Of a stretch of DNA of 64,000 nt, positions 1 to 64,000 are shown in pieces. Source of the DNA: a virus; IMG/VR virus record IMGVR_UViG_3300037882_003336, positions 1 through 64,000 of that record. One strand, 5' to 3'. The notes under the pieces were generated by a model, which saw only the letters and a list, made by a program, of their open reading frames with translations, had not been told where the DNA came from and did not search any database. The position numbers and the translations under genes were made by a program. Position 1 is the stretch's first letter; each line of letters begins with the position of its first letter.

Positions 1-99
1 CACGGGTGGCTCTTCCACGGGTGGCTCTTCCACGGGTGGCTCTTCCACGGGTGGCTCTTCCACGGGTGGCTCTTCCACGGGTGGCTCTTCCACGGGTGG
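1..99. repeat. 15-bp tandem repeat, six full copies plus nine bases
   Basis: The unit cacgggtggctcttc repeats perfectly from base 1 to 90 and then breaks off after cacgggtgg. It runs off the left edge, so the true copy number is unknown. Read on the minus strand it stays in frame and encodes the pentapeptide EEPPV again and again at the end of the overlapping gene. The perfect identity between copies implies recent slippage or active length change rather than an old repeat. Confidence 0.97.
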
Positions 100-597
100 A
101 TTGACGCGGTCGAGGGACGCACGCAGGGTAGCGGCGGCACCTTCAAGCGAATCACCTTCGGCGACGAGGCGGTCCTTGATGGCGGCGAGGTTGGCGACTT
201 CAGCGGCCAGAGCGGCGTTCTGTTCAGTCGTGAGGTTCAGTTGCGAAGTCAGACCGGAAATGCTGGTATTGGCAGCTTCCAGATCGGCTTGCAGTTGACG
301 GAGGTTGGCGAGGGCTCCGGGGAGACCGTCGAGGAACGTGGTGGTGGCGGCGATGGTGGCGAGCGCTTGCGCGGTTTCGCTGGGATTGTCGGGCATACTG
401 GTTGTGTGGTTTGGGTTGACCCTGTCAAGAGCCACGCGGAGTGCTTGGACCCTGTCAAGGAAAATGTTTACTTGGCCTTTCAGAACAATGAGTTCAGCGC
501 GTTCAGCGAGAAGCTTCGTGTAATCATTGTTTTCGACAGCTTTGGCGCGTCCCAGAAGGACGGCTAGGGAACCTGAGAATCTGGAGAAGACTTCCAT
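1..597 (-). CDS. Coiled-coil protein with EEPPV tail repeats (3' end missing)
   Basis: The frame is open from the ATG at 597 to the left edge, at least 199 residues, with no stop in the window. Residues 1-68 are basic and helical. From Met68 onward there is an Ala/Leu/Asn-rich heptad-like stretch (LTSQLNLTTEQNAALAAEV), then RVNPPV followed by repeated EEPPV. The segment ALDRVNP occurs near residue 60 and again as SLDRVNPPV, so the two halves may be an old internal duplication. The in-frame ATG at 396 is an alternative start giving a 132-residue fragment (MPDNPSET). The acidic, proline-rich repeat should form an extended spacer. It lies in the structural half of the genome, next to a virion decoration candidate, so a virion or coiled-coil scaffold role is possible. 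I do not recognise the family. Confidence 0.75.
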   Translation of the reverse strand, partial: MEVFSRFSGSLAVLLGRAKAVENNDYTKLLAERAELIVLKGQVNIFLDRVQALRVALDRVNPNHTTSMPDNPSETAQALATIAATTTFLDGLPGALANLRQLQADLEAANTSISGLTSQLNLTTEQNAALAAEVANLAAIKDRLVAEGDSLEGAAATLRASLDRVNPPVEEPPVEEPPVEEPPVEEPPVEEPPVEEPPV

Positions 598-642
598 GGG
601 CGGATAGAACACTGGCTAATTAGCCTATTGGTGAGGTTACCA

Positions 643-1032
643 CTATGAAATTCGTAGTGGGGTGATGTCTAAAACTGGAATACTGCTGGTGATGCCAGCA
701 CGCTTGGCCTTGGCGATGAAGTGGTGACCGTCCACCACGTGGTCATTGATCAGTAGCACATACTTCTCGCCGTTTTTGATGGACGACCTAACCGCGTCAC
801 CGCACTTCTTCTCGCATTCGTCCTTGACTGCCTTCACGGCGGTCTTGAGGTTCTCAGGATCGGCCTTGCTGATGAGTTCCGGCAACACGATACCATACTG
901 GATAACAGTGCCAGTCTCATCAGAAAACTGAGCAACATCCTGCCGAACCGACTTCGGCAGATCCTTTACCCGAACGTCGCCGATATAGGCGGACTCATCG
1001 AGCCTTGAGAGAATTCTACGGGAAAGACGCAC
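643..1032 (-). CDS. DGHH (ParB/sulfiredoxin-like) protein with leader-like N-terminus
   Basis: 129 residues from a GTG start. The C-terminal half reads YVLLINDHVVDGHHFIAKAK and ends SIPVLDITPLR. That matches the pattern of ParB/sulfiredoxin-like folds, in which a conserved GHHR-type loop binds nucleotide. I recall similar short DGHH proteins in other large myoviruses, often near head genes, without a proven role. The N-terminus ends in RLDE at residues 10-13 followed by Ser, which fits the (L/I)xE cleavage leader seen on many proteins here. It follows a strong hairpin and lies downstream of the decoration-protein candidate. Nuclease or nucleotide-binding activity is inference only; the full ParB motif set is not visible. 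Confidence 0.7.
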   Translation of the reverse strand: MRLSRRILSRLDESAYIGDVRVKDLPKSVRQDVAQFSDETGTVIQYGIVLPELISKADPENLKTAVKAVKDECEKKCGDAVRSSIKNGEKYVLLINDHVVDGHHFIAKAKRAGITSSIPVLDITPLRIS

Positions 1033-1053
1033 CCTAAAGATAGTGGATACAGA

Positions 1054-1080
1054 GACGCCGCACCTTGTGAGTGCGGCGTC
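1054..1080 (-). terminator. Strong GC-rich stem-loop, likely terminator
   Basis: A perfect 10-bp stem (GACGCCGCAC / GTGCGGCGTC) with a 7-base loop lies between the 1102-1674 gene and the 643-1032 gene. On the minus strand it is followed by TCTCTGTATCC, not a clean U-run. A second hairpin at 9019-9046, behind the capsid gene, shares the GCCGCAC/GTGCGGC stem core and a similar TTCTGTG tail. I read both as transcription terminators or RNA-end stabilisers. Confidence 0.6.
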
Positions 1081-1101
1081 TAAGGAAGGTCAGGCGACGT
1101 G

Positions 1102-1674
1102 TTACGCGCCGATCACGAAGTAGAGGAACGCGGTCGCCTTACCACCGGTCAGAGCGGCAGTTGCGGTCGTGAATGTGATCTGACGGGCGGCAGTCAAGAC
1201 GATCGAAGTCGACTCGGGCGTGTTGGCCTTTGGCGTGATCGCTTTCCGGCCAGTGGTCGACCAGGGCGCACCACCAAACGCAGCAGCCGCGATAATGTCG
1301 TCGGCGGCGTTGATGCTGACCGCGACAGTGGCAGATCCGCCGCTGGCCAAAGCGGTGTTGACTTGAACGAAACCACCCACGATGATCGCATTGATTGGGA
1401 TGACCGGGCCGACGACGTGGGCGGCGATGGTGCGCTGGGCGGTATTGGCGGTCGGGTCGAAGGTACCACGAGCGACTTGCAGTCCGGCAGCACCATCGGC
1501 AGCACCATCGGTACCTTCAGCCAGAAGACCGTAGGCTTCAAGGGCGGCACGAACACTGGCGGTGGCGGCTGGGCGAACGACCGGAGTGGTGCCGAAGAAC
1601 CCGAGCTTCGCAGCCGTGGTTTGGCCAATCTTGATGCCGTTGACGTTGTGGGAGGAAATGATGTTGGTCTTCAT
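1102..1674 (-). CDS. Virion decoration / head-fibre-like protein
   Basis: 190 residues starting MKTNIISSHNVNGIKIG; a longer frame begins with TTG at 1725 but has no support. Residues 10-30 carry KIGQTTAAKLGFFGTTPVV, a signature I know from many phage proteins annotated as head-fibre or virion surface proteins. The rest alternates short beta-strand-like blocks rich in Ala, Thr, Val and Gly. It ends FLYFVIGA, again typical of these trimeric beta-rich surface proteins. It lies among capsid-region genes and is followed by a strong hairpin. No enzyme motif is present. Role as capsid decoration or short fibre is inferred from the motif and composition. Confidence 0.7.
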   Translation of the reverse strand: MKTNIISSHNVNGIKIGQTTAAKLGFFGTTPVVRPAATASVRAALEAYGLLAEGTDGAADGAAGLQVARGTFDPTANTAQRTIAAHVVGPVIPINAIIVGGFVQVNTALASGGSATVAVSINAADDIIAAAAFGGAPWSTTGRKAITPKANTPESTSIVLTAARQITFTTATAALTGGKATAFLYFVIGA

Positions 1675-1725
1675 GGAGTGTGGTAATGAGTGATGAACCC
1701 TGCCAAGACATTCAGCAGTTACCAA

Positions 1726-1731
1726 TAGCTA
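1726..1731 (-). promoter_or_regulatory. TAGCTA element, possible late promoter
   Basis: The palindrome TAGCTA recurs upstream of several minus-strand genes (also 12744, 16099, 61710). Here it lies 51 bases before the ATG at 1674. At two other sites it lies exactly five bases before the ATG, the same spacing as the -10 box of the seven strong promoters. There is no -35 box. It may be a late -10 element, but the word also occurs inside genes. Confidence 0.25.
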
Positions 1732-1735
1732 GTCG

Positions 1736-2539
1736 CTACGGAGTGCGAATGCGGAATAATTGTGGTGGGGAGGGTACGGGAACCGTTGGGAGTGAGGTGA
1801 TGTTGATTTCAGCCTTTTCGCCTTCTCCGATGTTATTGACCGATGCCACCCCGTAGTACCCAGTTTCCGTGAGTGGCCATGACAACTTTGGCGCTAGCAC
1901 TTCACCCACCTGATTCCACACTTCACCGGTCTTTTTGTAGATGATGAACTTGAAAGTCTTGCGACGCTCGCTTGGTGCGTGCCACGTGAGAGACAGAGGC
2001 GGTGGAAGGTCGGAGGGCGGCAAATAGTCTTCAAGTTCGTAATCCAGTACCAACTCAGGGCGGTCCGGATAGACGTACCGGTAGTACCGCTGACCCGTGA
2101 TCACGCCAATGGTGGACGGCTTGCCAGGAACGCTCTCTTCCGTTGCGCTTGCTCTGGTGGTCAGATAATCGTCCTCCACCGCCCAATCGATGAGGTTGCC
2201 AGAATGCTCCAGCACCACCCGATAAACGTCGAGTGACAACTCGTCGCTATGCTCGCTTTCAAGGCTTCCTGATTCTGGCGTTCCGTACGCGGTCACCGAC
2301 GAATACCACATTCCGGGTGTCAATACGAGATGGTTTTTGAGCGGTGTTTCCACCACGTTTCCCACGTCGAATGTCTGAGTATATCCACGCGGAGTTCTCC
2401 CAAGGTGAGCACGGTATCCACCTAAATGGGGCTCCACGTTGGCATCCCATGACACCGTGATATCAGCGGGTTTGGTGGCGAGTTGGGAGAACGACGTGAC
2501 CGATAGGGCGAAGAAGGCGAGGATGGAGAGCAGTTTCAT
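1736..2539 (-). CDS. Secreted fibronectin-III-like protein
   Basis: 267 residues. The first ~18 (MKLLSILAFFALSVTSFS) form a Sec signal peptide. Residues 25-100 show the fibronectin type III pattern (ITVSWDAN, GGYRAHLGRTPRG, SSVTAYG). A second Ig/FnIII-like domain sits near 185-255 (LSLTWHAP, KFIIYKKTG, GYYGVASVNNIGEG). The plus-strand gene at 57492 encodes a shorter relative with the same VxWxxN...GY pattern and an MKLL start. FnIII domains in phages usually aid binding to carbohydrate or cell surfaces and are normally virion parts. A signal peptide instead suggests export from the infected cell. No catalytic residues are visible. Confidence 0.75.
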   Translation of the reverse strand: MKLLSILAFFALSVTSFSQLATKPADITVSWDANVEPHLGGYRAHLGRTPRGYTQTFDVGNVVETPLKNHLVLTPGMWYSSVTAYGTPESGSLESEHSDELSLDVYRVVLEHSGNLIDWAVEDDYLTTRASATEESVPGKPSTIGVITGQRYYRYVYPDRPELVLDYELEDYLPPSDLPPPLSLTWHAPSERRKTFKFIIYKKTGEVWNQVGEVLAPKLSWPLTETGYYGVASVNNIGEGEKAEINITSLPTVPVPSPPQLFRIRTP

Positions 2540-2554
2540 AGGTTCAAGAGAAAG

Positions 2555-3400
2555 TCATCGCTTGTCCTTCCGCTGCTCTTGGCGCTGCTTGTGTTGCTCG
2601 ACGAACTTCTTCGCAAATTCGGTGATAGTCTTGGCACCGTATTGCTTGAGCAGTTTCTCCCACCTTTCCCAATACCCACGCACTGCGATACCCTTGTGAG
2701 ACCGCATGTTGTGCACGTCTGCACCCATTTGGGTGATGAAGTCGCTGTGGTAGTATAGCAGGCGGCGGTACCATGGTTCCGTACGGATCTTAGCACCGCT
2801 CTCCAGGAACTTCAATAGGTCGTCCATACGGACCAACTCCCTCTCACCCCGCTCGAAGTGATGCGGGGGGTTGGCCTGTTCGGGAACCCCCTTCATGAAC
2901 TCTTCCGGTGTCTTAGCACGCCGGGTGTCCAGTAGCTCGTAAGCCTTCTGATTGTCGTACATGTAGACGGGGAACTCCGAGATAAGCGTGAGGTTTTCGA
3001 AGTCGTCCCGTCTTCCCTGTTCGAAGTATTTGACGTGGACCGCCTTAATGTACTGGCGGAATCCACGAATAGCGGGCTTGGCGGAGAACAGGCGTTCCTC
3101 TGATTCAGTCTCACCACCCCATCCCCAGTAGTCAACGGGGCGAAGCTTGTAGCGTTGACGGAGTTTGTCCCAGTCCACCACGATCGTCACCGAACTCCCC
3201 TTCCGGTATCGGTTGTTGGGGACGCGGCTGAACGAGATGAAGAACCCCTCGTCGCCGTGCCTGATTTCCGAATCCCCGCGACCGTAGCTCAGTTCGAACA
3301 GGTCGTCCGCCACGATCTTCCACAACGCCCGGAGCGAGGTGACATGGTAAAGCTCACCATGGGACTCAAGGAGCGTTTGAAGGGTGGCGGAAAGACTCAC
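2555..3400 (-). CDS. ADP-ribosyltransferase-like protein with capsid-targeting leader
   Basis: 281 residues. The leader MSLSATLQTLLE ends at Glu12 before Ser, an LxE site of T4 gp21 type. The body shows an ART-like order: LYHVTS at 17-22 (strand with His and Thr), FFISFSR at 53-59 (the S-T-S-like strand), VTIVVDWDKL at 71-80 and ESEERLFS at 99-106, with Glu as candidate catalytic residue. T4 Alt is a packaged ADP-ribosyltransferase that carries the same kind of leader and acts on host RNA polymerase, so the pairing of leader and fold fits. It is first of four adjacent leader-bearing genes. An RNA 2'-phosphotransferase-type fold is an alternative. The leader is clear; the enzyme call is moderate. 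Confidence 0.6.
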   Translation of the reverse strand: MSLSATLQTLLESHGELYHVTSLRALWKIVADDLFELSYGRGDSEIRHGDEGFFISFSRVPNNRYRKGSSVTIVVDWDKLRQRYKLRPVDYWGWGGETESEERLFSAKPAIRGFRQYIKAVHVKYFEQGRRDDFENLTLISEFPVYMYDNQKAYELLDTRRAKTPEEFMKGVPEQANPPHHFERGERELVRMDDLLKFLESGAKIRTEPWYRRLLYYHSDFITQMGADVHNMRSHKGIAVRGYWERWEKLLKQYGAKTITEFAKKFVEQHKQRQEQRKDKR

Positions 3401-3402
3401 CC

Positions 3403-3840
3403 CTAAACGTACTTCTCAGCGGTCCTGCCGTAGAACGTAAACCCGCCCTCCTTCTCCACCATCGCTTTCGAGACATCCGAAACCACTTCCAGCGAAATCT
3501 TCTCAGCCCCACAGCTGGTCGCCTCTGCGATACCCGCGTCGAACAGCATCCGACCGATACCTTTCCCCTGATAGGCTGGATCGACGACAATGTCGAACGA
3601 GAAGGTTGACCCACCGTCCCGGACACCACCAAACCAAGCCCCCACCACATCGTTTGCGGAAAACTCCGTGTGATCATCGTGGTTTACCCGGACAACCGCC
3701 CCCATGAGTTCCTTGTCGCTCAGGATGTTGATGGACGACTCTTCCGCAATCGCCCATGCCCCGTCCATGATTTCCTGGTCCTCAGTGTCAGCCCACTGAC
3801 ACGAAGCGAGTGCTTCCAGTAAGGACCGTGTCAGGCTCAT
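3403..3840 (-). CDS. GNAT acetyltransferase with capsid-targeting leader
   Basis: 145 residues. The leader MSLTRSLLE ends at Glu9 before Ala. The GNAT core follows: FSFDIVVDPAYQGKGIGRML at 80-99 contains the acetyl-CoA binding Q/RxxGxG loop at 91-96, and the C-terminal KISLEVVSDVSKAMVEKEGF-like stretch with FYGRTAEKYV completes the fold. GNAT enzymes transfer an acetyl group to amines of small molecules, tRNA, peptides or proteins; the target here is unknown. With the leader, the enzyme would be carried in the head and act on host factors right after injection. It sits 2 bases from the ART-like gene, so the two are co-expressed. Confidence 0.8.
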   Translation of the reverse strand: MSLTRSLLEALASCQWADTEDQEIMDGAWAIAEESSINILSDKELMGAVVRVNHDDHTEFSANDVVGAWFGGVRDGGSTFSFDIVVDPAYQGKGIGRMLFDAGIAEATSCGAEKISLEVVSDVSKAMVEKEGGFTFYGRTAEKYV

Positions 3841-3842
3841 AC

Positions 3843-4145
3843 TCAGTCTTTGAAACCACCAAAGTCAGCCCCGATCTGTTCATAAGGCTTGCCGAATTTG
3901 CGATTGTAAAGGTCAATCAGCTGCTCGCGTGAGAAATCGCTCAGCAAGAACCTGATCATTCTGACTTCCGCTGGCGCGAGGGGGTGGGAACCCGGCATGG
4001 TGGTAAGGGCACCAATGATCGCGTGGACGACTTTCTTGGGGTCACGGAAATTCGAATCTTCCGGCGATATGTGGAAATCAATGGAGTAGTCCCGTGGCGG
4101 TTCGGACTCAAGCAGAGTCTCCGCGAGTTCTTGGGCTTTGCTCAT
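3843..4145 (-). CDS. Small protein with capsid-targeting leader
   Basis: 100 residues. The leader MSKAQELAETLLE ends at Glu13 before Ser. The mature part (SEPPRDYSIDFHISPED) is mixed alpha/beta with a helical C-terminus (EQLIDLYNRKFGKPYEQIG). I do not recognise a family. The gene lies between the GNAT gene and another leader-bearing gene with only 2-20 base gaps, so it belongs to the same transcription unit. Likely a packaged internal protein; function unknown. Confidence 0.7.
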   Translation of the reverse strand: MSKAQELAETLLESEPPRDYSIDFHISPEDSNFRDPKKVVHAIIGALTTMPGSHPLAPAEVRMIRFLLSDFSREQLIDLYNRKFGKPYEQIGADFGGFKD

Positions 4146-4164
4146 GGGTAAGTGGTGAGAGTGC

Positions 4165-4500
4165 TTATGGGACTTTGCAAATAGCTGCGTACGCCATCAG
4201 GTCCCCCTTCCTGTTGAGCGCGTTCAAGTGTCCGGTTTTTTCGTCCCATTCAAACTTCGCACCATGTTTCTGCAGTTCGGCCATTGCCGCGTTTGGGTCG
4301 GTGTATCCACGACTGATTTTCAACCTCCCGCCGAAGGTGGTGTTACCGGTGATCCGGCTGAACTTCCCAAGAATCACCGTAACAATGCACTCCCCAGCCC
4401 CAGGCGTTGGACCAACCCACTTCGCCTGCTGAAACGCAGGCTGTGTTGGAGTTTGTGGCAACTCGGGTGACTCAAGCAGTTTTTCGGCTAGTGTGCTCAT
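4165..4500 (-). CDS. Small protein with capsid-targeting leader
   Basis: 111 residues. The leader MSTLAEKLLE ends at Glu10 before Ser and is nearly identical to that of the gene at 33187 (MSTLAQKLLE), although the mature parts differ. That points to leader swapping or shared descent of the leader alone. Mature residues are beta-rich (ECIVTVILGKFSRITGNTTF, GGRLKISRGYTDPN) and end with a small Gly/Lys-rich motif (RKGDLMAYAAICKV). No family recognised. It is the first gene of the 2555-4500 leader cluster in transcription order. Confidence 0.7.
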   Translation of the reverse strand: MSTLAEKLLESPELPQTPTQPAFQQAKWVGPTPGAGECIVTVILGKFSRITGNTTFGGRLKISRGYTDPNAAMAELQKHGAKFEWDEKTGHLNALNRKGDLMAYAAICKVP

Positions 4501-4508
4501 CGTGATAG

Positions 4509-5000
4509 TTAGTGCTGTTCACCGCTTTTTCGCGCCAGTTTGGCGACACGATCATTCATGCGGTTCAGTGAGTGCCGTGGATCGTCGAAGTTGGTGTGGC
4601 CCTTGACGTGTTTGAGCCAGATGACACCGCGCTGGACTTCCTTGATACCAAGGGAGGTCTGGCGGAGTTCGACCGGTACTTTGCCAGCCCGTCTGCCCGT
4701 GGTGCGGAAGGAGGTCTTGGCGAAGCGAGCGTCGGCAAAGGTGAGCAGGAGCCCAAGTGCCTCCAGCGAGTCGCATTGTACCACCCAAGCAATCTTGGCC
4801 TGAGTGTGGTGCGCCTGCAGGGCGGCGTTGATGCCAGCCTGGATGCCAAGGAGTTCCCCGTGGCTGCACGAAATGGCGCTTGAACTCCCGTGACCCTTAC
4901 CTCGTGCGACGTGGGATTTGAACCAGTAGCTCCACCCCGCCACCCCACCCTTGAACGAAGCATCCGAAAAGACGGTGATGAGGACGGAGTCTTGGGTCAT
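4509..5000 (-). CDS. Ribonuclease H (RNase HI-type)
   Basis: 163 residues, normal for RNase HI (~155). The four metal-binding acids can be placed: Asp13 in VFSDASFKGGVAGW, Glu49 in SHGELLGIQAGINAAL, Asp77 in VVQCDSLEALGLLL and Asp150 in NRMNDRVAKLA. A flexible His sits in the HVKGHTNF segment. The enzyme cuts the RNA strand of RNA-DNA hybrids; in phages it removes primers, as T4 rnh does with a different fold. There is no leader, so it acts in the infected cell. Start ATG at 5000; it follows the surface-sorted protein gene by 24 bases. Confidence 0.85.
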   Translation of the reverse strand: MTQDSVLITVFSDASFKGGVAGWSYWFKSHVARGKGHGSSSAISCSHGELLGIQAGINAALQAHHTQAKIAWVVQCDSLEALGLLLTFADARFAKTSFRTTGRRAGKVPVELRQTSLGIKEVQRGVIWLKHVKGHTNFDDPRHSLNRMNDRVAKLARKSGEQH

Positions 5001-5024
5001 GTGGCAAGTTGGTTCGATACCGAC

Positions 5025-5591
5025 CTAGCACAGGCGGCGGATGATGGACAGACCCCACATGCTGGCCATGAAGCCCACGATACCAATGCCACCCTCCGGA
5101 ACGTTCACGTTGCTGGTCGTGGTCGATGACCAGCTGAGCACCCGGACATCCGGGATGTCGGCACGGAGACCCTGTTGAGTGCTGAACGCGAAGTTGGCGT
5201 CGGATGGGTTCTCGCCGTTGGTGGTAATGAACCCGTCGCCCGATAGGAACAACAGATAGCCACGCGGAAATGAGTGTCTCCGGATTTCCGTGGACTCCAG
5301 CGTGAATTCGTAGAGGTTGCCACCGTTCATCACGGACCACAGGACGTATGGCATGAAGGGTTCATCCGTCAGGTTCAGCGGGTTCATGACGAAGTCCGAT
5401 CCGACGGTGATTCCGTCGAAAACGCCATCGGTCGTGTGAGTACGACGTTGGCTCATGCTGCCCAAGGTCGTGGCGGAGCCAAGGTTGGCGTCGGGCAGGC
5501 CAATTCCGGACATGCCGAGTTCGCTGAAAATGGCGACGGCGTGAAGTGGCTGGGCGAGAAGGAGCAACGCTCCGAGTAGTAGTATTTTCAT
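5025..5591 (-). CDS. Exported protein with VPEGG (VPDSG/PEP-CTERM-like) sorting tail
   Basis: 188 residues from the ATG at 5591; the longer frame to 5711 overlaps the next gene. Residues 1-18 (MKILLLGALLLLAQPLHA) are a signal peptide. Residues 164-188 show the three-part exosortase signal: VPEGG, a ~15-residue hydrophobic helix (IGIVGFMASMWGLSII), then RRLC at the very end. This is the layout of VPDSG/PEP-CTERM proteins, which host exosortase cuts and anchors or exports, mainly in Verrucomicrobia and other Gram-negatives with exopolysaccharide. The middle is beta-rich (YEFTLESTEIRRHSFPRGYL) and resembles no enzyme. A phage product built for this host pathway would be placed on the host envelope, perhaps for exclusion of other phages. 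Confidence 0.75.
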   Translation of the reverse strand: MKILLLGALLLLAQPLHAVAIFSELGMSGIGLPDANLGSATTLGSMSQRRTHTTDGVFDGITVGSDFVMNPLNLTDEPFMPYVLWSVMNGGNLYEFTLESTEIRRHSFPRGYLLFLSGDGFITTNGENPSDANFAFSTQQGLRADIPDVRVLSWSSTTTSNVNVPEGGIGIVGFMASMWGLSIIRRLC

Positions 5592-5626
5592 GGTTGGTGG
5601 GGAATTGGTACTTGACAAGAAAGGTG

Positions 5627-5878
5627 TTACAGCAGACCCTTCTCGCGGAGGTAAGAAATTTGGGCTTGCTGGGTTGGGAAGAGCTTGGCGACGTTGTACC
5701 CACCGATCCACAGCGTCTTGATGCCAGCTTGGAACTCCGACTCAATCCGGGAATCGGCAACCGAACCACCCCGATCCGTGAAAAAGCTCTCAGGGGCGGC
5801 TTCGTTGGTCCACTTACCGGTGATGCCGACCGTGTAGTAGGTGGCTTCAGTAGCTTCGATGGTTGGTTGCGTCGTCAT
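5627..5878 (-). CDS. Small early protein behind a strong promoter
   Basis: 83 residues (MTTQPTIEATEATYYTVGIT ...). The start is fixed by the promoter at 5884-5912, which puts transcription onset at or next to the ATG. The C-terminal half (WIGGYNVAKLFPTQQAQISY) looks helical. No signal, membrane span or metal site. It precedes the surface-sorted gene and RNase H gene and may be expressed with them. Function unknown; placement suggests an early host-interaction role. Confidence 0.75.
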   Translation of the reverse strand: MTTQPTIEATEATYYTVGITGKWTNEAAPESFFTDRGGSVADSRIESEFQAGIKTLWIGGYNVAKLFPTQQAQISYLREKGLL

Positions 5879-5883
5879 TCCGT

Positions 5884-5912
5884 ACTATAACACTGCTTGG
5901 AACCTTTGTCAA
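5884..5912 (-). promoter_or_regulatory. Sigma70 promoter giving a leaderless mRNA
   Basis: Minus strand TTGACA (5912-5907), 17-base spacer ending in GTGT, TATAGT (5889-5884), then five bases to the ATG at 5878. The expected start of transcription falls on or beside the A of ATG. No room exists for a ribosome binding site. One of seven near-identical copies in the window. Confidence 0.88.
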
Positions 5913-5965
5913 GTGGGTGAGCGGGCCGGACGCTACCCCGGCTAGATAGTGGTTCTGATGGTGGC

Positions 5966-6052
5966 ACGACCCCTTAACCTGTTCTCATCTGTGACTTATT
6001 GTGGTCGTAGGAGGCATCTGGTTCTTCAGATGCGCGTGTCTGCTTTCCACGC
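5966..6052. other. Run of three hairpins in a 180-base gap
   Basis: The gap 5879-6058 holds the promoter at its left end and, to the right, three stems: ACGACC (5966-5971) with GGTCGT (6003-6008); GCATCTG with CAGATGC (6014-6033) around a 6-base loop; and GCGTG with CACGC (6034-6052). They lie directly behind the stop of the 6059-6448 gene, without a U-run. They could end or stabilise the upstream transcript or form a small RNA. They do not fit a tRNA. Confidence 0.45.
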
Positions 6053-6058
6053 CGCCGC

Positions 6059-6448
6059 TCAAAAGGTTACTTGGAAGTTCTGAATGAAGACGAGGGTTGG
6101 TTCGACGATAGTCCGCTGAGCCACCCACGCCTTTGCTTCTGCAAGCGCTAAAGCTTCGTCGTCGTATCTCTCGAACGGCTTAACCAGTTCAAATTCGTTT
6201 TCAAACACAGCCCAGCCTTTGGAATTGCGGTCGATCGAGATAAGGTAGCGTTTGTCGATCGTGTCAGGTTTATCCAGTTCAACCGGGAATCTGCTCTTGA
6301 GCCAAATCTTGTTCGCCGAGTCGAGTAGTGCAGCCAAGTCTTCATGACCGCCACCAACCAGCCAAGAACGGGTGTCCTTGTAGTCATTGAAGAAATCGAA
6401 GCGACCGATTCCGGTGAGTGGGTCTTTGAGAATTTCGCGGACAATCAT
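6059..6448 (-). CDS. Unknown early protein
   Basis: 129 residues (MIVREILKDPLTGIGRFDFF ...). Aromatic-rich alpha/beta protein with SWLVGGGHEDLAALLDSANK and a C-terminal VEPTLVFIQNFQVTF strand. The ATG overlaps the stop of the upstream gene by 4 bases (ATGA), so translation is coupled. It is the last of three genes behind the promoter at 7343-7371. The N-terminus has no LxE site. Family not recognised. Confidence 0.65.
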   Translation of the reverse strand: MIVREILKDPLTGIGRFDFFNDYKDTRSWLVGGGHEDLAALLDSANKIWLKSRFPVELDKPDTIDKRYLISIDRNSKGWAVFENEFELVKPFERYDDEALALAEAKAWVAQRTIVEPTLVFIQNFQVTF

Positions 6449-6705
6449 GGGGTAGGTACGAGTTTGGCTTTTTGGTGACGAATGCCCTGTAGAACACGCC
6501 TCCGGGCGTGCATGAGAGCACGGATTGGGTCAGCGACTGGCATCGTGTAAACGTTGCCGACTCCAGCACCGCTCACGTCCAGCCAGTACCGGATGTGTTG
6601 GAAGATCATTGCACGTGGCTCCGGGCGGATATCCGGAGTGAACCTGATGACGGCACCCTTGTAGCGATACTCGGGCTTTGGCGTTGGGACGGCTTGGGTG
6701 GACAT
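6445..6705 (-). CDS. Unknown small early protein
   Basis: 86 residues from the ATG at 6705 (MSTQAVPTPKPEYRYKGAVI); a longer frame reaches 6753 but runs into the upstream gene. The middle carries RFTPDIRPEPRAMIFQHIRY, and the C-terminus is basic and helical (RALMHARRRVLQGIRHQ), compatible with nucleic-acid binding. It is 4 bases behind the 6710 gene and overlaps the 6059 gene by ATGA. No known family. Confidence 0.65.
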   Translation of the reverse strand: MSTQAVPTPKPEYRYKGAVIRFTPDIRPEPRAMIFQHIRYWLDVSGAGVGNVYTMPVADPIRALMHARRRVLQGIRHQKAKLVPTP

Positions 6706-6709
6706 GGTG

Positions 6710-7336
6710 TTATGCGGTGCGGTTCTTTTCAGCGATCTTGATGGCTTGTTCACGGCTGACTTCCGTCACCACGGTTCCGTCGCCGAACGTGGGGTCATGG
6801 AAGTGACCGTCCCAAAGCCGGGTGTGGGTGGACTCGTCGCCCGACTGCTTTTTGAACGCGATTTCGCCGAGCGTGGAGGACCACACCAGAAAGTACCCAC
6901 CGGGCTTGACCTTTTCGATCACCGTAAGCTTGCGCTTGGGGTTCGCGGCCTTCGTGGCTTTCGCGTCCTTCTCATCCACCAAGCGCTGGTGATTCGACAT
7001 TTCGACCTCCGGACCGCGCTGGAAGAACGGGTTGACGAACGGTTCTTCATTCTTACCCTTGAGCGTCACCGAGTGAAGCGTGATTCCGTTGTGCAGCTTT
7101 TCGAGTTCAATCTTGGTCACCACATAGGGTCCACCCTTGAGTCGGGCGATGTCACCAACCAAGAGTTCACGAACTGGGATGCGAGCGAAGTTGTCCATGG
7201 TTTTGGTGTGGGTGGTGGGTTGGGTTGGCTCTGGACTTTCCCAAACAACAGCCCCGTCTTGGCAATCCGGATGGTCTTGGTGGTACCAGTACGGGCCAAC
7301 TGGGCTTTCGTGGCGGATGAGCGTGGGTGAATCCAT
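6710..7336 (-). CDS. Unknown early protein, leaderless start
   Basis: 208 residues starting MDSPTLIRHESPVGPYWYHQ. The frame extends to an earlier ATG at 7354, but that codon lies in the -10 region of the promoter at 7343-7371, so the ATG at 7336 (six bases from the -10 box) is the real start. Two halves can be seen: residues ~46-95 are beta-rich (IPVRELLVGDIARLKGGPYV), then a basic linker (KATKAANPKRKLTVIEK) and a C-terminal part with GGYFLVWSSTLGEIAFKK. Function unknown. Confidence 0.75.
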   Translation of the reverse strand: MDSPTLIRHESPVGPYWYHQDHPDCQDGAVVWESPEPTQPTTHTKTMDNFARIPVRELLVGDIARLKGGPYVVTKIELEKLHNGITLHSVTLKGKNEEPFVNPFFQRGPEVEMSNHQRLVDEKDAKATKAANPKRKLTVIEKVKPGGYFLVWSSTLGEIAFKKQSGDESTHTRLWDGHFHDPTFGDGTVVTEVSREQAIKIAEKNRTA

Positions 7337-7342
7337 ATGCTT

Positions 7343-7371
7343 ATTATAACACATCCGAGTTACTTTGTCAA
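7343..7371 (-). promoter_or_regulatory. Sigma70 promoter giving a leaderless mRNA
   Basis: Minus strand TTGACA (7371-7366), 17-base spacer ending ATGTGT, perfect TATAAT (7348-7343), then six bases to the ATG at 7336. Extended -10 (TGTTATAAT). The -35 box lies just inside the end of the neighbouring gene's stop region (7360-7362), so no space is wasted between units. Confidence 0.9.
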
Positions 7372-7728
7372 GTTGGCCACTGCTTTTGAGTTGAGGTTGG
7401 CGTTCACATTAGCCTCCCAGCAACCCTTGTTGAGTGCCATCGCCAGATCGTGGACCCGCACACCCCACTTGGTTTTGTCGAGGTTGAGCGCTTTCAGGTC
7501 CCCGAAGAGGTGCTCCAACTCTTCCCGATGCCCATTCTCGCGGAACTTCACCCCGGCTAGGCTGATCCGTCCGCCGATTTCAGTCGTCACCACGATGACG
7601 TCTTCCTGAAACCCGGTGGTCTTGGTGCCACGATGCTTCCGGATGGACGGGTGGAACACGGACACTTCAACCGACATACCGTTGTCGACGTAGGTGGCGG
7701 TCAAGACAATCTGGGTGAGTTCCTTCAT
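7360..7728 (-). CDS. Unknown early protein, leaderless start
   Basis: 122 residues (MKELTQIVLTATYVDNGMSV ...). Predicted mainly beta in the first half (VSVFHPSIRKHRGTKTTGF, EDVIVVTTEIGGRISL), helical in the second (EELEHLFGDLKALNLDKT). The start is set by the promoter at 7734-7762. It is a single-gene unit: its stop sits within the next promoter. No signal, leader or known motif. Confidence 0.75.
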   Translation of the reverse strand: MKELTQIVLTATYVDNGMSVEVSVFHPSIRKHRGTKTTGFQEDVIVVTTEIGGRISLAGVKFRENGHREELEHLFGDLKALNLDKTKWGVRVHDLAMALNKGCWEANVNANLNSKAVANLTK

Positions 7729-7733
7729 CCCAC

Positions 7734-7762
7734 ATTATAACACACCCGAGTTCTCCTGTCAA
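7734..7762 (-). promoter_or_regulatory. Sigma70 promoter giving a leaderless mRNA
   Basis: Minus strand TTGACA (7762-7757), 17-base spacer ending GTGTGT, TATAAT (7739-7734), five bases to the ATG at 7728. The spacer shares ACTCGG-TGTGT with the promoter at 7343, so these two may be duplicates. The -35 box overlaps the stop codon of the upstream gene. Confidence 0.9.
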
Positions 7763-8379
7763 GTAGTACCACTACCAGACATCTTCTCTCCCTTCGGCGT
7801 AATGACGAAGCCGGATGGATCAACGTAAATTTGGCCAGCTTTACAAAATTCCCCATTCACGGTGACTGTGCGCGGGCCTGAGACGTGGACACCGTGTGCG
7901 ACGAGCCATGCGTCAATCGCGGTTGCAACTTCGTCTCCATCAATTTCGATGTTGACTCCCGGACCATATTTGGTTTGGCCGTTTCCATATTGGATGTTAA
8001 TACCTGATGAAATGACTGGCAAGGAGATTGGGTCGTTGGGCAGCAAAAACTCCTGCTCGACGGCTTGCAGAAGCTGAATTCGCTGGACCGATGGATCAAC
8101 ATGGGAAACGACCAATTCTTTGAGTTTGGTGGCGGTTTTAGCGAACCTCACGCGAAGTTCGGTAGTTTCGCCGGATGCTTGCTGTTTCGCCCGGACCCGT
8201 GCTCCCGACACTGCGGCTTGCGAGATCGCGCCAATGTTCCGCTCCAAAGCGTCGAACACTTCGATTTCTTCTCCAATCCAACCGGAAGCGCCAAGGCGTC
8301 GTCCTAGTTCCTCAACGATCTGGACGGTGGAAACGGAATCGAGGAAGTTGAGTTGTTCCTGAACTGGTACTGTTTTCAT
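7759..8379 (-). CDS. Unknown protein downstream of the HNH gene
   Basis: 206 residues from the ATG at 8379 (MKTVPVQEQLNFLDSVSTVQ); the longer frame to 8610 runs against the plus-strand HNH gene and is rejected. The first 110 residues are helical (IVEELGRRLGASGWIGEEIE, RAKQQASGETTELRVRFAK), then beta-rich with GINIQYGNGQTKYGPGVNIE and VTVNGEFCKAGQIYVDPSGF. The mix of a helical N-part and Gly-rich beta C-part is common in virion proteins, but no family is recognised. Confidence 0.65.
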   Translation of the reverse strand: MKTVPVQEQLNFLDSVSTVQIVEELGRRLGASGWIGEEIEVFDALERNIGAISQAAVSGARVRAKQQASGETTELRVRFAKTATKLKELVVSHVDPSVQRIQLLQAVEQEFLLPNDPISLPVISSGINIQYGNGQTKYGPGVNIEIDGDEVATAIDAWLVAHGVHVSGPRTVTVNGEFCKAGQIYVDPSGFVITPKGEKMSGSGTT

Positions 8380-8429
8380 GGTACCCTTTGAGAACCCAAC
8401 CCACTGTTGTACATTGAGTTCTGAGTTAG

Positions 8430-9074
8430 GTGGCGTCCAAGGAACTAGATGCGATTCACGCGGCTCGGAAACACTTCGCGTTGAAAACGAAGGTGTTGGA
8501 GGCATATGGCGGGAAATGCGAATGCGGCGTGGACGACTTGATTTTGCTGACCGTCGATCACGTGCTGGATGACGGACACGAGCACCGGAGGCAGCTGGGG
8601 AAGGGTGCAACTGGGTATGGACTGTACCGTGATCTTGTTAGGAACGGGTTTCCAGACATCGTGCAGTGCATGTGCTGGAACTGCCAAATCAGGAAGCTCC
8701 GGAAGATGCTGAGGCGTGAAGACGAGTCAACACTAACAAGGGCTGGGAGGTCGTTTCGGAAGTTGAAACGTGAAGTGATGGCGGCTTACGGAAATGTGTG
8801 TTCGATATGCGAAACAAACGACCTTAACGTAATGACCTTGGACCATACAAATGGCGGTGGAAAAGCTCATCGTCGAATTTCCACGCCAATTGCCTACATC
8901 CACGCCAGAAGAGACGGATTCCCTCCTGAATACAGGTTACTTTGTGCCAACTGCAACGCACGTGAGGGGTTCAAAAGACTGGTCCGGAAGTATGGCGACC
9001 TTTGGCCCAAACACAGAACCGCCGCACCCGTTCCCGAGTGCGGCGGCGAAACTGCGGCTGACTCGCTGGATTAG
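8430..9074 (+). CDS. Tandem-domain HNH endonuclease, antisense to the head operon
   Basis: 214 residues from a GTG start directly after an in-frame stop. Two HNH-type modules follow each other: KCECG at ~30 with LTVDHVLDDGHEHRRQ and CMCWNCQIRK, then VCSICE at ~127 with MTLDHTNGGGKAHRR and LLCANCNARE. Each has the DH core and paired Cys for zinc. HNH genes inserted on the opposite strand of structural operons are usually homing endonucleases. Its 3' end overlaps the capsid gene by 4 bases and contains that gene's terminator hairpin. Two cores in one chain may bind two half-sites; whether both are active is unknown. Confidence 0.85.
   Translation: MASKELDAIHAARKHFALKTKVLEAYGGKCECGVDDLILLTVDHVLDDGHEHRRQLGKGATGYGLYRDLVRNGFPDIVQCMCWNCQIRKLRKMLRREDESTLTRAGRSFRKLKREVMAAYGNVCSICETNDLNVMTLDHTNGGGKAHRRISTPIAYIHARRDGFPPEYRLLCANCNAREGFKRLVRKYGDLWPKHRTAAPVPECGGETAADSLD
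9019..9046 (-). terminator. Terminator hairpin behind the capsid gene
   Basis: A perfect 9-bp stem (CCGCCGCAC / GTGCGGCGG on the plus strand) with a 10-base loop, 25 bases past the capsid stop on the minus strand, followed there by TTCTGTGTTT. It sits inside the 3' coding end of the convergent HNH gene. Its stem core matches the hairpin at 1054-1080. Confidence 0.65.
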
Positions 9075-10519
9075 ACCTGCGAGAACTGGTTGCCGTAATT
9101 GGTGATCTTGGTCAGGGCGTACATGCCCGAATTGATCATCTTTTTCCCGTAGGAGCTTGCGAAGCCCTTGCGGCTGAAGAAGTCGTCGAGCGTGACGACA
9201 GGGGTCGAGAAGCTCAGGAGCCACGGGGCGAAGATCAGGCCAGCGCGCACCAGATCGTTGCCTTTGTAGCCCAGGAGACCTTCGTCAACCGGGAAGTGAG
9301 GATCGCTGTACACCTTGAGGTGACCGAGCTTGCCGAGGTAGGCAACCCCTTCGATTTCCGCGCTGTCGCCAGCGGGTTCGAAGTTCGGGAGCGATTCCAC
9401 GATGTTTTGAGCCGCCATGCCGCACATGTACCAGTTGGCACGGGCGCGGTTCGTCGCACGTTGGATGTAAGACGAGCCCTGGATGAGCGCGTCAACGTAC
9501 GAGTATTTGTGCTCGACGTATCCGACGTATTGACCGGCTGGCACGTCGTTATCCCACGTCACCATACCAGCGGTGGCTCCGGTACGGGCGGTCTCGATGA
9601 GTTCCCGATCGATGCTCCACTGCAGTTCGTTGGTGACGGCGGTGCTCAGCAGGTTCTCGGCGTTGACCGAGTGCAGGGCTTCCATGATCCGGGCCGATTC
9701 CATCGACCAACGGATGCGGTGTTTCCGCTCTTGGCAGATGATCTGCGAAGATTGGATTTCCACGTCCATCAGCTGGGCTTCGGTGTTGGTTTCCGGATTG
9801 TAGTTGTAGCTGGCCACCACAGGAACGGAGTTGCTGGTGGTGTTGAGCGCCACCGCACCGTTGTTGTAGTTGATCGATCCAACGGGGTTGTTGGAGCCGT
9901 CAACGATGACGCCGTTGCCGTTGTCGGTCACGAGGACCGGGGTGCCGGATGGGTCGAGGGTGATCGAAACCGAACCGGGGATGACGGGGAACCACGCCAG
10001 CGATGTCGAGGCGATGTCACCGGATACGTCGGTCGTACCGATCGACTCTTCGTGGACGGTGTTGGCACCGTCGTTCATGCGGTCAGCGTGACCGGTCCGG
10101 GCGTCCCACACCTTGGCACCAGCGGGGGTCGATCCCTTCGCCATGCCGGTGATGAAGTTCATGTAGAACACGAGACCCTGAGGACCGTCGAGCGGCTGGG
10201 TGGTGAACAAGTCTGCGGCGACGAGGTTTTCCGAGACGATCGACAGGACCGGGAAGGCCCATTTGTCGAAGGTGCCGACGTTCATCGACGTGGTCGCTTC
10301 GTTGAACTTGCTGAGGTCGGAAACGCGTTTCCGGTAGTTCTCCAGCATGGTGGCCATGAAGGCACGGCGATTTGGGTCAGTGACGCCATCGCAGTATTCC
10401 TTCCAGCCTTTGGCTTCCGACAGGCGACCGCCCTTGGCGAGTCCCATCGGGGTTTCCGAGAGAAGCAGGCCACGACGAATCGTTTCGGCGAGCTTGGTGG
10501 TGTCAATCGAGGAGTGCAT
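9071..10519 (-). CDS. Major capsid protein, T4 gp23-like
   Basis: 482 residues, close to T4 gp23 (521). Clear gp23-type signatures: LFTTQPLDGPQGLVFYMNF near 105-123, and the HRIRWSMESARIMEALHSVN and LQWSIDRELIETAR helices in the second half. The N-terminal prodomain contains gp21-type cleavage sites: LSE at 20-22, LSE at 33-35 before Ala, and FNE at 72-74 before Ala. By analogy with gp23, removal of about the first 74 residues during maturation is expected. The protein forms the HK97-fold shell. It follows the fused protease-scaffold gene by 45 bases. Start ATG at 10519 lacks a Shine-Dalgarno sequence (CTACAAATG). Confidence 0.92.
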   Translation of the reverse strand: MHSSIDTTKLAETIRRGLLLSETPMGLAKGGRLSEAKGWKEYCDGVTDPNRRAFMATMLENYRKRVSDLSKFNEATTSMNVGTFDKWAFPVLSIVSENLVAADLFTTQPLDGPQGLVFYMNFITGMAKGSTPAGAKVWDARTGHADRMNDGANTVHEESIGTTDVSGDIASTSLAWFPVIPGSVSITLDPSGTPVLVTDNGNGVIVDGSNNPVGSINYNNGAVALNTTSNSVPVVASYNYNPETNTEAQLMDVEIQSSQIICQERKHRIRWSMESARIMEALHSVNAENLLSTAVTNELQWSIDRELIETARTGATAGMVTWDNDVPAGQYVGYVEHKYSYVDALIQGSSYIQRATNRARANWYMCGMAAQNIVESLPNFEPAGDSAEIEGVAYLGKLGHLKVYSDPHFPVDEGLLGYKGNDLVRAGLIFAPWLLSFSTPVVTLDDFFSRKGFASSYGKKMINSGMYALTKITNYGNQFSQV

Positions 10520-10564
10520 TTGTAGAGATCTGGGTGTTGAACGTTGGTGTATTGGTGATCTCCG

Positions 10565-12703
10565 TTACAGCCTGCGGGCGCGACGCACCATCGACAGGGA
10601 TTCGTGGAGTGCCCCTTCTTCCGCCGTTGGCGGGGTACTGACGGGCGCTTTCGGTTGATCAGCCGCCTTGGGGGGCGTCTGGTTGCTGGATTCCTCCAGC
10701 TTACGCTTGTTGGTGGCTTCGACGTCCTCTTGAACGAGGGTCTTGACCTTGGCCTGGAACGCCTTGAACGACTTACACTCGGTGAGCGTGGCGGCGTGGG
10801 CTTTGTGGAAGGCTGGGTTGGTGGCTTCGAGCAGTTGCAGGCTCAAATCCTTCATGTCCTTGTTGTACATCTCGGCGAGATGCTTCGCGGCCTTTTCGTA
10901 TTCGGCGGTCTGTTCGGTCGCCTCGTTGATTTTGGCCTTGCGGGATTCGGTGACGTTCGTGCGAAGCTTCTCGTACCGACCGAGCAGGCGGGTCGCGGCG
11001 ACGTTGAGCTTTTTGTGCTCCAAGCGCAGGTTGCGGAGAGCCCGCTTGGCCTGAGCTTCGGTCATCGGAGGAAGCGGAGGCGCTTCGGCAGCGGCGGCGT
11101 CATCACCTTCGGCTGCACCACCACCAGCGGCGATGGCTTCATCGTCCAGGGTAGCAGCGAGTTCGGCGATTTCCGGGTCATCACCGCCCAGTTCGCGCAG
11201 CTTATCGGCGGCGGAAGTAAGGGTATCGGCGAGGGCGCTTGGCTCTTCTGGAGCAACGTCATCAACCGGAGGTGCAACGTCGGCTGGAGGTGCACCAGCG
11301 TCATCGGCGGCGGGTGGGAAGTCGGATTCGTTCAGCGCCTTGCGGAAGTCCTTGATAATCACTTGGACTTCTTCGTTGATAGCGCTCAGCGAAGGGTCTT
11401 CACCGAGAAGCCCTTGGGCTTCAACGGACAGCGTGTCGGATTCGCTCAGGGCTCCGGCACGAATGGCGAGGCTGGAACCCTTCACGGGGGTGGCAGCGAG
11501 ACGGAGTGCGCGGGTGCGGACCGCCGTCATTTCAGCGAGTTTGCTCATCTTCTTAGTAGGTGTTGGTGGTGGCGTTGATGGTGGGGTGGCGGGTTGATCA
11601 GGAGACTTTGCAGCCTCCGTGATCTGGCGGGGTTTGAACCCCTTCCCGCCAGACTTTTTCAGAGCAAGCTGGATGAGTTCGTGCTCAGCCAAGGCGCTAT
11701 TGCTCGCGAGGACTTCGGTCGTGGTGTCTCCTTCCACGAGTTTTCCGACAGTCCCAAAATCGTTGGATTCAACGGTCATGACGAGACCGGATTCAGTTTC
11801 AACGCGGTCGCCCTTGTCAAACGCTTCCATGAACGCTTGGACTGGGTGCGAAATCCGGAACCCGCCGAGTTCGACGGCAGCGCGGACGAACGTACAGTCT
11901 TTTTTGGACTCCGTAAATACCATGTGGGCGCGCTCCAAGGCGGCACGTTCGGTGAGGTCACCAGACACCAAGACTGGGACGGTATATTCGGCGTTGTCCT
12001 TGCGGTAGTGGACGATGACGCGGGCGGTTCCTTCGGGAAGCGGATGAGCCTCCTGAACCAGTTCCTTGCCATCCACGAGATCACGGATGGACTCCTGAAT
12101 GGAGCGACCGTCGACGACGTTTTCAACGAGCCGGGGAATGGCACGGGAGACGGACGGATTGTAAACCGCGTCCCAAGTGTCGAGTTCAAAGTCGTGCGAT
12201 TCAACGACCAAACCCTGTGGGGTCTTCATGACGGAGCCCGAACCGCGACTGGAAACGCCCCAGCGCAGCGAAGGGGTGAGCGCCTTCAGCACCTGACCGT
12301 GCGGAGTGTCGAAGATTTCCAATTTCCCCAAGATGTCACCTTCAATCAGATGGGCGGTGGGGTTGGGGTTGCGCTTGGATTCGTAAATCTCGCGCTCCGA
12401 TGCCTGACGGGCTTCAATGATCCGGTGGCTGACCAGGGATAGGCGGGTAATGCCGTCGTCCGGGTGTTCCAAATGTCCGCCGACCCGTGAGTCGCGAACT
12501 CGCTTGGTCCAGTCGGAGCTTTCTGAAAGGACACGGTCCCAAAGGGCTTTGGGATAGATCCGGCCATTTTGGTTGCGCTGGATGGAGTTTTGAAACACCC
12601 CTTCCATCACCATGTTTCCGTTCACCGTCTCTCTCGTGTCCTGCATAGGACGCGTCGGAGACTTCAGAGCGGCTTCTTTTTCAGTCAGGAGTTCGCGTGG
12701 CAT
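10565..12703 (-). CDS. Fused prohead protease and scaffold (T4 gp21 plus gp22-like)
   Basis: 712 residues. Residues 30-185 form the serine protease: GVFQNSIQRNQNGRIYP at 35-51, the catalytic His in GGHLEHPDD (His80), and the catalytic Ser in GVSSRGSGS (Ser152), with WDAVYNPS at 177-184. Residues ~386-712 are an acidic, Ala/Pro-rich helical scaffold starting at an in-frame ATG (MSKLAEMT, Met386) that could give a separate scaffold protein. The scaffold holds many (L/I)xE sites: LSE-S, INE-E, LNE-S, INE-A, LLE-A, LEE-S, LHE-S. In T4 protease and core are separate genes (21, 22); gp21 cuts core proteins after such Glu residues. The protein ends SLSMVRRARRL, possibly a capsid-binding tail. Confidence 0.9.
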   Translation of the reverse strand: MPRELLTEKEAALKSPTRPMQDTRETVNGNMVMEGVFQNSIQRNQNGRIYPKALWDRVLSESSDWTKRVRDSRVGGHLEHPDDGITRLSLVSHRIIEARQASEREIYESKRNPNPTAHLIEGDILGKLEIFDTPHGQVLKALTPSLRWGVSSRGSGSVMKTPQGLVVESHDFELDTWDAVYNPSVSRAIPRLVENVVDGRSIQESIRDLVDGKELVQEAHPLPEGTARVIVHYRKDNAEYTVPVLVSGDLTERAALERAHMVFTESKKDCTFVRAAVELGGFRISHPVQAFMEAFDKGDRVETESGLVMTVESNDFGTVGKLVEGDTTTEVLASNSALAEHELIQLALKKSGGKGFKPRQITEAAKSPDQPATPPSTPPPTPTKKMSKLAEMTAVRTRALRLAATPVKGSSLAIRAGALSESDTLSVEAQGLLGEDPSLSAINEEVQVIIKDFRKALNESDFPPAADDAGAPPADVAPPVDDVAPEEPSALADTLTSAADKLRELGGDDPEIAELAATLDDEAIAAGGGAAEGDDAAAAEAPPLPPMTEAQAKRALRNLRLEHKKLNVAATRLLGRYEKLRTNVTESRKAKINEATEQTAEYEKAAKHLAEMYNKDMKDLSLQLLEATNPAFHKAHAATLTECKSFKAFQAKVKTLVQEDVEATNKRKLEESSNQTPPKAADQPKAPVSTPPTAEEGALHESLSMVRRARRL

Positions 12704-12874
12704 GCTATATGTCTTGTATGCGCAACAAGGCTGTCGTGGTATATAGCTAAGAGATTCGTCTTATGACCTTGTCAATCGCGTCTCCGGCTTAACCGTGTGG
12801 TTTTGAAAGGCACTTAGCGGTTAACCCCCAAGACCTGTCAACTAACACAACCACCACTACTGTCCATTTTACTT
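12704..12874. other. Divergent intergenic region with hairpin
   Basis: 171 bases between the divergent protease-scaffold gene and a plus-strand zinc protein gene. It holds TAGCTA (12744-12749), TGTCAA (12770-12775, a TTGACA on the minus strand without a proper -10 at 17 bases) and an inverted repeat TTAACCG (12789-12795) / CGGTTAA (12828-12834). Promoters for both genes must lie here, but none matches the strong type. I see no gene in it. Confidence 0.5.
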
Positions 12875-13213
12875 ATGAAACCAGACAAAAAGGCGATTCA
12901 AGACACGTGTGCAGTGTGCGACGGAGTATCGGATGGACTATGGCATCATTCCAACACTGATGAATACTTCCCATGTTGCACCAAGTGCGCCAAAGGTAGG
13001 GTTAGGCGCTGGATCGATGAGTGCTACGATTTGGTGAAGAAGTTCCCCATTGAGACCACGGGCAGCATCATCAAGGATCGTGTGATGGCGCTCACCCGGT
13101 CGATCTGGGAAAGTCGCATTGAAGACGGGGTGTGTCCGAATGGGTGCGCCAGACTAGAGACCGCCAGTGGTCATCAGGAATGCCCCAAATGCAAGTTCAA
13201 TACCGGAGACTAG
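12875..13213 (+). CDS. Small zinc-binding protein
   Basis: 112 residues (MKPDKKAIQDTCAVCDGVSD ...). Two zinc sites are suggested: CAVC at 12-15 with CCTKC at ~35-39, and CPNGC at ~88-92 with CPKC at ~104-107. Between them lies a helical segment (RWIDECYDLVKKFPIETTG). One of the few plus-strand genes, convergent with and overlapping the 13210 gene by 4 bases. A nucleic-acid binding or adaptor role is plausible; family not recognised. Its position inside the head module suggests later insertion. Confidence 0.7.
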   Translation: MKPDKKAIQDTCAVCDGVSDGLWHHSNTDEYFPCCTKCAKGRVRRWIDECYDLVKKFPIETTGSIIKDRVMALTRSIWESRIEDGVCPNGCARLETASGHQECPKCKFNTGD

Positions 13214-13539
13214 GCGGGCTCGTTCGGTGGCATCCGGTCTTTGACGATCGGAGCCTTCCAGCCTTCCTTGGGCGCTTGCTTGAGCACTGGTGGTGACATC
13301 ATCACAACGTCGTTCTCACCAAGCGTCACATAGCAGTGGTAAAAGTTGTAGACGTAATCCACGACTCTCTCCACCTTCAGTTTGGGGATTCCAAGCCGGA
13401 TGAGGTCGATGTGCAACCCCCTCCATACCACTTTAGCAGATTGCCCATCCGGATATGTGACGGTCAGGAAATCGGTCCTGGGAATCCGCGATAAAAGCAG
13501 CTGCCCCGGTTGAGGATTGGCTGGCTTAGTGAGCGCCAT
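13210..13539 (-). CDS. Unknown protein of the head module
   Basis: 109 residues from the ATG at 13539 (MALTKPANPQPGQLLLSRIP); the longer frame to 13560 overlaps the upstream gene. Beta-rich (TDFLTVTYPDGQSAKVVWRG) with an aromatic strand (YVYNFYHCYVTLGENDVVMM). Runs directly behind the 13541 gene, so probably co-expressed with it. No motif recognised. Confidence 0.65.
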   Translation of the reverse strand: MALTKPANPQPGQLLLSRIPRTDFLTVTYPDGQSAKVVWRGLHIDLIRLGIPKLKVERVVDYVYNFYHCYVTLGENDVVMMSPPVLKQAPKEGWKAPIVKDRMPPNEPA

Positions 13540-13540
13540 A

Positions 13541-14263
13541 CTAGGCAGTGACAAGCTCAAACAACCCGGTCAGCGCACGCGTCACCGCGATGTTGGTCGT
13601 CGGGATCGTGGCGTCAAAACGGCAGTAGTCAACGAATGCCATCGGGAATGGCAGCGGACCGTAGTAAACAGAAGTGAGCGGGCGAAGTGAAATTCCGGTC
13701 TTGCCGGAAAGTAGACTGGAGGTTGCCGGGATTTCGTTCATCGGCAACATCGCAGCCCGAGTCTCGTTAATCGAGTTGGCGATGAGCGCATTGACCAGAT
13801 GAACCACGGTCAACTTGGAGATCGGGTCGCTGAAGCGCTCCAGGGCGTCGCGATACGAGTTTCCGGTCTTCAGGTAGGATTGGAAACGGGAAGCTGCCGA
13901 ATGGTCAGCCTGCACGAGTTGCTGGTGCCAACGAATCGTGTTGGCACCCTTCATGTGGGTCTCTTGAAACCGCTTACCAAACGCATGATAAACAACCAAG
14001 TCGGCCCGCGTGATACCTTCCGGGTTTGATGCCCAGTTGAACGGGTAAATGGTAAGTTCCTTGTGGTCGCTGCGCCACAGATACGGGCGACGTCCAGCTT
14101 CGGGGGTCGAGCAAATCCGGACCTTGGAGACACCTTCGAGTGCCTTGTCCAGGTTGCGGAGCCTGATTCTATCGATGACGGCGGGAAGACAATCAGCGAC
14201 AGCGCGGAGCTTCGCTTGGTCCTTGTCGTCGCCGACCAGCTGGATTTTGAAAGGAAGAGCCAT
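13541..14263 (-). CDS. Unknown protein of the head/neck module
   Basis: 240 residues from the ATG at 14263 (MALPFKIQLVGDDKDQAKLR). Upstream residues in the longer frame overlap another gene and are rejected. Mixed alpha/beta with TRADLVVYHAFGKRFQETHM and HLVNALIANSINETRAAM; ends ALTGLFELVTA. Its start overlaps the upstream stop by one base (TAATG). Position between scaffold and fibre genes suggests a completion, neck or connector protein, but the sequence itself gives no family. Confidence 0.65.
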   Translation of the reverse strand: MALPFKIQLVGDDKDQAKLRAVADCLPAVIDRIRLRNLDKALEGVSKVRICSTPEAGRRPYLWRSDHKELTIYPFNWASNPEGITRADLVVYHAFGKRFQETHMKGANTIRWHQQLVQADHSAASRFQSYLKTGNSYRDALERFSDPISKLTVVHLVNALIANSINETRAAMLPMNEIPATSSLLSGKTGISLRPLTSVYYGPLPFPMAFVDYCRFDATIPTTNIAVTRALTGLFELVTA

Positions 14264-15048
14264 TAAAAGAGGAAGCGGACGAATTGACCGGGAGCCGATG
14301 GCACCTCGCGCATCACCCCACGTTCGCACAGAACCCGTACCGCTATTTCAGTGATTTCGCGGGTGTTGTGGAACGATGGTTCGACGTACGCGTGGATTTC
14401 GTCGACGGTGGCACTGCAGAGGCGTTTGTCAGCCCCCACGAAGAAGTTCTCGACGAGGTGGACGATACTGGCTGGAACCGACTCACCCATTTGCCGAGCC
14501 ACGTTGGCATCACGGAGCTTCTCCACCTCTTCTGGGGTCAGAAGTGAATCATCGGGAGCGTCGATGATCTCAGGGTCCTGATCATCCTGATCGTTGACTA
14601 CTGAAGTCACCTTACCATCGCCATCACGGACCGCCACAATGGGAGTGGCTTCCCCGTCTTGCACCAGTACACCCTGGTCGCCCTTGTCGAGCGCACGGTT
14701 GATGTCCTCGGAAATCGGACGGAGTTCATTGAAGAACCTCCACTCGTTCAAGTCGAGATCGTCTTTGATTTCCGGCTCGACTTCCGTCACCGATCCATCG
14801 TCTTCGGTTTTCAGGATGCCCTGATGACTGGTGGGCTTGGTGCGGGCGGTGCTCGTCGGGATGCTCATGGAGGTCATCTCGGAAAGCCTGCCGGTGCGCA
14901 CAGGGCCAAGCGGCAGAACTTCCAGACCAACTGGAGCGGAGCGTTTGATGATACGGGCGCGGATACCTTCGGAAAGGGCTTCACGACCAAGCATGGCAAC
15001 GAGGCGCTTCTCAGAATACTTGCCACCGGGGATGTCTTTAAGCGTCAT
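14263..15048 (-). CDS. Unknown acidic protein of the head module
   Basis: 261 residues (MTLKDIPGGKYSEKRLVAML ...). The N-terminal 60 residues are basic and carry ALSE and RLSE, both gp21-type sites. The middle (~85-185) is very acidic (VNDQDDQDPEIIDAPDDSLL), then a helical C-terminal domain (ITEIAVRVLCERGVMREV) resembling a winged-helix end. A prohead core protein cleaved during maturation is possible. Overlaps the next upstream gene by 4 bases. Confidence 0.6.
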   Translation of the reverse strand: MTLKDIPGGKYSEKRLVAMLGREALSEGIRARIIKRSAPVGLEVLPLGPVRTGRLSEMTSMSIPTSTARTKPTSHQGILKTEDDGSVTEVEPEIKDDLDLNEWRFFNELRPISEDINRALDKGDQGVLVQDGEATPIVAVRDGDGKVTSVVNDQDDQDPEIIDAPDDSLLTPEEVEKLRDANVARQMGESVPASIVHLVENFFVGADKRLCSATVDEIHAYVEPSFHNTREITEIAVRVLCERGVMREVPSAPGQFVRFLF

Positions 15049-15683
15049 AGGTTGTTCAGTAGATCCTTGAAGGTCTTGTTGTCGGTTTTGGAGTTCATGG
15101 GCGCTGGCCCATCAGCTGGTGCGGGTTCGCCACCCCCTTCGGGTGCGGGTTCGCCTTCTGGTGCGGGTTCGCCTTCTGGTGCAGGAGATTCCTCGCCTTC
15201 CGGTGGTGCTTCCCCATCAACAACTGGCTCTTCCTTGGTTTCATCTGAAATGTTGCTGGATACTTGGGTCAGGCCATCACGGAGGGTATCCGCATAATCT
15301 TTGAGTTCCGTGCCGTCGGGGTGCGTGCTGAACAGGCCGTCGAGTGCGTCCACCAAGTTGGTGATGGCGACCTTCAACTGCCCTTCGTCCTTTTGTGCCT
15401 TGAGATCTGCCTCAGCACCCTCAAGACGACCAATGACACCCGACAAGAAAAGACGTTCTGGAGAGTCAGGTGGGAGACCTGCGACGGCGTTGTTTTGTGT
15501 CCGGAAGTATTCCAGAGCTGGGGACAGCACGTCAAGCGCTGGTTTGGTGTCCGCCGATTCGGAAAGCCCACGAACACGCTTTTCTTCCTCTTCTTGCTCC
15601 TTTTGGCGACGGCGGCGGGTCGCAATCAGGTATTGCTGAGCGCGGAACGGGTCCCGAAAAGGAATAGGTGGGCTTTTGATCAT
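15045..15683 (-). CDS. Acidic prohead-core-like protein with PAPEGE repeats
   Basis: 212 residues. After a basic N-terminus (ATRRRRQKEQEEEEKRVRG) comes LSE at 40-42 before Ser, a gp21-type site. Residues 60-150 are helical; residues ~155-195 are a low-complexity stretch of PAPEGE units, coded by an 18-base DNA repeat near 15130-15185 (ggtgcgggttcgccttct). It ends SKTDNKTFKDLLNNL, a helix. Composition (acidic, Pro/Glu-rich, protease site) fits a scaffold or internal core component. It overlaps both neighbours by 4 bases. Confidence 0.6.
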   Translation of the reverse strand: MIKSPPIPFRDPFRAQQYLIATRRRRQKEQEEEEKRVRGLSESADTKPALDVLSPALEYFRTQNNAVAGLPPDSPERLFLSGVIGRLEGAEADLKAQKDEGQLKVAITNLVDALDGLFSTHPDGTELKDYADTLRDGLTQVSSNISDETKEEPVVDGEAPPEGEESPAPEGEPAPEGEPAPEGGGEPAPADGPAPMNSKTDNKTFKDLLNNL

Positions 15684-16093
15684 GAACGCGAGGTGGCGGA
15701 TGGGAGAGCGGCGAAATTCTGATCCGACACGTGCCCCTTGAGGATGAAGCGTCCGGCGTTGGACACCGCAGACCGGGCAATGCGAATCGTGTTGTGAGTA
15801 GCTGGCAGACGGAATTCCAGCATGTAAAACCCACCTGGGGCAATGGTCACGTTTAGTTCGTGATTGACGCTGTTGGTTGGGGTCGAGAAGAACCCCGGAA
15901 TCCGCTGTGCGTAGGTGAAATCGAGCTTTACCGTGGTGTCCTGCGGATTGTAGACGCGGAGAGCGATTTGCACGGACCGGTTGGCCAAACCGTCCGCCCG
16001 ACCACGAGCTTGGGTGGGGATGAAGTAAATGTAGAGTCCGTCACCCACTTCGCGAGCTTCAGCTTGGTCTTCAAGTCGGATCATTGGAACCAT
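15680..16093 (-). CDS. Beta-rich virion protein candidate
   Basis: 137 residues (MVPMIRLEDQAEAREVGDGL ...). Successive strands such as LYIYFIPTQARG, VQIALRVYNPQDTTVKLDF and GGFYMLEFRLPATH suggest a beta-sandwich with no enzyme motif. It lies between head genes and the fibre genes. The sequence TAGCTA lies five bases before its ATG. A collar, stopper or fibre-attachment role would fit the context; this is inference. Confidence 0.6.
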   Translation of the reverse strand: MVPMIRLEDQAEAREVGDGLYIYFIPTQARGRADGLANRSVQIALRVYNPQDTTVKLDFTYAQRIPGFFSTPTNSVNHELNVTIAPGGFYMLEFRLPATHNTIRIARSAVSNAGRFILKGHVSDQNFAALPSATSRS

Positions 16094-16098
16094 GTCGA

Positions 16099-16104
16099 TA
16101 GCTA
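16099..16104 (-). promoter_or_regulatory. TAGCTA element five bases before an ATG
   Basis: TAGCTA, five bases, ATG at 16093. The spacing is that of the -10 boxes in the leaderless promoters, but there is no TTGACA upstream. If real, it would be a -35-independent (late or middle) promoter. The same arrangement occurs at 61710. Confidence 0.35.
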
Positions 16105-16108
16105 GTAA

Positions 16109-18016
16109 CTAGATTCCCCACTTAGCGGCGGCGCGAGCAAAGAGATCTTCCAAGGTAGCCGCTGATAGCGCCACTCCCCAAATTGCCACCTCTCCCATGT
16201 GGCCTTCGAAACCACTCCCGATCGAAAAAGTGCCAGATCCGGACGCCATGTTGTCGGAAAATGTCCCAGTAGCCACCGAAACCCCGTCCTGATAAACCAC
16301 CAAGTCGTTCCCGTTCCTCACCAAAAACCACACGGTCCACGTGGTGACATCGGCGATTGTATCGGTGACCCTACCACCACTCGCCACGTCACCACAATCC
16401 ACGTTCAGATCACCGGCAACGTACGGATAAAAGTTGAATTCTTCCACCCCGTTGTCAAACGAGTAGATTACACCAGCGCCCGCGTCCCGTTTTGCCACCA
16501 CCATGGCAGTAAAGTTGGTGGTAACTGCCCAAGTGCCGACGTTTTGGGATGCCAAATTCAGAATATCGGTTCCACCGAAGTATAAAGCACTAAGGCCATT
16601 CCGTTCGGCAACCTGCAGGGTGGGGCGGTCACCAACGGTGGGTTGGGTTGGAGATCTGGAGTTGCCGGAAAGATCGGTCCACGTTTCCACGGTGCTACCA
16701 TCGGAGCCGGTCAGCACAGATGCGTCCAACCACAATTCCAGCCCAACTGTGGCGGTCAACGCCAGAGGACCAACGTTGCAGAACAGCCCCATTTGGATGT
16801 CACCAGACGCGATAGACGCCGACGGGATTTTGGCCGACCCCTTTCCCGTATAGGCTCCACTGAACACGAACAGGTTGTTAGTCTCCGGGTGGGTCACCAC
16901 CTCACCAATTGGCAAATAAGAACCAGCGTTCCCGATGTTCGGAATCAGCGGGGAGCCATCTTGTATCACCACCGGATTCAGGGTGAGCGGTTTAGTAGTG
17001 CTTCTGGTCGCCGCTCGCTTACCGTACAGGTTGAACCCCACCATGTCGGTTTCCAGGTTCACATCCTCAAAGACCGGAATATCGAACCTTGCTAGTCCAC
17101 CGAGAGGACCACGAGCCGCTTTCACATCGAGCGGGGATGAAAGAGCGTCTACGAGAGTTGAAGCCCCAGATCCAACAGCTGTCCACCCGTCTGCTGTTTC
17201 GTTGGAAATCGCCACCCTTTCCCCATATGGTCTCCCAGCTGGAAATGCGGCATCATCGAACAGCACGTTGTCAATTTGATTAGCCGCATAAGCGTTGGTG
17301 GCGTTGTCGAATATGGGCGGACCGAAGTAGATGTACGGAGCGGACGCTAGTACGGTGGTAGCAACCGTGTTCTGCCCGGTGTAAGAAGCGGACTGCGCGA
17401 TGCCGTCCACCGATGCCTCTATGAGCCCGGTAGCCGCATCGAGTTTCACGTGCACCTTCAGGAAGTGCCACGTAAACGTGGTAACGTTAGTGATTGTGAT
17501 GGTGGCAACCTCTGTCGCCACGTTTCTGATCGACAGCACCACTGTCCAAAGCGGAGCCGCATAGGTGGTAGACTGAGCACGGATCGATACATCACCCCAT
17601 TTGAAGATTTGTGCGTAATCGGCGGTAGGCTCGTACGAAGAGGCCAGGTCGGAAGTAGGGAGACCAAACCTCATGTCCATCGTCATCCATACTTCCCCGC
17701 CTATTCCGAATACGCTTCTCACCATTGCCAGCTGTTGAGCCTTGGCGGTTACCCAGGATGCCCTGGTCGGGCTGGAGCCAGAGGTGTATGGGGACGCCCC
17801 CGCTGCCCCATAGCAACTGCTTTTAGGGCTCCTCCCACCCCTGAATACAGTGCTTGTAGAATTTGGGTGGCTGGGCGGGCCGGTAGATGCAGTGGCCGTT
17901 GCTACACCGTTGTTGTGATATACACCGATCGGTTTCAACCACGAAGCCCACGTGGTCGGAGCAGTAGTGTTGGCGTCCGTAGAGACGTCAAAGTCGATGA
18001 ACAGTTTTACAGCCAT
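16109..18016 (-). CDS. Fibre adhesin 1 with C-terminal LamG-like domain
   Basis: 635 residues. The N-terminal ~280 residues (start MAVKLFIDFDVSTD, then WASWLKPIGVYHNNGVATAT) match the two following genes and look like a jelly-roll sandwich. A shared middle segment follows (NLETDMVGFNLYGKRAATRS). Residues ~425-632 are a LamG/concanavalin-A-like domain: LWLDASVLTGSDGSTVETWT, DLSGNSRSPTQ, RNGLSALYFGG, and the ending AAAKWGI. LamG-like domains bind sugars or surface proteins. With its paralogs it likely forms the receptor-binding or decoration part of the virion. A gap of only 4 bases separates it from the next gene. Confidence 0.8.
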   Translation of the reverse strand: MAVKLFIDFDVSTDANTTAPTTWASWLKPIGVYHNNGVATATASTGPPSHPNSTSTVFRGGRSPKSSCYGAAGASPYTSGSSPTRASWVTAKAQQLAMVRSVFGIGGEVWMTMDMRFGLPTSDLASSYEPTADYAQIFKWGDVSIRAQSTTYAAPLWTVVLSIRNVATEVATITITNVTTFTWHFLKVHVKLDAATGLIEASVDGIAQSASYTGQNTVATTVLASAPYIYFGPPIFDNATNAYAANQIDNVLFDDAAFPAGRPYGERVAISNETADGWTAVGSGASTLVDALSSPLDVKAARGPLGGLARFDIPVFEDVNLETDMVGFNLYGKRAATRSTTKPLTLNPVVIQDGSPLIPNIGNAGSYLPIGEVVTHPETNNLFVFSGAYTGKGSAKIPSASIASGDIQMGLFCNVGPLALTATVGLELWLDASVLTGSDGSTVETWTDLSGNSRSPTQPTVGDRPTLQVAERNGLSALYFGGTDILNLASQNVGTWAVTTNFTAMVVAKRDAGAGVIYSFDNGVEEFNFYPYVAGDLNVDCGDVASGGRVTDTIADVTTWTVWFLVRNGNDLVVYQDGVSVATGTFSDNMASGSGTFSIGSGFEGHMGEVAIWGVALSAATLEDLFARAAAKWGI

Positions 18017-18020
18017 CCCC

Positions 18021-19298
18021 TTAAAAGTTTTGCGCCTCCACGTAGAGTTTCCAAGTGAGCATCTCGGTGTGTGTAAAACGAGTGTTCCCGGTTTTGTTGA
18101 ACATACCGCCCTGCATGATTACAGCGGTGGAGTTGGGTGGCACGTGTGTCGGGACACCAAGCGGAAGTATGACGCTTCGAAGTGCCTCTGATGGGTAAAA
18201 CACAGATGCCATTTCCATGCCGACCGCCAATTTTTTGGCCTGCACCGCATCTCGGTTACAAACTCTTACATGGAATGTTGCACCGATCACTTCGCTTTCC
18301 AGACTGACATTCGCCGGAACGGTAATGGTAAAGTTGGCGAGCGAACCACCGCCAAGGCTCCTGATCGCTTTGGCATCAGTGCCGCTGGATACTGCGTCGG
18401 TCAGCGTGGTGGCACCGGTACCGTAGGCACCCCATCCGGTATTGGTGCTATCTGCCGAGATAGTTCCCCGTTGAGCGCTGATGCGACCCGTTGGAAATGA
18501 ATCGTTGTCGATGTATACGTTGTCTATGAGCCCCACGTAAGCGTTGGTGCCATTGTCGTAAACTGGTGGGCTGAACGAAATGTAAACAGCACTACCCAAC
18601 GCGATTGTTCCGACCGTGTTTTGGTTGGTGTAACTGGCGTGTCCGTACCCGTCAACCGTCACATTGAAAGCCCCCGTGGTAACATCCAGTTTAGCGTGAA
18701 TGCGGACGTGATGCCAACTCCCCTGAACGACTTCTGGGAAAGAGACAGTGGCGACCTCGGCAGCACCATTATAAAGCGAAACGACGTGCGTGATGACTGC
18801 AGACGCGTAGTCAAGCTGTTTGCACCTTAGCGAAAGGTCACCCCATATGAACAATTGCTCCCAGTCGGCAGATGGGCTGTATGAACTGGAGAGCGACGAA
18901 TTATGGGTGACGAACGCATGACGGAAATCGAACGTCATGAAGATTTCATTGGTGATCTGTGGATAAACAGACCTGACGAGACTCAGCTGAAAACCCTTAG
19001 CGGCGGCAAACGCAGTCCTGGTGGTGCTGGTTGCTGCGCCGTACCCAGATTGGTGTTGACTTGGAATACCCCCGAAATACGGGCCGTAGGCGGCGGAGTT
19101 GGTGGCAACTCCAGGTGCTAGGACTTGTACGCTGTTCCCTTGCGGTACGTTTGGGGGACTTATCGCGGGGTCCAGTGTGGCAGCCCCATTATTGTGGTAC
19201 ATGCCAAGAGGCATAGACACTTCAGCCCAGTTATTGGAGAAGGTCGGAGCCACCCCGGATTTCATCCAGTCAAAATCAACGAATAATACTCCAGCCAT
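18021..19298 (-). CDS. Fibre adhesin 2, paralog lacking the LamG domain
   Basis: 425 residues. Starts MAGVLFVDFDWMKSG and shares with its neighbours the WAEVSMPLGMYHNNGAATLD block, the SYTNQNTVGTIALGSAVYIS block and the SLESEVIGATFHVRVCNRD segment. The LamG cassette present in genes 16109 and 19298 is missing, so this is the minimal form of the family. It starts one base into the stop of the upstream gene. Function: virion adhesin, by family resemblance and context. Confidence 0.75.
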   Translation of the reverse strand: MAGVLFVDFDWMKSGVAPTFSNNWAEVSMPLGMYHNNGAATLDPAISPPNVPQGNSVQVLAPGVATNSAAYGPYFGGIPSQHQSGYGAATSTTRTAFAAAKGFQLSLVRSVYPQITNEIFMTFDFRHAFVTHNSSLSSSYSPSADWEQLFIWGDLSLRCKQLDYASAVITHVVSLYNGAAEVATVSFPEVVQGSWHHVRIHAKLDVTTGAFNVTVDGYGHASYTNQNTVGTIALGSAVYISFSPPVYDNGTNAYVGLIDNVYIDNDSFPTGRISAQRGTISADSTNTGWGAYGTGATTLTDAVSSGTDAKAIRSLGGGSLANFTITVPANVSLESEVIGATFHVRVCNRDAVQAKKLAVGMEMASVFYPSEALRSVILPLGVPTHVPPNSTAVIMQGGMFNKTGNTRFTHTEMLTWKLYVEAQNF

Positions 19299-21460
19299 TA
19301 GGTTGAGGTCAGTTTGAGTTTAAGATTTGCAATCTCGGAGTATAGATAAGGATTACTAGACCCGTCTAGGTAAACGCTATCAAAAATATCGGCACCAGCC
19401 AGAGCAATGGTTGGTGTATCGTCCAGTGGGAGATTGGTGGCTCCCATGATTGCACCCTGGGTTTCCACACCAGCCTTATCAATGCCAACGGCCAACTTCC
19501 TCGACGTGATTGGGTCACGGTTCGCTGCCTTGATCGCGTAAAGGTTAAACCCGAGCAGGTCAGCATGAATGTTTCCAATACCTGTCGGAACGTTACCAAC
19601 GGGGGTTTGAAAAGGCATCGAACAGGTAGAACCAGCAGGACCGAACAGTGTCTTATTGTTTGCTCCAGTTTGTGGAATGTTGGTGTAGTTGGCACCGTTC
19701 GCACCGATCTGCCATTTCCTCATTAGATAGGACATCACTCGCCCCCGGTCTGTCTCCGTGGTCGTGCTGTAGATGATTACTTCATGGACCCTTGCGTACA
19801 TGAAGGACGTATGGATGGCACCACTAACCCACCTCCCACCGAATAGGATGCCAGGGGTGGAGGTAGTGACCGAACCCTCACTATATTGTCCACCACCCTG
19901 GGAACTTAGCGTGGAGTGGTTACGGGAAACGTAGGACTGAGTGGCACTATTCCTACGGTCCATGAAGATGTAAGGACCACCCATCAAGACGCTACCATTT
20001 GATGGGGAGGCAGTCGCGCTGTTGACTTGGGTTTGTGTGATCTGCGATGCAAAGTTATTATAGTAAGCAACACGTGTCAGGGTGTCGTAGTCGTTCCCGG
20101 TACTACCAGGACCAACACCCAATGCAATGCCACCGTATCGACCACCCGTCAGGACACTCCCAAGGTCCTCCCAAACAATGAAGACGGTGCGAAGTGAAAG
20201 GTTGACAGTGAACAACGAGTTTGCCATCCAGTCATTACTGCCGTCAAACAGCATTGCACGCTTTCCGTTGAGCACGTTGGTCTTCAGGAATGGTTGTGCT
20301 CCACCGGTTGCCTGGGTGAGATGGTACCCGTTTCCGGATTTATCCTCCCATCTCGCCACTGGAGACCCATCAGTGGTGACGTTGGACCCACCTGAGGTGG
20401 CATCGAAAAGTGTGGTGGTATCGTTGGCATCCCACCACCCAACCATCCCGGAAATAGACGTGGGTGTGAAGCTTGATGCCACATACGGTATGCCTGACAC
20501 GGAGGTTGAGTGCAAGCCCCATTCACCACCTGACACCACTGACGGCATGTTGGGGTCCAGCCTAGCTCGGTAGGCGATTGGGCGACCGACCGGGAAGGAC
20601 CCCGTTGAGAATGTCACGTTGTCAAGTGTTCCAGAACAATGCAGTGTAGTTCCGTTGTCGATGGCGGGCGGGGAGAAGTAAATGAAAGTAGCGGTGGCGA
20701 GACTGATCGACGAGACTGTGTTTTGATTGGTGTAGGTGATGCCCATGTCCACCCCGTTGATGGAAACAGCAATGGAGCCAGTGGTCGCATCGAGCTTGGC
20801 ATGTACCCGGATAAAGTTCCACGCGAGGCTTTTGACACCAGCAGTTGATATGGTGGCGACTTCCGTTCCAGCGTTCCTTACCGAGTACACAACGGTGCTG
20901 GAATCGGAGTTTGCGTCATAGGTGGTGCTCTTAACCCGAATCGCTACATCACCCCACCTGAACATTTGAAGCGAATCGTCACTAGACTCGTAGGAAGAAT
21001 TGAATGACGCGCCAGTAGCAAAACCGCCTAAGTTACGGTCGGCGAAAAACTGAAAGTCGGCAGTGTAGAACACCTCGTCTGTGATGCTGTATACAGACCG
21101 TTTCAGGGCTAGCTGCATCGCCTTAGCGGCCAGGAATGTGGCTCTGGTTTGAGAGGTTCCAGAGGTATACGCTGCCGTGCTGGTGGTGTTGCTGGTTCTA
21201 GCGGTCTGGCACCGTCCATACGCGCCGCTTCCAATCAGAGCTTCTGATGAAGTGCCACGACCGACCGACTCCCAAAGTGCCGAGATGCTGTTGGAACCAT
21301 TTGGTGGGCTGACAACTTGAGACTCAGTCGCCACCCCGTTGGCGTGGAATACACCGGGGGGTTTAAGCCAGTTAGCCCAGGGGTTGTTGAACTGTATGCC
21401 GCCGTTGGTCGAAGCCGACCCAGTCGGAATGTCAAAGTCTAAAAGAATCTTCAGTGGCAT
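19298..21460 (-). CDS. Fibre adhesin 3 with internal LamG-like domain
   Basis: 720 residues. Starts MPLKILLDFDIPTGS; residues 25-300 share the WANWLKPPGVFHANGVATES sandwich with genes 16109 and 18021. A LamG domain is inserted at ~338-585 (GMVGWWDANDTTTLFDATS, WEDKSGNGYHLTQATGG, NGKRAMLFDGSNDWM, ending MRKWQIGANG). The shared NIHADLLGFNLYAIKAANRD segment then resumes. So the cassette sits in the middle here but at the end in gene 16109. Virion adhesin by context. Confidence 0.8.
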   Translation of the reverse strand: MPLKILLDFDIPTGSASTNGGIQFNNPWANWLKPPGVFHANGVATESQVVSPPNGSNSISALWESVGRGTSSEALIGSGAYGRCQTARTSNTTSTAAYTSGTSQTRATFLAAKAMQLALKRSVYSITDEVFYTADFQFFADRNLGGFATGASFNSSYESSDDSLQMFRWGDVAIRVKSTTYDANSDSSTVVYSVRNAGTEVATISTAGVKSLAWNFIRVHAKLDATTGSIAVSINGVDMGITYTNQNTVSSISLATATFIYFSPPAIDNGTTLHCSGTLDNVTFSTGSFPVGRPIAYRARLDPNMPSVVSGGEWGLHSTSVSGIPYVASSFTPTSISGMVGWWDANDTTTLFDATSGGSNVTTDGSPVARWEDKSGNGYHLTQATGGAQPFLKTNVLNGKRAMLFDGSNDWMANSLFTVNLSLRTVFIVWEDLGSVLTGGRYGGIALGVGPGSTGNDYDTLTRVAYYNNFASQITQTQVNSATASPSNGSVLMGGPYIFMDRRNSATQSYVSRNHSTLSSQGGGQYSEGSVTTSTPGILFGGRWVSGAIHTSFMYARVHEVIIYSTTTETDRGRVMSYLMRKWQIGANGANYTNIPQTGANNKTLFGPAGSTCSMPFQTPVGNVPTGIGNIHADLLGFNLYAIKAANRDPITSRKLAVGIDKAGVETQGAIMGATNLPLDDTPTIALAGADIFDSVYLDGSSNPYLYSEIANLKLKLTST

Positions 21461-21467
21461 ATTAAAC

Positions 21468-24400
21468 CTATGTGATAGCCCATCTGTTCATGAGCGCGGA
21501 AATCATCCGGGTGCGAGTGGTGTGGCTGTGCGCGGTGTTGAAGATGATGATATCCCCGATGTAGCCTGAGAAGTTGCCAGAAACACCCGCAGACGACGCG
21601 TCGGTGCCAACCCAGAAGGTGCTGGTTCCCGCTGCCATGGCGGTGCTATTGGCAGCGGAGTTGTTGAGGACATGATTCCTGAAGAGCGACAGCATCTCCC
21701 CGTCGCTGCACACCGTAAACACCTGCCATCCTGACTGAAGTGGGGTAGTGGTGGTGAGTCGTCCACCACTACCGGTATTTCCGAAGTCGGCGTAGGTGAC
21801 TGATCCAGTGTAGTATGGGTAGAGTGAAACTTGTCTCGAAGCCGCATTGAAGACAGCCGCTGGGCCATTATGCAAGGCGGTCTTGCTGAAGACAAAATAA
21901 GCGGTATATCGGTCGGTGACTCCCCACGTGGTGAACAAATCCTGAGACGAGATAGCAAGGAAGCACTTAGACACTCCCTTCCACTGCACCGCGTTGAGCC
22001 CATTCTGTACCGAAGTGCGAAGGCTTGGTGCGATTTCGCTGTACAAGTTCAGGTGGGTAGCGTGTCTGGCATTCCCGGAAACATCCGTCCAGGTGGTGAG
22101 CGCGGTATCATCAGATCCAGACAGTGCTGGTCCGTCAAGGTTCAGGACTGGCGCAGTGATACTGGCTATCACGGTAGCAAGAGATTCAGTGGACGGTACC
22201 GGATAAGTCTCGTCGAGAATGATAACGGGCTGGAAACCCTCCAGGGAAAGCGTGTCGTCGACGGCATTCTGAGCGCCAATAACCGTCCCGAGTGCCTGAA
22301 CAGCTATTGATTCCTCAGAGTCTTCGGATGCTGCGATCACCGTTCCCAGCGCCTGCACCGCGATGCTGGACTCACGTAGGGTCTCTACGATCGGCACAAA
22401 GGACATCGCGTCGACCTGGAGGCCGTATTGGATATCTTCGACAATTGGAACGAACGCCAGCGCGTCAACTTGGAGACCACGCATTGCCCACTTGGACTTA
22501 GCATACAAAGAAAGGAGATTTATCTCGGTATCCGTCAGAACCCGATTCCAAGTAGCCACTTCGCCTATCCTCCCTCTCCAGGTATTACCAGAATAGTCAC
22601 CGAACAAGGCCAGCGCGTTCCCTGAGGCATCTGGCACCCACGCGTTGGAACCAGACCCCGCGTAGGTCATGGTCGACAACACCCCATCAACGTAAACCTT
22701 GGCTCCTGTAGTACCATCATCCCAGTTGCCGCCACCGTATATCAGGACCACGTGATACCATCTTCCAGCGGTTAGGATGGTGGTGGACTCCGCTCTCAAG
22801 TCGTTCAGAGAGGCAATCAACTTACCAGTGCTCAGGTGGCCAATCCTAATATTCTTGGTGTTTCCGGCAACTCCGAATCCAAATCCGTAGTAAAAATTGG
22901 CTGGACCGTCAGTCGACATTAGTATCGAAATTGTGAATCCAGTGGACGGCAGTATTGTGTTGCTGAGACCGGTGGCGGCAATTCGGGTGTCGTCCGGAGC
23001 ATATCCGGCAAGCGTGTAGTCAAAAACACCGTAGCTAGCTGCTGGTTGTAGGCTACCAGTGCCTTGTGCCAAGTTTACCCCGTTCCCGGATCGGTCCGCC
23101 AGGGTTGCATACGCCGCTTGGATCGGCTCTTGCCTGAAGTCATACCACGTGGTGAGGCCACTAGTCACTGGGATGGCATCAGGAACCGCCTCACGCAGTT
23201 CGATGCCCCATTTGTTGGCCAGGAACACCTCAAGCGCTTCGGATTCCTCGTCTGGAACCGCACGAGAGATCAACATGACCTCCGCCAAGTCACCCGCGAA
23301 GAATGAGGACGACCCTCCGATGTAGAAGGTGCCGGTGGTGGCGGCGTTGCCATGTCCAGAGATCGTGGACACCTGGACCACGCCGTTAACGCGTACCGTT
23401 GAGACCCCCGCCTCGCGAGTTATCGTGACGATGTTCCAACCACCGTGATGTGGGGTCGAGAAACCAGTCATCCCGTTCCCGACGGTATTCGCACCACGGG
23501 TCGAACTCATGTAGTGAACCGAACCCGCCTGCGTAGAATCGTAGATGCTGCCGTATATTCCGACATACCACCCGTTGGTGCCGTCATAAGTGCCGAGAAT
23601 CCGTCCGTTTTGGTTGACGGTGAACCTGAACACCAGCACGATTGTCTGATCGCTCGTCAGGTCGAAGTCGTTGGTGGCAAGCGACAACACGTCATTGGAG
23701 CCATCGAACCTCACCACCGTCCGCCCATTGTAGGTGGCGTTGGAGACGACGATTGGCTGATTGAGGCCAGTTCCCTGAGTGAGAGTGGCCGATGCCACGG
23801 TGTCAACCCAGCTGGAAATGGCGGTGCCGTTGGCGGTCGCGCTGAAGGATGCGTGGGCGTCCCAGTGACCCTCAAGGTCCAGGATGTCGGCGATACGGAA
23901 TTCGTAATCGCCAGGACCAGCCAGTTCCCAGTCCGCCTGAGACCGATCTGGAGCACCCATGGTCAGCGGCTGAGCCAGATCATAGACGGCGTCGACGACT
24001 CTCCAATCCGCCTGAGAGCGCTCTGCGTATTCGAGTTCTGGTTCGTATTCGGCACCAAGCACCCCCCAGTCTGCCAGCACCCGCTCAGTCTTGGTGTCGA
24101 CGGTCGAGAAGAAGGCCAGATACTCACCGACCTGTGACCTCCACCCCGCCATTGCATGCTCCAAGACGGCTTTTTCAAGGTACTGTTCACCGAACGCCCC
24201 ACCCCGCAGTGCCCACTTGATGCGAAGTTCCTCAATGGTCGCGATCGTCTCGGCAGTGTTGGTGCCACGGTCGTAGAATCTGACTTCACCGATGTGACCA
24301 CCAATCCCGTACCCGATTGATATGTTGGTGAGATAAGACCCGGTGATGGGGGCGCTGAGCGTTCCGGAGTCAACAATTTCCCCGTTGATCCAGAATTCGT

Positions 24401-27400
24401 ACTCAAGGTCTTCGTTGACCGTGATGTACCAAAGGCTCCAATGACCGGTCGGCTGTTCGCTGAACAAGACGGTGCTCGGTGGCAACGTCAGGTAGGCTTG
24501 TGGGTCTTCGGGGTCGACGGCGGTCGTACGACCAACGGTCAGCACGGAACCACCAGTGCCAAAGAAGATCTTGAGGATCGAGGAATAACCGAACGGCGGG
24601 TTCTCCACTTCCGGGTTGACGACCAACGCGATTGCGAACCCTGCAGCTGACTGCTCGGCGCTCCACGGTACCATCCCGTTCCATCGGAGAAGCTCCGTGT
24701 GGACGGTGGCGGATGGCGCGGAATCAAAAAACAGCCCGTTCAGCCCATTCCTGACCGCTACCTTGAGGCGGGGGCGTGTCGCCACGTCGGACTGGGAAAG
24801 GTCCATATCACCATCCCGCGCCAAGTTTGGCAGGGTCGCGATACGGTCGTTATTGGAGCCGGTGAGGGTGGACGCATCATACCACAGCAGCATTCCCAGG
24901 TCGCCATACTCGCCGGTCCGGTTGCGCCACCCCGCAAAGGTTCTTTCGGTGGCTCCCCGTGGGGTGTCTTGGTAGAAACCGGTACCACGGTTAGACCAGT
25001 TGGCGCTAGAATGCTCGCCAGCCGTCAAATCCTGAATCACCAAAGCCGCGTACTCGCCGGTCCTGGAAGCCCATGCAGCCCGTGCGCGTTCCAACCGCAT
25101 CCCAGCACTGGAAACACTCTCCGTGTACTCTCCCGTGCCAAGGCCAGCCCACCGGGCAACCGCACGCGACTCCTTGACGATGGCGTCCGGTTGGTCATCG
25201 AACAGACCACGGCGAATTCCCCATTTGTTGGCAAGCTCGGTTTCAATTGCCACCATGTCGTTGAACCGCTTGTACACATGGACTTCTCCCAATAAGCCCC
25301 GGAAGTTCGGACAAAGCAGGAAATCGGCGGTGATGTCATCAGGAAAGACTGCAGAGGTGGTGGATGCAGCGATCTCCAGCCCGTTCTCGCGGACCGTCAC
25401 GCTAGTACCGTTTCTGACGAAGCTCAGCACCATCCACTCATCGTCGTTCTCGGATGGATCGTTGGTGTCTTCAAGGAATTCCCCAGGAGCCGTCTGCCAT
25501 AAGATCGCGTTGGCGGCACTCCGGAAATAAGCTTTAAGGTAGCTGTCGCCAGTCTCTTCACCCCACCGGATCAGAGCCTGCTCTCCAGCGTCCGTCTTCT
25601 TGAGCACCATCACGATGGCGAACGAGGTATCGGCAATGTCCCAGCTGCCCTCCACGAACAGATTCTGAGCAGGTCGTAGTAGCATGCTGCCAGGACCGTC
25701 GAATTCGATCGCATTGAGACCGTTCCGGATGTTCAGACGGAGCACCGGGGAGCCAAGTGACTCCAAGTCGTTGCCATTGCCAGAGCTATCCGGAACGTCT
25801 TCCACCGGATCACCATCACCACCGCCAAGCCCACTCATATCCCAGATCGCCGCGATGTCTGCGTCATAATCACCGGGAAGGGCGTTCCAGGTCGCCGTGA
25901 CATGCTCGGATCGTTCCGCACTGCCCGTGATTGTCACGAAATACTCGCCAGTGAGACCCGTCCACCCACCCATCGCCTGTTCGGGGCGGGTCAGGGTGAC
26001 AAACTGATCCGAATACAAACCAGTCCTAGACGACCAACCAGCCAAGGCGTTGTCGGGAGCCCTGCTTATCAAGACCCGTGTTGGTTCGTAGACGCTTGAA
26101 TTGTCGGGCCAGAGACCACCGCGCCATTCGCCATCTGGAGTGAACTCACCCGCGATCCCAGAATCTTCGGCATCAGTCCAGTGGAGACCCGGCTCCAAGA
26201 TTGTGAGTTCGATCGCGTCCCGATCCCCGCCCGTCATCGTCAGGATGCCACTAAACCCGTCCCATCTTGGCAAGACGGTATCAAGCTCAACCTCCACGAA
26301 GGATTCGGCACTCCAGTCAAGCGCACTGACCCACACGTCAAGCTCGGACGAGTAGTACCCGAGAGTGATTTCGTAAACGCTGTTAACTTGCCAGTCCGAT
26401 GTTGAAGAATACTGCAGGACGGAGCTTGAGCCATCCTCGGGTACCCGGTACACCCGGAACTCAATCTCAGCAGCACGCGGGTGAGTGGTGCGCAGTTCGC
26501 CGGTCTGGTCGGCTTCTGGCGTCACAAACTCCAGCGTCTTCCACCAGAGGCGACCCGTGAGGTCGGCAGAGGGTGGCGCAACATCAACTTCAATGAACGG
26601 TCTTCCGTTTCCGTCAAATCCGCTACCCAGCACCGTCACCAACACTTCTGACTCCCCGGTCGGAGCAACCAGGATTTGCTGACCAACCGGGCAGAAGATG
26701 AGTTCCCCGGTGTCCTCGTCCACCCCAATGTTTGGCGCACCATCTCCAGAGTCGTTGCGAGGCGTAATGAAGTGGGACGTCGAGACAGTGGTCCAGCTTT
26801 CGAATCTTCCACCCCACGGCAGGCTGGCCATTTGCCAACGCCGATATGGGAGCAGCCAGTCGTAGTCCGGGGAGACTTGGTCGGATGAGAAGAACCCTTC
26901 GTTTTCGATCTCCACATCCCCGTCCACCGTGGCGGCGGGCTCCAGCGTGCCATCTCCGGATTGGGCGGCAAATCCGTCGGGAAGCTCATCGAGTAGGAGA
27001 CCTTCCGAAACGAGTTCCGCCCCTTCGGTCAGGTCCACGGAATTGCGCAGATAGTGAGCTTTGAGCGGGTCTCGACCGTGTCGTGCGCGATAGATGAACG
27101 TTCCATGCCGCTGCATGAAGTAGACCGGATATCCAGCGGTCCAGTATCCGGTCGGCACGGGCTCAATGATACCGGGTTCAACACCAGCGGTGCGAAGTCG
27201 TGGATCACGTCCCCTGAATGCCCCGTCCCAGAATCCCCAGTCTTCTTCACGTGCCACCCAGTCAACCCCAAGGGCGTCGTTGGAATGGAACGGGAACGCG
27301 ACGTGTGTCAGGGAGTGGTCGTCGTGGGTCGGGATGACCTGGATTTCGTCCTCCGGTCCGGTCTGGAAGGAAAGGCGAGGGTCGGGCTGATCCGTTGACA

Positions 27401-29546
27401 CCGCGTCTTCACTCACATACGGGATGATGGCGGCGATCGGATTCTCCACGACCAACGCCAGTTCCGGCGTGAGGATCGACTCGTCTTCCGTGCCGTCCGG
27501 GTGCAGCGACTCCAGGACCTGCTCCGGGGCTTGGAACGACGCAGTGAGGAACCCGTTGCGCAGGAACACGAACCCGTTGAAATCACCGGCTGGGCGCACC
27601 AGCGTGTCACGCGGGGAGTCGAGCGGGCTCGTGGTGACCGGGATGGGCGTGAAGATGCCGGTCGTCAGGATGCCCCACGTGTAGAAGTCGCCATCATCTG
27701 CGTCCTGCTGGATGACGGTGGTAACATCGTCCGTTCCCACTTCCTCCCAGACGTTCGATGGTGGACCGTCCGGATCGTTGATGAGAGCCGTGTAGACGTA
27801 CCCGAGATAGTAAGCGAGATCGCCCTCCGCATAGGTGGTGTCGGCGTCCCATGTCGCCGGTACCGCGTTCCCATAGTCCTGATATGGCACCGCGCTCCAA
27901 GTGCCTGTGATAGGCGGAGTAGCGGGTGCGATGAACGGCTGGCGCACCAAGAACATGCTACCAGCGCTGGAGACGAACTGCCCCTCCGTGTAAGATTCCC
28001 CTTCCGTGTAGGCTAGTACCAAGACCCATGACAGGCTTCCGGTCTCGGTGATTTTCAAGCGCCAGAGACCGCCGAACCCATCGTCAAGGTTGACTTCGGA
28101 GAGCGCCAGCACGGGCGCGTACTTGACCTGATCTTGATGGCTCCACCCGGCTTCCACATCGCGGAGGGTGCGGGTAAGCGGGGTGAGGGTCTTGGCAAGC
28201 GCTTGCTGCTGGGCGTTTTCCTGATCGTGTCTGATCCAATCAACCTCAAAGTGCTGGTCGGGATCGGCGATGACTGGCGTGCCGTCAAGGGAACCGGTGA
28301 CCGGGTAGTCGGGGGCAGTACGACTCACGTCTCCATCCATCTCGGAATCCTCGTCCGAAATCTGAACGGGAATCGGGTGATAGCGAGTGTGGAACTGCTG
28401 AAGGTCAAACGCAACCTTCAGATCGAAGAGAGAGCTTTTGAACTTGATCTCCGACATCGGGCCGGAGATCGAAACCAACTGAATGTCCAACGTGGCTCCC
28501 AAGGTGATCTCCATGATCACCAAGTTGCCGTGGGTGCCGGGGGTGTTGGCTTCGAACCTGTAGGCGACGCTGGAATCTTCCAGCGCCAAAATCGTGACAC
28601 CCGCTCGCTCACCCGGCAAACCGCCAGTCAGTGGGTAAAGGCCAGGACGCAGCAGGTGGTTGACACGCTCTGTGAACCCGCCGAATGGCTGGCGACCGTT
28701 GATACGGTGGAACGCTTGATTGTGGGCGGCGTCCGGATGGCAAGAGAAGGTGACGCTGTAGCTTGGGCCATCATCCAGCACGAACGGTGTGTAGTTGGCG
28801 CTTGGAACCGGTTGCTGGAAAAGCTCCGATACGGTCGTGATGACGGAACCAGCGGAAAGGCGCGGCACCTCGCTCAACACCTCGCCGTCGTACCGACCGA
28901 CCAGAGGCCAGTACGGGTAGTCAACAGGCTCGTATGCGAAATCCTCGGCGTTGACATCAGACCCTGGATATTCTGGGTCACGCGGGCTGTACCGGCTCCA
29001 AAGTTCCAAAACCTTGAAATCGACGTAGCCAAGAATCTTCGCGATGGCGGTCAGGGAACTCGCTGATCCACGGATTGCGTTTCTTGGTACCGCCGTTGCG
29101 ATCAGACGCCTCAGGACAGGTATCGGGTGCTTCGCCGTGATCACTTCACCGGAAGACCCAGCGAGAGCGTTGAGAGCGGCACGTTCAAACGCCGCCTTGG
29201 TCAGGTCACCCACGATCCTCGGTAGGACTTGCTGTTGGAGGATAGCCTCTTCGGCATCGGTCCGCTCGCGCAGTTCCATTAGCGCTTCATACTGCGCCCA
29301 CAGTTCCTCGTCCTCTGGCGTAAACGCCCCCGCCTTCATGGGGTCGCGCAAACGCCCAAGCTCTCTCAGCTTCGTCACCACCCAATTGTGCTGGGAAGTG
29401 AGCCCGATCATCAGCGATCGGAGGATCCCCTGGTCACGGCTACGGATTACATAAGGCAACCATTCGAACAACTGATCTGGTGCCAGATCCGCGAGTCCAT
29501 AGTCGATGCGTGTAGCGAGTGTCTGAGTTCGCGGGTTGGAAGCCAT
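21468..29546 (-). CDS. Giant tail/fibre protein with five LamG-like domains
   Basis: 2692 residues. Residues ~15-60 (DQLFEWLPYVIRSRDQGILR) look like the N-terminal helix of baseplate-bound tail proteins. Residues ~510-620 hold two chitin-binding-type (CBM5/12-like) segments (AYTEGESYTEGQFV; WDADTTYAEGDLAYY). Five LamG-like domains follow at ~1229-1445, 1552-1780, 1889-2117, 2130-2355 and 2469-2692, each with a W-D-x-SGN core, an NGLNAIEFDG-type strand and a KWGIRRG/KWALRGG-type end. Linkers between the first three are built of ~25-residue units of form RAxAxWxxRTGEY. The linker at ~2360-2440 has GLQVDAxxFVPIVE twice and SIAVQALGTVI twice. No hydrolase motif was seen. Probably the main long side fibre or tail-tip adhesin. 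Confidence 0.8.
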   Translation of the reverse strand: MASNPRTQTLATRIDYGLADLAPDQLFEWLPYVIRSRDQGILRSLMIGLTSQHNWVVTKLRELGRLRDPMKAGAFTPEDEELWAQYEALMELRERTDAEEAILQQQVLPRIVGDLTKAAFERAALNALAGSSGEVITAKHPIPVLRRLIATAVPRNAIRGSASSLTAIAKILGYVDFKVLELWSRYSPRDPEYPGSDVNAEDFAYEPVDYPYWPLVGRYDGEVLSEVPRLSAGSVITTVSELFQQPVPSANYTPFVLDDGPSYSVTFSCHPDAAHNQAFHRINGRQPFGGFTERVNHLLRPGLYPLTGGLPGERAGVTILALEDSSVAYRFEANTPGTHGNLVIMEITLGATLDIQLVSISGPMSEIKFKSSLFDLKVAFDLQQFHTRYHPIPVQISDEDSEMDGDVSRTAPDYPVTGSLDGTPVIADPDQHFEVDWIRHDQENAQQQALAKTLTPLTRTLRDVEAGWSHQDQVKYAPVLALSEVNLDDGFGGLWRLKITETGSLSWVLVLAYTEGESYTEGQFVSSAGSMFLVRQPFIAPATPPITGTWSAVPYQDYGNAVPATWDADTTYAEGDLAYYLGYVYTALINDPDGPPSNVWEEVGTDDVTTVIQQDADDGDFYTWGILTTGIFTPIPVTTSPLDSPRDTLVRPAGDFNGFVFLRNGFLTASFQAPEQVLESLHPDGTEDESILTPELALVVENPIAAIIPYVSEDAVSTDQPDPRLSFQTGPEDEIQVIPTHDDHSLTHVAFPFHSNDALGVDWVAREEDWGFWDGAFRGRDPRLRTAGVEPGIIEPVPTGYWTAGYPVYFMQRHGTFIYRARHGRDPLKAHYLRNSVDLTEGAELVSEGLLLDELPDGFAAQSGDGTLEPAATVDGDVEIENEGFFSSDQVSPDYDWLLPYRRWQMASLPWGGRFESWTTVSTSHFITPRNDSGDGAPNIGVDEDTGELIFCPVGQQILVAPTGESEVLVTVLGSGFDGNGRPFIEVDVAPPSADLTGRLWWKTLEFVTPEADQTGELRTTHPRAAEIEFRVYRVPEDGSSSVLQYSSTSDWQVNSVYEITLGYYSSELDVWVSALDWSAESFVEVELDTVLPRWDGFSGILTMTGGDRDAIELTILEPGLHWTDAEDSGIAGEFTPDGEWRGGLWPDNSSVYEPTRVLISRAPDNALAGWSSRTGLYSDQFVTLTRPEQAMGGWTGLTGEYFVTITGSAERSEHVTATWNALPGDYDADIAAIWDMSGLGGGDGDPVEDVPDSSGNGNDLESLGSPVLRLNIRNGLNAIEFDGPGSMLLRPAQNLFVEGSWDIADTSFAIVMVLKKTDAGEQALIRWGEETGDSYLKAYFRSAANAILWQTAPGEFLEDTNDPSENDDEWMVLSFVRNGTSVTVRENGLEIAASTTSAVFPDDITADFLLCPNFRGLLGEVHVYKRFNDMVAIETELANKWGIRRGLFDDQPDAIVKESRAVARWAGLGTGEYTESVSSAGMRLERARAAWASRTGEYAALVIQDLTAGEHSSANWSNRGTGFYQDTPRGATERTFAGWRNRTGEYGDLGMLLWYDASTLTGSNNDRIATLPNLARDGDMDLSQSDVATRPRLKVAVRNGLNGLFFDSAPSATVHTELLRWNGMVPWSAEQSAAGFAIALVVNPEVENPPFGYSSILKIFFGTGGSVLTVGRTTAVDPEDPQAYLTLPPSTVLFSEQPTGHWSLWYITVNEDLEYEFWINGEIVDSGTLSAPITGSYLTNISIGYGIGGHIGEVRFYDRGTNTAETIATIEELRIKWALRGGAFGEQYLEKAVLEHAMAGWRSQVGEYLAFFSTVDTKTERVLADWGVLGAEYEPELEYAERSQADWRVVDAVYDLAQPLTMGAPDRSQADWELAGPGDYEFRIADILDLEGHWDAHASFSATANGTAISSWVDTVASATLTQGTGLNQPIVVSNATYNGRTVVRFDGSNDVLSLATNDFDLTSDQTIVLVFRFTVNQNGRILGTYDGTNGWYVGIYGSIYDSTQAGSVHYMSSTRGANTVGNGMTGFSTPHHGGWNIVTITREAGVSTVRVNGVVQVSTISGHGNAATTGTFYIGGSSSFFAGDLAEVMLISRAVPDEESEALEVFLANKWGIELREAVPDAIPVTSGLTTWYDFRQEPIQAAYATLADRSGNGVNLAQGTGSLQPAASYGVFDYTLAGYAPDDTRIAATGLSNTILPSTGFTISILMSTDGPANFYYGFGFGVAGNTKNIRIGHLSTGKLIASLNDLRAESTTILTAGRWYHVVLIYGGGNWDDGTTGAKVYVDGVLSTMTYAGSGSNAWVPDASGNALALFGDYSGNTWRGRIGEVATWNRVLTDTEINLLSLYAKSKWAMRGLQVDALAFVPIVEDIQYGLQVDAMSFVPIVETLRESSIAVQALGTVIAASEDSEESIAVQALGTVIGAQNAVDDTLSLEGFQPVIILDETYPVPSTESLATVIASITAPVLNLDGPALSGSDDTALTTWTDVSGNARHATHLNLYSEIAPSLRTSVQNGLNAVQWKGVSKCFLAISSQDLFTTWGVTDRYTAYFVFSKTALHNGPAAVFNAASRQVSLYPYYTGSVTYADFGNTGSGGRLTTTTPLQSGWQVFTVCSDGEMLSLFRNHVLNNSAANSTAMAAGTSTFWVGTDASSAGVSGNFSGYIGDIIIFNTAHSHTTRTRMISALMNRWAIT
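22275..22490 (-). repeat. Paired coding repeats in the giant fibre linker
   Basis: Two pairs of diverged repeats code the linker before the last LamG domain. One pair gives SIAVQALGTVIxA (about 22275-22310 and 22335-22375), the other GLQVDAxxFVPIVE (about 22385-22425 and 22435-22480). The copies differ at silent and replacement sites, so they are older than the perfect repeat at the left edge. Confidence 0.7.
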
Positions 29547-29585
29547 CCGGGCATACCTAGAACACGACCGATTCCTTGTTTACCG

Positions 29586-30236
29586 TCAAGCGAAACCGAA
29601 CTCAAGGAGCGGATCGTTAACGTCATCGTCCAAGTTTTCGTACACCTTCACTTCCACCCGGTGCATGATGTCGGCGTCGAGCACCGGGGGTGCGGAGATG
29701 AGACCCTCGCGGAAACCAAAGACGTCCACGAAATTGATGACACGCCAGACAGCACGTTCGAACGAGTTCATTTCGAGCCAAGGGATCGTGCAGACGACTT
29801 TGCTGCCTTTGATGTCGAATTCGTGCATGACCGCCCGAACCCGCTTGACGATGCTCAGGCTGGTGTGCTCGTCGGCTGGCATGCCAGTGAACTCCTTGGC
29901 GATCAAGCCAATCTTTCGCTCAATGTCGATCACCTTGGTTTCCATGGGCTCGGTGCTCAGCACCCGGTAGTAAGCGCTTGAGCCAGAACCGATCACCGCC
30001 ACTTCCCCGCTGACCATTTCGAGCGACTCTCCGGGGTTGATGACGACGGACTCCTTGAATCTCACTGGGATGGCGGTTCCAGAGGGCGTGCGGGCGTGGA
30101 TGAACGACGGGTCTTCTTCCTTCTCATCGGAACACACGGGGCACCCTAGCATAATGGGGGCACTCCACGGGGTATAGCCACCGGAGTCTATGAATCCGGA
30201 GCCTTCGCATAGGTGGCAGGTTTGGTTTGGTTTCAT
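29586..30236 (-). CDS. Zinc-finger protein of the metallophosphoesterase operon
   Basis: 216 residues from the ATG at 30236 (MKPNQTCHLCEGSGFIDSGG); the longer frame to 30575 is a shadow of the membrane gene. CHLCEGSG at 7-14 and GCPVCSDE at ~32-39 are a DnaJ-type zinc module. The rest is alpha/beta: SVVINPGESLEMVSGEVAV, then a helical part (SIVKRVRAVMHEFDIKGSK) and WRVINFVDVFGFREGL. Overlaps the membrane-protein gene by ATGA. Binding to protein or nucleic acid is likely; exact role unknown. Confidence 0.65.
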   Translation of the reverse strand: MKPNQTCHLCEGSGFIDSGGYTPWSAPIMLGCPVCSDEKEEDPSFIHARTPSGTAIPVRFKESVVINPGESLEMVSGEVAVIGSGSSAYYRVLSTEPMETKVIDIERKIGLIAKEFTGMPADEHTSLSIVKRVRAVMHEFDIKGSKVVCTIPWLEMNSFERAVWRVINFVDVFGFREGLISAPPVLDADIMHRVEVKVYENLDDDVNDPLLEFGFA

Positions 30237-30646
30237 GAGTTTTTGGGTTGAAGGATGTTGACGAAAGACTGGAACACACCGACCACGATAGCGCTGGCAA
30301 ATGCCATCGCAAGGGTTCCGAAGACGAACAGGAACCCGAACCCGACCAGTGAGATTGGCGATACAACGAGAAGAACCATCTGACTGCGGAATGTGTCGCC
30401 ACCACGGTTGAAACTCGCCACGATCCACGGGATTGTGCAGGCCAGTGACACCGTCACCACCACCGACCACATCAGGACCGTGGAGGTTAGCTCGCTGAAC
30501 CAAGGCAGGAACGCCACACCAAGTGACCGGACACCCTCCCTGTGGTGCATGAGCCACCACTCCACGTGATCCCACGCGAAGTACCCGATAGAGCCAAGCA
30601 GCAAGACTGCAAGGAACTGGGTGATGGTGTAGCGATCTTCACTCAT
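30233..30646 (-). CDS. Small membrane protein
   Basis: 137 residues with three hydrophobic helices: ~10-25 (FLAVLLLGSIGYFAW), ~55-78 (STVLMWSVVVTVSLACTIPW) and ~90-125 (VLLVVSPISLVGFGFLFVFG). The N-terminus (MSEDRYTI) is probably cytoplasmic. It overlaps both neighbours by 4 bases inside the early cluster behind the promoter at 32531. It could be an inner-membrane effector such as a superinfection-exclusion protein; a holin is possible but no lysin lies nearby. Confidence 0.65.
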   Translation of the reverse strand: MSEDRYTITQFLAVLLLGSIGYFAWDHVEWWLMHHREGVRSLGVAFLPWFSELTSTVLMWSVVVTVSLACTIPWIVASFNRGGDTFRSQMVLLVVSPISLVGFGFLFVFGTLAMAFASAIVVGVFQSFVNILQPKNS

Positions 30647-31335
30647 GGGACTGGGTTGAGTTCAGGGATTGTGTCGATCAGGTCTTCAACACGGTCGATT
30701 GCGCGTTGCACACCCCGTGATTCGGCGGCTTCCGGAGTCAACACGCCGACCGCGTCTTCCGCATCTTCATCGAGGTTGTCAGGGTGGTGGTTGATGTGCG
30801 GGGCGCTCTCCAGCTTCGCGATGAGCGTGGTCAGGGCAACCGGCTTGAAATCCCAGCAGTCCACCCCCACGTCGGTGCTCCGACCGTAATCCGGCAGGTT
30901 CCCATGGGAGTGCCCGAAGAAATGGTAGGCTCCGTGGACGGAGTTGCGCCACGTGCGGTGGGCATAGTGGCTCAGGTAGGCGCGGATCGTGCCATCTCCC
31001 TTCGGGTCGGGGAACCGGTAGTACAGGGACTCGTGGGCGGCGTTGAAGCGCTCCCGTGCTTTCCAAGCGATCTTGTCGTCGTGGTTGCCACGGATCAGGC
31101 GCACGTGGATACCGGCTTGTCGCATCCGGTGGAGGAACCAGTCCAGACCGTCCTTGCGGAATGCCACGTCACCAAGATGCCACAGGATGTCACCGGGCTT
31201 CATCGTGTCCACGATGTTGGTGACGATCGCGATGTCGTGGTCTTCGATGGTGTCGAACGGGCGACGGCTGGACTTCAGGATGTTCTTGTGGCCGAAGTGG
31301 GTATCGGCGGTCAGGTAGTGAGATGAGGTATTCAT
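30643..31335 (-). CDS. Metallophosphoesterase (calcineurin-like)
   Basis: 230 residues from the ATG at 31335, which overlaps the upstream stop (ATGA). All five metal motifs are present in order: DTHFGH at ~9-14, LGDVAF at ~52-57, GNHDDK at ~81-86, LSHYAH at ~119-124 and FGHSHGN at ~138-144. The architecture is that of small phosphodiesterases of the YfcE/calcineurin group. They hydrolyse phosphate mono- or diesters using two metal ions. The last ~50 residues are an acidic extension. Candidate substrates are nucleotides, RNA 2'-phosphates or host signalling nucleotides; nothing in the sequence decides. Confidence 0.88.
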   Translation of the reverse strand: MNTSSHYLTADTHFGHKNILKSSRRPFDTIEDHDIAIVTNIVDTMKPGDILWHLGDVAFRKDGLDWFLHRMRQAGIHVRLIRGNHDDKIAWKARERFNAAHESLYYRFPDPKGDGTIRAYLSHYAHRTWRNSVHGAYHFFGHSHGNLPDYGRSTDVGVDCWDFKPVALTTLIAKLESAPHINHHPDNLDEDAEDAVGVLTPEAAESRGVQRAIDRVEDLIDTIPELNPVP

Positions 31336-31781
31336 GACAGTGTTCCTTGGTTTCCGCATTTTTCGACGAGTTCGGCTAGCTCACGTTCCATGGTTTCGGC
31401 AAGTTGTCCCATTCTCAGGGCGGTCTCCATCCAGTCAAGGTCTTTGGTGACGATGTTGATAAACGCGGTTCGTGGCGTCTGGCAGTTGATGACGCTGGGC
31501 TCGGATTCGGGATGAACAATGGCCAACCGGTCCAAATCTGCAAACAGGTCTTCAGACTGCCTATCTTCGTTGTGCGCCCTTTCAAGTGCCTCGGTGTCGT
31601 CATCCTCTGTGAGGCTGGCTTCGTGGGCGGCGGCTTGCTCGGTTAGACCTCTGTCCCAGCGCTGCAGGAGGTCCCTGAGGGCTTCTCGCTTGTCTTTGTC
31701 GAAGAATGTGTCGCTGGAAAAAACCGCAGCGTCGATCGAGTGGGCTGGCTCTTGGAGCCATTCTGGTAAGTCGCTAATCAT
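31332..31781 (-). CDS. Unknown acidic helical protein
   Basis: 149 residues from the ATG at 31781 (MISDLPEWLQEPAHSIDAAV). Mostly helical and acidic (EASLTEDDDTEALERAHNED), with a C-terminal helix (METALRMGQLAETMERELAE) likely to pair as a coiled coil. Four-base overlaps at both ends place it firmly in the 29586-32525 operon. No family recognised. Confidence 0.65.
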   Translation of the reverse strand: MISDLPEWLQEPAHSIDAAVFSSDTFFDKDKREALRDLLQRWDRGLTEQAAAHEASLTEDDDTEALERAHNEDRQSEDLFADLDRLAIVHPESEPSVINCQTPRTAFINIVTKDLDWMETALRMGQLAETMERELAELVEKCGNQGTLS

Positions 31782-32098
31782 GGGATTCGGGAATGGAGAA
31801 CAACGAGCGTGGCTTCGATTTCCTCGTTCATGGCGGACTTGAGCCCGTCGAAAACCCCACACACGATCGTTTTGACTTCCTCGGGGGTGGCGTCGGGTTC
31901 CTCTTGCGTGAACTTCATCGCCGATGCCGAAAGGGAGTAGCGAATCTTGCGGATCGCCTCAACTGCGTCTTTCCCGGCTTGGATGGCGGCATCAAGTTCT
32001 GGTGTGGTGCCGATCCAGTGGTCACCCATGTTGCGCAGGAGTCCCTTGGGGTCGAGTTGTTCGGCTTGGGCGGAAATGGCGTGGAATGCTTGGGTCAT
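31778..32098 (-). CDS. Unknown helical protein
   Basis: 106 residues from the ATG at 32098 (MTQAFHAISAQAEQLDPKGL). The longer frame (to 32362) overlaps the DUF6011-like gene and is a shadow. Helical throughout (ELDAAIQAGKDAVEAIRKIR; EEVKTIVCGVFDGLKSAMNE). Coupled by ATGA to the next gene. Function unknown. Confidence 0.65.
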   Translation of the reverse strand: MTQAFHAISAQAEQLDPKGLLRNMGDHWIGTTPELDAAIQAGKDAVEAIRKIRYSLSASAMKFTQEEPDATPEEVKTIVCGVFDGLKSAMNEEIEATLVVLHSRIP

Positions 32099-32120
32099 AG
32101 TGTGATTGGGTGGACTGGGA

Positions 32121-32525
32121 TTAAAGGTGACGGGTGGCGCACTCAGGGCCGATGCCACGGGCGACGCTTTCCGGGGTGGTGAGTTCGCGACCGCACACAC
32201 AGCACTTGGTGCTCGGAATGAACTGGGCACACTCGGGGAGGCTGTCGATGTTGCGCCAGAGCCACTCAAAACCGCGAGCAGCCTTGTGGTTCGGGCTGAT
32301 GGCGGACCGGTGCCCGTGACGGTAGCCGTCTGGGAAGACCGTGCCAAGGAACGTGTAACCACTATCCCCGAGCAGGCTCACGAAGTGTGGGGCGTTGTCG
32401 GCCTTGCCCTTCCGGACGCGGTAGGTGACGTGGTCGCCGCTCAAATTGCTCTTGAGCGTGAAGGTAGCATTGCCACCAGTCACGTACTTGCGAAGAGCGA
32501 TGAGGTTCATGAGTTCCGTTGCCAT
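32121..32525 (-). CDS. DUF6011-like single-zinc protein, leaderless start
   Basis: 134 residues. The C-terminus carries CCVCGRELTTPESVARGIGP followed by ECATRHL, the CxxCGRxLxxPxSVxxGxGPxC pattern that I recall from the DUF6011 family in many phages. The first 100 residues are beta-rich (NATFTLKSNLSGDHVTYRVR, GYTFLGTVFPDGYRHGH). Position of the ATG at 32525 is set by the promoter five bases away. It heads the 29586-32525 early operon. The family is believed to bind nucleic acid, without proof that I know of. Confidence 0.8.
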   Translation of the reverse strand: MATELMNLIALRKYVTGGNATFTLKSNLSGDHVTYRVRKGKADNAPHFVSLLGDSGYTFLGTVFPDGYRHGHRSAISPNHKAARGFEWLWRNIDSLPECAQFIPSTKCCVCGRELTTPESVARGIGPECATRHL

Positions 32526-32530
32526 TGGAC

Positions 32531-32559
32531 ATTATAACACAGCAATTGACTTTTGTCAA
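32531..32559 (-). promoter_or_regulatory. Sigma70 promoter giving a leaderless mRNA
   Basis: Minus strand TTGACA (32559-32554), 17-base spacer ending GCTGTGT, TATAAT (32536-32531), five bases to the ATG at 32525. The -35 box is part of an inverted repeat TTGACAAAAGTCAA, a possible operator. The same TTGACAAAAGTCA occurs in the promoter at 54433. Confidence 0.9.
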
Positions 32560-32588
32560 GTATGCTACTTTTGGTGTTCTCGGGCAGT

Positions 32589-32768
32589 ATGAGTCAAGTC
32601 ATCGAAGCACCGGACCCGGAAGCTATCAAGGCCAACAATAACCGCGAGGAAGCGGCATTTTGGACGGTGGTGGCATTCTTCTCGTTCAATCCGCTCCCCG
32701 CCAACTACCGGGAATACTCGACACCCGATCAGGATAAGATCATACGGGGGTGGCTCCAAGTGTTATGA
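32589..32768 (+). CDS. Small plus-strand protein
   Basis: 59 residues from the ATG at 32589 (MSQVIEAPDPEAIKANNNRE); upstream in-frame starts at 32553 (TTG) and 32562 (ATG) run into the divergent promoter and are less likely. The middle is hydrophobic (AAFWTVVAFFSFNPLPANY) but too short for a sure membrane span. Overlaps the next gene by ATGA. Unknown function. Confidence 0.5.
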   Translation: MSQVIEAPDPEAIKANNNREEAAFWTVVAFFSFNPLPANYREYSTPDQDKIIRGWLQVL

Positions 32769-33190
32769 GCGACTTCGACCCCGAAAACAGGTTCCAGCAG
32801 GTCTTTTCGTTTCTCCAAAACATCTGGAAAAAACTGGAGAAGATCGAGAAACTCGTGGAGAAGGTGGCGCGTGAGATACCGGAGCCGGTTCCACACTACA
32901 AACCGGGCGTGCCGGACCACCTGAAGTCGATGTTTCGGTCACCCGCTGACGCGTCCAACGAGACGTCCAAAGCGTTTGAGGAACTGGAGGCGACAATTAA
33001 AGATTGGAAGCCAGCTTCGATACCGGGATGGGCGATAGAGCACAAAAAGATCCGGATTGGCACGAACCACCTTGGGACGTACGTCGTGGAGTGCCCACCG
33101 CGTTTCACGGATCGCCAGAGGACCGGCGTCGCGATTGCTCTTTACAACGCGCTCCTGCAGTACGAGGAAAAGCTCAAAAGCGAGTTTTAG
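32765..33190 (+). CDS. Coiled-coil protein on the plus strand
   Basis: 141 residues from the ATG at 32765 (MSDFDPENRFQQVFSFLQNI). Residues 15-40 form a heptad helix (WKKLEKIEKLVEKVAREIPE). The C-terminal half is a small alpha/beta domain (HKKIRIGTNHLGTYVVECPP, TGVAIALYNALLQYEEKLK). It is convergent with the 33187 gene (4-base overlap). Together with 32589 it forms a two-gene plus-strand insert. No family recognised. Confidence 0.65.
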   Translation: MSDFDPENRFQQVFSFLQNIWKKLEKIEKLVEKVAREIPEPVPHYKPGVPDHLKSMFRSPADASNETSKAFEELEATIKDWKPASIPGWAIEHKKIRIGTNHLGTYVVECPPRFTDRQRTGVAIALYNALLQYEEKLKSEF

Positions 33191-33555
33191 AGCTTGGTGG
33201 AAAGCACGTTCTCGGGAAGCCCCCACTGGGCAATGGCATGCTGCAGGAACTCAACGCGGATGCGTTGCCGAACCGCTGCCGTGTGGACCGCGTAGTCGCT
33301 GTCGTCGTCTTCCATCCACGCTTCGACTGCCGCATCGTACTCTCGGGTACCTTCCGCGTACCCGCCATGGTTGGGAAACTCTGGCTCACTTGTCGAGACA
33401 TCCAGGTTATCGACTGCCGCAAGGAGGTTGGACCGTTTGATGGCGTCCTTGATCACCATGACATCGCGACCACCAAGATGGCGCTGGAGAAGCCGGATGC
33501 CGGAATCACTGGTCTGGTATTCAGCTTCAAGGAGTTTCTGTGCGAGCGTGCTCAT
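33187..33555 (-). CDS. Small protein with capsid-targeting leader
   Basis: 122 residues. The leader MSTLAQKLLE ends at Glu10 before Ala and is almost the same as in the 4165 gene. The mature part holds a helical module (GIRLLQRHLGGRDVMVIKDA) and an acidic middle (AVEAWMEDDDSDYAVHTAAV). No family recognised. It is the last gene of a run of three leader-bearing genes (33187-35989). Probably packaged in the head. Confidence 0.7.
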   Translation of the reverse strand: MSTLAQKLLEAEYQTSDSGIRLLQRHLGGRDVMVIKDAIKRSNLLAAVDNLDVSTSEPEFPNHGGYAEGTREYDAAVEAWMEDDDSDYAVHTAAVRQRIRVEFLQHAIAQWGLPENVLSTKL

Positions 33556-33560
33556 AAAGG

Positions 33561-33923
33561 TTAGGCGGCTGTGAATAGGTCCGTGGAGTCAGCCCACGTT
33601 TCTTTGTTGCTTTTGACGTGGCTGGCGTACTCTGAGCGCCACCGTTTCATCGTGTCTTCACGTGATAAAAAGCGCTTCTCGGGACTCAAGAACCCTTCCT
33701 CGTAGTCAATTTCGCCGTCGTATTCCCGATTCATGCAGGCGTCAAACGCTTCGTCATAGGTGAAGCCAAGATACTGATAAAACTCCATCCACGCATCCGC
33801 GTGGGTTTGGTGGGTGAACAACCTCTGCCCATCTGGCGTCGGGACTTTGATGGCGGCTTCCCACCCATAGTCCATGAGCGTGCTTTCCACCACTACCTGG
33901 GTGATGCGCTCGTGCAGCTTCAT
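33561..33923 (-). CDS. Small protein with probable capsid-targeting leader
   Basis: 120 residues. The leader MKLHERITQVVVE ends at Glu13 before Ser; Val instead of Leu/Ile at -3 makes it a weaker site. The start MKLxERI matches the gene at 61228 (MKLYERIMLE). The mature part is rich in Trp, Tyr and acidic residues (AWMEFYQYLGFTYDEAFDAC; EYDGEIDYEEGFLSPEKRF). Overlaps the SWIM-finger gene by ATGA. Function unknown. Confidence 0.65.
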   Translation of the reverse strand: MKLHERITQVVVESTLMDYGWEAAIKVPTPDGQRLFTHQTHADAWMEFYQYLGFTYDEAFDACMNREYDGEIDYEEGFLSPEKRFLSREDTMKRWRSEYASHVKSNKETWADSTDLFTAA

Positions 33924-35989
33924 AGCTTGGTGGTACGGCGGCGGCTCCGCTCGCGAGCGCTATCGGGTGGGTCGGGGGTGTCGGTCTTTTTGAAGAGCCG
34001 ATCTCCAAAGTTGGCCTTCTGGAATGCGGTGTCGCTGCACATGTCGGCAATTGCAGCCAAGTGCTTGCAAAGGCTGAGTTGTTGCAGTGGATTGGTGCGG
34101 ACGGGTGGCGCGTTGCCAGCGCCGATCGGCTGTGGTGCTACCCCCTTCTGAGCCAGTGCGTAGTGCCAACGGTACCGGAAGTCTGGGCAGGTGCACTGGC
34201 ACTCCACATCCGAAGCGTCAAAGGCGGTCCGCCATGGTTCACCAGCGGTTGCCACCATCGCCATGATACCGCGCTTTTTGCGCTTGAACTGAATGAAACC
34301 GGATTGCCACTCTCCGGTGGTGCATCGAGTCGTGCGGGTTTTGACGCTGAATCGCAAGGTGGCGACACCATCTGGAGCCCACCGGATACGGGGGCGACCT
34401 GTGAAGACGAACCGAGAGTTCTCGCGGCGACCACGCACCGACGGGTCGTACAGCCATACTCCACCCACTCGCACCAGACCACCGTGGAGGTACCGACCGT
34501 TTGCGCTGGTCAGATCCAGCATACGCTTGAGCGTGACCTCATTGAGTTCCTGTGACTCCCGGAGTTGGCTCAGCAGGTCCACTTCCGCTCCCGCCTTGAG
34601 TTCGGCAGTGAGGTCCACCTTGGTTCCGTCGGGCAGCAGGAGGTCTTTTGGTCCACGTGCCAGCAGGTGGTAAAACCCGTTCGCCCCGGCACGCTTCAGA
34701 GTAGCCGAACCACCATTTTGGAGGTGACGCACCACTCGACCAACCAGGAGTTCGCGGTTGCCCGTGAGATTGTTCTTGGTGATCGTGGCGACCGTTTGCT
34801 GTCTCGGTTGCCAGATTTGGTCGCGCTGTTTCCACGCGTCGATCCGATCGAGCTTGAGCCACGGGATGTCGCGGCGTTGGTCATACTGGTTGACAAGGTG
34901 GAGGAATCTCACGAGGTTTTCCTCGTCCTTCGGACCCATCTGGGCGAACGCCTGATTGACTTGGATCGGGTTGTACAGCATCCCCCTCAGCTGTCCCAAC
35001 ATCTGACCAATCTGGGCAGGCGAATGGAGACTGCCGTTGTCGATGAGCTTCAGCACGTCGTCCAGCACGTTGGCACTACTCGGCTGATCGTTGTCCGACA
35101 GAAAGTCGCTAGGGTTGAACCACGACAACCCGTTGGTGTCGGCAAACACCGAGAACCACTTGAGGACGCGTTGGATGACCTCCTGGGTCTTGGGGTCGCT
35201 TTTGCTGGAGATCAGCGCGGCGTTGTAGGAACTGGTGTTGAAAAGCGACTGGAGGATGCCTTGGTCGATCCCACGGAAGTCGTTGGGGTCGTTCAGGATA
35301 CCCTGCTGGTACGCCTGCAGGAGGTTGTCCCACTCGGGTCCGTCTTCGAACCGGTCCAAAAAGACCTTGAGGCCGAAAGTCTGGCTGGAAACAAGGTTCT
35401 TGAGACTGTGGAACTGGTAGCAGTCACCCGTGGAGTCCACAAACCCCACCTTCTCCACGTCGTCGGTCTGCAGCTTGATGTGCTGCGGCTCTTGCACTTT
35501 GTTGCCCTCAAGCTCCGACACGAACTCATCCCAGTAGTGCGGGAGTTGACCCTTGCCACCCTTGGTGCCAAATAGCCCGGTGGACGGGCTGGCCAACACG
35601 AAGAAACTCCACTTCTGACCAAACAGGGACGTCTGGAGGCTCTGACACGCCTTCAAGCACTCGTCGGTGCCGGGTTTGAAGAGCCCTTCCCGAAGCTGGT
35701 AGATCATGTCGGGGAGCCACGGCAAGTGACCACCCAGGGCTTTCCAATGCACCACCAGAGGCCACACGGGGAGCAGGAGTCCGCGTTGCTGGATCTTCAC
35801 CTCTTCATTCCCACGCCCCATCCATAGTGTCCGGATGCCGGGTTGATATCGCTCAACCTGATAAGATTGGTGAATTGGGAGCTTCACATACGTGTCGCCA
35901 TCTGGAATCATCCAGTACCCAATCATGGGTCCACTGGCGGATTCTACCAGCCGATGCCTGATCTTAACGTTGTCTTCAAGAAGCAGCAT
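33920..35989 (-). CDS. SWIM-zinc-finger protein, possible internal virion protein
   Basis: 689 residues from the ATG at 35989; a start at 36019 would overlap the upstream gene more. The N-terminus has LLE at 3-5 and LVE at 14-16 before Ser, matching the leader pattern. Residues ~596-642 are a SWIM-type zinc finger: CQCTCPDFRYR followed about 35 residues later by CKHLAAI (CxC...CxH). SWIM fingers bind DNA or proteins. The rest has long helical parts (GILQSLFNTSSYNAALISSK; SANVLDDVLKLIDNGSLHSP) and an RGRRENSRFVFTGRPRIRW stretch. It ends in an Arg/Lys-rich tail. As a large packaged DNA-binding protein it could enter the cell with the genome. Confidence 0.7.
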   Translation of the reverse strand: MLLLEDNVKIRHRLVESASGPMIGYWMIPDGDTYVKLPIHQSYQVERYQPGIRTLWMGRGNEEVKIQQRGLLLPVWPLVVHWKALGGHLPWLPDMIYQLREGLFKPGTDECLKACQSLQTSLFGQKWSFFVLASPSTGLFGTKGGKGQLPHYWDEFVSELEGNKVQEPQHIKLQTDDVEKVGFVDSTGDCYQFHSLKNLVSSQTFGLKVFLDRFEDGPEWDNLLQAYQQGILNDPNDFRGIDQGILQSLFNTSSYNAALISSKSDPKTQEVIQRVLKWFSVFADTNGLSWFNPSDFLSDNDQPSSANVLDDVLKLIDNGSLHSPAQIGQMLGQLRGMLYNPIQVNQAFAQMGPKDEENLVRFLHLVNQYDQRRDIPWLKLDRIDAWKQRDQIWQPRQQTVATITKNNLTGNRELLVGRVVRHLQNGGSATLKRAGANGFYHLLARGPKDLLLPDGTKVDLTAELKAGAEVDLLSQLRESQELNEVTLKRMLDLTSANGRYLHGGLVRVGGVWLYDPSVRGRRENSRFVFTGRPRIRWAPDGVATLRFSVKTRTTRCTTGEWQSGFIQFKRKKRGIMAMVATAGEPWRTAFDASDVECQCTCPDFRYRWHYALAQKGVAPQPIGAGNAPPVRTNPLQQLSLCKHLAAIADMCSDTAFQKANFGDRLFKKTDTPDPPDSARERSRRRTTKL

Positions 35990-36989
35990 TGTATCCCTCG
36001 GAAAGCAAGCGGGATACAACCAGTTCGGCGGACTCTACCCGCAAAGTGCGCCGACACCAACGCAGAACGTGCCGTTCGACGGCTTCATTCGAAAAGTGGT
36101 TGACGGCAGCTTCGCCAATCGCGGCAGCTGGATCGGAATGCCCATCCAGATTGGCGGCTTCCTGATGAAGCGCGTGGGCGTCTTGCCGACCGTAGGTGCT
36201 GTTCAGATAGTTGACGATAGTCTGCTCGTCCAAGCCCTGAGAGCCGTCGTTGCAGAACACGTTCACCACCTTTTTCATGACGTACCGGGCGTCACTGTCG
36301 TTCAGCTTGAACAGGGTCTTGATGGAGCCACCGAATCCGAGCCCCGGCTTGAGCAAATACTCACCGTGGTTGAGCCCCGGATGCGGCTCGACCGATTCTC
36401 CGAGCCCTCTGATGTCGGTCTTCACGATAGTCAAGTTGGGGTTGCGACGGCGGAACTGGCGGACCGCCTCTTTGATGGCCTGTCTCCGGGAACCAGAAAA
36501 GCCGTCCAAGGACACCTTGGAGACACCTTTCTGCCCCTTGGCGGTTACCCAACCGATTTTGGCGCAGGCGCTCTCCTTGATACCGGACACAAAGTCGGGG
36601 CTATCGGAACTGAAATAGCGCGGCGAACCGGGTTCGACCTCACCGTCTCCGGCCTGCTGGGGTTGTTGTGAACCACCGTCGGCATCGAGAAGCTGGTAGA
36701 ACAGGTACGGCATCTGGTCGAGGAACCGGTTGAGTTCCTTGACGACAGTTTCAAGCGGACCTTGGAAGTGCGCGTCAGACTCTCCCTCAATCTCCGCGTA
36801 AACGTCACCCGGCGAATCAGCGGGTGGCTGAATCTTCACCATGATGTCGCGGAACCCCTGACCTTCCTTGGAAAAGCACCGGACTTGGTGGTTCAGCTGG
36901 CTGGTGCTTTCGAGATCACGCGGCGAGAACACCGACTTGCGAGCGGTGGCGCAGGCATCTCGGCATTGCTGCACGGTGAAAAGTGACAT
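35976..36989 (-). CDS. Unknown large protein next to the SWIM-finger gene
   Basis: 337 residues (MSLFTVQQCRDACATARKSV ...). A core near 130-200 carries GVSKVSLDGFSGSRRQAIKE and NLTIVKTDIRGLGESVEPHP; a later helical segment has YVMKKVVNVFCNDGSQGLDE and QTIVNYLNSTYGRQDAHAL. It sits between two similar-sized unknown genes and overlaps the SWIM gene by 14 bases. Family not recognised; probably works with its neighbours as virion or ejected protein. Confidence 0.65.
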   Translation of the reverse strand: MSLFTVQQCRDACATARKSVFSPRDLESTSQLNHQVRCFSKEGQGFRDIMVKIQPPADSPGDVYAEIEGESDAHFQGPLETVVKELNRFLDQMPYLFYQLLDADGGSQQPQQAGDGEVEPGSPRYFSSDSPDFVSGIKESACAKIGWVTAKGQKGVSKVSLDGFSGSRRQAIKEAVRQFRRRNPNLTIVKTDIRGLGESVEPHPGLNHGEYLLKPGLGFGGSIKTLFKLNDSDARYVMKKVVNVFCNDGSQGLDEQTIVNYLNSTYGRQDAHALHQEAANLDGHSDPAAAIGEAAVNHFSNEAVERHVLRWCRRTLRVESAELVVSRLLSEGYNAAS

Positions 36990-37909
36990 CAGATAGGGCG
37001 CGAGAGGGCTTCGTTGATGTTGGCAACGGTGCGATTGCGGAGCTTGGACCCGGTGTCATCCGTGGTCGTCTTCTCGTGGTCGTCCTGTTCCTTCTTGTTG
37101 AAGTCGTCGTTCTTGAGGAACAGCCACTCGTTGGACCCCAACACGCCGTCTGGCGATGGCTTGAGGCCGCGCTTGACCAGCACATATCCGAGCTTGTCGG
37201 TGATACGGGTCACCCAGTCGGTGACACCCTGGAATTCGCGGGCCATCTTGTCGCAATCGGCAGCGCCAAGCGTCAGATAGACGCCGTTGCTGAGGCCGCG
37301 CCATTCGAGCGGCTTGACACCACACTCCCGGCTGAAAGCCTTGATGAAGGCGGCGTGGTCCCATGGGTCCTCGTCCCGCTCACCGGCTTTGGCGACCGAA
37401 CTTGCCTTGCTGAAAGCCTTTGGCTTCTCCTGTTTCAGCTTGTGCTGGTTGGTCTCTTCCCAGAGTGTTTGCAGGGTGACTCGGACCACCGATTCGTCGA
37501 GGTTCCCTTGCTGGGTGGCCTTGAGAATGCGCTTGGCGGCGGCAGCTTGGCGCACCACGATGGTCTCCAAGAGGTTCGTGGGATTCTTGCGGAAGAAGCG
37601 GAGCAGGTGTCCGGACTCTTGGCAATATTGGCGGGTGAGTGACCGGCTGGAACGCACCAGATGGCGACGGAGGGATTCAATCGACCCAACGGCTTCGTTG
37701 ATCGCGGCCAAGTGGGTTTTAGCGGCTTCCTCATTGACCACGTTGCCCCACGCTTCCAGAGCTTCCGGGTTTTCCTGTTCCATGAGTTGCGCAAGCACGC
37801 GCTCCTGGTTGTCGGACTCGCTCAGATAGTCGAGGCGACCGGGGGCCGACAAGATAGCCCAGGCTAGTGCTGAGATTGGAGTCTCAGAGATGGAGAAGTT
37901 GGGCGGCAT
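36989..37909 (-). CDS. Unknown helical protein
   Basis: 306 residues (MPPNFSISETPISALAWAIL ...). ISE at 7-9 before Thr and LSE at ~29-31 before Ser are gp21-type sites, so a leader is possible. The first 170 residues are strongly helical (EQENPEALEAWGNVVNEEAA; RQAAAAKRILKATQQGN). A small domain near 195-265 has ECGVKPLEWRGLSNGVYLTL and VTRITDKLGYVLVKRGLKP. Abuts the 35976 and 37909 genes by one base each. Unknown role. Confidence 0.65.
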   Translation of the reverse strand: MPPNFSISETPISALAWAILSAPGRLDYLSESDNQERVLAQLMEQENPEALEAWGNVVNEEAAKTHLAAINEAVGSIESLRRHLVRSSRSLTRQYCQESGHLLRFFRKNPTNLLETIVVRQAAAAKRILKATQQGNLDESVVRVTLQTLWEETNQHKLKQEKPKAFSKASSVAKAGERDEDPWDHAAFIKAFSRECGVKPLEWRGLSNGVYLTLGAADCDKMAREFQGVTDWVTRITDKLGYVLVKRGLKPSPDGVLGSNEWLFLKNDDFNKKEQDDHEKTTTDDTGSKLRNRTVANINEALSRPI

Positions 37910-38280
37910 TACGCGGTTGGGTAGGGGTAGATGGTGAAGGCTTCCGCTGGATCGTCGGCGAACGAAGAGTGGAGGGACACTTCAATGGAGCCATCCACGC
38001 CCAGTATGACGAGGCGAAGCTGCACAGAACTCGTGATTTTGGCGTTGTGAATCGCGTTAGCAGCGAGTTCAAAGTTGGTGACGGTGTCTTCCCCGACCGT
38101 GAACGTCTTGTCGGTCCAAGTGGCTCCACCGTTGGACGACTCTTGGTACTTGTAGGTGATCGCACTACCCGACTGGGAGCGCAACGAGATCAGCACCCCG
38201 GATGGATCGGGAGCAATCCAGACGACGACGGGCGTGAGCGTTGTCGGCACGTCCTTGATGAAGCTGCGCGTTGTGACCAT
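37909..38280 (-). CDS. Beta-sandwich virion protein candidate
   Basis: 123 residues (MVTTRSFIKDVPTTLTPVVV ...). Alternating strands (SGVLISLRSQSGSAITYKYQ, QLRLVILGVDGSIEVSLHSS) suggest an Ig-like sandwich. It lies between the tail-type gene 38302 and the helical genes. No known motif; a minor tail or decoration protein by composition and place. Confidence 0.6.
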   Translation of the reverse strand: MVTTRSFIKDVPTTLTPVVVWIAPDPSGVLISLRSQSGSAITYKYQESSNGGATWTDKTFTVGEDTVTNFELAANAIHNAKITSSVQLRLVILGVDGSIEVSLHSSFADDPAEAFTIYPYPTA

Positions 38281-38301
38281 GACAATAAGTAGGAGACGGA
38301 A

Positions 38302-38853
38302 CTACCCGCCCACTTGATAGAACTTGCTGGCGATTGCCTCACTTGTAATCCAGTTGGAGTCCGCGACCACGTCAACCAGTTTGCCGTCGTAGGATGGCAG
38401 CATCCGGAACACCCCCGAGAAGGTGGCAACGATTGGCACCATTACCCCACCCTCCAGAGTGAACGGCTTTTGTCCGATCGCTGACCCAGTGAGCAAAATA
38501 CCCTTGGTGTTGACGGAGTTAGACAGGATGAGACGCCCAGGTTTGGGTGGCCCCAGCACACCCTGTTCCGTGCCTTGGGTCGGCGCTACCAGCTGGTGAA
38601 GCGTGATCATGTGCTGACGGAGCGTCGCCGTATCCTTGACGGTCACGCCAGCAGCCAGCGTGAAGCGGAACGGAAACTCCATCATGCGAGTGCCCCGGTA
38701 GTACAGGGCACTCTGCGTTGCGATGCTGGAGACGTTTTCGCTCCAATCGGCTTCGCGGGACAGTTCGATCTGGTCCATCCCGAAAATCGGGATCATGCGA
38801 TCGGACGACGAACCGTCAAGTCCTATGTAGCCTTGTGGGATAACACTGGTCAC
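38302..38853 (-). CDS. Baseplate / tail-tube-associated protein candidate
   Basis: 183 residues from a GTG start directly after the U-run of a terminator. The pattern MMEFPFRFTLAAGV, then a helix (TATLRQHMITLHQLVAP), then PPKPGRLILSNSVNTKGILL is one I associate with gp53-like baseplate proteins and similar tail proteins of contractile phages, here without a LysM domain. The tail tube gene is 1.2 kb away. Assignment is from pattern memory and context, not from a clear motif. Confidence 0.5.
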   Translation of the reverse strand: MTSVIPQGYIGLDGSSSDRMIPIFGMDQIELSREADWSENVSSIATQSALYYRGTRMMEFPFRFTLAAGVTVKDTATLRQHMITLHQLVAPTQGTEQGVLGPPKPGRLILSNSVNTKGILLTGSAIGQKPFTLEGGVMVPIVATFSGVFRMLPSYDGKLVDVVADSNWITSEAIASKFYQVGG

Positions 38854-38856
38854 CCC

Positions 38857-38879
38857 AATAAAAAGCGCCTACGGCGGCT
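38857..38879 (-). terminator. Intrinsic terminator of the 38880-40057 operon
   Basis: Directly after the TAG of the 38880 gene the minus strand reads AGCCGCC, GTA, GGCGCT, TTTTATT. The stem has one bulged C, a three-base loop and a U-run. This closes the three-gene unit that begins at the promoter 40063-40091. The GTG of the next gene lies four bases past the U-run. Confidence 0.8.
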
Positions 38880-39317
38880 CTACTCGTCGATCCTCTCGAA
38901 ATAATCCCGCGACACCGATTGATCACCGGTCTGGATCGCGGCAATCACTGCCTTCACTCGGTCCATCGGTAGGTTGTGTTCGGTACCCCAGTTTGATGGG
39001 TCCATGTCCTGTACGGAGCACAACCGATAGCTGTCGCAGGTCACCGAGTCGTCACCTTCACCGCTTTCCTCGTCGTACGCGCTGTCTTCCCCTCCCCTCC
39101 AGTATACCCCGAGAAGATAGCCACCAAGGTCTTCAATGTCAAACCGCCACAGTTCGTCCCCCTCTTCCACTGACGTGTTTGGAGGCAACAAGGCGAACGC
39201 ACCCCAATAAGAGTCGGCCCTCTCGTATCCAAGGTCCCACAGCGCCCAGTCTTTCAGGTCAGTCGCTTCAGTGAGTGGGAAGAGAGTTTCTTCGATCCGT
39301 TTGGTGAGGTTGCTCAT
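38880..39317 (-). CDS. Acidic protein with capsid-targeting leader
   Basis: 145 residues. Two sites fit: IEE at 8-10 before Thr and LTE at 15-17 before Ala (MSNLTKRIEETLFPLTEATD). The mature part is acidic (EDSAYDEESGEGDDSVTCDS) and aromatic (DSYWGAFALLPPNTSVEEG). An acidic injected protein could mimic DNA, but nothing else supports that. Last gene of a three-gene leader operon with its own promoter and terminator. Confidence 0.7.
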   Translation of the reverse strand: MSNLTKRIEETLFPLTEATDLKDWALWDLGYERADSYWGAFALLPPNTSVEEGDELWRFDIEDLGGYLLGVYWRGGEDSAYDEESGEGDDSVTCDSYRLCSVQDMDPSNWGTEHNLPMDRVKAVIAAIQTGDQSVSRDYFERIDE

Positions 39318-39323
39318 GGCGAT

Positions 39324-39665
39324 TTACGACAGATACCGCTTCAGTTCGTCCAGCGCCTCTTGGAAAGAGGCCGTATCGGTGAGGTCGATGAACGCCTCAG
39401 CCTCACCTTCAAGTTCTTCGGCCCGCAGTTGCGTGGCTTGGTCAATGCTGTTGTTGGCAGCGATCGAGTCACCCAAGGCAGGAATAACGTCGTTGAACTT
39501 CTCACCTGCGATGAGCTTTTCAAGCACCGATGTCACGACGGACGGCTTGGCCTGCCAGATGACTGTCTTGGAAACCCCAAACGCAACGGCGAGCAGGATG
39601 TCTTCCTCAGGTGCAACGGCTTCGGGTGATCCAAGGGTTTCGGTGATTTTGGAGATAAGGCTCAT
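39324..39665 (-). CDS. Small protein with capsid-targeting leader
   Basis: 113 residues from the ATG at 39665. The leader MSLISKITE ends at Glu9 before Thr. The mature part is helical, acidic and Ala-rich (DILLAVAFGVSKTVIWQAKP; LRAEELEGEAEAFIDL). No family recognised. The leader shares KITE with the gene at 60728 and RITE with 39668, while mature parts differ. Confidence 0.7.
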   Translation of the reverse strand: MSLISKITETLGSPEAVAPEEDILLAVAFGVSKTVIWQAKPSVVTSVLEKLIAGEKFNDVIPALGDSIAANNSIDQATQLRAEELEGEAEAFIDLTDTASFQEALDELKRYLS

Positions 39666-39667
39666 GG

Positions 39668-40057
39668 TCAGATGTGTTTGAGTGCGGCTTCCCACTCGCT
39701 CACAAGCAGAGAAATCGAGTAGGCTTGGACATTCCCGTAGTTGGTCTGCTCGTTGTTTGGGTCTCCTTTCAGCATCCCGATGACGAGACGGCGGAAGTTG
39801 GTGGGGAACTCAAACTGGTACGACAGCGGGGCGAGGTGGTTTGGTCCGCGTTCCGGGGTGATCCATGCCTGAATGTACCCATTGGCCCGCTGAGTGGTCA
39901 CACCGCGCACCCGGAGCTTGGCTGATGGAATGCGGAATGCGTGGGACAGCCTCCGCTTCAGTTCGACCGTAGAGATCTGGGCGGGGGCGGCTGGCACAGC
40001 CTCTGGTGCTGGCACGTCCGCCTCAAGCTCTTCGGTGATTCTGGTGGTGAGGCTCAT
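39668..40057 (-). CDS. Protein with capsid-targeting leader, leaderless start
   Basis: 129 residues. The leader MSLTTRITE ends at Glu9, before Glu. An Ala/Pro linker follows (APEAVPAAPAQISTVELKR), then a small alpha/beta domain (AFRIPSAKLRVRGVTTQRA; YIQAWITPERGPNHLAPLS). First gene of the operon behind the promoter at 40063, so this packaged-protein set is also made early, as T4 internal proteins are. Function unknown. Confidence 0.7.
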   Translation of the reverse strand: MSLTTRITEELEADVPAPEAVPAAPAQISTVELKRRLSHAFRIPSAKLRVRGVTTQRANGYIQAWITPERGPNHLAPLSYQFEFPTNFRRLVIGMLKGDPNNEQTNYGNVQAYSISLLVSEWEAALKHI

Positions 40058-40062
40058 GGCGA

Positions 40063-40091
40063 ACTATAACACGAGACTTGAAGCTTGTCAA
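40063..40091 (-). promoter_or_regulatory. Sigma70 promoter giving a leaderless mRNA
   Basis: Minus strand TTGACA (40091-40086), 17-base spacer ending TCGTGT, TATAGT (40068-40063), five bases to the ATG at 40057. It drives the three leader-bearing genes ended by the terminator at 38857. Confidence 0.9.
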
Positions 40092-40102
40092 GTCAACCGC
40101 TG

Positions 40103-40669
40103 TTAGCGGTACATCCGGCGCGGAACCGCAATGTCAACGCTCATTTCCAAGCGGATCATGCTGTTATCGTCGGAGTCGTGGTCGAGGTCGTCGTAGTCGA
40201 GCACCGTTGGCCACACGCCCTGCAGATCCCATACCCGGTCGTTGTATGGCTCAAGGCCAACCGCACCGGGGAACCCGTTCACCACTGGAGCGCCCGGAGG
40301 GAGCAACATGAGTTCGGCGGTCTTCTTGTAGTTGCCGACGAAGTTGATGCCGCCAGTGGCCGGATTGAAGACGGTCCGCTTCCAGTCCGACAGGACACCC
40401 AGGATGTCGTTGTCAAGGTAGTCGTGGAAGGAGAGGGCGACGTTGCTTTGCGGCTCCAAGGAACCCGCGAAAAACACCGTTTGGTTGAAATATTTGATGC
40501 CCTTCTTCGACAGTTGGACTGGCGGAATCTTGGCGGATTTGAGCGAAAGGACCAAACGTTCCGTTTGTCCAAGGCCCGCGATGACCAAAGCGAAGTTGGC
40601 TTTGACTTGCGGGGTGTAAGATCCCGCTTGAGCCATCAAGCTGTGACCAGCAAAGTTGGAGATGATCAT
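40103..40669 (-). CDS. Tail tube protein, T4 gp19-like
   Basis: 188 residues (T4 gp19: 163) from the ATG at 40669; MAQAGSYTPQ at residue 12 is an alternative start. gp19-type features: a central strand-loop-helix with SLKSAKIPPVQLSKKGIKYF, FAGSLEPQSNVALSFHDYL, then ILGVLSDWKRTVFNPATGG and the closing VWPTVLDYDDLDHDSDDN with MSVDIAVPR. The protein forms the inner tube through which DNA passes; its presence argues for a contractile tail. No sheath gene was seen near it. It lies upstream of the leader operon promoter and probably has late expression. Confidence 0.82.
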   Translation of the reverse strand: MIISNFAGHSLMAQAGSYTPQVKANFALVIAGLGQTERLVLSLKSAKIPPVQLSKKGIKYFNQTVFFAGSLEPQSNVALSFHDYLDNDILGVLSDWKRTVFNPATGGINFVGNYKKTAELMLLPPGAPVVNGFPGAVGLEPYNDRVWDLQGVWPTVLDYDDLDHDSDDNSMIRLEMSVDIAVPRRMYR

Positions 40670-40727
40670 TGGTGTAAGAGGCGACGAGCCTTGCACCAAT
40701 AGATAGGGGTCTCGATGTGCGCACGTC

Positions 40728-41027
40728 TTAGAAGACGATGGACGTGTGTCTGAGTCCCTTCCACGCTTCCAGTTTGGCAACGATCCCAGAGCAGGTCTTC
40801 GGCTTCACATGCCCAGCCTCACCACCCTCCAACACGGAATACGCTGACCAGACAAAGTCTCTGGCGAAGTCCAACAAGTCTTCTGGTGGTTCAGAGTCCA
40901 CGAAGGTCACCATCTGAATAGCATGCAGGATGTTGAGATACGCCAGTGGTCTGGGCACTATGCCGACCAAAACCGCCTTTGCCAGAGTCCTAAAAGCCTG
41001 GATCTTTAGAGCGTCTTCGTGCTTCAT
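40728..41027 (-). CDS. Unknown small helical protein
   Basis: 99 residues (MKHEDALKIQAFRTLAKAVL ...). Helical with a hydrophobic core (VGIVPRPLAYLNILHAIQMV) and an acidic middle (VDSEPPEDLLDFARDFVWSA). The gene is divergent from the PLD-like gene with a 33-base gap. Unknown function. Confidence 0.6.
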   Translation of the reverse strand: MKHEDALKIQAFRTLAKAVLVGIVPRPLAYLNILHAIQMVTFVDSEPPEDLLDFARDFVWSAYSVLEGGEAGHVKPKTCSGIVAKLEAWKGLRHTSIVF

Positions 41028-41060
41028 ACAAACCGACAGAAATCCTAGGGTTCTTACCGA

Positions 41061-41828
41061 ATGATGACTGAGCTACTCCCGTCCATTCAAACCACCGCTT
41101 TCAAGTTCCGCGAATCTTTGCTTGAACTGGCGGAGGAAAATAAAGAGGCGGACGTGCTTTGGTGTAGTTATGGAGCCTCCCGAGTCTGGACTACCAATCT
41201 TCTGCGAGAACTTCACAAGACGGTGCCAAAGATGAGGCTTCGGTTACTGATTGGCATGGGGGTCTTTAAAGATTGCGGACACGGCGGAAACTGGTACCGA
41301 ATTGACTACAGTGAGAAAGATCACTGGAAGAGCGTCGCCACCCAATATGGTCGCAGGATGATCTTCAATGGCGTCAACAAACTGTGGAGCATCAGTGACC
41401 CGGAACCAAATCTGGAGAAGATACTGAAAAGCAAACTGGTTGTCCTTTCGTCGTGCCCAAGCTGTTTGGAGATCTGGAAAGACAAGGTGAAGGTACCACG
41501 GGATTTGGCGGTGGAGTTCCCATGGGTGGCCATCAGGACATCACAAAAGACCCACCTGAAAGCCTACCTGTGGAATCAAAACCACGTGATCACGGGGCTA
41601 TTCGGGTCTAGGAACCTTGGCGACTCAGAGTGGTCCGATATTACCACCAAGGTGGGTGGCCATCTCGCCGGAGACCTGTGGGTGGAAATGGAAAAGACTT
41701 GGAAAGGCGGGGTCAGCGCCGGGAAGATGTTTGAAGACCTTACCCGACCCCGTCAGGCTAGCCGCTCCGCTGAGTGGCTGGATGACCACTTGGATTACGG
41801 GTGGGGTCCGGGAGAAGATCCGCACTGA
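41061..41828 (+). CDS. Phospholipase-D-like nuclease candidate
   Basis: 255 residues from 41061 or 41064. The catalytic HxK motif is HLKAYLWN at ~163-170, followed by FGSRNLGDSEWSDI at ~181-194, the GSxN part of the PLD signature. PLD-family proteins act as nucleases or phospholipases, usually as a dimer or with two HxK repeats. Only one copy is visible, so dimer formation would be needed. A further feature is VLWCSYGASRVWTTNLLREL in the N-half. Plus-strand gene within minus-strand surroundings, so probably an insert. Could be a defence or counter-defence nuclease. Confidence 0.65.
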   Translation: MMTELLPSIQTTAFKFRESLLELAEENKEADVLWCSYGASRVWTTNLLRELHKTVPKMRLRLLIGMGVFKDCGHGGNWYRIDYSEKDHWKSVATQYGRRMIFNGVNKLWSISDPEPNLEKILKSKLVVLSSCPSCLEIWKDKVKVPRDLAVEFPWVAIRTSQKTHLKAYLWNQNHVITGLFGSRNLGDSEWSDITTKVGGHLAGDLWVEMEKTWKGGVSAGKMFEDLTRPRQASRSAEWLDDHLDYGWGPGEDPH

Positions 41829-41829
41829 T

Positions 41830-42069
41830 ATGGACCGAGAACCAACCCCAGGAGACGTGTGGATGATCCGTGGTCAGCCCGGATATATCGACAGCATTGA
41901 CGGCTCCACGCTGTTGATATGCCACGCCAGCCAAGATGGTGACAAGTGGCGACCAGCCAACATTCACGAAGTCGGTGCCCACGTACTGTGGCTCGCTGAG
42001 ATCAGCAAAACCGACTTTGCCAAACTCTCCCAAGAAGGAGAGTTCCTAGGGAACTGGCCAAGGACTTAG
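41830..42069 (+). CDS. Small protein next to the PLD-like gene
   Basis: 79 residues from the ATG at 41830 (MDREPTPGDVWMIRGQPGYI). The longer frame from 41617 is a shadow of the PLD-like gene. PTPGDVWMIRGQPGYIDSID resembles an SH3-like barrel start. It begins one base after the PLD-like stop and overlaps the convergent fibre gene by 4 bases. Probably co-expressed with the PLD-like gene and could be its partner or immunity factor (inference). Confidence 0.6.
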   Translation: MDREPTPGDVWMIRGQPGYIDSIDGSTLLICHASQDGDKWRPANIHEVGAHVLWLAEISKTDFAKLSQEGEFLGNWPRT

Positions 42070-43658
42070 TCCTGCTCAACCGTCAGGTCGCGACCCCAAG
42101 AGAACCGGATCGGGACGGTCAGGCGGTGGAGTTCATCCTTCACCTGGGGCTGTTCGAAATCCCAGAACCCTTGGATTCTGGAGGTGCCAGTGATGTGATT
42201 CGAAGTCGTCGCGTCTTCCCAGACCGAGATGCCGATTCCTTGGATGTCGTCCGCATTCCCGACGGAACTCGTGAAAACGGCTTCGTAGTCCAGGTAGTGG
42301 TTGCCAGCGGTGTAGGACGCTGGGGCGAGGGCGGCGTTGGAGGTGGAGGTACGACCGGCGTGGTTCTCGCCACCAGCCACCGGGAATGACCCCGGTGTAA
42401 CGTCGGCGTACAAACAGAGGTTGAAGAAACGAGCGGTTCCAGCGGTGCCTTTCCGGCTCGGCTCCATAATGGTCGCGTAGTCTTGAGCGCCAGTCACCGA
42501 CAGGTTGTTGTAAGTGGCGTTATAGCCAGCAGTTCCGGTGCTGAAATTGGCGATGTTCCACCAGAGCAGCTTGAACGTTGCAACGGTGTTGTTGTACACC
42601 GTGCCAACTGCACCAGCGTCAGTCAGGTTGGTGGCATCGGAAATCGTGATGGTATCGGCGGTCACCGAGTCGATCACATAGTCACCGTCATAGTCAACGG
42701 TGCCGTTGATCGTGATGCTGCCTCCCGCCAAATAATGGTGGTTGCCATCGGTCGTCACCACCCACTCGGTACCATCGCTCGTGACCGACAGGATGCCGTA
42801 CTCAACAGGCCAACCGGTGATATCGAATGGCTCGGTGACATGGTCGGCACCCAATGCCGAACCGCACTTCACGTAGAGTTCGTAACGGACGCGCAATTGT
42901 TGCCCGGTCAGGACTTCTTGGTCTGGAACCAGGAAAATCCGGCTCCACAGGTTGTTGCCAGCACCCGCTTGGCTGGAGAATCCGATTTCCGTGTAGGTCA
43001 CATCACCCACTTCTTCCGGGAAGTCGAAGGTGCGGCGGAACAGGACGGTGGCGGTGCCGGAGTCAGCAATATTATCGCAGGAAAGCGTGACAAGATCCGG
43101 GTCCGTGTAAACTGCGTAAGTGTTGCTCCGCTGAGTCTCCGTGCCCATCCCGATCTGGTCAACCCGGTAGATGATTACATCGTCAGCCACCACCGTTTGG
43201 GATCGATCCACGGTGACCGTGGTAGCGCTGGTGAATGTGACAACCTTCGCCTCTTCACCGGAATCCCAGCGAATCAGGCGTCCTTCATCGTTGATCGTGA
43301 AGTCCCGCGCACCGGAGGCTCTGGTTACTGTGGTTCCAGCCTGACTGTAAGTGCCGGTCACATCTTCTTTGGTCACCTCGGTGCCGGTACCACACACCGC
43401 ATAGGTGAGTTGGTCGCGCCAGCGTTCGGTCGCCAGACGGTCGAGTCCGCTGTCAAGAATGAGGTTGTTGATCCAGGGACTTTCCTTGACCACGTTCCCG
43501 TTTTCCACCACGTAGACCTTGGCACGACCACGCGCCAGAACCGGTGGCGCTTCGAGAAACCTGTGTCGGGCAGCAGCCGTCGGTTGTTTAAGCGCAGACC
43601 GACGACGCACCCTCTTGGGACGTGGAAGAATCGCGGACGGAATTAGCGGCGGAGTCAT
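42066..43658 (-). CDS. Tail fibre / virion structural protein
   Basis: 530 residues from the ATG at 43658 (MTPPLIPSAILPRPKRVRRR); an ATG at 43673 is also in frame. The N-terminal 35 residues are Arg/Pro-rich; then KVYVVENGNVVKESPWINNL and ILDSGLDRLATERWRDQLT, a block I associate with phage tail-fibre or receptor-binding proteins (VVxxxWxxNLILxxGLD). The rest is beta repeats with Gly/Thr-rich loops (HYLAGGSITINGTVDYDGDY) and ends with a KDELHRLTVPIRFSWGRD tail. Its first 24 codons overlap the HNH gene, which reads in another frame. Confidence 0.7.
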   Translation of the reverse strand: MTPPLIPSAILPRPKRVRRRSALKQPTAAARHRFLEAPPVLARGRAKVYVVENGNVVKESPWINNLILDSGLDRLATERWRDQLTYAVCGTGTEVTKEDVTGTYSQAGTTVTRASGARDFTINDEGRLIRWDSGEEAKVVTFTSATTVTVDRSQTVVADDVIIYRVDQIGMGTETQRSNTYAVYTDPDLVTLSCDNIADSGTATVLFRRTFDFPEEVGDVTYTEIGFSSQAGAGNNLWSRIFLVPDQEVLTGQQLRVRYELYVKCGSALGADHVTEPFDITGWPVEYGILSVTSDGTEWVVTTDGNHHYLAGGSITINGTVDYDGDYVIDSVTADTITISDATNLTDAGAVGTVYNNTVATFKLLWWNIANFSTGTAGYNATYNNLSVTGAQDYATIMEPSRKGTAGTARFFNLCLYADVTPGSFPVAGGENHAGRTSTSNAALAPASYTAGNHYLDYEAVFTSSVGNADDIQGIGISVWEDATTSNHITGTSRIQGFWDFEQPQVKDELHRLTVPIRFSWGRDLTVEQD

Positions 43659-44205
43659 CCCGAAAAGTAGCATTTTTCTGGCGTAGCCTCTCCATAAGAG
43701 CTTTGGTCGCTTTACCGTGGCACGGGTGACAAAGGGTCCGGAGGTCTTTCAAACCACATTGTCCACCACCCTCCACCACCGGTATCACGTGGTCGCAGTC
43801 CCATCCGGTTGATCTGTGTGGCATCCACCCATTCCACTTCGGCCCAATCATCTCTCGCGCCTTACTCTTCACCTCTTTCCGCCATTTAGCGAACCAGCCT
43901 GGGGCTGGTATTCGTTCTATCATGGTCTCGGCAACCTTGAGGGCAGCGCGGTAAACTGCCATGAACTCGGTAAACATCTTGGACGCGTCGCACCCACAGC
44001 CAGCGCAGATTCCGCGATCCCTCTTCCACACCGCATGACGAGCCACTGAAGGGTTGTTGCGCAACATCCACGCATCCACGCACTCCTTGGAGTGCCATGT
44101 TCTCCTACCCTTTCCGGGCGGTCTCCCGCACCCGCAACTGCAGAGTGGGGAACCGTCTTCCGCGAACTTTTTGGTGGCGTACTGTCCCCTGCTCGTGCTC
44201 ACCAT
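43588..44205 (-). CDS. HNH endonuclease
   Basis: 205 residues from the ATG at 44205. The N-terminus has a zinc pair (LCSCGCGRPPGKGRRTWHSK) followed by CVDAWM, then ICAGCGCDASKMF, and the HNH core WDCDHVIPVVEGGGQCGLKD with LRTLCHPCHGKATKALM. The DH, N-equivalent and H residues are present. The 3' end runs 71 bases into the downstream fibre gene, a sign of insertion. Probably a homing-type nuclease; a role in DNA packaging is a weaker option. Confidence 0.82.
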   Translation of the reverse strand: MVSTSRGQYATKKFAEDGSPLCSCGCGRPPGKGRRTWHSKECVDAWMLRNNPSVARHAVWKRDRGICAGCGCDASKMFTEFMAVYRAALKVAETMIERIPAPGWFAKWRKEVKSKAREMIGPKWNGWMPHRSTGWDCDHVIPVVEGGGQCGLKDLRTLCHPCHGKATKALMERLRQKNATFRDDSAANSVRDSSTSQEGASSVCA

Positions 44206-44210
44206 AAGAC

Positions 44211-44456
44211 TTATGGCTTCCCGAAGATCTTCCATAACGGTGTGCCCAGATTGTTCGACTCATCTTCGTCTTTCGCCAAGGCGATAGCGGAACTCACCTG
44301 TTCCTGAAGATCCGCTTCCCCGTCGTCCATTTGCACCCGCGTTCCATCGGGTCTGACCGCCTCAACGGACGCTGAGTCCTTTTCCACCGATATCACGATG
44401 GACCATCCATCCACGAGCACCTCGGCAGCTTTGTTGACGGTCTCTTCCAGTGTCAT
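44211..44456 (-). CDS. Unknown small acidic protein
   Basis: 81 residues (MTLEETVNKAAEVLVDGWSI ...). Alpha/beta with VISVEKDSASVEAVRPDGTR and an acidic C-part. Overlaps the adenylosuccinate lyase gene by ATGA, so the two are translated together. It might assist that enzyme, but no motif supports a specific role. Confidence 0.65.
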   Translation of the reverse strand: MTLEETVNKAAEVLVDGWSIVISVEKDSASVEAVRPDGTRVQMDDGEADLQEQVSSAIALAKDEDESNNLGTPLWKIFGKP

Positions 44457-45688
44457 ATGGAGGGATTGGCGTTAGAGTGTGAAGCCAGTTTGATGAGGCG
44501 AATGAGGTCCGGTGACACCGTGTGCTTTGCGTCGCCCATCTTCTTCAGTGCAATGGCCTTGGCCTTTGCACGACTCAATGTCGGGTCTTTGACGCGCTCC
44601 CCCACCATGAATGCCTGAGCCATCACGGATGCCGGAACCACTGGTGGATGCTGTGTGACGTGAACCCTTTCCAGGGTGCTGGTGAGAAGGGTGGTCTGGT
44701 GGCAAAGCACGTGGAAAAGATCTGGCCACACGACGTTTTCGACGGCACTGTGCGAGATGTCGCGTTCATTCCACAATTCCACGTTTTCCAAGAGCGAGTT
44801 CGTATACCCGCGCACCAAGCGAGCCATCCCGCAAACACGCTCCAGCCCCACTGGGTTTGGGCGAGATTCCTTACCGGGCATCGAGCTACTCGTGGAGGTA
44901 CCGGCGTTGCGGTGCCCAGCCGAATATACCAATTCCTCGACACCATCTTGAAGCAAGAGGCGAATATCGAGTGCGATCCGCGCCAAAACTCCAGAATACA
45001 CGGCGAGCATCTGTGCAAATGCTGCGTAAAAGTGGCGGGGGACGCACTGAGTGGATGGGTTGACGATGAACAGACTTTCCTCAATGTTCGGGCAGGATGT
45101 GGTAGAGAGCGGAGACAGACTGAGGCTGTACAGGTCCGGGCGGTAGTAGTAACACCCTACTGAACCACCGAACTTCACAGGCATTTGGGTGAGAGTAAAC
45201 CTTCTCAAGGAGTCTTCGATCTCCCAAAACCAACACTCCAACTTGTGCTTCCATGGGATTGGCTCCGCGAACCTCCCGTGAGTTCTCGCCATGAGTACGC
45301 GACGACTATCCGCGGGGGTGTCCTCTTCCATCACAAGCATGCGACGAATTTGGCCAGTGAGCTTCCCCGCCAAACCCGACAGTCGGTTCCGGTATTCAAC
45401 CAGCTGGATTGACAGGGCGGTGTCGGTGACATCGCTGGTCGTGAGGCCAAGGTGGAGGTTCTGAATCCCGATGTACGGTTCGATGCACCGCAAGACCGCG
45501 TCGAGTTCGTGGCCAGATTCAGCGACAAAGCTATTGAAGTCCGTCCAGCAACAGTGGTTGCGTAGCAGTTCCTTAGCTTCTCCGTCCGGGTCTTTGGAGC
45601 CCGCAAGGAAAAGACTGATCTTAACCCACAAGAAGCGGGTTGATTCCGATACCCACTTGATGTCCTTATCTTCGTACTTTGGTAGCAT
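44453..45688 (-). CDS. purB-like: Adenylosuccinate lyase-like enzyme (PurB family)
   Basis: 411 residues, slightly short for PurB (430-470). Fumarase/aspartase family signatures: LGLTTSDVTDTALS at 80-93, ARTHGRFAEPIPWKHKLECW at ~134-153 with catalytic His137, and the mobile loop SSSMPGKESRPNPVGLERVC near 266-285, where PurB has SSxMPxKxNP. Then NERDISHSAVENVVWPDL near 312-330, a classic PurB block. The enzyme releases fumarate from adenylosuccinate (to AMP) and from SAICAR. In Z-genome phages the host PurB does the same on 2-aminoadenylosuccinate. The ESR insertion in the loop may shift substrate choice. A PurZ-type synthetase lies at 51146. Confidence 0.85.
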   Translation of the reverse strand: MLPKYEDKDIKWVSESTRFLWVKISLFLAGSKDPDGEAKELLRNHCCWTDFNSFVAESGHELDAVLRCIEPYIGIQNLHLGLTTSDVTDTALSIQLVEYRNRLSGLAGKLTGQIRRMLVMEEDTPADSRRVLMARTHGRFAEPIPWKHKLECWFWEIEDSLRRFTLTQMPVKFGGSVGCYYYRPDLYSLSLSPLSTTSCPNIEESLFIVNPSTQCVPRHFYAAFAQMLAVYSGVLARIALDIRLLLQDGVEELVYSAGHRNAGTSTSSSMPGKESRPNPVGLERVCGMARLVRGYTNSLLENVELWNERDISHSAVENVVWPDLFHVLCHQTTLLTSTLERVHVTQHPPVVPASVMAQAFMVGERVKDPTLSRAKAKAIALKKMGDAKHTVSPDLIRLIKLASHSNANPSI

Positions 45689-45709
45689 CCAAAGTAAGAA
45701 CGCCGCCCA

Positions 45710-46144
45710 CTACTCGCGTGGCGTAATACCCCAGAGATTCCACTGACCATCATGGAACCTGAGTTCAATGATGGATTCATCGGCAGCGGTACCGTCAAAG
45801 GTTCGCTGGAAAGCGTCTACGGAAGGCAGGTCTTCACCGTTCGAGTTGTAAACAATGAAGTCGATGCCGGTCCAGACGCCGGACGCAATGTAAGGCCGGA
45901 TCGACACCACGTCCCCGGTATTGCGCCCGACTATATCCACCACCAGGGTCCGGTTTCCTGGAGTACCGCTGAGTTCCGCCCAGATCGCTGCATTGCCACC
46001 TGTTGGGGTCACCTCCACATCAGTGGTGTTCGGCATGGAGACTTCCTGGTATGAGCTACCAGGAGACGAACCGGAGGATGGGGTGAACGTCCACGACTGC
46101 GGGTTGCGGATGTCGGAGTCGTACGGGAAAGATGGTAAAGACAT
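45710..46144 (-). CDS. Beta-rich virion protein candidate
   Basis: 144 residues (MSLPSFPYDSDIRNPQSWTF ...). Strands such as TDVEVTPTGGNAAIWAELSG and NRTLVVDIVGRNTGDVVSIR suggest a sandwich fold like phage tail or decoration proteins. Starts 9 bases past the 46154 gene. No motif recognised. Confidence 0.6.
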   Translation of the reverse strand: MSLPSFPYDSDIRNPQSWTFTPSSGSSPGSSYQEVSMPNTTDVEVTPTGGNAAIWAELSGTPGNRTLVVDIVGRNTGDVVSIRPYIASGVWTGIDFIVYNSNGEDLPSVDAFQRTFDGTAADESIIELRFHDGQWNLWGITPRE

Positions 46145-46153
46145 CGGTGATAA

Positions 46154-47488
46154 TTAGGGTAGTTTCCCGGTGAAGTCGCCGGGGGCCAGCGAGTTACAGA
46201 GTGTGTAAAGGGCTCGCTCAAACGTCTCTGGATCAGATGGAACACGACCGAAGAAGGCGGCTCGGAAATACTGACGCGTATAGGCACCAACCGCCCCGTT
46301 ATCATTGGTCGTGCAGATGTAAAGGTCGAGTTCCGGAAGTGCTCCGGTTGCAACGCCAGCAGTAGCTAGGACGGTCCTGGAGGCGGTCTGCATGCGCGCC
46401 ATCTCAATGCCGTCTGTGTTGCTGACAATCGACAGCAAGCCCGTCCGGTCCACCGAGTCCGTGTTGGAGATAGTGGTGGCACCGACCTGTGCCGAAATAG
46501 TCGAGGCACTCGGAAGCGTAAACGCGATGCCATCGGAGTTCAAACGACAGCCCATCACTCGACGGTTGGCGGTTTCGGTACCAGCCGTCACATACCCGAA
46601 GTAGCAATTGTTGAGCAACATGCCAACCTCGGACGGGGTGACATCAATGTCGAAATACCCGGTGGTGCCTGGGGACCTGAAGGACCGCTCGTTCGACCCG
46701 GCGATCCCGAACCCAACCGATCCGAAAAATTCACCTCTGGTGGCGGGTTTGTTGATGTTGAACCCGCAGTAGATTTTGCTGGCAACCGTGTCGATGGTTC
46801 CGGGGCTGGTTTCCATAACCCACGCGGGCAGCATCACGAACGCGTGTGGACCCATCTCGGTGAGGGACTGGTCGGCAGCTGTGAAGAACGTGTTCACCAT
46901 GGCGGTGAAGCCCTCGTCCAGTGTGAGCCCAGCTTCCTCCAATACCGCCCGGTAGGCAAGCGTCCGGATGTGGAGCGCCGATCCATCTGGCGGAGGGTCA
47001 CTTGGGTTTGGCGCAACTGCCATCACGTCCAGCCCGAACCATGGGCGCGGGAACATGAACGGAGAGCGCCTCAAGATCGCTGCCTGCCCCATGTCGCGGA
47101 TGCGCTCATAAAAGTCTGACACCCAAGCCCTTGTGTATTCCAAATCCGAACCGGAGGTCCAAGTGGGCGCGGGAACCCGAATCTCCCCGCCCATCGTCAT
47201 CTTGAAGTACAGCACAGGACCGTTGGAGAACCCGTCCTTTTCCTTGAACTGCATTACCCACCCGTCTGTGTTCATCCACCCGGCCAACATGCACCGATTG
47301 GTCTCACGAGCCCTCGGCATTTTGGTGAGAGCTTCGTTGAACCACCACACAATCGTGCCGTAGTCGATGTGGCGGAACCCGCCCGAGTAAGAACCGTTCG
47401 AGTCGAACGGCGGCATCCCGTTGCCGGAATGAGCAAGAAACTCGGTTACCCTACCCCAACCGGTGGACGCGTCGTATTCAACAGGCAC
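46154..47488 (-). CDS. Virion structural protein candidate
   Basis: 444 residues (MPVEYDASTGWGRVTEFLAH ...). Trp/Tyr-rich N-half (GGFRHIDYGTIVWWFNEAL; MNTDGWVMQFKEKDGFSNGP) and beta-rich C-half (GFGIAGSNERSFRSPGTTGY; NTDSVDRTGLLSIVSNTDG). Ends with PSDPETFERALYTLCNSL. It is next to another beta-rich gene and likely a tail or fibre-associated protein. No family recognised. Confidence 0.6.
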   Translation of the reverse strand: MPVEYDASTGWGRVTEFLAHSGNGMPPFDSNGSYSGGFRHIDYGTIVWWFNEALTKMPRARETNRCMLAGWMNTDGWVMQFKEKDGFSNGPVLYFKMTMGGEIRVPAPTWTSGSDLEYTRAWVSDFYERIRDMGQAAILRRSPFMFPRPWFGLDVMAVAPNPSDPPPDGSALHIRTLAYRAVLEEAGLTLDEGFTAMVNTFFTAADQSLTEMGPHAFVMLPAWVMETSPGTIDTVASKIYCGFNINKPATRGEFFGSVGFGIAGSNERSFRSPGTTGYFDIDVTPSEVGMLLNNCYFGYVTAGTETANRRVMGCRLNSDGIAFTLPSASTISAQVGATTISNTDSVDRTGLLSIVSNTDGIEMARMQTASRTVLATAGVATGALPELDLYICTTNDNGAVGAYTRQYFRAAFFGRVPSDPETFERALYTLCNSLAPGDFTGKLP

Positions 47489-47496
47489 CCCAAGAC

Positions 47497-48729
47497 CTAC
47501 TCGTGACTGGCGTTAATGAACATCTTTTTGATCCAGATGGTCTTGATCTGCAGTCGCCCCTGCCCATACCGCTGCCTGCGCAGATGCCCGCGCCTCCAGT
47601 GCATCCTGACACTTCCACCACTTCCTTCACTATCACTGCCGGAGGACCGATAGTTGCGTCCGATAAAGTTCGGGCTCCACAGTTCGTCGACACGCTTTTT
47701 ATGACGCTTAATGCCACCTGCCCTTGAAATGAACGACGGTTCGATGAGTTCCGGGCAGGCGTGCATGATAAGGATCAACTGCATCGCAAGGTAGCAAAAC
47801 CCGGTCTGGTCGGTGATGTTGTTGTGTTTCCTGACCTCCATGCTGCCGAATTGGGTCTTGGGCATGAAGTGAGAAGCAACGTGGAGGTTGCTGCCCTCGA
47901 ATGAAATGAACACCATGAACCCGTCGGCTGGAACGTCGTCGAGCACCATTGGGGCCAGCTTTAGTTCAGTCTCGACATCCAGTCGCTTGATTGCCTCTTC
48001 GGTGGCATGCGGGAGTGGGTAGACGTCAGGAGAGACGTGGCGACCCGGCTCGACCCGAATAACGGTGAGCGCGGTCACGCGAGTCTCCCTACCTCCGCTC
48101 ATCGCCACGCACTCCGGAGGCATTACGAACATCATCGCTTCGTGTGGCCATGGGGTCTCGGCAATGTCCTCACCCTTTGGCAGATCGGTAGCGATGGCAT
48201 CCTTGTAGAACTCACTCGACACGTAAAACACAGGGGTGTCAGTGCGTGCCGCGATCCCGGTAGCGGCCAGCGTGATCATGCGCATTGCGTGATCCTCGTC
48301 ATTCTTTGGCAGGTGGTATGCACGCTGCAGGAACATGTGCGCCACCCCACGGATCGAGACAGCAGGGTTGATGTATCCCCACACGTTCCGGTAATTCCGC
48401 GTCAACATCTTCCTAGACACGTGATCGACGATGTCGAGCAACATCCGGTTGGACATCCGGTCCACATCCTCATCCTCATGAGTGGTCTCAAGCCCAAGCA
48501 GCTTTTTTAGCAGCGTGATAGTGTATTCCTTGCCTTTGAGTTCCGAGACCGCCTTGGTCTGGGCCAACTTGAAGATACTGTGGAACAGATGCTTTGGGAC
48601 CATGGACTTGGCCTTCTCCATGAACTCATCGGGTGTCATCACCTGCCCAGCAGACTCCATGAGCAGGGAGGATACAGCGTCCACGTACTTGGCGGTGGAC
48701 ATCTGTTGACGGAGAGCGGACTTGGCCAT
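47497..48729 (-). CDS. Protein with C-terminal HWRRGH motif
   Basis: 410 residues from the ATG at 48729 (MAKSALRQQMSTAKYVDAVS); frame extension to 48846 overlaps the next gene. The N-half is helical (LLMESAGQVMTPDEFMEKAK). The end carries VRMHWRRGHLRRQRYGQGR with TIWIKKMFIN, a motif I have seen at the C-terminus of many plasmid and phage proteins of unknown role. A central alpha/beta part has AMRMITLAATGIAARTDTPV and EAMMFVMPPECVAMSGG. Not a virion-type protein by composition. Function unknown. Confidence 0.65.
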   Translation of the reverse strand: MAKSALRQQMSTAKYVDAVSSLLMESAGQVMTPDEFMEKAKSMVPKHLFHSIFKLAQTKAVSELKGKEYTITLLKKLLGLETTHEDEDVDRMSNRMLLDIVDHVSRKMLTRNYRNVWGYINPAVSIRGVAHMFLQRAYHLPKNDEDHAMRMITLAATGIAARTDTPVFYVSSEFYKDAIATDLPKGEDIAETPWPHEAMMFVMPPECVAMSGGRETRVTALTVIRVEPGRHVSPDVYPLPHATEEAIKRLDVETELKLAPMVLDDVPADGFMVFISFEGSNLHVASHFMPKTQFGSMEVRKHNNITDQTGFCYLAMQLILIMHACPELIEPSFISRAGGIKRHKKRVDELWSPNFIGRNYRSSGSDSEGSGGSVRMHWRRGHLRRQRYGQGRLQIKTIWIKKMFINASHE

Positions 48730-48733
48730 GGGA

Positions 48734-49420
48734 TCAGTTCTTGGCGACCAGCTTAGTGGACTTTTTGGCGGGGATCTTTTTGGCAACCGTCTTTGGCTTG
48801 GTCTTAGCCTTGGCGACCGTCTTTGGCTTGGAGGTGGTCTTGACAAGGACGCGGGGGCTGGACGCCTTGGCGGTAGTCTTTTTCTTCGTCGCCACCGGAG
48901 TCTTTTTGGTCACCTTCACCATATCTCCATCGTTGGTCAGTGGCACCGGGTCAGCGGGTTGTGGAATCAGACCACCATCTTCAGCACCAAATGGGGATTC
49001 GCTGGGGAGCGGCAACTCCAGGGTGTCTTTGGATATCCCATACAGCGGCAAACCGGGCGGCTTGTCGGGGGTGATGGTGGGGGTAGCGGCGGAAGTGTCG
49101 TCCCCACCGTCCTCTTCGGCGTCGCCTTCACCCTTTCCCTCGCTGATGTTTGGCAGCAGCTGCTGTTCCTCTTCCGTGCTGTTGGCCAGCGGGTTGGCGG
49201 GAACCGGTGGGTAGGTGGGCGGCGTGGGTGCAGCGGGGGTACCTGGGGTACCGGGCTTCTGGTCGCCGAACTTGGCTTCGAATTCGAACAAGCTGCTTTC
49301 CCCCTTGCTGCGCATGAAGACGGTCGGGGACCTGCCTTGGATGGTACTTTCGAGGTGGATGATCCAGACGAACTGGGCAGTGACGATGACGCTCAGGATG
49401 GCGATAGTGATGGTTCTCAT
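48734..49420 (-). CDS. Membrane-anchored protein with Lys-rich tail
   Basis: 228 residues from the ATG at 49420. Residues 1-22 (MRTITIAILSVIVTAQFVWI) form a signal anchor. A proline-rich middle (PGTPGTPAAPTPPTYPPVPA), an acidic segment (EGKGEGDAEEDGGDD) and a histone-H1-like C-terminus of KPKTVAKAKTKPKTVAKK units follow. A basic tail of this kind binds DNA or anionic polymers. With the N-terminal anchor the tail would lie outside the membrane, so it may bind envelope polymers or incoming DNA. The longer frame to 49921 is a shadow. Confidence 0.65.
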   Translation of the reverse strand: MRTITIAILSVIVTAQFVWIIHLESTIQGRSPTVFMRSKGESSLFEFEAKFGDQKPGTPGTPAAPTPPTYPPVPANPLANSTEEEQQLLPNISEGKGEGDAEEDGGDDTSAATPTITPDKPPGLPLYGISKDTLELPLPSESPFGAEDGGLIPQPADPVPLTNDGDMVKVTKKTPVATKKKTTAKASSPRVLVKTTSKPKTVAKAKTKPKTVAKKIPAKKSTKLVAKN

Positions 49421-49457
49421 GGTGTTGGCGATGTTGATTGTGGTTAGACTGGGAATG

Positions 49458-49826
49458 TTAAAACGGCACGTAATCGGTGGCTTCGGTATCCTCGACGATT
49501 GAAGCCGCCACCAAAGTAGCACGGCTCGGGAAAATCTCGACGTAGGTGTCGGAATCGTGACCATGCGTCGCGTAAAACTCTGCCACCCAAACATCAGCGG
49601 CGGCGTGATCCTCGACGCGGTGAATCTGAGTCGTGACCTGACCAGCGTAAGCGTCGGTCGAACGGCAGTAGTAGGAATGCGAAACCGTGATCCGGATCGG
49701 ACCGCTGCCGGTAGCCTCGACATCGCAGGAAAGCTCGCGAGCCACTTGCTCAGCTTCTGCAAGACAATTGCGGAGTTCGACTGAAGATCCATCGTGTGGG
49801 AAGCGGAGGATGTTGTTGTTGCGCAT
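49458..49826 (-). CDS. Small early protein, leaderless start
   Basis: 122 residues (MRNNNILRFPHDGSSVELRN ...). Alpha/beta with AEAEQVARELSCDVEATGSG, ITVSHSYYCRSTDAYAG and AEFYATHGHDSDTYVEIFPS. The start is fixed by the promoter at 49832-49860. It ends in EATDYVPF. No family recognised. Confidence 0.75.
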   Translation of the reverse strand: MRNNNILRFPHDGSSVELRNCLAEAEQVARELSCDVEATGSGPIRITVSHSYYCRSTDAYAGQVTTQIHRVEDHAAADVWVAEFYATHGHDSDTYVEIFPSRATLVAASIVEDTEATDYVPF

Positions 49827-49831
49827 CCCCC

Positions 49832-49860
49832 ATTATACCACACAAGAAAACTCTTGTCAA
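49832..49860 (-). promoter_or_regulatory. Sigma70 promoter giving a leaderless mRNA
   Basis: Minus strand TTGACA (49860-49855), 17-base spacer ending TTGTGTGG, TATAAT (49837-49832), five bases (GGGGG) to the ATG at 49826. The stop codon of the upstream zinc gene lies in the -35 box. The five-G spacer could be mistaken for a ribosome binding site but touches the ATG. Confidence 0.88.
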
Positions 49861-50120
49861 GTAGTATGGTCCGCGTACCGCCTAAGCAACACAAAAATGG
49901 GGTCGTTGCAGGGGGCATCATCCAGACTTCTCAGGTCGTCTAACTGGATGTGACGGCCAAGGCGCTTTTCAGTGCAGAGCGTGCAGATGATAAGCCTGCG
50001 GTTCCCGCCATTGATAGCACTCCACAGGTCCGGCCTGAGAATCGGCCCGAGCCCACAATGGCCACAGTCCTCGCACTTGTAGTAGCGATCCAGATTCTTC
50101 GGTCTCGGTTTTTCGTTCAT
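49857..50120 (-). CDS. Small zinc-finger protein behind a hairpin array
   Basis: 87 residues from the ATG at 50120 (MNEKPRPKNLDRYYKCEDCG). CEDCGHCG at 16-23 and CTLC at ~49-52 form a four-Cys zinc site, followed by EKRLGRHIQLDDLRSLDDAP. This C..C/C..C-GR-L pattern is common in small phage proteins of unknown function. The 5' region is a 200-base gap with three similar hairpins, which may control this gene. Confidence 0.7.
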   Translation of the reverse strand: MNEKPRPKNLDRYYKCEDCGHCGLGPILRPDLWSAINGGNRRLIICTLCTEKRLGRHIQLDDLRSLDDAPCNDPIFVLLRRYADHTT

Positions 50121-50135
50121 CACTTTGATACGGGT

Positions 50136-50256
50136 CGGGGGTGGCCGACCCCTCCCAGGCTCGACCACCCCCGATTCATGAGTCCAACGGCAAGCCCTCC
50201 CAGTCCGACCGTTGGAAATTTGAGCGAAGATGGCCAGCCCTCCCAGTCCGACCACC
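50136..50256. repeat. Three hairpins with a shared loop sequence
   Basis: Stem 1 CGGGGGTGG (50136-50144) with CCACCCCCG (50165-50173); stem 2 TCCAACGG (50183-50190) with CCGTTGGA (50209-50216); stem 3, weaker, GATGG (50229-50233) with CCACC (50252-50256). Stems differ, but the loops share CCCTCCCAG(T/G)C(C/T)(C)GA; on the minus strand this is TCGGACTGGGAGGG. Changed stems around a kept loop indicate selection on RNA or cruciform structure. They fill the gap between the 50328 and 49857 genes. Confidence 0.65.
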
Positions 50257-50327
50257 CTCGCGCCACCAATTGCGGTGACATCAAACAAGAAAAACGTGCT
50301 TAGCGTGTATTTGGCGACAGCGTAAGC

Positions 50328-50912
50328 TCACATAGCCGCTGCCTCTGGCATTGACGGGAACCCCGGATACGCCTTGTCGCGGAACGTCTCTTTCACCATG
50401 TCCAACCGACCTTTGAACTCCCGGTCAATGCGGGCGTTTTCGCGGTCAAACGCATCCAGATACAACAGTTCCTCTTCCGCCCAAGCAGTGCGAACCGACT
50501 TTTCATCCTGTTCCGGGTGTCGTAGGATAAGCGCACGCCCAATCCCAGTGAACTTCCAATCAACCATCACACCCCGCCTACGAAGCTTATCCACCACTTG
50601 GTTGGTACCGCTCTTCCCAAGCAGGCTCGCCAACACCGGAACACCGTGCTTGAAAATAAACGGATCACACTTACCGAACTCTTCGCCCAGTGTGCATTCG
50701 CCACGAGCGTCGTAGGAATCACCTACTGACTTTGGCACCACCGTGAGAACCGGTGGTGCCACTATCACGGGTCCAAGTTCGTCATCCTCCAATACCAGTT
50801 CCTCAGTATCGTCAACCAATTCTTCCTCCACCTCTTCTGGTTCAATCTCACGAAGCCCAGCGTACTGATCTTCGTGAGCCTCGTCTGCAAATGGGTCGTA
50901 GTCGATCCGCAT
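50328..50912 (-). CDS. Unknown protein with acidic N-terminus
   Basis: 194 residues from the ATG at 50912 (MRIDYDPFADEAHEDQYAGL). Residues 20-55 are very acidic (EIEPEEVEEELVDDTEELVL). The C-terminal half has VVDKLRRRGVMVDWKFTGIG and RALILRHPEQDEKSVRTAWA, then long helices ending PGFPSMPEAAAM. Located 1 base from the 50914 gene. No family recognised. Confidence 0.65.
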   Translation of the reverse strand: MRIDYDPFADEAHEDQYAGLREIEPEEVEEELVDDTEELVLEDDELGPVIVAPPVLTVVPKSVGDSYDARGECTLGEEFGKCDPFIFKHGVPVLASLLGKSGTNQVVDKLRRRGVMVDWKFTGIGRALILRHPEQDEKSVRTAWAEEELLYLDAFDRENARIDREFKGRLDMVKETFRDKAYPGFPSMPEAAAM

Positions 50913-50913
50913 A

Positions 50914-51141
50914 TCAGGTCTGGATGGTGGTAATAAAGTCGAACGCATCTTCCATGGTCTCAAACGGCTCTTCCCTCACTGCAGCCTGTTCGTGTTCTGC
51001 TCCCCGGTACACCATCCAACCTCTGGGTTCCAGGACAGCGGCGGCAATGAAGTTGCTGGCTGCTGACAAGCCGTAGTAGGTGAGGTAGCGTGCGGGCACG
51101 CGGCGAAAGTACATAGCGTCTTCTGGAATGTTCTCAACCAT
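50914..51141 (-). CDS. Unknown small protein beside the PurZ-like gene
   Basis: 75 residues from the ATG at 51141 (MVENIPEDAMYFRRVPARYL). Contains YYGLSAASNFIAAAVLEPRG and ends FETMEDAFDFITTIQT. Four bases past the PurZ-like stop, so translated from the same mRNA. Unknown function. Confidence 0.6.
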   Translation of the reverse strand: MVENIPEDAMYFRRVPARYLTYYGLSAASNFIAAAVLEPRGWMVYRGAEHEQAAVREEPFETMEDAFDFITTIQT

Positions 51142-51145
51142 TTCG

Positions 51146-52414
51146 TTATAGGGTGGAAGCGTGGTCTGTCTCGGGAGACCAGTTGAAGAGCACGTGCTCT
51201 TCACCACAGTAAACGTCCGAATCGGCCATGAACTTAGTAAGGCTTTTTCCGTGCTCGTGTGCTGCTTTTGGGTCTCCGTTCAGGTAGTTGAGGAACGTTA
51301 GGAACATAAATACACCACCCGGTGCGTTGTTCAGTCTCACGAAATCCCGCCATGCGATTTCGCTCATGGTCGCGATGCGGCGTGGGAGCTTGGTGAGAGT
51401 TGTGATTTCGCTCGGCACGTCCCAGCCAGCGTAAGACCGGATTTCGTCCCATGTGAGTTCGGTCTGGTCAGTTTCCCAACCCCCGCTAGACCCTTCGACC
51501 ACTTGGATTTCGTCGCCTCTACCGTCGGCGCGGAGTGCGTCGATTTCGACTTGGGTCAGAAACGCCCCGTTGTGGAGGTATCGGTTGCTGGCAATGCGAA
51601 TTGGGAAGGTCCGGTTGACGCCAACGACCGAATTGAGCAACGCGGGGGCCACACAGGTCTCGCTGAGGAATGAAGCCACCGAAGTGGACCGGCTCGTGCA
51701 GTACGGGTAGTGCGGGCCGTAATTGGAAAGCTGAAAGCCCTGTGACCCGTCGAGCAGCGCCCCGTTGTAACAATTGGCGATGGTTTCGTTGATGTCACCG
51801 CGTGGCTGCGCGTACTCCCACACCGCATTCACATCACGAGCCATGGTGGCCCTCCGAAGCGCACGTTTGGCGCGGGCGGCTCCGGAGCCGGACCCGGTGG
51901 TGCCAGTGCGAGACAATGCCAAGTCCCGGTCAGCGATGGGCTTTCCGTTGAAGTCGTGGGTTCCGTTCTCCAATCCTTCGTCCTCTGGCGTGACGATCGC
52001 GGCCAGAGGGTGAATGAAAAGGTGGGTGCGGGGAACTTCCAGCATTTCCACTTCTTTCTTCAGGTCTTCCGGCTTGAACGCCGCGCCCGGTCCAATGAAG
52101 ATGTAGGGGCGATAGTCCTGATAGCCCCAATAAAACGCACCGGCTGGAAGCACCTTCACCACCCCGCTTCGGCTCACCGAAGAATCGGTAACGGTGTGGC
52201 TAGAATTCCGCGAGTTGGCGGTCAATAGCACCCCCGGTCGCCCAATCTTGGCGAGCAAGGCGCTTGCACACCCCTTGGCCTCAGAACCGGTCTGAGCACC
52301 CATGACCACTGAAACCCGGTTCGGCTTGAAGATGTTCTTGACGAGCCCATCTCGCTCAAAGAGCCTCTGGTTGTCATTGAAGTGTCTGGACCAAGCTTTG
52401 GGATCGTACGTCAT
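51146..52414 (-). CDS. purZ-like: Adenylosuccinate synthetase-like enzyme, PurZ type
   Basis: 422 residues (PurA ~430) from the ATG at 52414. The P-loop GAQTGSEAKG (39-48) corresponds to PurA GxQWGDEGKG, but the catalytic Asp is Ser44. Ser in this place is reported as a mark of PurZ, which joins Asp to dGMP to give 2-aminoadenylosuccinate. Lys48 and His73 (NSSHTVTD, cf. NAGHTV) are kept. GSQGFQLSNYGPHYPYCTSR, then SFLSETCVAPALLNSVVGVN, FPIRIASN and ITTLTKLPRRI follow the family order. Trp of QWGDEGKG is Thr and the last Gly Ala, so the site is unusual even for PurZ. A PurB-like gene at 44453 could do the next step. Confidence 0.85.
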   Translation of the reverse strand: MTYDPKAWSRHFNDNQRLFERDGLVKNIFKPNRVSVVMGAQTGSEAKGCASALLAKIGRPGVLLTANSRNSSHTVTDSSVSRSGVVKVLPAGAFYWGYQDYRPYIFIGPGAAFKPEDLKKEVEMLEVPRTHLFIHPLAAIVTPEDEGLENGTHDFNGKPIADRDLALSRTGTTGSGSGAARAKRALRRATMARDVNAVWEYAQPRGDINETIANCYNGALLDGSQGFQLSNYGPHYPYCTSRSTSVASFLSETCVAPALLNSVVGVNRTFPIRIASNRYLHNGAFLTQVEIDALRADGRGDEIQVVEGSSGGWETDQTELTWDEIRSYAGWDVPSEITTLTKLPRRIATMSEIAWRDFVRLNNAPGGVFMFLTFLNYLNGDPKAAHEHGKSLTKFMADSDVYCGEEHVLFNWSPETDHASTL

Positions 52415-52436
52415 AAAGTGTAGCAGAAAACGGTGT

Positions 52437-52628
52437 TTACTCGCGGGTCTTCCGATTGAAGAACTGGTAGATGCGCTCACGCAGTGAACCCAGCAGAGAC
52501 AGGGTCGCGGTAGGTGCCCATGTTGGGCATTTTGGATGAGCCGACAAGCCCATGTCGCACTGGTATGCGCCATAGGCGAAGTTGGCAGAGTAACGGCAGG
52601 TGTTGCAGGACCGTGGAAGATGTTTCAC
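52437..52628 (-). CDS. Tiny Cys-rich protein
   Basis: 63 residues (MKHLPRSCNTCRYSANFAYG ...). CNTC at 8-11, C at ~24 and C at ~34 make a likely four-Cys zinc knuckle like those of small phage CxxC proteins. A helical C-terminus follows (SLLGSLRERIYQFFNRKTRE). Lies 22 bases upstream of the PurZ-like gene. Confidence 0.6.
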   Translation of the reverse strand: MKHLPRSCNTCRYSANFAYGAYQCDMGLSAHPKCPTWAPTATLSLLGSLRERIYQFFNRKTRE

Positions 52629-52644
52629 GCCAGCCTAGAAAACC

Positions 52645-52836
52645 CTAATATGGCATCTCGTTCCAAGTACCGGGCTCTGGCAGTCCCAAACGGGAGGAAG
52701 TCTTCACCCAGGTCTGATCCCTGGGGTTGTAAGTCTGATCCTCGCGGAAGAGTGGCTCACCGTTTTCGAATCCAGCGGCTTTGGAACCACGGTGGATGCG
52801 GCGACCGAGTGCTGACCATTGGGCGAAGGTTTTCAT
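52645..52836 (-). CDS. Unknown tiny protein
   Basis: 63 residues from the ATG at 52836 (MKTFAQWSALGRRIHRGSKA), overlapping the upstream stop by ATGA. Contains NGEPLFREDQTYNPRDQTWV. No motif recognised. Coupling to the 52833 gene supports a real gene. Confidence 0.6.
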   Translation of the reverse strand: MKTFAQWSALGRRIHRGSKAAGFENGEPLFREDQTYNPRDQTWVKTSSRLGLPEPGTWNEMPY

Positions 52837-53546
52837 AATGGAACTTGTACGCGTTTTTCGACGATCGTGGCAGTTGGGTTGATGGCACGGCATTTGTCGA
52901 GTGCTGACTCCATAGTGTTGTACTTCTGTGTGTTAAGTTCCCTAACCGAAGAATTCACATAGTAGTGTTGACCCTCAGACCACTTGGAAATCGTAAACAC
53001 CTCCTGTTTGTAAAGCCCAACCATATCACCATTCCACTCCATGGAGTCTGTCACCTTTTCAATGGGGTCGGTGCGCATCCCACCTTGGAAGTTCACAAAG
53101 ACGTTGTCCTCCTTGTCGAGCAGCGCCTTGGCAGTCGCAGCCCACATAGTGCCAAACTCAGCCCACGACGGATGCTTTCCTTCTTTTACTGCCATATCCA
53201 TGTGAATATTGCGTTCCTGCAGCACTTTGAACTGCTTAGTGAACCAGTCTCGGTACAGATGTAGGCGCGGTAAGTCGAGCTTGGTGAGGTGAATAAACCA
53301 CGCTTTGTAGTCATTCGGTTCCAGAGAGGTGTCAAGCAACGCCAGAGTTATGGGCGAAGGCCGATCGGGTGGCTCCACGCCAACGATTTCGGCCATTGCT
53401 CGGACTTTCCGGGCTTGCTGTTGAGCCTTTTTCACAATCCTCGGGCTCATACCGGATTCATCGACGATCTTGGCGTCGCGTTCGGCCATGTCGGCTAGAG
53501 TTGAGGCAAACTCGCGGAGTTCCTCGATGGTGAATTCAGGGCTCAT
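52833..53546 (-). CDS. Unknown early protein
   Basis: 237 residues (MSPEFTIEELREFASTLADM ...). Helical N-half (IVKKAQQQARKVRAMAEIVG), central helices (LHLYRDWFTKQFKVLQERN) and a beta C-end (GQHYYVNSSVRELNTQKYN) with TATIVEKRVQVPL. Coupled by ATGA to the TOPRIM gene upstream and to the 52645 gene. May work with the TOPRIM protein; no family seen. Confidence 0.65.
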   Translation of the reverse strand: MSPEFTIEELREFASTLADMAERDAKIVDESGMSPRIVKKAQQQARKVRAMAEIVGVEPPDRPSPITLALLDTSLEPNDYKAWFIHLTKLDLPRLHLYRDWFTKQFKVLQERNIHMDMAVKEGKHPSWAEFGTMWAATAKALLDKEDNVFVNFQGGMRTDPIEKVTDSMEWNGDMVGLYKQEVFTISKWSEGQHYYVNSSVRELNTQKYNTMESALDKCRAINPTATIVEKRVQVPL

Positions 53547-54427
53547 TGTGGTTTCAGGGTTTCAGCTAGTGCGTCGAGTTTGATGCGGAGTTCCTCTTCC
53601 TTGTAACAAGAGTCGTTCCATTTATCTTCATCGCGGAGGCTAAGAACTCCGTTCCGGCAGATGGTGGCGAGCAGTTCCACATCCAGTGCGTCAAGCTCCC
53701 ACGACTCGTTGCCGTACTTGGCGACGTACTCGGGGGCGCGACTGTCGCTCATCTTGGTGGGGTTGGGGATGAGATTGTGCCGTTCGATCTGGCGCATGGT
53801 GAGCGCTGCCCGGTGCACCGTGATGTCGGACTGGGAGAACAAAGCGAGGCGGTCCGCCACGTCCGTGCTCATGTGAACTCCGCTCGGATCGAAGTCCCCG
53901 AAGTAGATCACGTGGCATTTCTTCCTGCCCGCCACGGTGCGCTCCTGCAGTTCCTTGCCAAGGTCGTACATCGCGGTGGCACTGCTGTACCCCTTGTTGG
54001 AGTGGAATGGCACTTCCAGCTTTCGGCACACTGGAGCCAATACGCCCTCAAGCGCCTGCTTCTCGCATGCCACCACCACGTAATTTGTCTGGTCCTGCCA
54101 TTTGTCGATCTTGAAGCCCTCGACGGTGCTGCGCATGATGTGGTATGGGGAATCCCAAGTCTGGACGATATGAGGTACCCGTCCCCGATCCACGATCGCG
54201 TCCCAGTCGATCAGCCCCGCCATCCGTCCGTCGGCGACCGCGCCCTTCAGCCGGTCGTATGACTCCTGCGAGTTCGGGTAGACGTTGTCCTTGACGCCTT
54301 GGTAGAAAAGCTGGCGCAAGGAGAGTGAATACCCGCGAGCCAAATAATCCGAACAGACCCCGTCAGCCCACGTGATCAGGCGCATGGTCTCGCTGCGGAA
54401 CGCTTTGTCGATGAACTTTTCGTACAT
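53543..54427 (-). CDS. TOPRIM protein related to topoisomerase VI A / Spo11
   Basis: 294 residues. Residues 37-45 (LRQLFYQGV) match the (R)xxFY motif around the catalytic Tyr of Spo11/Topo VI A proteins (Tyr42). A TOPRIM fold follows: YVVVACEKQALEGVL with Glu122, then VIYFGDFDPSGVHM with Asp178 and Asp180. Similar stand-alone proteins occur in bacteria and phages. They might cut or bind DNA; no partner B subunit was seen here. The ATG at 54427 is set by the promoter five bases away, and this gene heads the PurZ-side cluster of early genes. Confidence 0.75.
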   Translation of the reverse strand: MYEKFIDKAFRSETMRLITWADGVCSDYLARGYSLSLRQLFYQGVKDNVYPNSQESYDRLKGAVADGRMAGLIDWDAIVDRGRVPHIVQTWDSPYHIMRSTVEGFKIDKWQDQTNYVVVACEKQALEGVLAPVCRKLEVPFHSNKGYSSATAMYDLGKELQERTVAGRKKCHVIYFGDFDPSGVHMSTDVADRLALFSQSDITVHRAALTMRQIERHNLIPNPTKMSDSRAPEYVAKYGNESWELDALDVELLATICRNGVLSLRDEDKWNDSCYKEEELRIKLDALAETLKPQ

Positions 54428-54432
54428 CCGAC

Positions 54433-54461
54433 ACTATAACACAGCCCGTGACTTTTGTCAA
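54433..54461 (-). promoter_or_regulatory. Sigma70 promoter giving a leaderless mRNA
   Basis: Minus strand TTGACA (54461-54456), 17-base spacer ending GGCTGTGT, TATAGT (54438-54433), five bases to the ATG at 54427. It lies directly behind the stop of the 54463 gene. Likely drives 54427 down to the PurZ-like gene and beyond; no terminator was seen within that stretch. Confidence 0.9.
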
Positions 54462-54462
54462 G

Positions 54463-57400
54463 TCATACCACCGTGAGCTTTTCCAAGTCGACTTGCGCAG
54501 CCTCTCCCCTCATCGTCGTGATGTGGGCTTTCCCGTCTTTGTAGTGGTAGATGAAGCCCTTGGTGGACTTTTTATCCCCCCACTTCACAAGCTCACTTCC
54601 ATCAATCGCTGGTTTCATGGCCGACTTGGCTGGAAGGGTGTTGCCGTTGCTGAGCGTGATGTACGGACCCATCACGGTGACGACGAGCGCCAGTTTCTTG
54701 TCCGCTATCGCGTAAGCAACGTCGCCGATTTCGAACGGGTTATCCTTGCTTGGATTAGTTGGGTTGCCGTGACCGTAGGCGGCAAACATCTTGGTGACCT
54801 TATTGACTTGGGCAAGCTCGTCATCGCCCATGAGGTTGGAGACATCCGGAGTTGGCGACGCTTTTTCCAGCGCATATGCCGGTACCATGAACACCGCTGG
54901 GGTACCAGCGTCGGAAGACTTCGGAATGTGTACAACGCATTGAGCCACATTGAAGTCGTCGTCGACCAGTGTCAACAAGACCTTTCCGGTGGCTGTTGGT
55001 GCCAGCCCGAACTTGAATGAACCATCAGGATAGTCCGACACCTTGGTACCCTCGGGAATGACAACGGAGTCCCCAATCACCCAGTCACCTTCGGTACCCC
55101 AAGCCGAACGGGCTGGCGCGAACTTCACCGCACTATCCAGGTTGAAGATCATCGACTCACCCTTGTTGATAGTGTCATTACCAACTTTCCCACTGAGCAT
55201 TTTGACAATCACATGATCGCTCTCCACAGTCTCTATCGCGCCCCTCGCATCCACCTTCCCACCGTATTCGGTCCCGTCCTCGTCGCCGTCTGTGTACTCA
55301 CCCTTGATGGTGACGGGTGACCCAGGCACCATGTAATAAACGGGTGCTTTGATACTGGCAATGTCTTTGAGCTTGCTGATGCTGTTGTCGGTCTTCGGGT
55401 TGTCACCGGGCTTTTTGATCTGGGCAACACTCACCAAGTGATAGGTGCTGTCCTTGGTGAGTGATGGGATGTAAACGACGCACGAAGCCACGTCGAACGT
55501 GTGAGGGTCAACCAACGTCAGTGCGACAGTGGCTTTGAGGTCCTTCTCGATCTCCACGTGAGCGTTCGTGCCGTATCCGAAAATCGTGCTACCGCTCTTC
55601 ACGATGACCTTATCACCAATCTTTAGGTCATCTGGCTTGATCTGCCATGACTCCATGGCGATCTTCTTGAACGCCACGACCTTTCCGGGATCAAAGTTGT
55701 CAAACCCCGTAGTGTTCGAGAAGATCTTGACGTCGGCGGCGTCTGCCGTCATGGTCGTGATCATACCGAGCACCTCCCCGGTTGGAACCTTTATGCGGAC
55801 CGGGCTGGCAGTGCGGAGGAATGACACGTCGTTCTTGAGTTGGTACTCCAGTTTCTCGTGGTACCCATCATTGAAGTCAACGTCCGTGTAGGAGGACACC
55901 GCCATCATGTTCTGGATTGTCTCTCCGACCGCTTTTTCGATCGCGTCTTCATGCTCGTCGAAGAGCTTTTTAGCCAGCTGCCTGACCTTTACCGCCAAGT
56001 TGTTCGGGGAACTCGCGAACCCAAATGCAGCCAGTTCGTCGTCCCACGCTTGTTGCGACATGCTCGCCTTCGAGTATGGGTAAGCTTTGTACAACTCCCT
56101 CATGTAGTCGACTGCTGCCTCTGTGGCTTTGGTAAGCTCCGACTTATTGTCCTGTGCCCCCGTGGAGAGGTCTATTGAGTTTACATCAACTTCACTCAGG
56201 TCAATTTTCCCATCGGCGTGCTCCGTTGTAATGAACACCTTTCCTTCATGGGCAACATCAGAGTCGTCCATGATTGTTACCTCGGTCCCGTCATGAAGTT
56301 TCGCCTTCACGGGTAGCTTCACTGTTGTCAGAATGACATCGGGCTTCACGATTCCAGAGGTAACTCCAGAGATGGGAAGGTGAACCACGATCTGCACAGA
56401 ACCGTTGTTAAGTTTGGAGTTCACCCACGCCAGGGTCTTTTCCTCTTCTCCATCGTGTTTCCACCACGGGTCCTTGCCATCTTCTGCGTTTCCGACAACT
56501 ACAAGTGACTTGGCAGCGAGTGCAGGCGCTGCTGTGAATGCTGGTGCTGTGGCACCCTTGGTGCCAGTGACTGCACCAAGGTTCTTATCGGGGACTGGCT
56601 CCGGAATTGGCTTGCCGGATGCATAAGCGGCGGCACGCACGATCTTCTTGGCTTGGCTGGAACACTTGGGGAGCAGCGTTCCAACGTTTTCCACACTCGC
56701 TTTCATGTCGAGTGCCTTTTTGAGCCACCCGTATCCACCACCGATCGCATATCGCTTGACCTTGTTGAATACGGTTCCGGTGTTGTGCTGAAGGTCGTAA
56801 ACATGGTCAATGGCAACCGCCCGTTCCCGGCTGTTTTTGGCGGAGTTCAGCCGCAACCACCCATCCGTGATGCCCTTCCACGCCCTGCCACCGTAGGAAC
56901 TGCTCCAACTTCCCTTGTCGTAACAGATACCCGCGTACTGGACAAAAGCGGCATCCGTCCAGTTCATCTCCTTCATGGTGCGCCTGACCGCATCAACTGC
57001 AGCGCTGTAGTCAGGTGATGAACCACCCTTTTCCTCGGGTGGGCGTTCAAACCGTGGCATGTTACCGGGCGAGGAAACACGGCGCACCAACTTGCGCGTG
57101 AAGCTGACCTGTTCCTTGGTCAGTTCGTTCACCAACGCCGACTGTGGTCTGTCCGACAGGTGGCGCATTTCAGCACAGATCGAAATGAACGTGGCGTCCA
57201 GCAATTCCCGCTGAAGGTTGGGTAAGAGGGTCTCAAATGCAGCCCGTATGTCGTCCTTGATGTTGGAGCGGCCAAAGAAGCTCGCCGTTTGTCTCCCCAT
57301 CATATCGGTACCGGGCGCTTGCCCCTCGTCCGGAAGACCGGAGGAGAAGGCCCAGGAGAGTGCATAGAAGTCAAACAAGGAGACTTCGGGGTTTGATGGG

Positions 57401-57474
57401 GAGGTGTAGTTCAAAGCTTCTCCCAACAGAGAACCCCTCATTGCCTTGTTAATTGACTCCAGTAGCGGCATCAC
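54463..57474 (-). CDS. 1003-residue internal virion protein candidate
   Basis: The N-terminus MMPLLESINK has LLE at 4-6 before Ser and LGE at 17-19 before Ala, so it fits the packaged-protein leader. Residues ~150-250 hold AFVQYAGICYDKGSWSSSYG and IDHVYDLQHNTGTVFNKVKR, a block I know only from phage proteins of unknown function. Then a Pro/Ala linker (~280-310) and a long beta-rich part made of related units: TVALTLVDPHTFDVASCVVY (about 655) and KVLLTLVDDDFNVAQCVVHI (about 840) are clear internal repeats. No catalytic motif seen. It may be a large ejected protein. Confidence 0.7.
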   Translation of the reverse strand: MMPLLESINKAMRGSLLGEALNYTSPSNPEVSLFDFYALSWAFSSGLPDEGQAPGTDMMGRQTASFFGRSNIKDDIRAAFETLLPNLQRELLDATFISICAEMRHLSDRPQSALVNELTKEQVSFTRKLVRRVSSPGNMPRFERPPEEKGGSSPDYSAAVDAVRRTMKEMNWTDAAFVQYAGICYDKGSWSSSYGGRAWKGITDGWLRLNSAKNSRERAVAIDHVYDLQHNTGTVFNKVKRYAIGGGYGWLKKALDMKASVENVGTLLPKCSSQAKKIVRAAAYASGKPIPEPVPDKNLGAVTGTKGATAPAFTAAPALAAKSLVVVGNAEDGKDPWWKHDGEEEKTLAWVNSKLNNGSVQIVVHLPISGVTSGIVKPDVILTTVKLPVKAKLHDGTEVTIMDDSDVAHEGKVFITTEHADGKIDLSEVDVNSIDLSTGAQDNKSELTKATEAAVDYMRELYKAYPYSKASMSQQAWDDELAAFGFASSPNNLAVKVRQLAKKLFDEHEDAIEKAVGETIQNMMAVSSYTDVDFNDGYHEKLEYQLKNDVSFLRTASPVRIKVPTGEVLGMITTMTADAADVKIFSNTTGFDNFDPGKVVAFKKIAMESWQIKPDDLKIGDKVIVKSGSTIFGYGTNAHVEIEKDLKATVALTLVDPHTFDVASCVVYIPSLTKDSTYHLVSVAQIKKPGDNPKTDNSISKLKDIASIKAPVYYMVPGSPVTIKGEYTDGDEDGTEYGGKVDARGAIETVESDHVIVKMLSGKVGNDTINKGESMIFNLDSAVKFAPARSAWGTEGDWVIGDSVVIPEGTKVSDYPDGSFKFGLAPTATGKVLLTLVDDDFNVAQCVVHIPKSSDAGTPAVFMVPAYALEKASPTPDVSNLMGDDELAQVNKVTKMFAAYGHGNPTNPSKDNPFEIGDVAYAIADKKLALVVTVMGPYITLSNGNTLPAKSAMKPAIDGSELVKWGDKKSTKGFIYHYKDGKAHITTMRGEAAQVDLEKLTVV

Positions 57475-57491
57475 GAAACTTAGGTTTTATT

Positions 57492-57887
57492 ATGAAACTT
57501 CTCACTTTACTTGCACTTCTGTTCACCGCGCCACTTTTAGTAGCGAATGTCCCAGTGAAAGTTGCGTGGAACCCACCAGCCAATGAACTCGGCGTTGCCG
57601 GGTATATCGTGAGGTGGTACAGCAAGAATGGCAAAGAACTCGGCAAGGCCGATGTAGGCAACGTCCAGCGTTTCGAAAGCCCCGCGTTGTCAGCCGGTGA
57701 CTACACTTTTTCCGTGACCGCCTATGGTCCAAGCCGTGTGGAGTCCAAAGCAGCCCTATTGAATGTCGCGATCAAAAAGATCAAACTGAAACGCTCAAAA
57801 GACCTGCGGACTTGGGAAGATGATAAGTGGTTCTATCGCATTACCACTGAGGACCAGGAGTTTTATCGGCTCGATCTGCTGCCATGA
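57492..57887 (+). CDS. Secreted fibronectin-III-like protein, short paralog
   Basis: 131 residues. Signal peptide MKLLTLLALLFTAPLLVANV at 1-20. Then a single FnIII domain: VKVAWNPPANELGVAGYIVR, WYSKNGKELGKADVGNVQRF, GDYTFSVTAYGPSRVESKA. A C-terminal tail (SKDLRTWEDDKWFYRI) follows, as in the 1736 protein, where HSGNLIDWAVEDDYLTT occurs at a similar place. Divergent by 17 bases from the 54463 gene; the 3' end overlaps the 57841 gene by 47 bases. Exported or periplasmic by its signal; binding role inferred. Confidence 0.75.
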   Translation: MKLLTLLALLFTAPLLVANVPVKVAWNPPANELGVAGYIVRWYSKNGKELGKADVGNVQRFESPALSAGDYTFSVTAYGPSRVESKAALLNVAIKKIKLKRSKDLRTWEDDKWFYRITTEDQEFYRLDLLP

Positions 57888-58557
57888 TTGCCACTTTGAG
57901 CACTTCTGGAGAGACCAGCCCAGCCAAACAGCCACCCGTTTGGAAACCGTAGTCGTCGAACAAAAGAGACCCTGGATGCCAAGCCATGTTCGGTAGAGCC
58001 GCATAGGTTGGCACTATCTTGGCCAACTTGGACAGCACATTTCCCATTGAGAGGCTTTTCCTCGAAACAACTGGTACCGTTTTACCATTAAAGGAAAGGT
58101 CAGGGCCAACGAAAGTCTTTGGTTCTCTGATGTACTTCAAAGCGAGATCATAGCACTCTCGCGACATGGTGTACCCAGCGATGCTTGAGACTTCAGTCGT
58201 TTTCAATAACCGACTTCCAACCACCCCCGGTCGGCGGTGATGGAAGCACCCAAACAAAAACAGCATGCAATCAGCGGGGAGTTCGATGTCTTCGATCGTT
58301 CCATACTCAAGGAGGTCGTCAAGCACGGTGATGCTATCAGCCTTCCACCTCTTAGCATGCCCAATCAGCACCCGGTGTGGCAGTATTCTGGCATACCCAT
58401 CCTGTCCGTAACTGGACACCCCTTTCAGCTGCATGGCGTCTAACGCGGGGAATCGGGAAAACCCAAGGCTTGAAAGAGCTTCGGCGCTTCGGAGTCTGCT
58501 GGTGTAATTGGCACCAAGGTTGACGAAGAACCTGTCGGTGGTTGATAGGGACGTCAT
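57841..58557 (-). CDS. Glycosyltransferase-like protein (family 25-like)
   Basis: 238 residues (MTSLSTTDRFFVNLGANYTS ...). The N-terminal VNLGANYTSRLRSAEALSSL followed by GFSRFPALDAM resembles the start of GT25 enzymes (INLxxxxxR...). ADSITVLDDLLEYGTIEDIE may carry the acidic metal motif, and LPADCMLFLFGCFHHRRPG follows. The usual EDD motif is not clear, so activity is uncertain. It overlaps the next glycosyltransferase gene by 4 bases. Together they might modify host surface glycans or phage DNA. Confidence 0.55.
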   Translation of the reverse strand: MTSLSTTDRFFVNLGANYTSRLRSAEALSSLGFSRFPALDAMQLKGVSSYGQDGYARILPHRVLIGHAKRWKADSITVLDDLLEYGTIEDIELPADCMLFLFGCFHHRRPGVVGSRLLKTTEVSSIAGYTMSRECYDLALKYIREPKTFVGPDLSFNGKTVPVVSRKSLSMGNVLSKLAKIVPTYAALPNMAWHPGSLLFDDYGFQTGGCLAGLVSPEVLKVAIMAADRADKTPGPQW

Positions 58558-59357
58558 ACTTCAAGGATATTGAAAAGGGACATGCTATTGTCGTAAAAGA
58601 AGGTGCTGGTATAAAGGCCAAGCGAAAACTGTAGTTTCCTGTCAGACCCCACTCCCATCGTGTGGACTAGCGCCCCCTTGGTGTATTCCGACCAAGCTGG
58701 GTCACAGTGCAGTGGGAAGCGCACCTCACCCCTTTCGAAGTGTTTCGCGTTCCAGGGTAGCTTACCATAATCGCAGTCCAGGATGAGTCTATTCCACGAT
58801 GCTTGGTCGAAGCACCCTGGCATTTGGGTCACCTCTGCCGTGTCCCGCTCTTCCCAAGCCGTCATCACATCCTGAAAAACGGAACCCCTTACGGCCAGCT
58901 GCCCACTGTTGATGCCCTTCCTTCGCATCTTCATCTCGTCATCCGTCAGGAACGCCGAGAACTGACCCTTCCAGATGGGGAGGTTCTCGGTCTGGTATAA
59001 AACGTCCACTTCTCTTCTGACATCCAACAAGTGGTCGAGGTTCCTGAGCGCCATGCAGTCATCGTCCAAGAACATGATCATGTCGTACTGGGAGGCGTCG
59101 ATGTACTCCCGGACGCGATACTTCCAGCACCAAGCGTCCTCAATGTGCTCCGATTCGGTCAGTCCTTTCCTTGGAACGAGCACCTCATTGATCCCAAGCT
59201 TATTCGGAAAAATCGGTTGTTCGTGGTTTCGGAACACCATGATGTCTCCACTCCATCTGGTCCTTAACAAAGTTGCAATCAAGAATCGCACCAACTGTCG
59301 GTGGTACGGGTGGCCTTCCTGATCGAAAGCCACGGTGTATATGAGGTTCTTCCGCAT
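58554..59357 (-). CDS. Glycosyltransferase (GT-A fold, DxD)
   Basis: 267 residues from the ATG at 59357 (MRKNLIYTVAFDQEGHPYHR). The metal-binding site is YDMIMFLDDDCMALRNLDHL with Asp98-100. The acceptor side has RRKGINSGQLAVRGSVFQD and GCFDQASWNRLILD, in the order found in GT8-like sugar transferases. It would transfer a sugar from a nucleotide-sugar donor; acceptor unknown. Likely substrates are host surface polymers or modified bases. The longer frame to 59522 overlaps the divergent Tat gene and is rejected. Confidence 0.75.
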   Translation of the reverse strand: MRKNLIYTVAFDQEGHPYHRQLVRFLIATLLRTRWSGDIMVFRNHEQPIFPNKLGINEVLVPRKGLTESEHIEDAWCWKYRVREYIDASQYDMIMFLDDDCMALRNLDHLLDVRREVDVLYQTENLPIWKGQFSAFLTDDEMKMRRKGINSGQLAVRGSVFQDVMTAWEERDTAEVTQMPGCFDQASWNRLILDCDYGKLPWNAKHFERGEVRFPLHCDPAWSEYTKGALVHTMGVGSDRKLQFSLGLYTSTFFYDNSMSLFNILEV

Positions 59358-59369
59358 GTGGGTTCTAGT

Positions 59370-59375
59370 TATAAT
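59370..59375 (+). promoter_or_regulatory. -10 box for the Tat-signal gene
   Basis: A perfect TATAAT on the plus strand, 34 bases before the ATG at 59410. The -35 position (TTCTTC at 17 bases) is poor. Unlike the seven minus-strand promoters it would give an mRNA with a short leader. Confidence 0.4.
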
Positions 59376-59409
59376 GGCAAGGTTACACCACCAAGAACAC
59401 CAAGAAACC

Positions 59410-59916
59410 ATGAAAAACACCATTATCGCTAACACGGGACTCGTTATCCCACGCCGCCGATTCCTCCAGGGTGCTGGTATGGCAATGGCATCGGTCGCAT
59501 TGGGCGGGATCGCATCCGCCACAGGCGGTTCCTCCGCTGGTTATGCTGGACACCCGCTCTGGTACAAACGGAACTCGTGGATCGAATGGAACAGCGACAT
59601 CGTAGACCTCGACGATGCTGTCGCCAATGGAGAAGCGGCACTCGCCTTCTTCCAAGCCAACCCACCCGTGATGTCGTGGAAAGAAGAGGGGTGCCAACGG
59701 GTGTTTCACCCATTCGCCACTGGAGCTAGTTCCAGCCGCGTCATCTCCCAACCCGGCAGCATTTCGTACAGAGAGGTGGGCGGGTGCTACCAGTACGGCA
59801 TTATGTTCAACGCCATCAAGTTCTTCAAGAAACCTGATGGCAGCTCTGGTAGTGAGCTGCCCCCAGGAGCGGACTTCGACACCCTGTTCAACAACTGGTC
59901 TACTTGGAACCAGTAA
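59410..59916 (+). CDS. Exported protein with twin-arginine (Tat) signal
   Basis: 168 residues from the ATG at 59410. Residues 15-20 are RRRFLQ, then GAGMAMASVALGGIASATGG, a textbook Tat signal (S/T-R-R-x-F-L-K like) with Ala-rich h-region. Tat exports folded proteins, often with cofactors. The mature part (WYKRNSWIEWNSDIVDLDDA; YQYGIMFNAIKFFKKPDGS) shows no known cofactor site. A Tat substrate in a phage is rare; the protein may be a captured host gene with an envelope role. The stop overlaps the convergent 59900 gene by 17 bases. Confidence 0.75.
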   Translation: MKNTIIANTGLVIPRRRFLQGAGMAMASVALGGIASATGGSSAGYAGHPLWYKRNSWIEWNSDIVDLDDAVANGEAALAFFQANPPVMSWKEEGCQRVFHPFATGASSSRVISQPGSISYREVGGCYQYGIMFNAIKFFKKPDGSSGSELPPGADFDTLFNNWSTWNQ

Positions 59917-60709
59917 ACAGGTGGTCGTATCTTCCTCCCGGTTTGTAGTTTAGATGCCAGTCTTGACGGGTGATTGGGGGAGCGCTGGACTGGCTAGAGA
60001 AACGGTAAGCTTTGGCGGTTATTTCGTCGATCAGCCTCTGCCGTTTCTCGGGGTCTTTTTCCTTGGCCACTCTGTCGTTTGCATCAGCCTGTGGCGGTTC
60101 TTGAAGGATAGACAGAGAGTGCGACTTGGCTCCGTTTGGGTCATCGGGGTTGTCAACCTCGCTCAGGAACAGGCTGGTACGGTAATAGCCAAAGGTGCCA
60201 ATCTCAACGGGATTCCTGCCGACCATCATCGCCATAATGTCGCCGCGTTCATTACCTAGGACGCCCGAGAACTCTTCCTTCATTTGGTCGAACCTCTCTT
60301 TCCCGCCGCTCTCCCAGTATGACGACACCACAATTGTCTCCCCGCGATCGTCCTGCACGGTGAACCGGTTTTTGAGTTCCAATTCCTTCATATCCGAGAT
60401 CACCTTGGAGATTTCTGCCTCGCATCGTTCCTCTTCATCTGGTGAAAGCTTCAGGAAGTCCTTCAAGCTTTCGCTAAGTCCCCCATTCTTGTAACCGCCA
60501 ATCAAGATTCGGAGCAGAGACGCCCGGTCCAGCTTCACGGAGGTGAGGTTCTCGGCGACCAGCTTTGGTTGAACCACTGGGGCGGGAGTCGGTACTGCCA
60601 CTGACCGCACCACCTCTTTGAACACCACTTTTTCCTCTGGCTTCCGAAACAACAGGACCACCACCAATACAGCCATCAACGTGCTGACTGCGATAAGGAG
60701 TTTCTTCAT
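59900..60709 (-). CDS. Membrane-anchored exported protein
   Basis: 269 residues from the ATG at 60709. Residues 3-21 (KLLIAVSTLMAVLVVVLLF) are a signal anchor, with the rest outside the cytoplasm. The body is helical and charged (KDFLKLSPDEEERCEAEISK; KERFDQMKEEFSGVLGNERG) and resembles periplasmic stalk-like proteins with a hydrophilic end. The layout (N-anchor, long helical domain) would also fit a spanin-like or exclusion protein, but no partner was found. Confidence 0.65.
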   Translation of the reverse strand: MKKLLIAVSTLMAVLVVVLLFRKPEEKVVFKEVVRSVAVPTPAPVVQPKLVAENLTSVKLDRASLLRILIGGYKNGGLSESLKDFLKLSPDEEERCEAEISKVISDMKELELKNRFTVQDDRGETIVVSSYWESGGKERFDQMKEEFSGVLGNERGDIMAMMVGRNPVEIGTFGYYRTSLFLSEVDNPDDPNGAKSHSLSILQEPPQADANDRVAKEKDPEKRQRLIDEITAKAYRFSSQSSAPPITRQDWHLNYKPGGRYDHLFTGSK

Positions 60710-60727
60710 CAAGTGCCAGAAAACGCA

Positions 60728-61099
60728 CTAACGAGTAGGAGTCACCCACGCCGGACGCCCAGTAAACCACCCGTGCCAAATCGCATGAGGCGGCTTGAGT
60801 TTGAAGCTCACCTCTTCGAAGATTTCGTCCAGCTGCTCACTGGATAATTTCTCGTCCACCGTCACGATGTTCCAGTCGTGTAGGTAAGCGCCACCAAAAT
60901 CGCGATGGTCGTTATCGCGTCCGAAGACGACTGCGTGACTCTCCCCATTTCCTTTGCGGAACTTGAACCGGTTGTCGATCTTGATGAACAAAGTCTCAGG
61001 TCCAGTTTCTTCACCATTCCGAGTCGCCGTCTCAAACTTGCGTTTGAATTCTTCCCCGAACTCCCGCAACGATTCGGTGATTTTGGTGGCAACACTCAT
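60728..61099 (-). CDS. Protein with capsid-targeting leader
   Basis: 123 residues. The leader MSVATKITE ends at Glu9 before Ser. The mature part has a charged helix (LREFGEEFKRKFETATRNGE) and an alpha/beta domain (TLFIKIDNRFKFRKGNGESH; GGAYLHDWNIVTVDEKLSSE). The KITE/RITE leader form is shared with 39324 and 39668. Likely packaged; function unknown. Confidence 0.7.
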   Translation of the reverse strand: MSVATKITESLREFGEEFKRKFETATRNGEETGPETLFIKIDNRFKFRKGNGESHAVVFGRDNDHRDFGGAYLHDWNIVTVDEKLSSEQLDEIFEEVSFKLKPPHAIWHGWFTGRPAWVTPTR

Positions 61100-61216
61100 C
61101 TAAGAGACGTTTTCTTTTGAAGTTGACGCCCGGTCTGTAAGGATCATCACGAGGTCAATAACCACACCTAACACAATTGGTGGAGTTATCGGATACCACC
61201 CTCGGGAACCCTTCAC
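61100..61216 (-). CDS. Possible 38-residue membrane peptide
   Basis: In the 128-base gap between two leader-bearing genes a GTG start at 61216 gives 38 residues with a hydrophobic stretch (PPIVLGVVIDLVMILT) and a polar end. A longer frame to an ATG at 61288 overlaps the 61228 gene. It may be a small toxin-like or holin-like peptide, or chance. No other evidence. Confidence 0.3.
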   Translation of the reverse strand: MKGSRGWYPITPPIVLGVVIDLVMILTDRASTSKENVS

Positions 61217-61227
61217 CGGGCGTCTGC

Positions 61228-61704
61228 TTATCTCGGTGACTGGGCGTTGACGCGATCGCGATACCGCTGAGCCCGTGTTGGTGCCCATCGGTAGGTTGAG
61301 TCGTCAACGAGATAACGGAGGGTAGACAACTCGTGGTTGGCGATGAGGGACAGCGCTGCCCCAGCGTGCTTGAAGTCCCCCGCCCGAATCAACTCCCCAA
61401 TCTTGTTCAGGCTCGCCGTAATGTACTCGATGCCAAGTTCTACCAGTGCCGGTATTTCCTCGGGTTTGGCGCTCATGGCTTCCATGGCGCTTGGCCAGCC
61501 AGCCGGACGCACCACCGCGTTAAACACGGTATCCTGGTTGGTGGGCTCGCGGCGTCGCGTTTTTTGGGCAAGAATGGCCCCCTTCAGCTTGAACAGAGAC
61601 GAAGCTGTCTCCTTCCACCTTTTTGCCTGCAAGTTGGAAATAGCCTCGTCAACCAAGCTAATGGCTTCGGAAGACTCAAGCATGATCCTTTCGTAAAGCT
61701 TCAT
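61228..61704 (-). CDS. Helical protein with capsid-targeting leader
   Basis: 158 residues. The leader MKLYERIMLE ends at Glu10 before Ser; -3 is Met, with Ile at -4, so the fit is slightly off. The start MKLxERI matches the 33561 gene. The mature part is helical throughout (LVDEAISNLQAKRWKETASS; LGIEYITASLNKIGELIRAG) and ends basic (APTRAQRYRDRVNAQSPR). TAGCTA lies five bases before the ATG. Likely an internal virion protein. Confidence 0.65.
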   Translation of the reverse strand: MKLYERIMLESSEAISLVDEAISNLQAKRWKETASSLFKLKGAILAQKTRRREPTNQDTVFNAVVRPAGWPSAMEAMSAKPEEIPALVELGIEYITASLNKIGELIRAGDFKHAGAALSLIANHELSTLRYLVDDSTYRWAPTRAQRYRDRVNAQSPR

Positions 61705-61709
61705 GGGGA

Positions 61710-61715
61710 TAGCTA
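61710..61715 (-). promoter_or_regulatory. TAGCTA element five bases before an ATG
   Basis: TAGCTA, five bases, ATG at 61704, the same geometry as at 16099. It overlaps the TAG stop of the 61713 gene, which weakens the case. No -35 box. Possibly a late or middle promoter. Confidence 0.3.
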
Positions 61716-61964
61716 TGATTTGATGAGGACCGCGAGTTCGTTGAAATACTGCTCAACCTCGTTCAACCCGGCGCTGTGGCCGTACTGCCAAGCCAACGTC
61801 CAGGTTTGATCGAACTTTTTGTCACGTGGAATCCCGTGTTCATCACTGAGGCGTTCCTTGAGCAGTTCGATGGTTGCTGCCTCTTGAGTAGCACGTTGGT
61901 GGCGGAGCCGTTCACGTTCCACCCGTTCTTCCTCAAGGCGTTTGGCGGAACCCCTGACTTTCAT
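61713..61964 (-). CDS. Small charged helical protein
   Basis: 83 residues (MKVRGSAKRLEEERVERERL ...). The first 45 residues are a highly charged helix, then a short hydrophobic end (AGLNEVEQYFNELAVLIKS). No LxE leader. Likely coiled coil; function unknown. Confidence 0.6.
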   Translation of the reverse strand: MKVRGSAKRLEEERVERERLRHQRATQEAATIELLKERLSDEHGIPRDKKFDQTWTLAWQYGHSAGLNEVEQYFNELAVLIKS

Positions 61965-62016
61965 GGCTCCACAGTTGCACCCCTCAGGGTACGGGCAAGA
62001 GTAAGCGTGTATAGTG

Positions 62017-62169
62017 CTATTCGTTGTTGATTACGTCACCATCCGCCAGTTCCACCGAGCAGTCAAGGTGGAGACGAGCCCCGGCTTCTCCAAACTCGTC
62101 GGGTACGCTGGGTTGACCGTACTCGATGGGCTTGTCGCAATAGGCGCAGTGGTTAGATGGGTTTGTCAT
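62017..62169 (-). CDS. 50-residue Cys/His zinc protein
   Basis: Start ATG at 62169 overlaps the AAA+ gene stop (ATGA); stop TAG at 62017-62019. The product (MTNPSNHCAYCDKPIEYGQP ...) has CAYC at 8-11 and HLDC at 34-37, a CxxC...HxxC zinc ribbon of the kind that marks small phage proteins. Translational coupling and the zinc spacing make a chance frame unlikely. Role perhaps as AAA+ partner or nucleic-acid binder; unproven. Confidence 0.7.
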   Translation of the reverse strand: MTNPSNHCAYCDKPIEYGQPSVPDEFGEAGARLHLDCSVELADGDVINNE

Positions 62170-63830
62170 CCGGGCAAGAATTGAAGGGCGTAAGAGAGGT
62201 TCTCGGTGGTGGCGGTATCGTTACCGAGACGTTTGGTGAGGCGCAGGAGATTCTTGATGGTACGTGGCGAAATCGGGTTCTTGTCGTTCCGCTTGTCGGC
62301 GTCCTTCTCGCTCTGTGGTCTGCTCTGGAATTCTTCGAACAGGATCTCCAGAAACTGGGTGGTTTCCTTGGCGGTGACCTTGAGGTCGAACAGGCCAGCG
62401 AACTGCTTGAGAATTTGGGCAGCGGCTTCCCGGTCCGGGTTGGAGTAGGTGAGTACCGCACTGCACCGGCTCAGCACCGCGTCGTCGATCAGCAAATCCC
62501 GGTTGGTGGTCATGAAGATCACGCCATTGAAATACTCAAGGGTGCGGAGCAACGTTCCCACGATCGCGTTTTGTTCGATGTTGGTGCCGCGCTCATACAC
62601 GTAGATGTCAACCTCATCGATCAGCAGGATGGCACCCCATCGCTGGGCGCGGGCGAACACTTCCTTAAGGTTCCCCTCCAGCGCTTTCGCGGTCACTCCG
62701 AGTTGGTCGGACTGCACCCGGTACAGTGGCACCCCGGCTCGCTCTGAAAACGCCTCAGCGGTCATAGTCTTTCCAGTACCTGGAGAACCCTTCGCCATGA
62801 TGATCGTGCCACCACTCTTTCCCTTCACGAAGTCAGCCTTGAGGGTGTCAGGGTTGCTAACCAACAGGTTGACGAGGTCCTTGTGGTATTGTGGAATGAT
62901 GAGGCGATTGATGAGAACCTCATCGTACTGATATGGCGAAACCCAAGTGCACGGCACCCACATGTGGTCGTGAGTTTCGAGGTTGAACACATACAGGTAT
63001 GGATGGATCGGGATTTCGAACACGTCCACCTCGTCACCACCACGGAGGTTCGGTAGCTTCATCTTGCGCGACGACTCCCCTTTAGACCTGAACGCCGAGA
63101 TGTCGTTGATGACTTTGAAGTTGCTGACTCCCGTCAGGTACTCGCGACTGGTGCTGGTATAACGCCAGTCCTCGTTACTTGGCAACCAACTGGTGGTGAG
63201 CAAAAACTGGGTGTTAACTTGAGCCATGTAGTCCTCCCACTGTTTCAGGGTCTGATGGTACTGCTGTACGATGTCTTCCCCCACAAACCCGTACCCGTGT
63301 TGGGCGAGAAGCGAAGAAACCGTCATACCACGGCGCTGCTTTTCCTGATTGAACAAGTCGTTGTCGTGGAATGTGATTCCGGTCGAGCGTTGTTCCCCCT
63401 TGGTCCAATAAACCAAGTTAACGCGCACGGAAGCCGGAACATCCTTTTGGGATGGCGTATAGACGGCTCCCGTCGTCAGATAAGGCAGCGGGATGCCGAT
63501 GTCGTTGTTGTGCTGAAAGAGCCAACGGGTGGCGCTCTGGACCATGCAGGCTTGCGTGATCGCTTCAGCGAGTGCGTCCAGACGGGTCACGGGGGCATGC
63601 GGATCATCGACCGCCTTCCGGACCAAGGAGAGCTTCTGGAGCACTCCGTTGAACACCTGACTGTTCTTGGAGGCGAATGTGTGGACCGCACGGATGAACT
63701 CTCCGTCCACATGATAAGTCTCGAAGGTTGCTTCCTTCTCCCGGCTCCAGCCGGTTTCGGTCATCGCGGGGTGGTTGATGCCAGCGGCTTTGAGAGCTTC
63801 GTATTGTTCAGAAGAAAACGAGATAGTCAT
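62166..63830 (-). CDS. AAA+ ATPase
   Basis: 554 residues. Residues 1-330 are an unknown N-terminal domain (ATFETYHVDGEFIRAVHTFA; NLVYWTKGEQRSTGITFHDN). The AAA+ core: Walker A GSPGTGKT at ~346-353, Walker B AILLIDEVDIYVY at ~397-409, sensor 1 MTTNRDLLI at ~438-446, and an arginine finger in VLSRCSAVL. It ends with an AAA lid (SPRTIKNLLRLTKRLGND). FtsH/Cdc48/Rubisco-activase-like cores of this type remodel protein complexes. Target unknown. Overlaps both neighbours by 4 bases. Confidence 0.85.
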   Translation of the reverse strand: MTISFSSEQYEALKAAGINHPAMTETGWSREKEATFETYHVDGEFIRAVHTFASKNSQVFNGVLQKLSLVRKAVDDPHAPVTRLDALAEAITQACMVQSATRWLFQHNNDIGIPLPYLTTGAVYTPSQKDVPASVRVNLVYWTKGEQRSTGITFHDNDLFNQEKQRRGMTVSSLLAQHGYGFVGEDIVQQYHQTLKQWEDYMAQVNTQFLLTTSWLPSNEDWRYTSTSREYLTGVSNFKVINDISAFRSKGESSRKMKLPNLRGGDEVDVFEIPIHPYLYVFNLETHDHMWVPCTWVSPYQYDEVLINRLIIPQYHKDLVNLLVSNPDTLKADFVKGKSGGTIIMAKGSPGTGKTMTAEAFSERAGVPLYRVQSDQLGVTAKALEGNLKEVFARAQRWGAILLIDEVDIYVYERGTNIEQNAIVGTLLRTLEYFNGVIFMTTNRDLLIDDAVLSRCSAVLTYSNPDREAAAQILKQFAGLFDLKVTAKETTQFLEILFEEFQSRPQSEKDADKRNDKNPISPRTIKNLLRLTKRLGNDTATTENLSYALQFLPG

Positions 63831-64000
63831 GATGGAAGTTGATAGCCGCCAGTCTTTTTGGACAGGTCGAAGTTGGATTCAATGAAGTCGATCACGATGG
63901 CGGGATCGACGTGTTTGAAGAACACGATGTTCGGACCATGCTTGTCCAGCATGACCGCCTTGATTTTGCCGTCTGCGAATGAGGCAAGCCCACGGCTGGT
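63827..64000 (-). CDS. C-terminal end of an unknown protein (5' end off window)
   Basis: 57 residues to the TGA at 63827-63829; the start lies beyond base 64000. Ends with NIVFFKHVDPAIVIDFIESN, DLSKKTGGYQLPS. Overlaps the AAA+ start by ATGA, so it is in the same operon and may act with that ATPase. Family not recognisable from this fragment. Confidence 0.7.
   Translation of the reverse strand, partial: TSRGLASFADGKIKAVMLDKHGPNIVFFKHVDPAIVIDFIESNFDLSKKTGGYQLPS

Follow-up and report, generated by a model that had tools for sequence, protein, structure and literature searches.

The window considered here, a 64,000-nucleotide stretch of DNA, corresponds to positions 1 to 64,000 of the 78,666-base virus record IMGVR_UViG_3300037882_003336. 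The record is assigned to a tailed phage because it encodes a T4-like major capsid protein together with a head maturation protease (phrog_207), the protease and capsid genes occupying 9071-12703 on the minus strand. That strand also carries, from 5591 down to 5025, an open reading frame for a protein of 188 residues, P0001, in which the N-terminal signal peptide and the C-terminal succession of VPEGG, hydrophobic helix and RRLC described in the original prediction are indeed present (Table 1). The gene lies within a co-directional block of phage genes, with an RNase H-like gene on one side and other phage genes on the other, and its codon use is phage-like; the small gene directly upstream is probably co-transcribed with it. 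No exosortase gene was found anywhere in the phage record.

Table 1. Features of the P0001 locus and of the surrounding record (coordinates refer to the window unless preceded by L001)
Feature	Position	Strand	Basis
P0001, 188 aa, phage-borne member of a verrucomicrobial exosortase-cargo family	5025..5591	minus	translation; family HMM 67.9 bits
Predicted Sec-type signal peptide, residues 1-18, MKILLLGALLLLAQPLHA	5538..5591	minus	sequence; Ala18 invariant in family
Exported domain (residues 19-163), for which an antiparallel beta fold is predicted	5103..5537	minus	ectodomain HMM, AlphaFold2, alignment
VPEGG motif, residues 164-168, in register with family VPDGG/VPEP	5088..5102	minus	alignments
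C-terminal membrane-spanning helix, residues 169-184 (16-residue hydrophobic stretch)	5040..5087	minus	sequence; AlphaFold2 helix 167-187
Basic end RRLC, residues 185-188	5028..5039	minus	sequence
RNase H-like phage gene, adjoining P0001 downstream	4509..5000	minus	phrog_531, E 2.5e-08
Small gene directly upstream of P0001	5627..5878	minus	same strand, 35 nt gap
TGTTATAGT, putative extended -10 element from which the gene at 5878 and those following it would be transcribed without a leader	5884..5892	minus	TGTTATANT copies
TGTTATANT sites	5878, 7336, 7728, 32525, 40057, 54427; L001:2183	minus	
T4-like major capsid protein	9071..10519	minus	phrog_138, E 2.5e-40; tblastn to T4-like capsid proteins
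Proteins starting with a short helix and an [LI]xE-like site	3403-3840, 3843-4145, 4165-4500, 33187-33555, 38880-39317, 60728-61099	minus	

A mechanical ORF caller began P0001 at a GTG at 5711, which would yield 228 residues, and this start was rejected since it overlaps the upstream gene. The ATG at 5591 is preferred because it falls 35 nt past the end of that gene and because the cellular homologues described below begin, with MK, at the same place in the alignment; the frame closes with a stop at 5025-5027. A Shine-Dalgarno-like core was seen in only 2 of the 23 phage genes checked, and its absence from the P0001 gene is normal here, since 21 of the 23 likewise do without it; the site is also missing from all 12 genes checked in verrucomicrobial exosortase loci. 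The whole record contains seven copies of TGTTATANT, each on the coding strand just before an ATG, and the sequence looks like the extended -10 element of leaderless phage transcripts.

Several small and unrelated proteins of the record share a similar start, in which a short helix is accompanied by an [LI]xE-like site (MSTLAEKLLES, MSKAQELAETLLES, MSVATKITES); by analogy with the T4 capsid-targeting sequences that are cut by the prohead protease, these could possibly be packaged internal proteins. L001:2997-3566 and 3603-4400, both on the minus strand, encode neighbouring proteins that resemble each other, match nothing in Pfam, and bear twin-arginine (Tat) signals, which is unusual in a phage. 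Further exported proteins are found at 1736-2539 (minus) and 57453-57887 (plus) of the window and at L001:12955-13740 (plus); two of these are fibronectin-III-like with signal peptides, the second by a weak fn3 match only, and the third is a lipoprotein with weak beta-helix matches. L001:9224-10108 (plus) encodes a candidate endolysin with peptidoglycan-binding and CHAP domains.

Architecture of P0001

The signal peptide is predicted to be cut between MKILLLGALLLLAQPLHA and VA (PLHA/VA), and the alanine that precedes the cut is invariant in the family alignment. Within the exported domain, residues W85, F96, G118, G120, and G126 are invariant in an alignment of 11 sequences; in an alignment of 36, A18 and W85 remain so, while F96, G118, G120, and P165 are near-invariant. 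AlphaFold2 reached a mean pLDDT of 50.8 when given 5 sequences and of 81.6 when given 36 family members, the latter model showing a domain of antiparallel beta strands and, right behind VPEGG, a C-terminal helix (residues 167-187). When this model was searched against PDB and BFVD, no fold matched at E <= 0.001, so that the fold yields no function. The protein ends as VPEGG-IGIVGFMASMWGLSII-RRLC, and basic residues followed by a cysteine also terminate two of its cellular relatives (L242 and L262).

The tail and the sorting-signal models

The original prediction had named a comparison with the VPDSG-CTERM and PEP-CTERM models as a point on which it could fail, and the tail of P0001 falls below all of them. 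It has no match to TIGR03778, TIGR02595, PF18205, or PF07589; the whole protein matches nothing in NCBIfam, Pfam, or PHROGs, the tail peptide alone nothing in NCBIfam, and TIGR03778 run over the phage record gave nothing at E <= 10. The TIGR03778 search is itself in working order, since it gives 29.9-45.8 bits (cut-off 22) to three VPD/VPE control peptides made close to the consensus, the lowest value, 29.9, going to the VPEGG control. With an HMM of 20 real verrucomicrobial tails, the P0001 tail reached 4.2-4.5 bits, and with one made from the tails of its own family 5.5 bits; such scores are near background, and tail-only HMMs were rejected as a deciding test.

The order and spacing of motif, helix, and basic residues fit VPDSG-CTERM. 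The distance from V to RR is 21 residues, the same as in typical verrucomicrobial VPDGG tails such as VPDGGTTAMLLGAALSVLGVARRY, and P165, the acidic residue 166, G167-G168, G180-L181, and R185-R186 hold the family register. The threonine that follows VPDGGx and the LLG of typical tails are missing, as is a PEP triplet, and because the Thr and LLG positions are gone the exosortase may no longer recognise this tail. Among 5,600 C-termini, taken from six-frame ORFs of the window, its viral relatives, and the bacterial loci, the pattern P[DE][GSAN][GASN]-x14-18-[RK][RK] near the C-terminus occurs in P0001 only, which places the arrangement above chance. When the window and its relatives were scanned for such tails, no other ORF joined a signal-like N-terminus to the motif.

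A cellular family encoded beside exosortases

As a lone query, P0001 retrieved nothing from phage records, IMG/VR, or GTDB genomes, and against 289 Verrucomicrobiota genomes it gave weak matches only (best E 0.004). Homology surfaced only once real VPDSG proteins had been collected and compared: verrucomicrobial genomes were reached through a 16S signature and TIGR03778 then led to the proteins, one of which, L130 of genome G009, can be aligned to P0001 all the way from signal peptide to RR. Using L130 as the sole query, we collected its relatives, and an HMM of 23 of these cellular proteins, from which P0001 had been left out, covers residues 6-186 of P0001 and assigns it 67.9 bits (single-sequence E 4e-23). 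An HMM of the ectodomain alone still gives P0001 42.7 bits, whereas none of about 3,900 shuffles exceeded 9.8. When the set is enlarged to 40, the full score rises to 79.2 bits, a value slightly favoured because some members of this set were found via an alignment that included P0001; the corresponding ectodomain HMM gives 47.3 bits for P0001, 6.5 or less for VPDSG proteins that are unrelated, and 0.3 once the ectodomain of P0001 is reversed. P0001 shares about 25% identity with the cellular proteins while its frame is intact and the invariant residues are kept, which argues for long retention under selection.

Judged by this homology, P0001 is a member of an unnamed verrucomicrobial family of exosortase-locus cargo (L130/L231 type). 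The reading of its layout as that of an exosortase substrate is therefore kept, since full-length homology to verrucomicrobial VPDSG/PEP-CTERM proteins encoded near an exosortase outweighs the failure of the tail in the curated models, whereas cleavage of so divergent a tail is a step that we infer.

The family, whose members are roughly 190 residues long, is represented by no dedicated Pfam or NCBIfam model apart from those for the tail. Among the tails of 36 aligned members (35 cellular proteins and P0001), 26 match PF18205 and 8 match PF07589, P0001 matching neither; the cellular members vary in their tail core and use both VPDGG and VPEP. All 11 family-bearing genomes tested encode an exosortase (PF09721), and in the four loci examined (genomes G009, G327, G341, and G378) the cargo gene is within about 5-8 kb of the exosortase gene on the same contig. 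Each of the four also encodes a PrsT-type TPR protein of about 1,100 residues, assigned by TIGR02917 in two loci and in the other two by 38-62% identity to those. The G009 locus additionally holds PrsK, PrsR, and an EpsL-like protein, and that of G341 a nucleotide-sugar dehydrogenase; the exosortase of G341 resembles XrtC, with 273 bits to TIGR04151 against a cut-off of 300. These conserved exosortase/PrsT/cargo loci (L268 in G009, L269 in G341, L270 in G327, and L271 in G378) come from one verrucomicrobial order.

The host of the phage

The tail had been regarded as a hint at the host phylum. The cargo family is present in 31 of 320 genomes of the order to which G009 belongs and in 4 of 241 across Verrucomicrobiota at large, one of them by its C-terminal part only, and was found in none of 246 genomes of Planctomycetota; owing to this distribution and to the homology of P0001, the evidence points to a verrucomicrobial host, probably from the order of G009. 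The route through CRISPR spacers that had been proposed did not lead to a host: positions 1-20000 of the window, compared with 289 Verrucomicrobiota genomes, gave short matches without repeat context. P0001 represents a protein-based host clue for an unassigned phage.

Occurrence in other viruses

A search with the capsid protein identified six close phage relatives, at 49-56% identity, none of which carries the gene. No relative of P0001 was found in 20 related phage records, in the phage records searched, or in pattern scans of IMG/VR; tblastn with two cellular members against phage records, and with one against plasmids, gave no match. Two weak candidates, in L180 (17.3 bits with the full HMM, the next best of 2,747 viral ORFs) and in L158 (11.5 bits), were rejected: both lie on the strand that does not code for the capsid protein, and a whole-record search did not confirm them.

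The IMG/VR pattern scan did uncover a second phage case, on contig IMGVR_UViG_3300009678_000075 (L305/L306), which encodes a terminase akin to those of epsilon15-type phages along with other phage genes. At L305:9456-10190 (plus) lies the gene of an exported protein of 218 residues that ends in VPDGGGSLVLLGFGLLGLAVVRR, and whose VPDGG tail passes TIGR03778 (25.8 bits, cut-off 22); its ectodomain is unrelated to the P0001 family (-6.3 bits). A short remnant at about 7180-7283 of the same contig bears another VPDSG tail, VPDSGATLILLGMGLCGLAVIRRS. Exosortase-type tails hence occur in phages beyond the window, since this contig has one, and on the strength of the two sequences phages do carry exosortase-type cargo.

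Proposed pathway and alternative explanations

P0001 is best regarded as a divergent, phage-borne exosortase cargo that stems from a verrucomicrobial host, is held as an accessory gene near the capsid genes, and would be sorted by the exosortase of the host, a reading to which we would give a probability of roughly two thirds. As its sequence and family suggest, the protein would be exported by the Sec pathway with loss of the signal peptide, and its C-terminal helix would keep it in the inner membrane with VPEGG facing the periplasm. By the example of the cellular relatives, an XrtC-type exosortase of the host would recognise VPEGG-helix-RR and remove the tail, and the beta-rich domain would be passed to the outer surface or the polysaccharide matrix. 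We infer that the host enzyme cleaves even this divergent tail and that P0001 reaches the surface. More speculatively, the surface or matrix of the infected cell would be altered, for example by hindering the adsorption of competitors or by loosening the matrix before release, and the gain for the phage might lie in such remodelling, in superinfection exclusion, or in an exosortase decoy.

The main rival holds that P0001 did descend from exosortase cargo, but that its drifted tail is now a plain inner-membrane anchor for a periplasmic domain, serving for instance in superinfection exclusion by blocking DNA entry, with no exosortase involved. The failure of the tail in all sorting models, its near-background scores in tail-only HMMs, the loss of the T and LLG positions from its core, and the fact that a helix followed by RR is a normal stop-transfer layout are all compatible with this idea; however, the residues from P165 to R185-R186 that stay in family register and the spacing of exactly 21 residues argue against it, and the same tail core varies among cellular members too, so that this rival seems unlikely, if one to be taken seriously. 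Much less probable is that the poor tail acts as a decoy, which would occupy or jam the host exosortase so that, in the infected cell, the host's own surface proteins are no longer sorted. The pairing of a degenerate tail with an ectodomain and a register like those of the family, and the place of the gene in an accessory block close to the capsid genes, would suit such a role, but a decoy has no need of a conserved ectodomain, and P0001 keeps the invariant residues. More doubtful still is that the gene was acquired recently and by accident from a host, or is an artefact of chimeric assembly, and does nothing for the phage: that no other phage was found with the gene speaks in favour of this, yet the gene sits inside a co-directional phage block next to an RNase H-like neighbour, shows phage-like codon use, and has diverged to about 25% identity with its frame and invariant residues preserved. 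Finally, the notion that an unrelated phage membrane protein ends in VPEGG by chance, a five-residue motif being weak by itself and the tail-only scores near background, is ruled out by the ectodomain-only scores, which far exceed those of shuffled (42.7 against at most 9.8 bits) and reversed (47.3 against 0.3) controls.

Comparison with known systems

Known exosortase substrates belong to the biofilm and matrix proteins of cells. Phages tend to retain genes that pay during infection. In the model of Haft 2006, the signal peptide is lost on export and the helix lodges in the inner membrane with the motif in the periplasm, where the exosortase acts (PMC1569441). Deletion work in a cyanobacterium has tied the exosortase to the exoproteome, motility, and biofilm (PMC12188702), and a PEP-CTERM gene of Aquincola is involved in floc formation (PMC9850573). 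P0001 shares with the PEP-CTERM/exosortase (EpsH) system, which includes PrsK, PrsR, and PrsT (PMC1569441), a tripartite tail and a signal peptide; the loci of its cellular relatives contain PrsT and, in G009, PrsK and PrsR as well. It departs from that system in having no PEP triplet, in the location of its gene outside any exopolysaccharide locus, and in belonging to a phage record without an exosortase. Closer is VPDSG-CTERM (TIGR03778/PF18205) with XrtC (TIGR04151), where signal peptide, VP-acidic-GG, single helix, basic end, and spacing all correspond; the cellular relatives of P0001 carry this very tail, and one of them adjoins an XrtC-like exosortase, whereas the tail of P0001 scores below the models, has E for D, lacks the T after the motif and the LLG, and is encoded by a phage.

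The VPDSG-CTERM protein of L305 is, like P0001, phage-encoded, exported, and equipped with an exosortase-type tail; it differs in its unrelated ectodomain, in its unrelated phage with an epsilon15-like terminase, and in a tail that passes TIGR03778. Taking the two as independent cases, one may tentatively propose, at somewhat less than even odds, that tailed phages of Verrucomicrobiota repeatedly gain exosortase cargo, and that the XrtC/Prs machinery of the host places phage proteins on the surface or in the matrix for remodelling or exclusion. Verrucomicrobiota are an ecologically abundant, poorly tractable phylum, in which the exosortase is hereby suggested as a surface pathway of relevance to phages, while P0001 offers a handle on what exosortase-sorted surface proteins do.

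The original prediction knew of no described phage-encoded exosortase substrate, and full-text searches of the open-access literature likewise found none; within that literature, P0001 would be the first described link between a phage and exosortase sorting. Phage genes that alter the host surface via host export include those of prophage LPXTG proteins and Lom-type outer membrane proteins, which employ sortase or ordinary outer-membrane insertion, unlike the exosortase route. P0001 suggests that a virus uses a sorting route of its host to alter the surface of the infected cell, and it both adds a new and divergent protein to a cellular family that has no name and, as exosortase cargo borne by a phage, would be new among the surface-modifying genes of phages.
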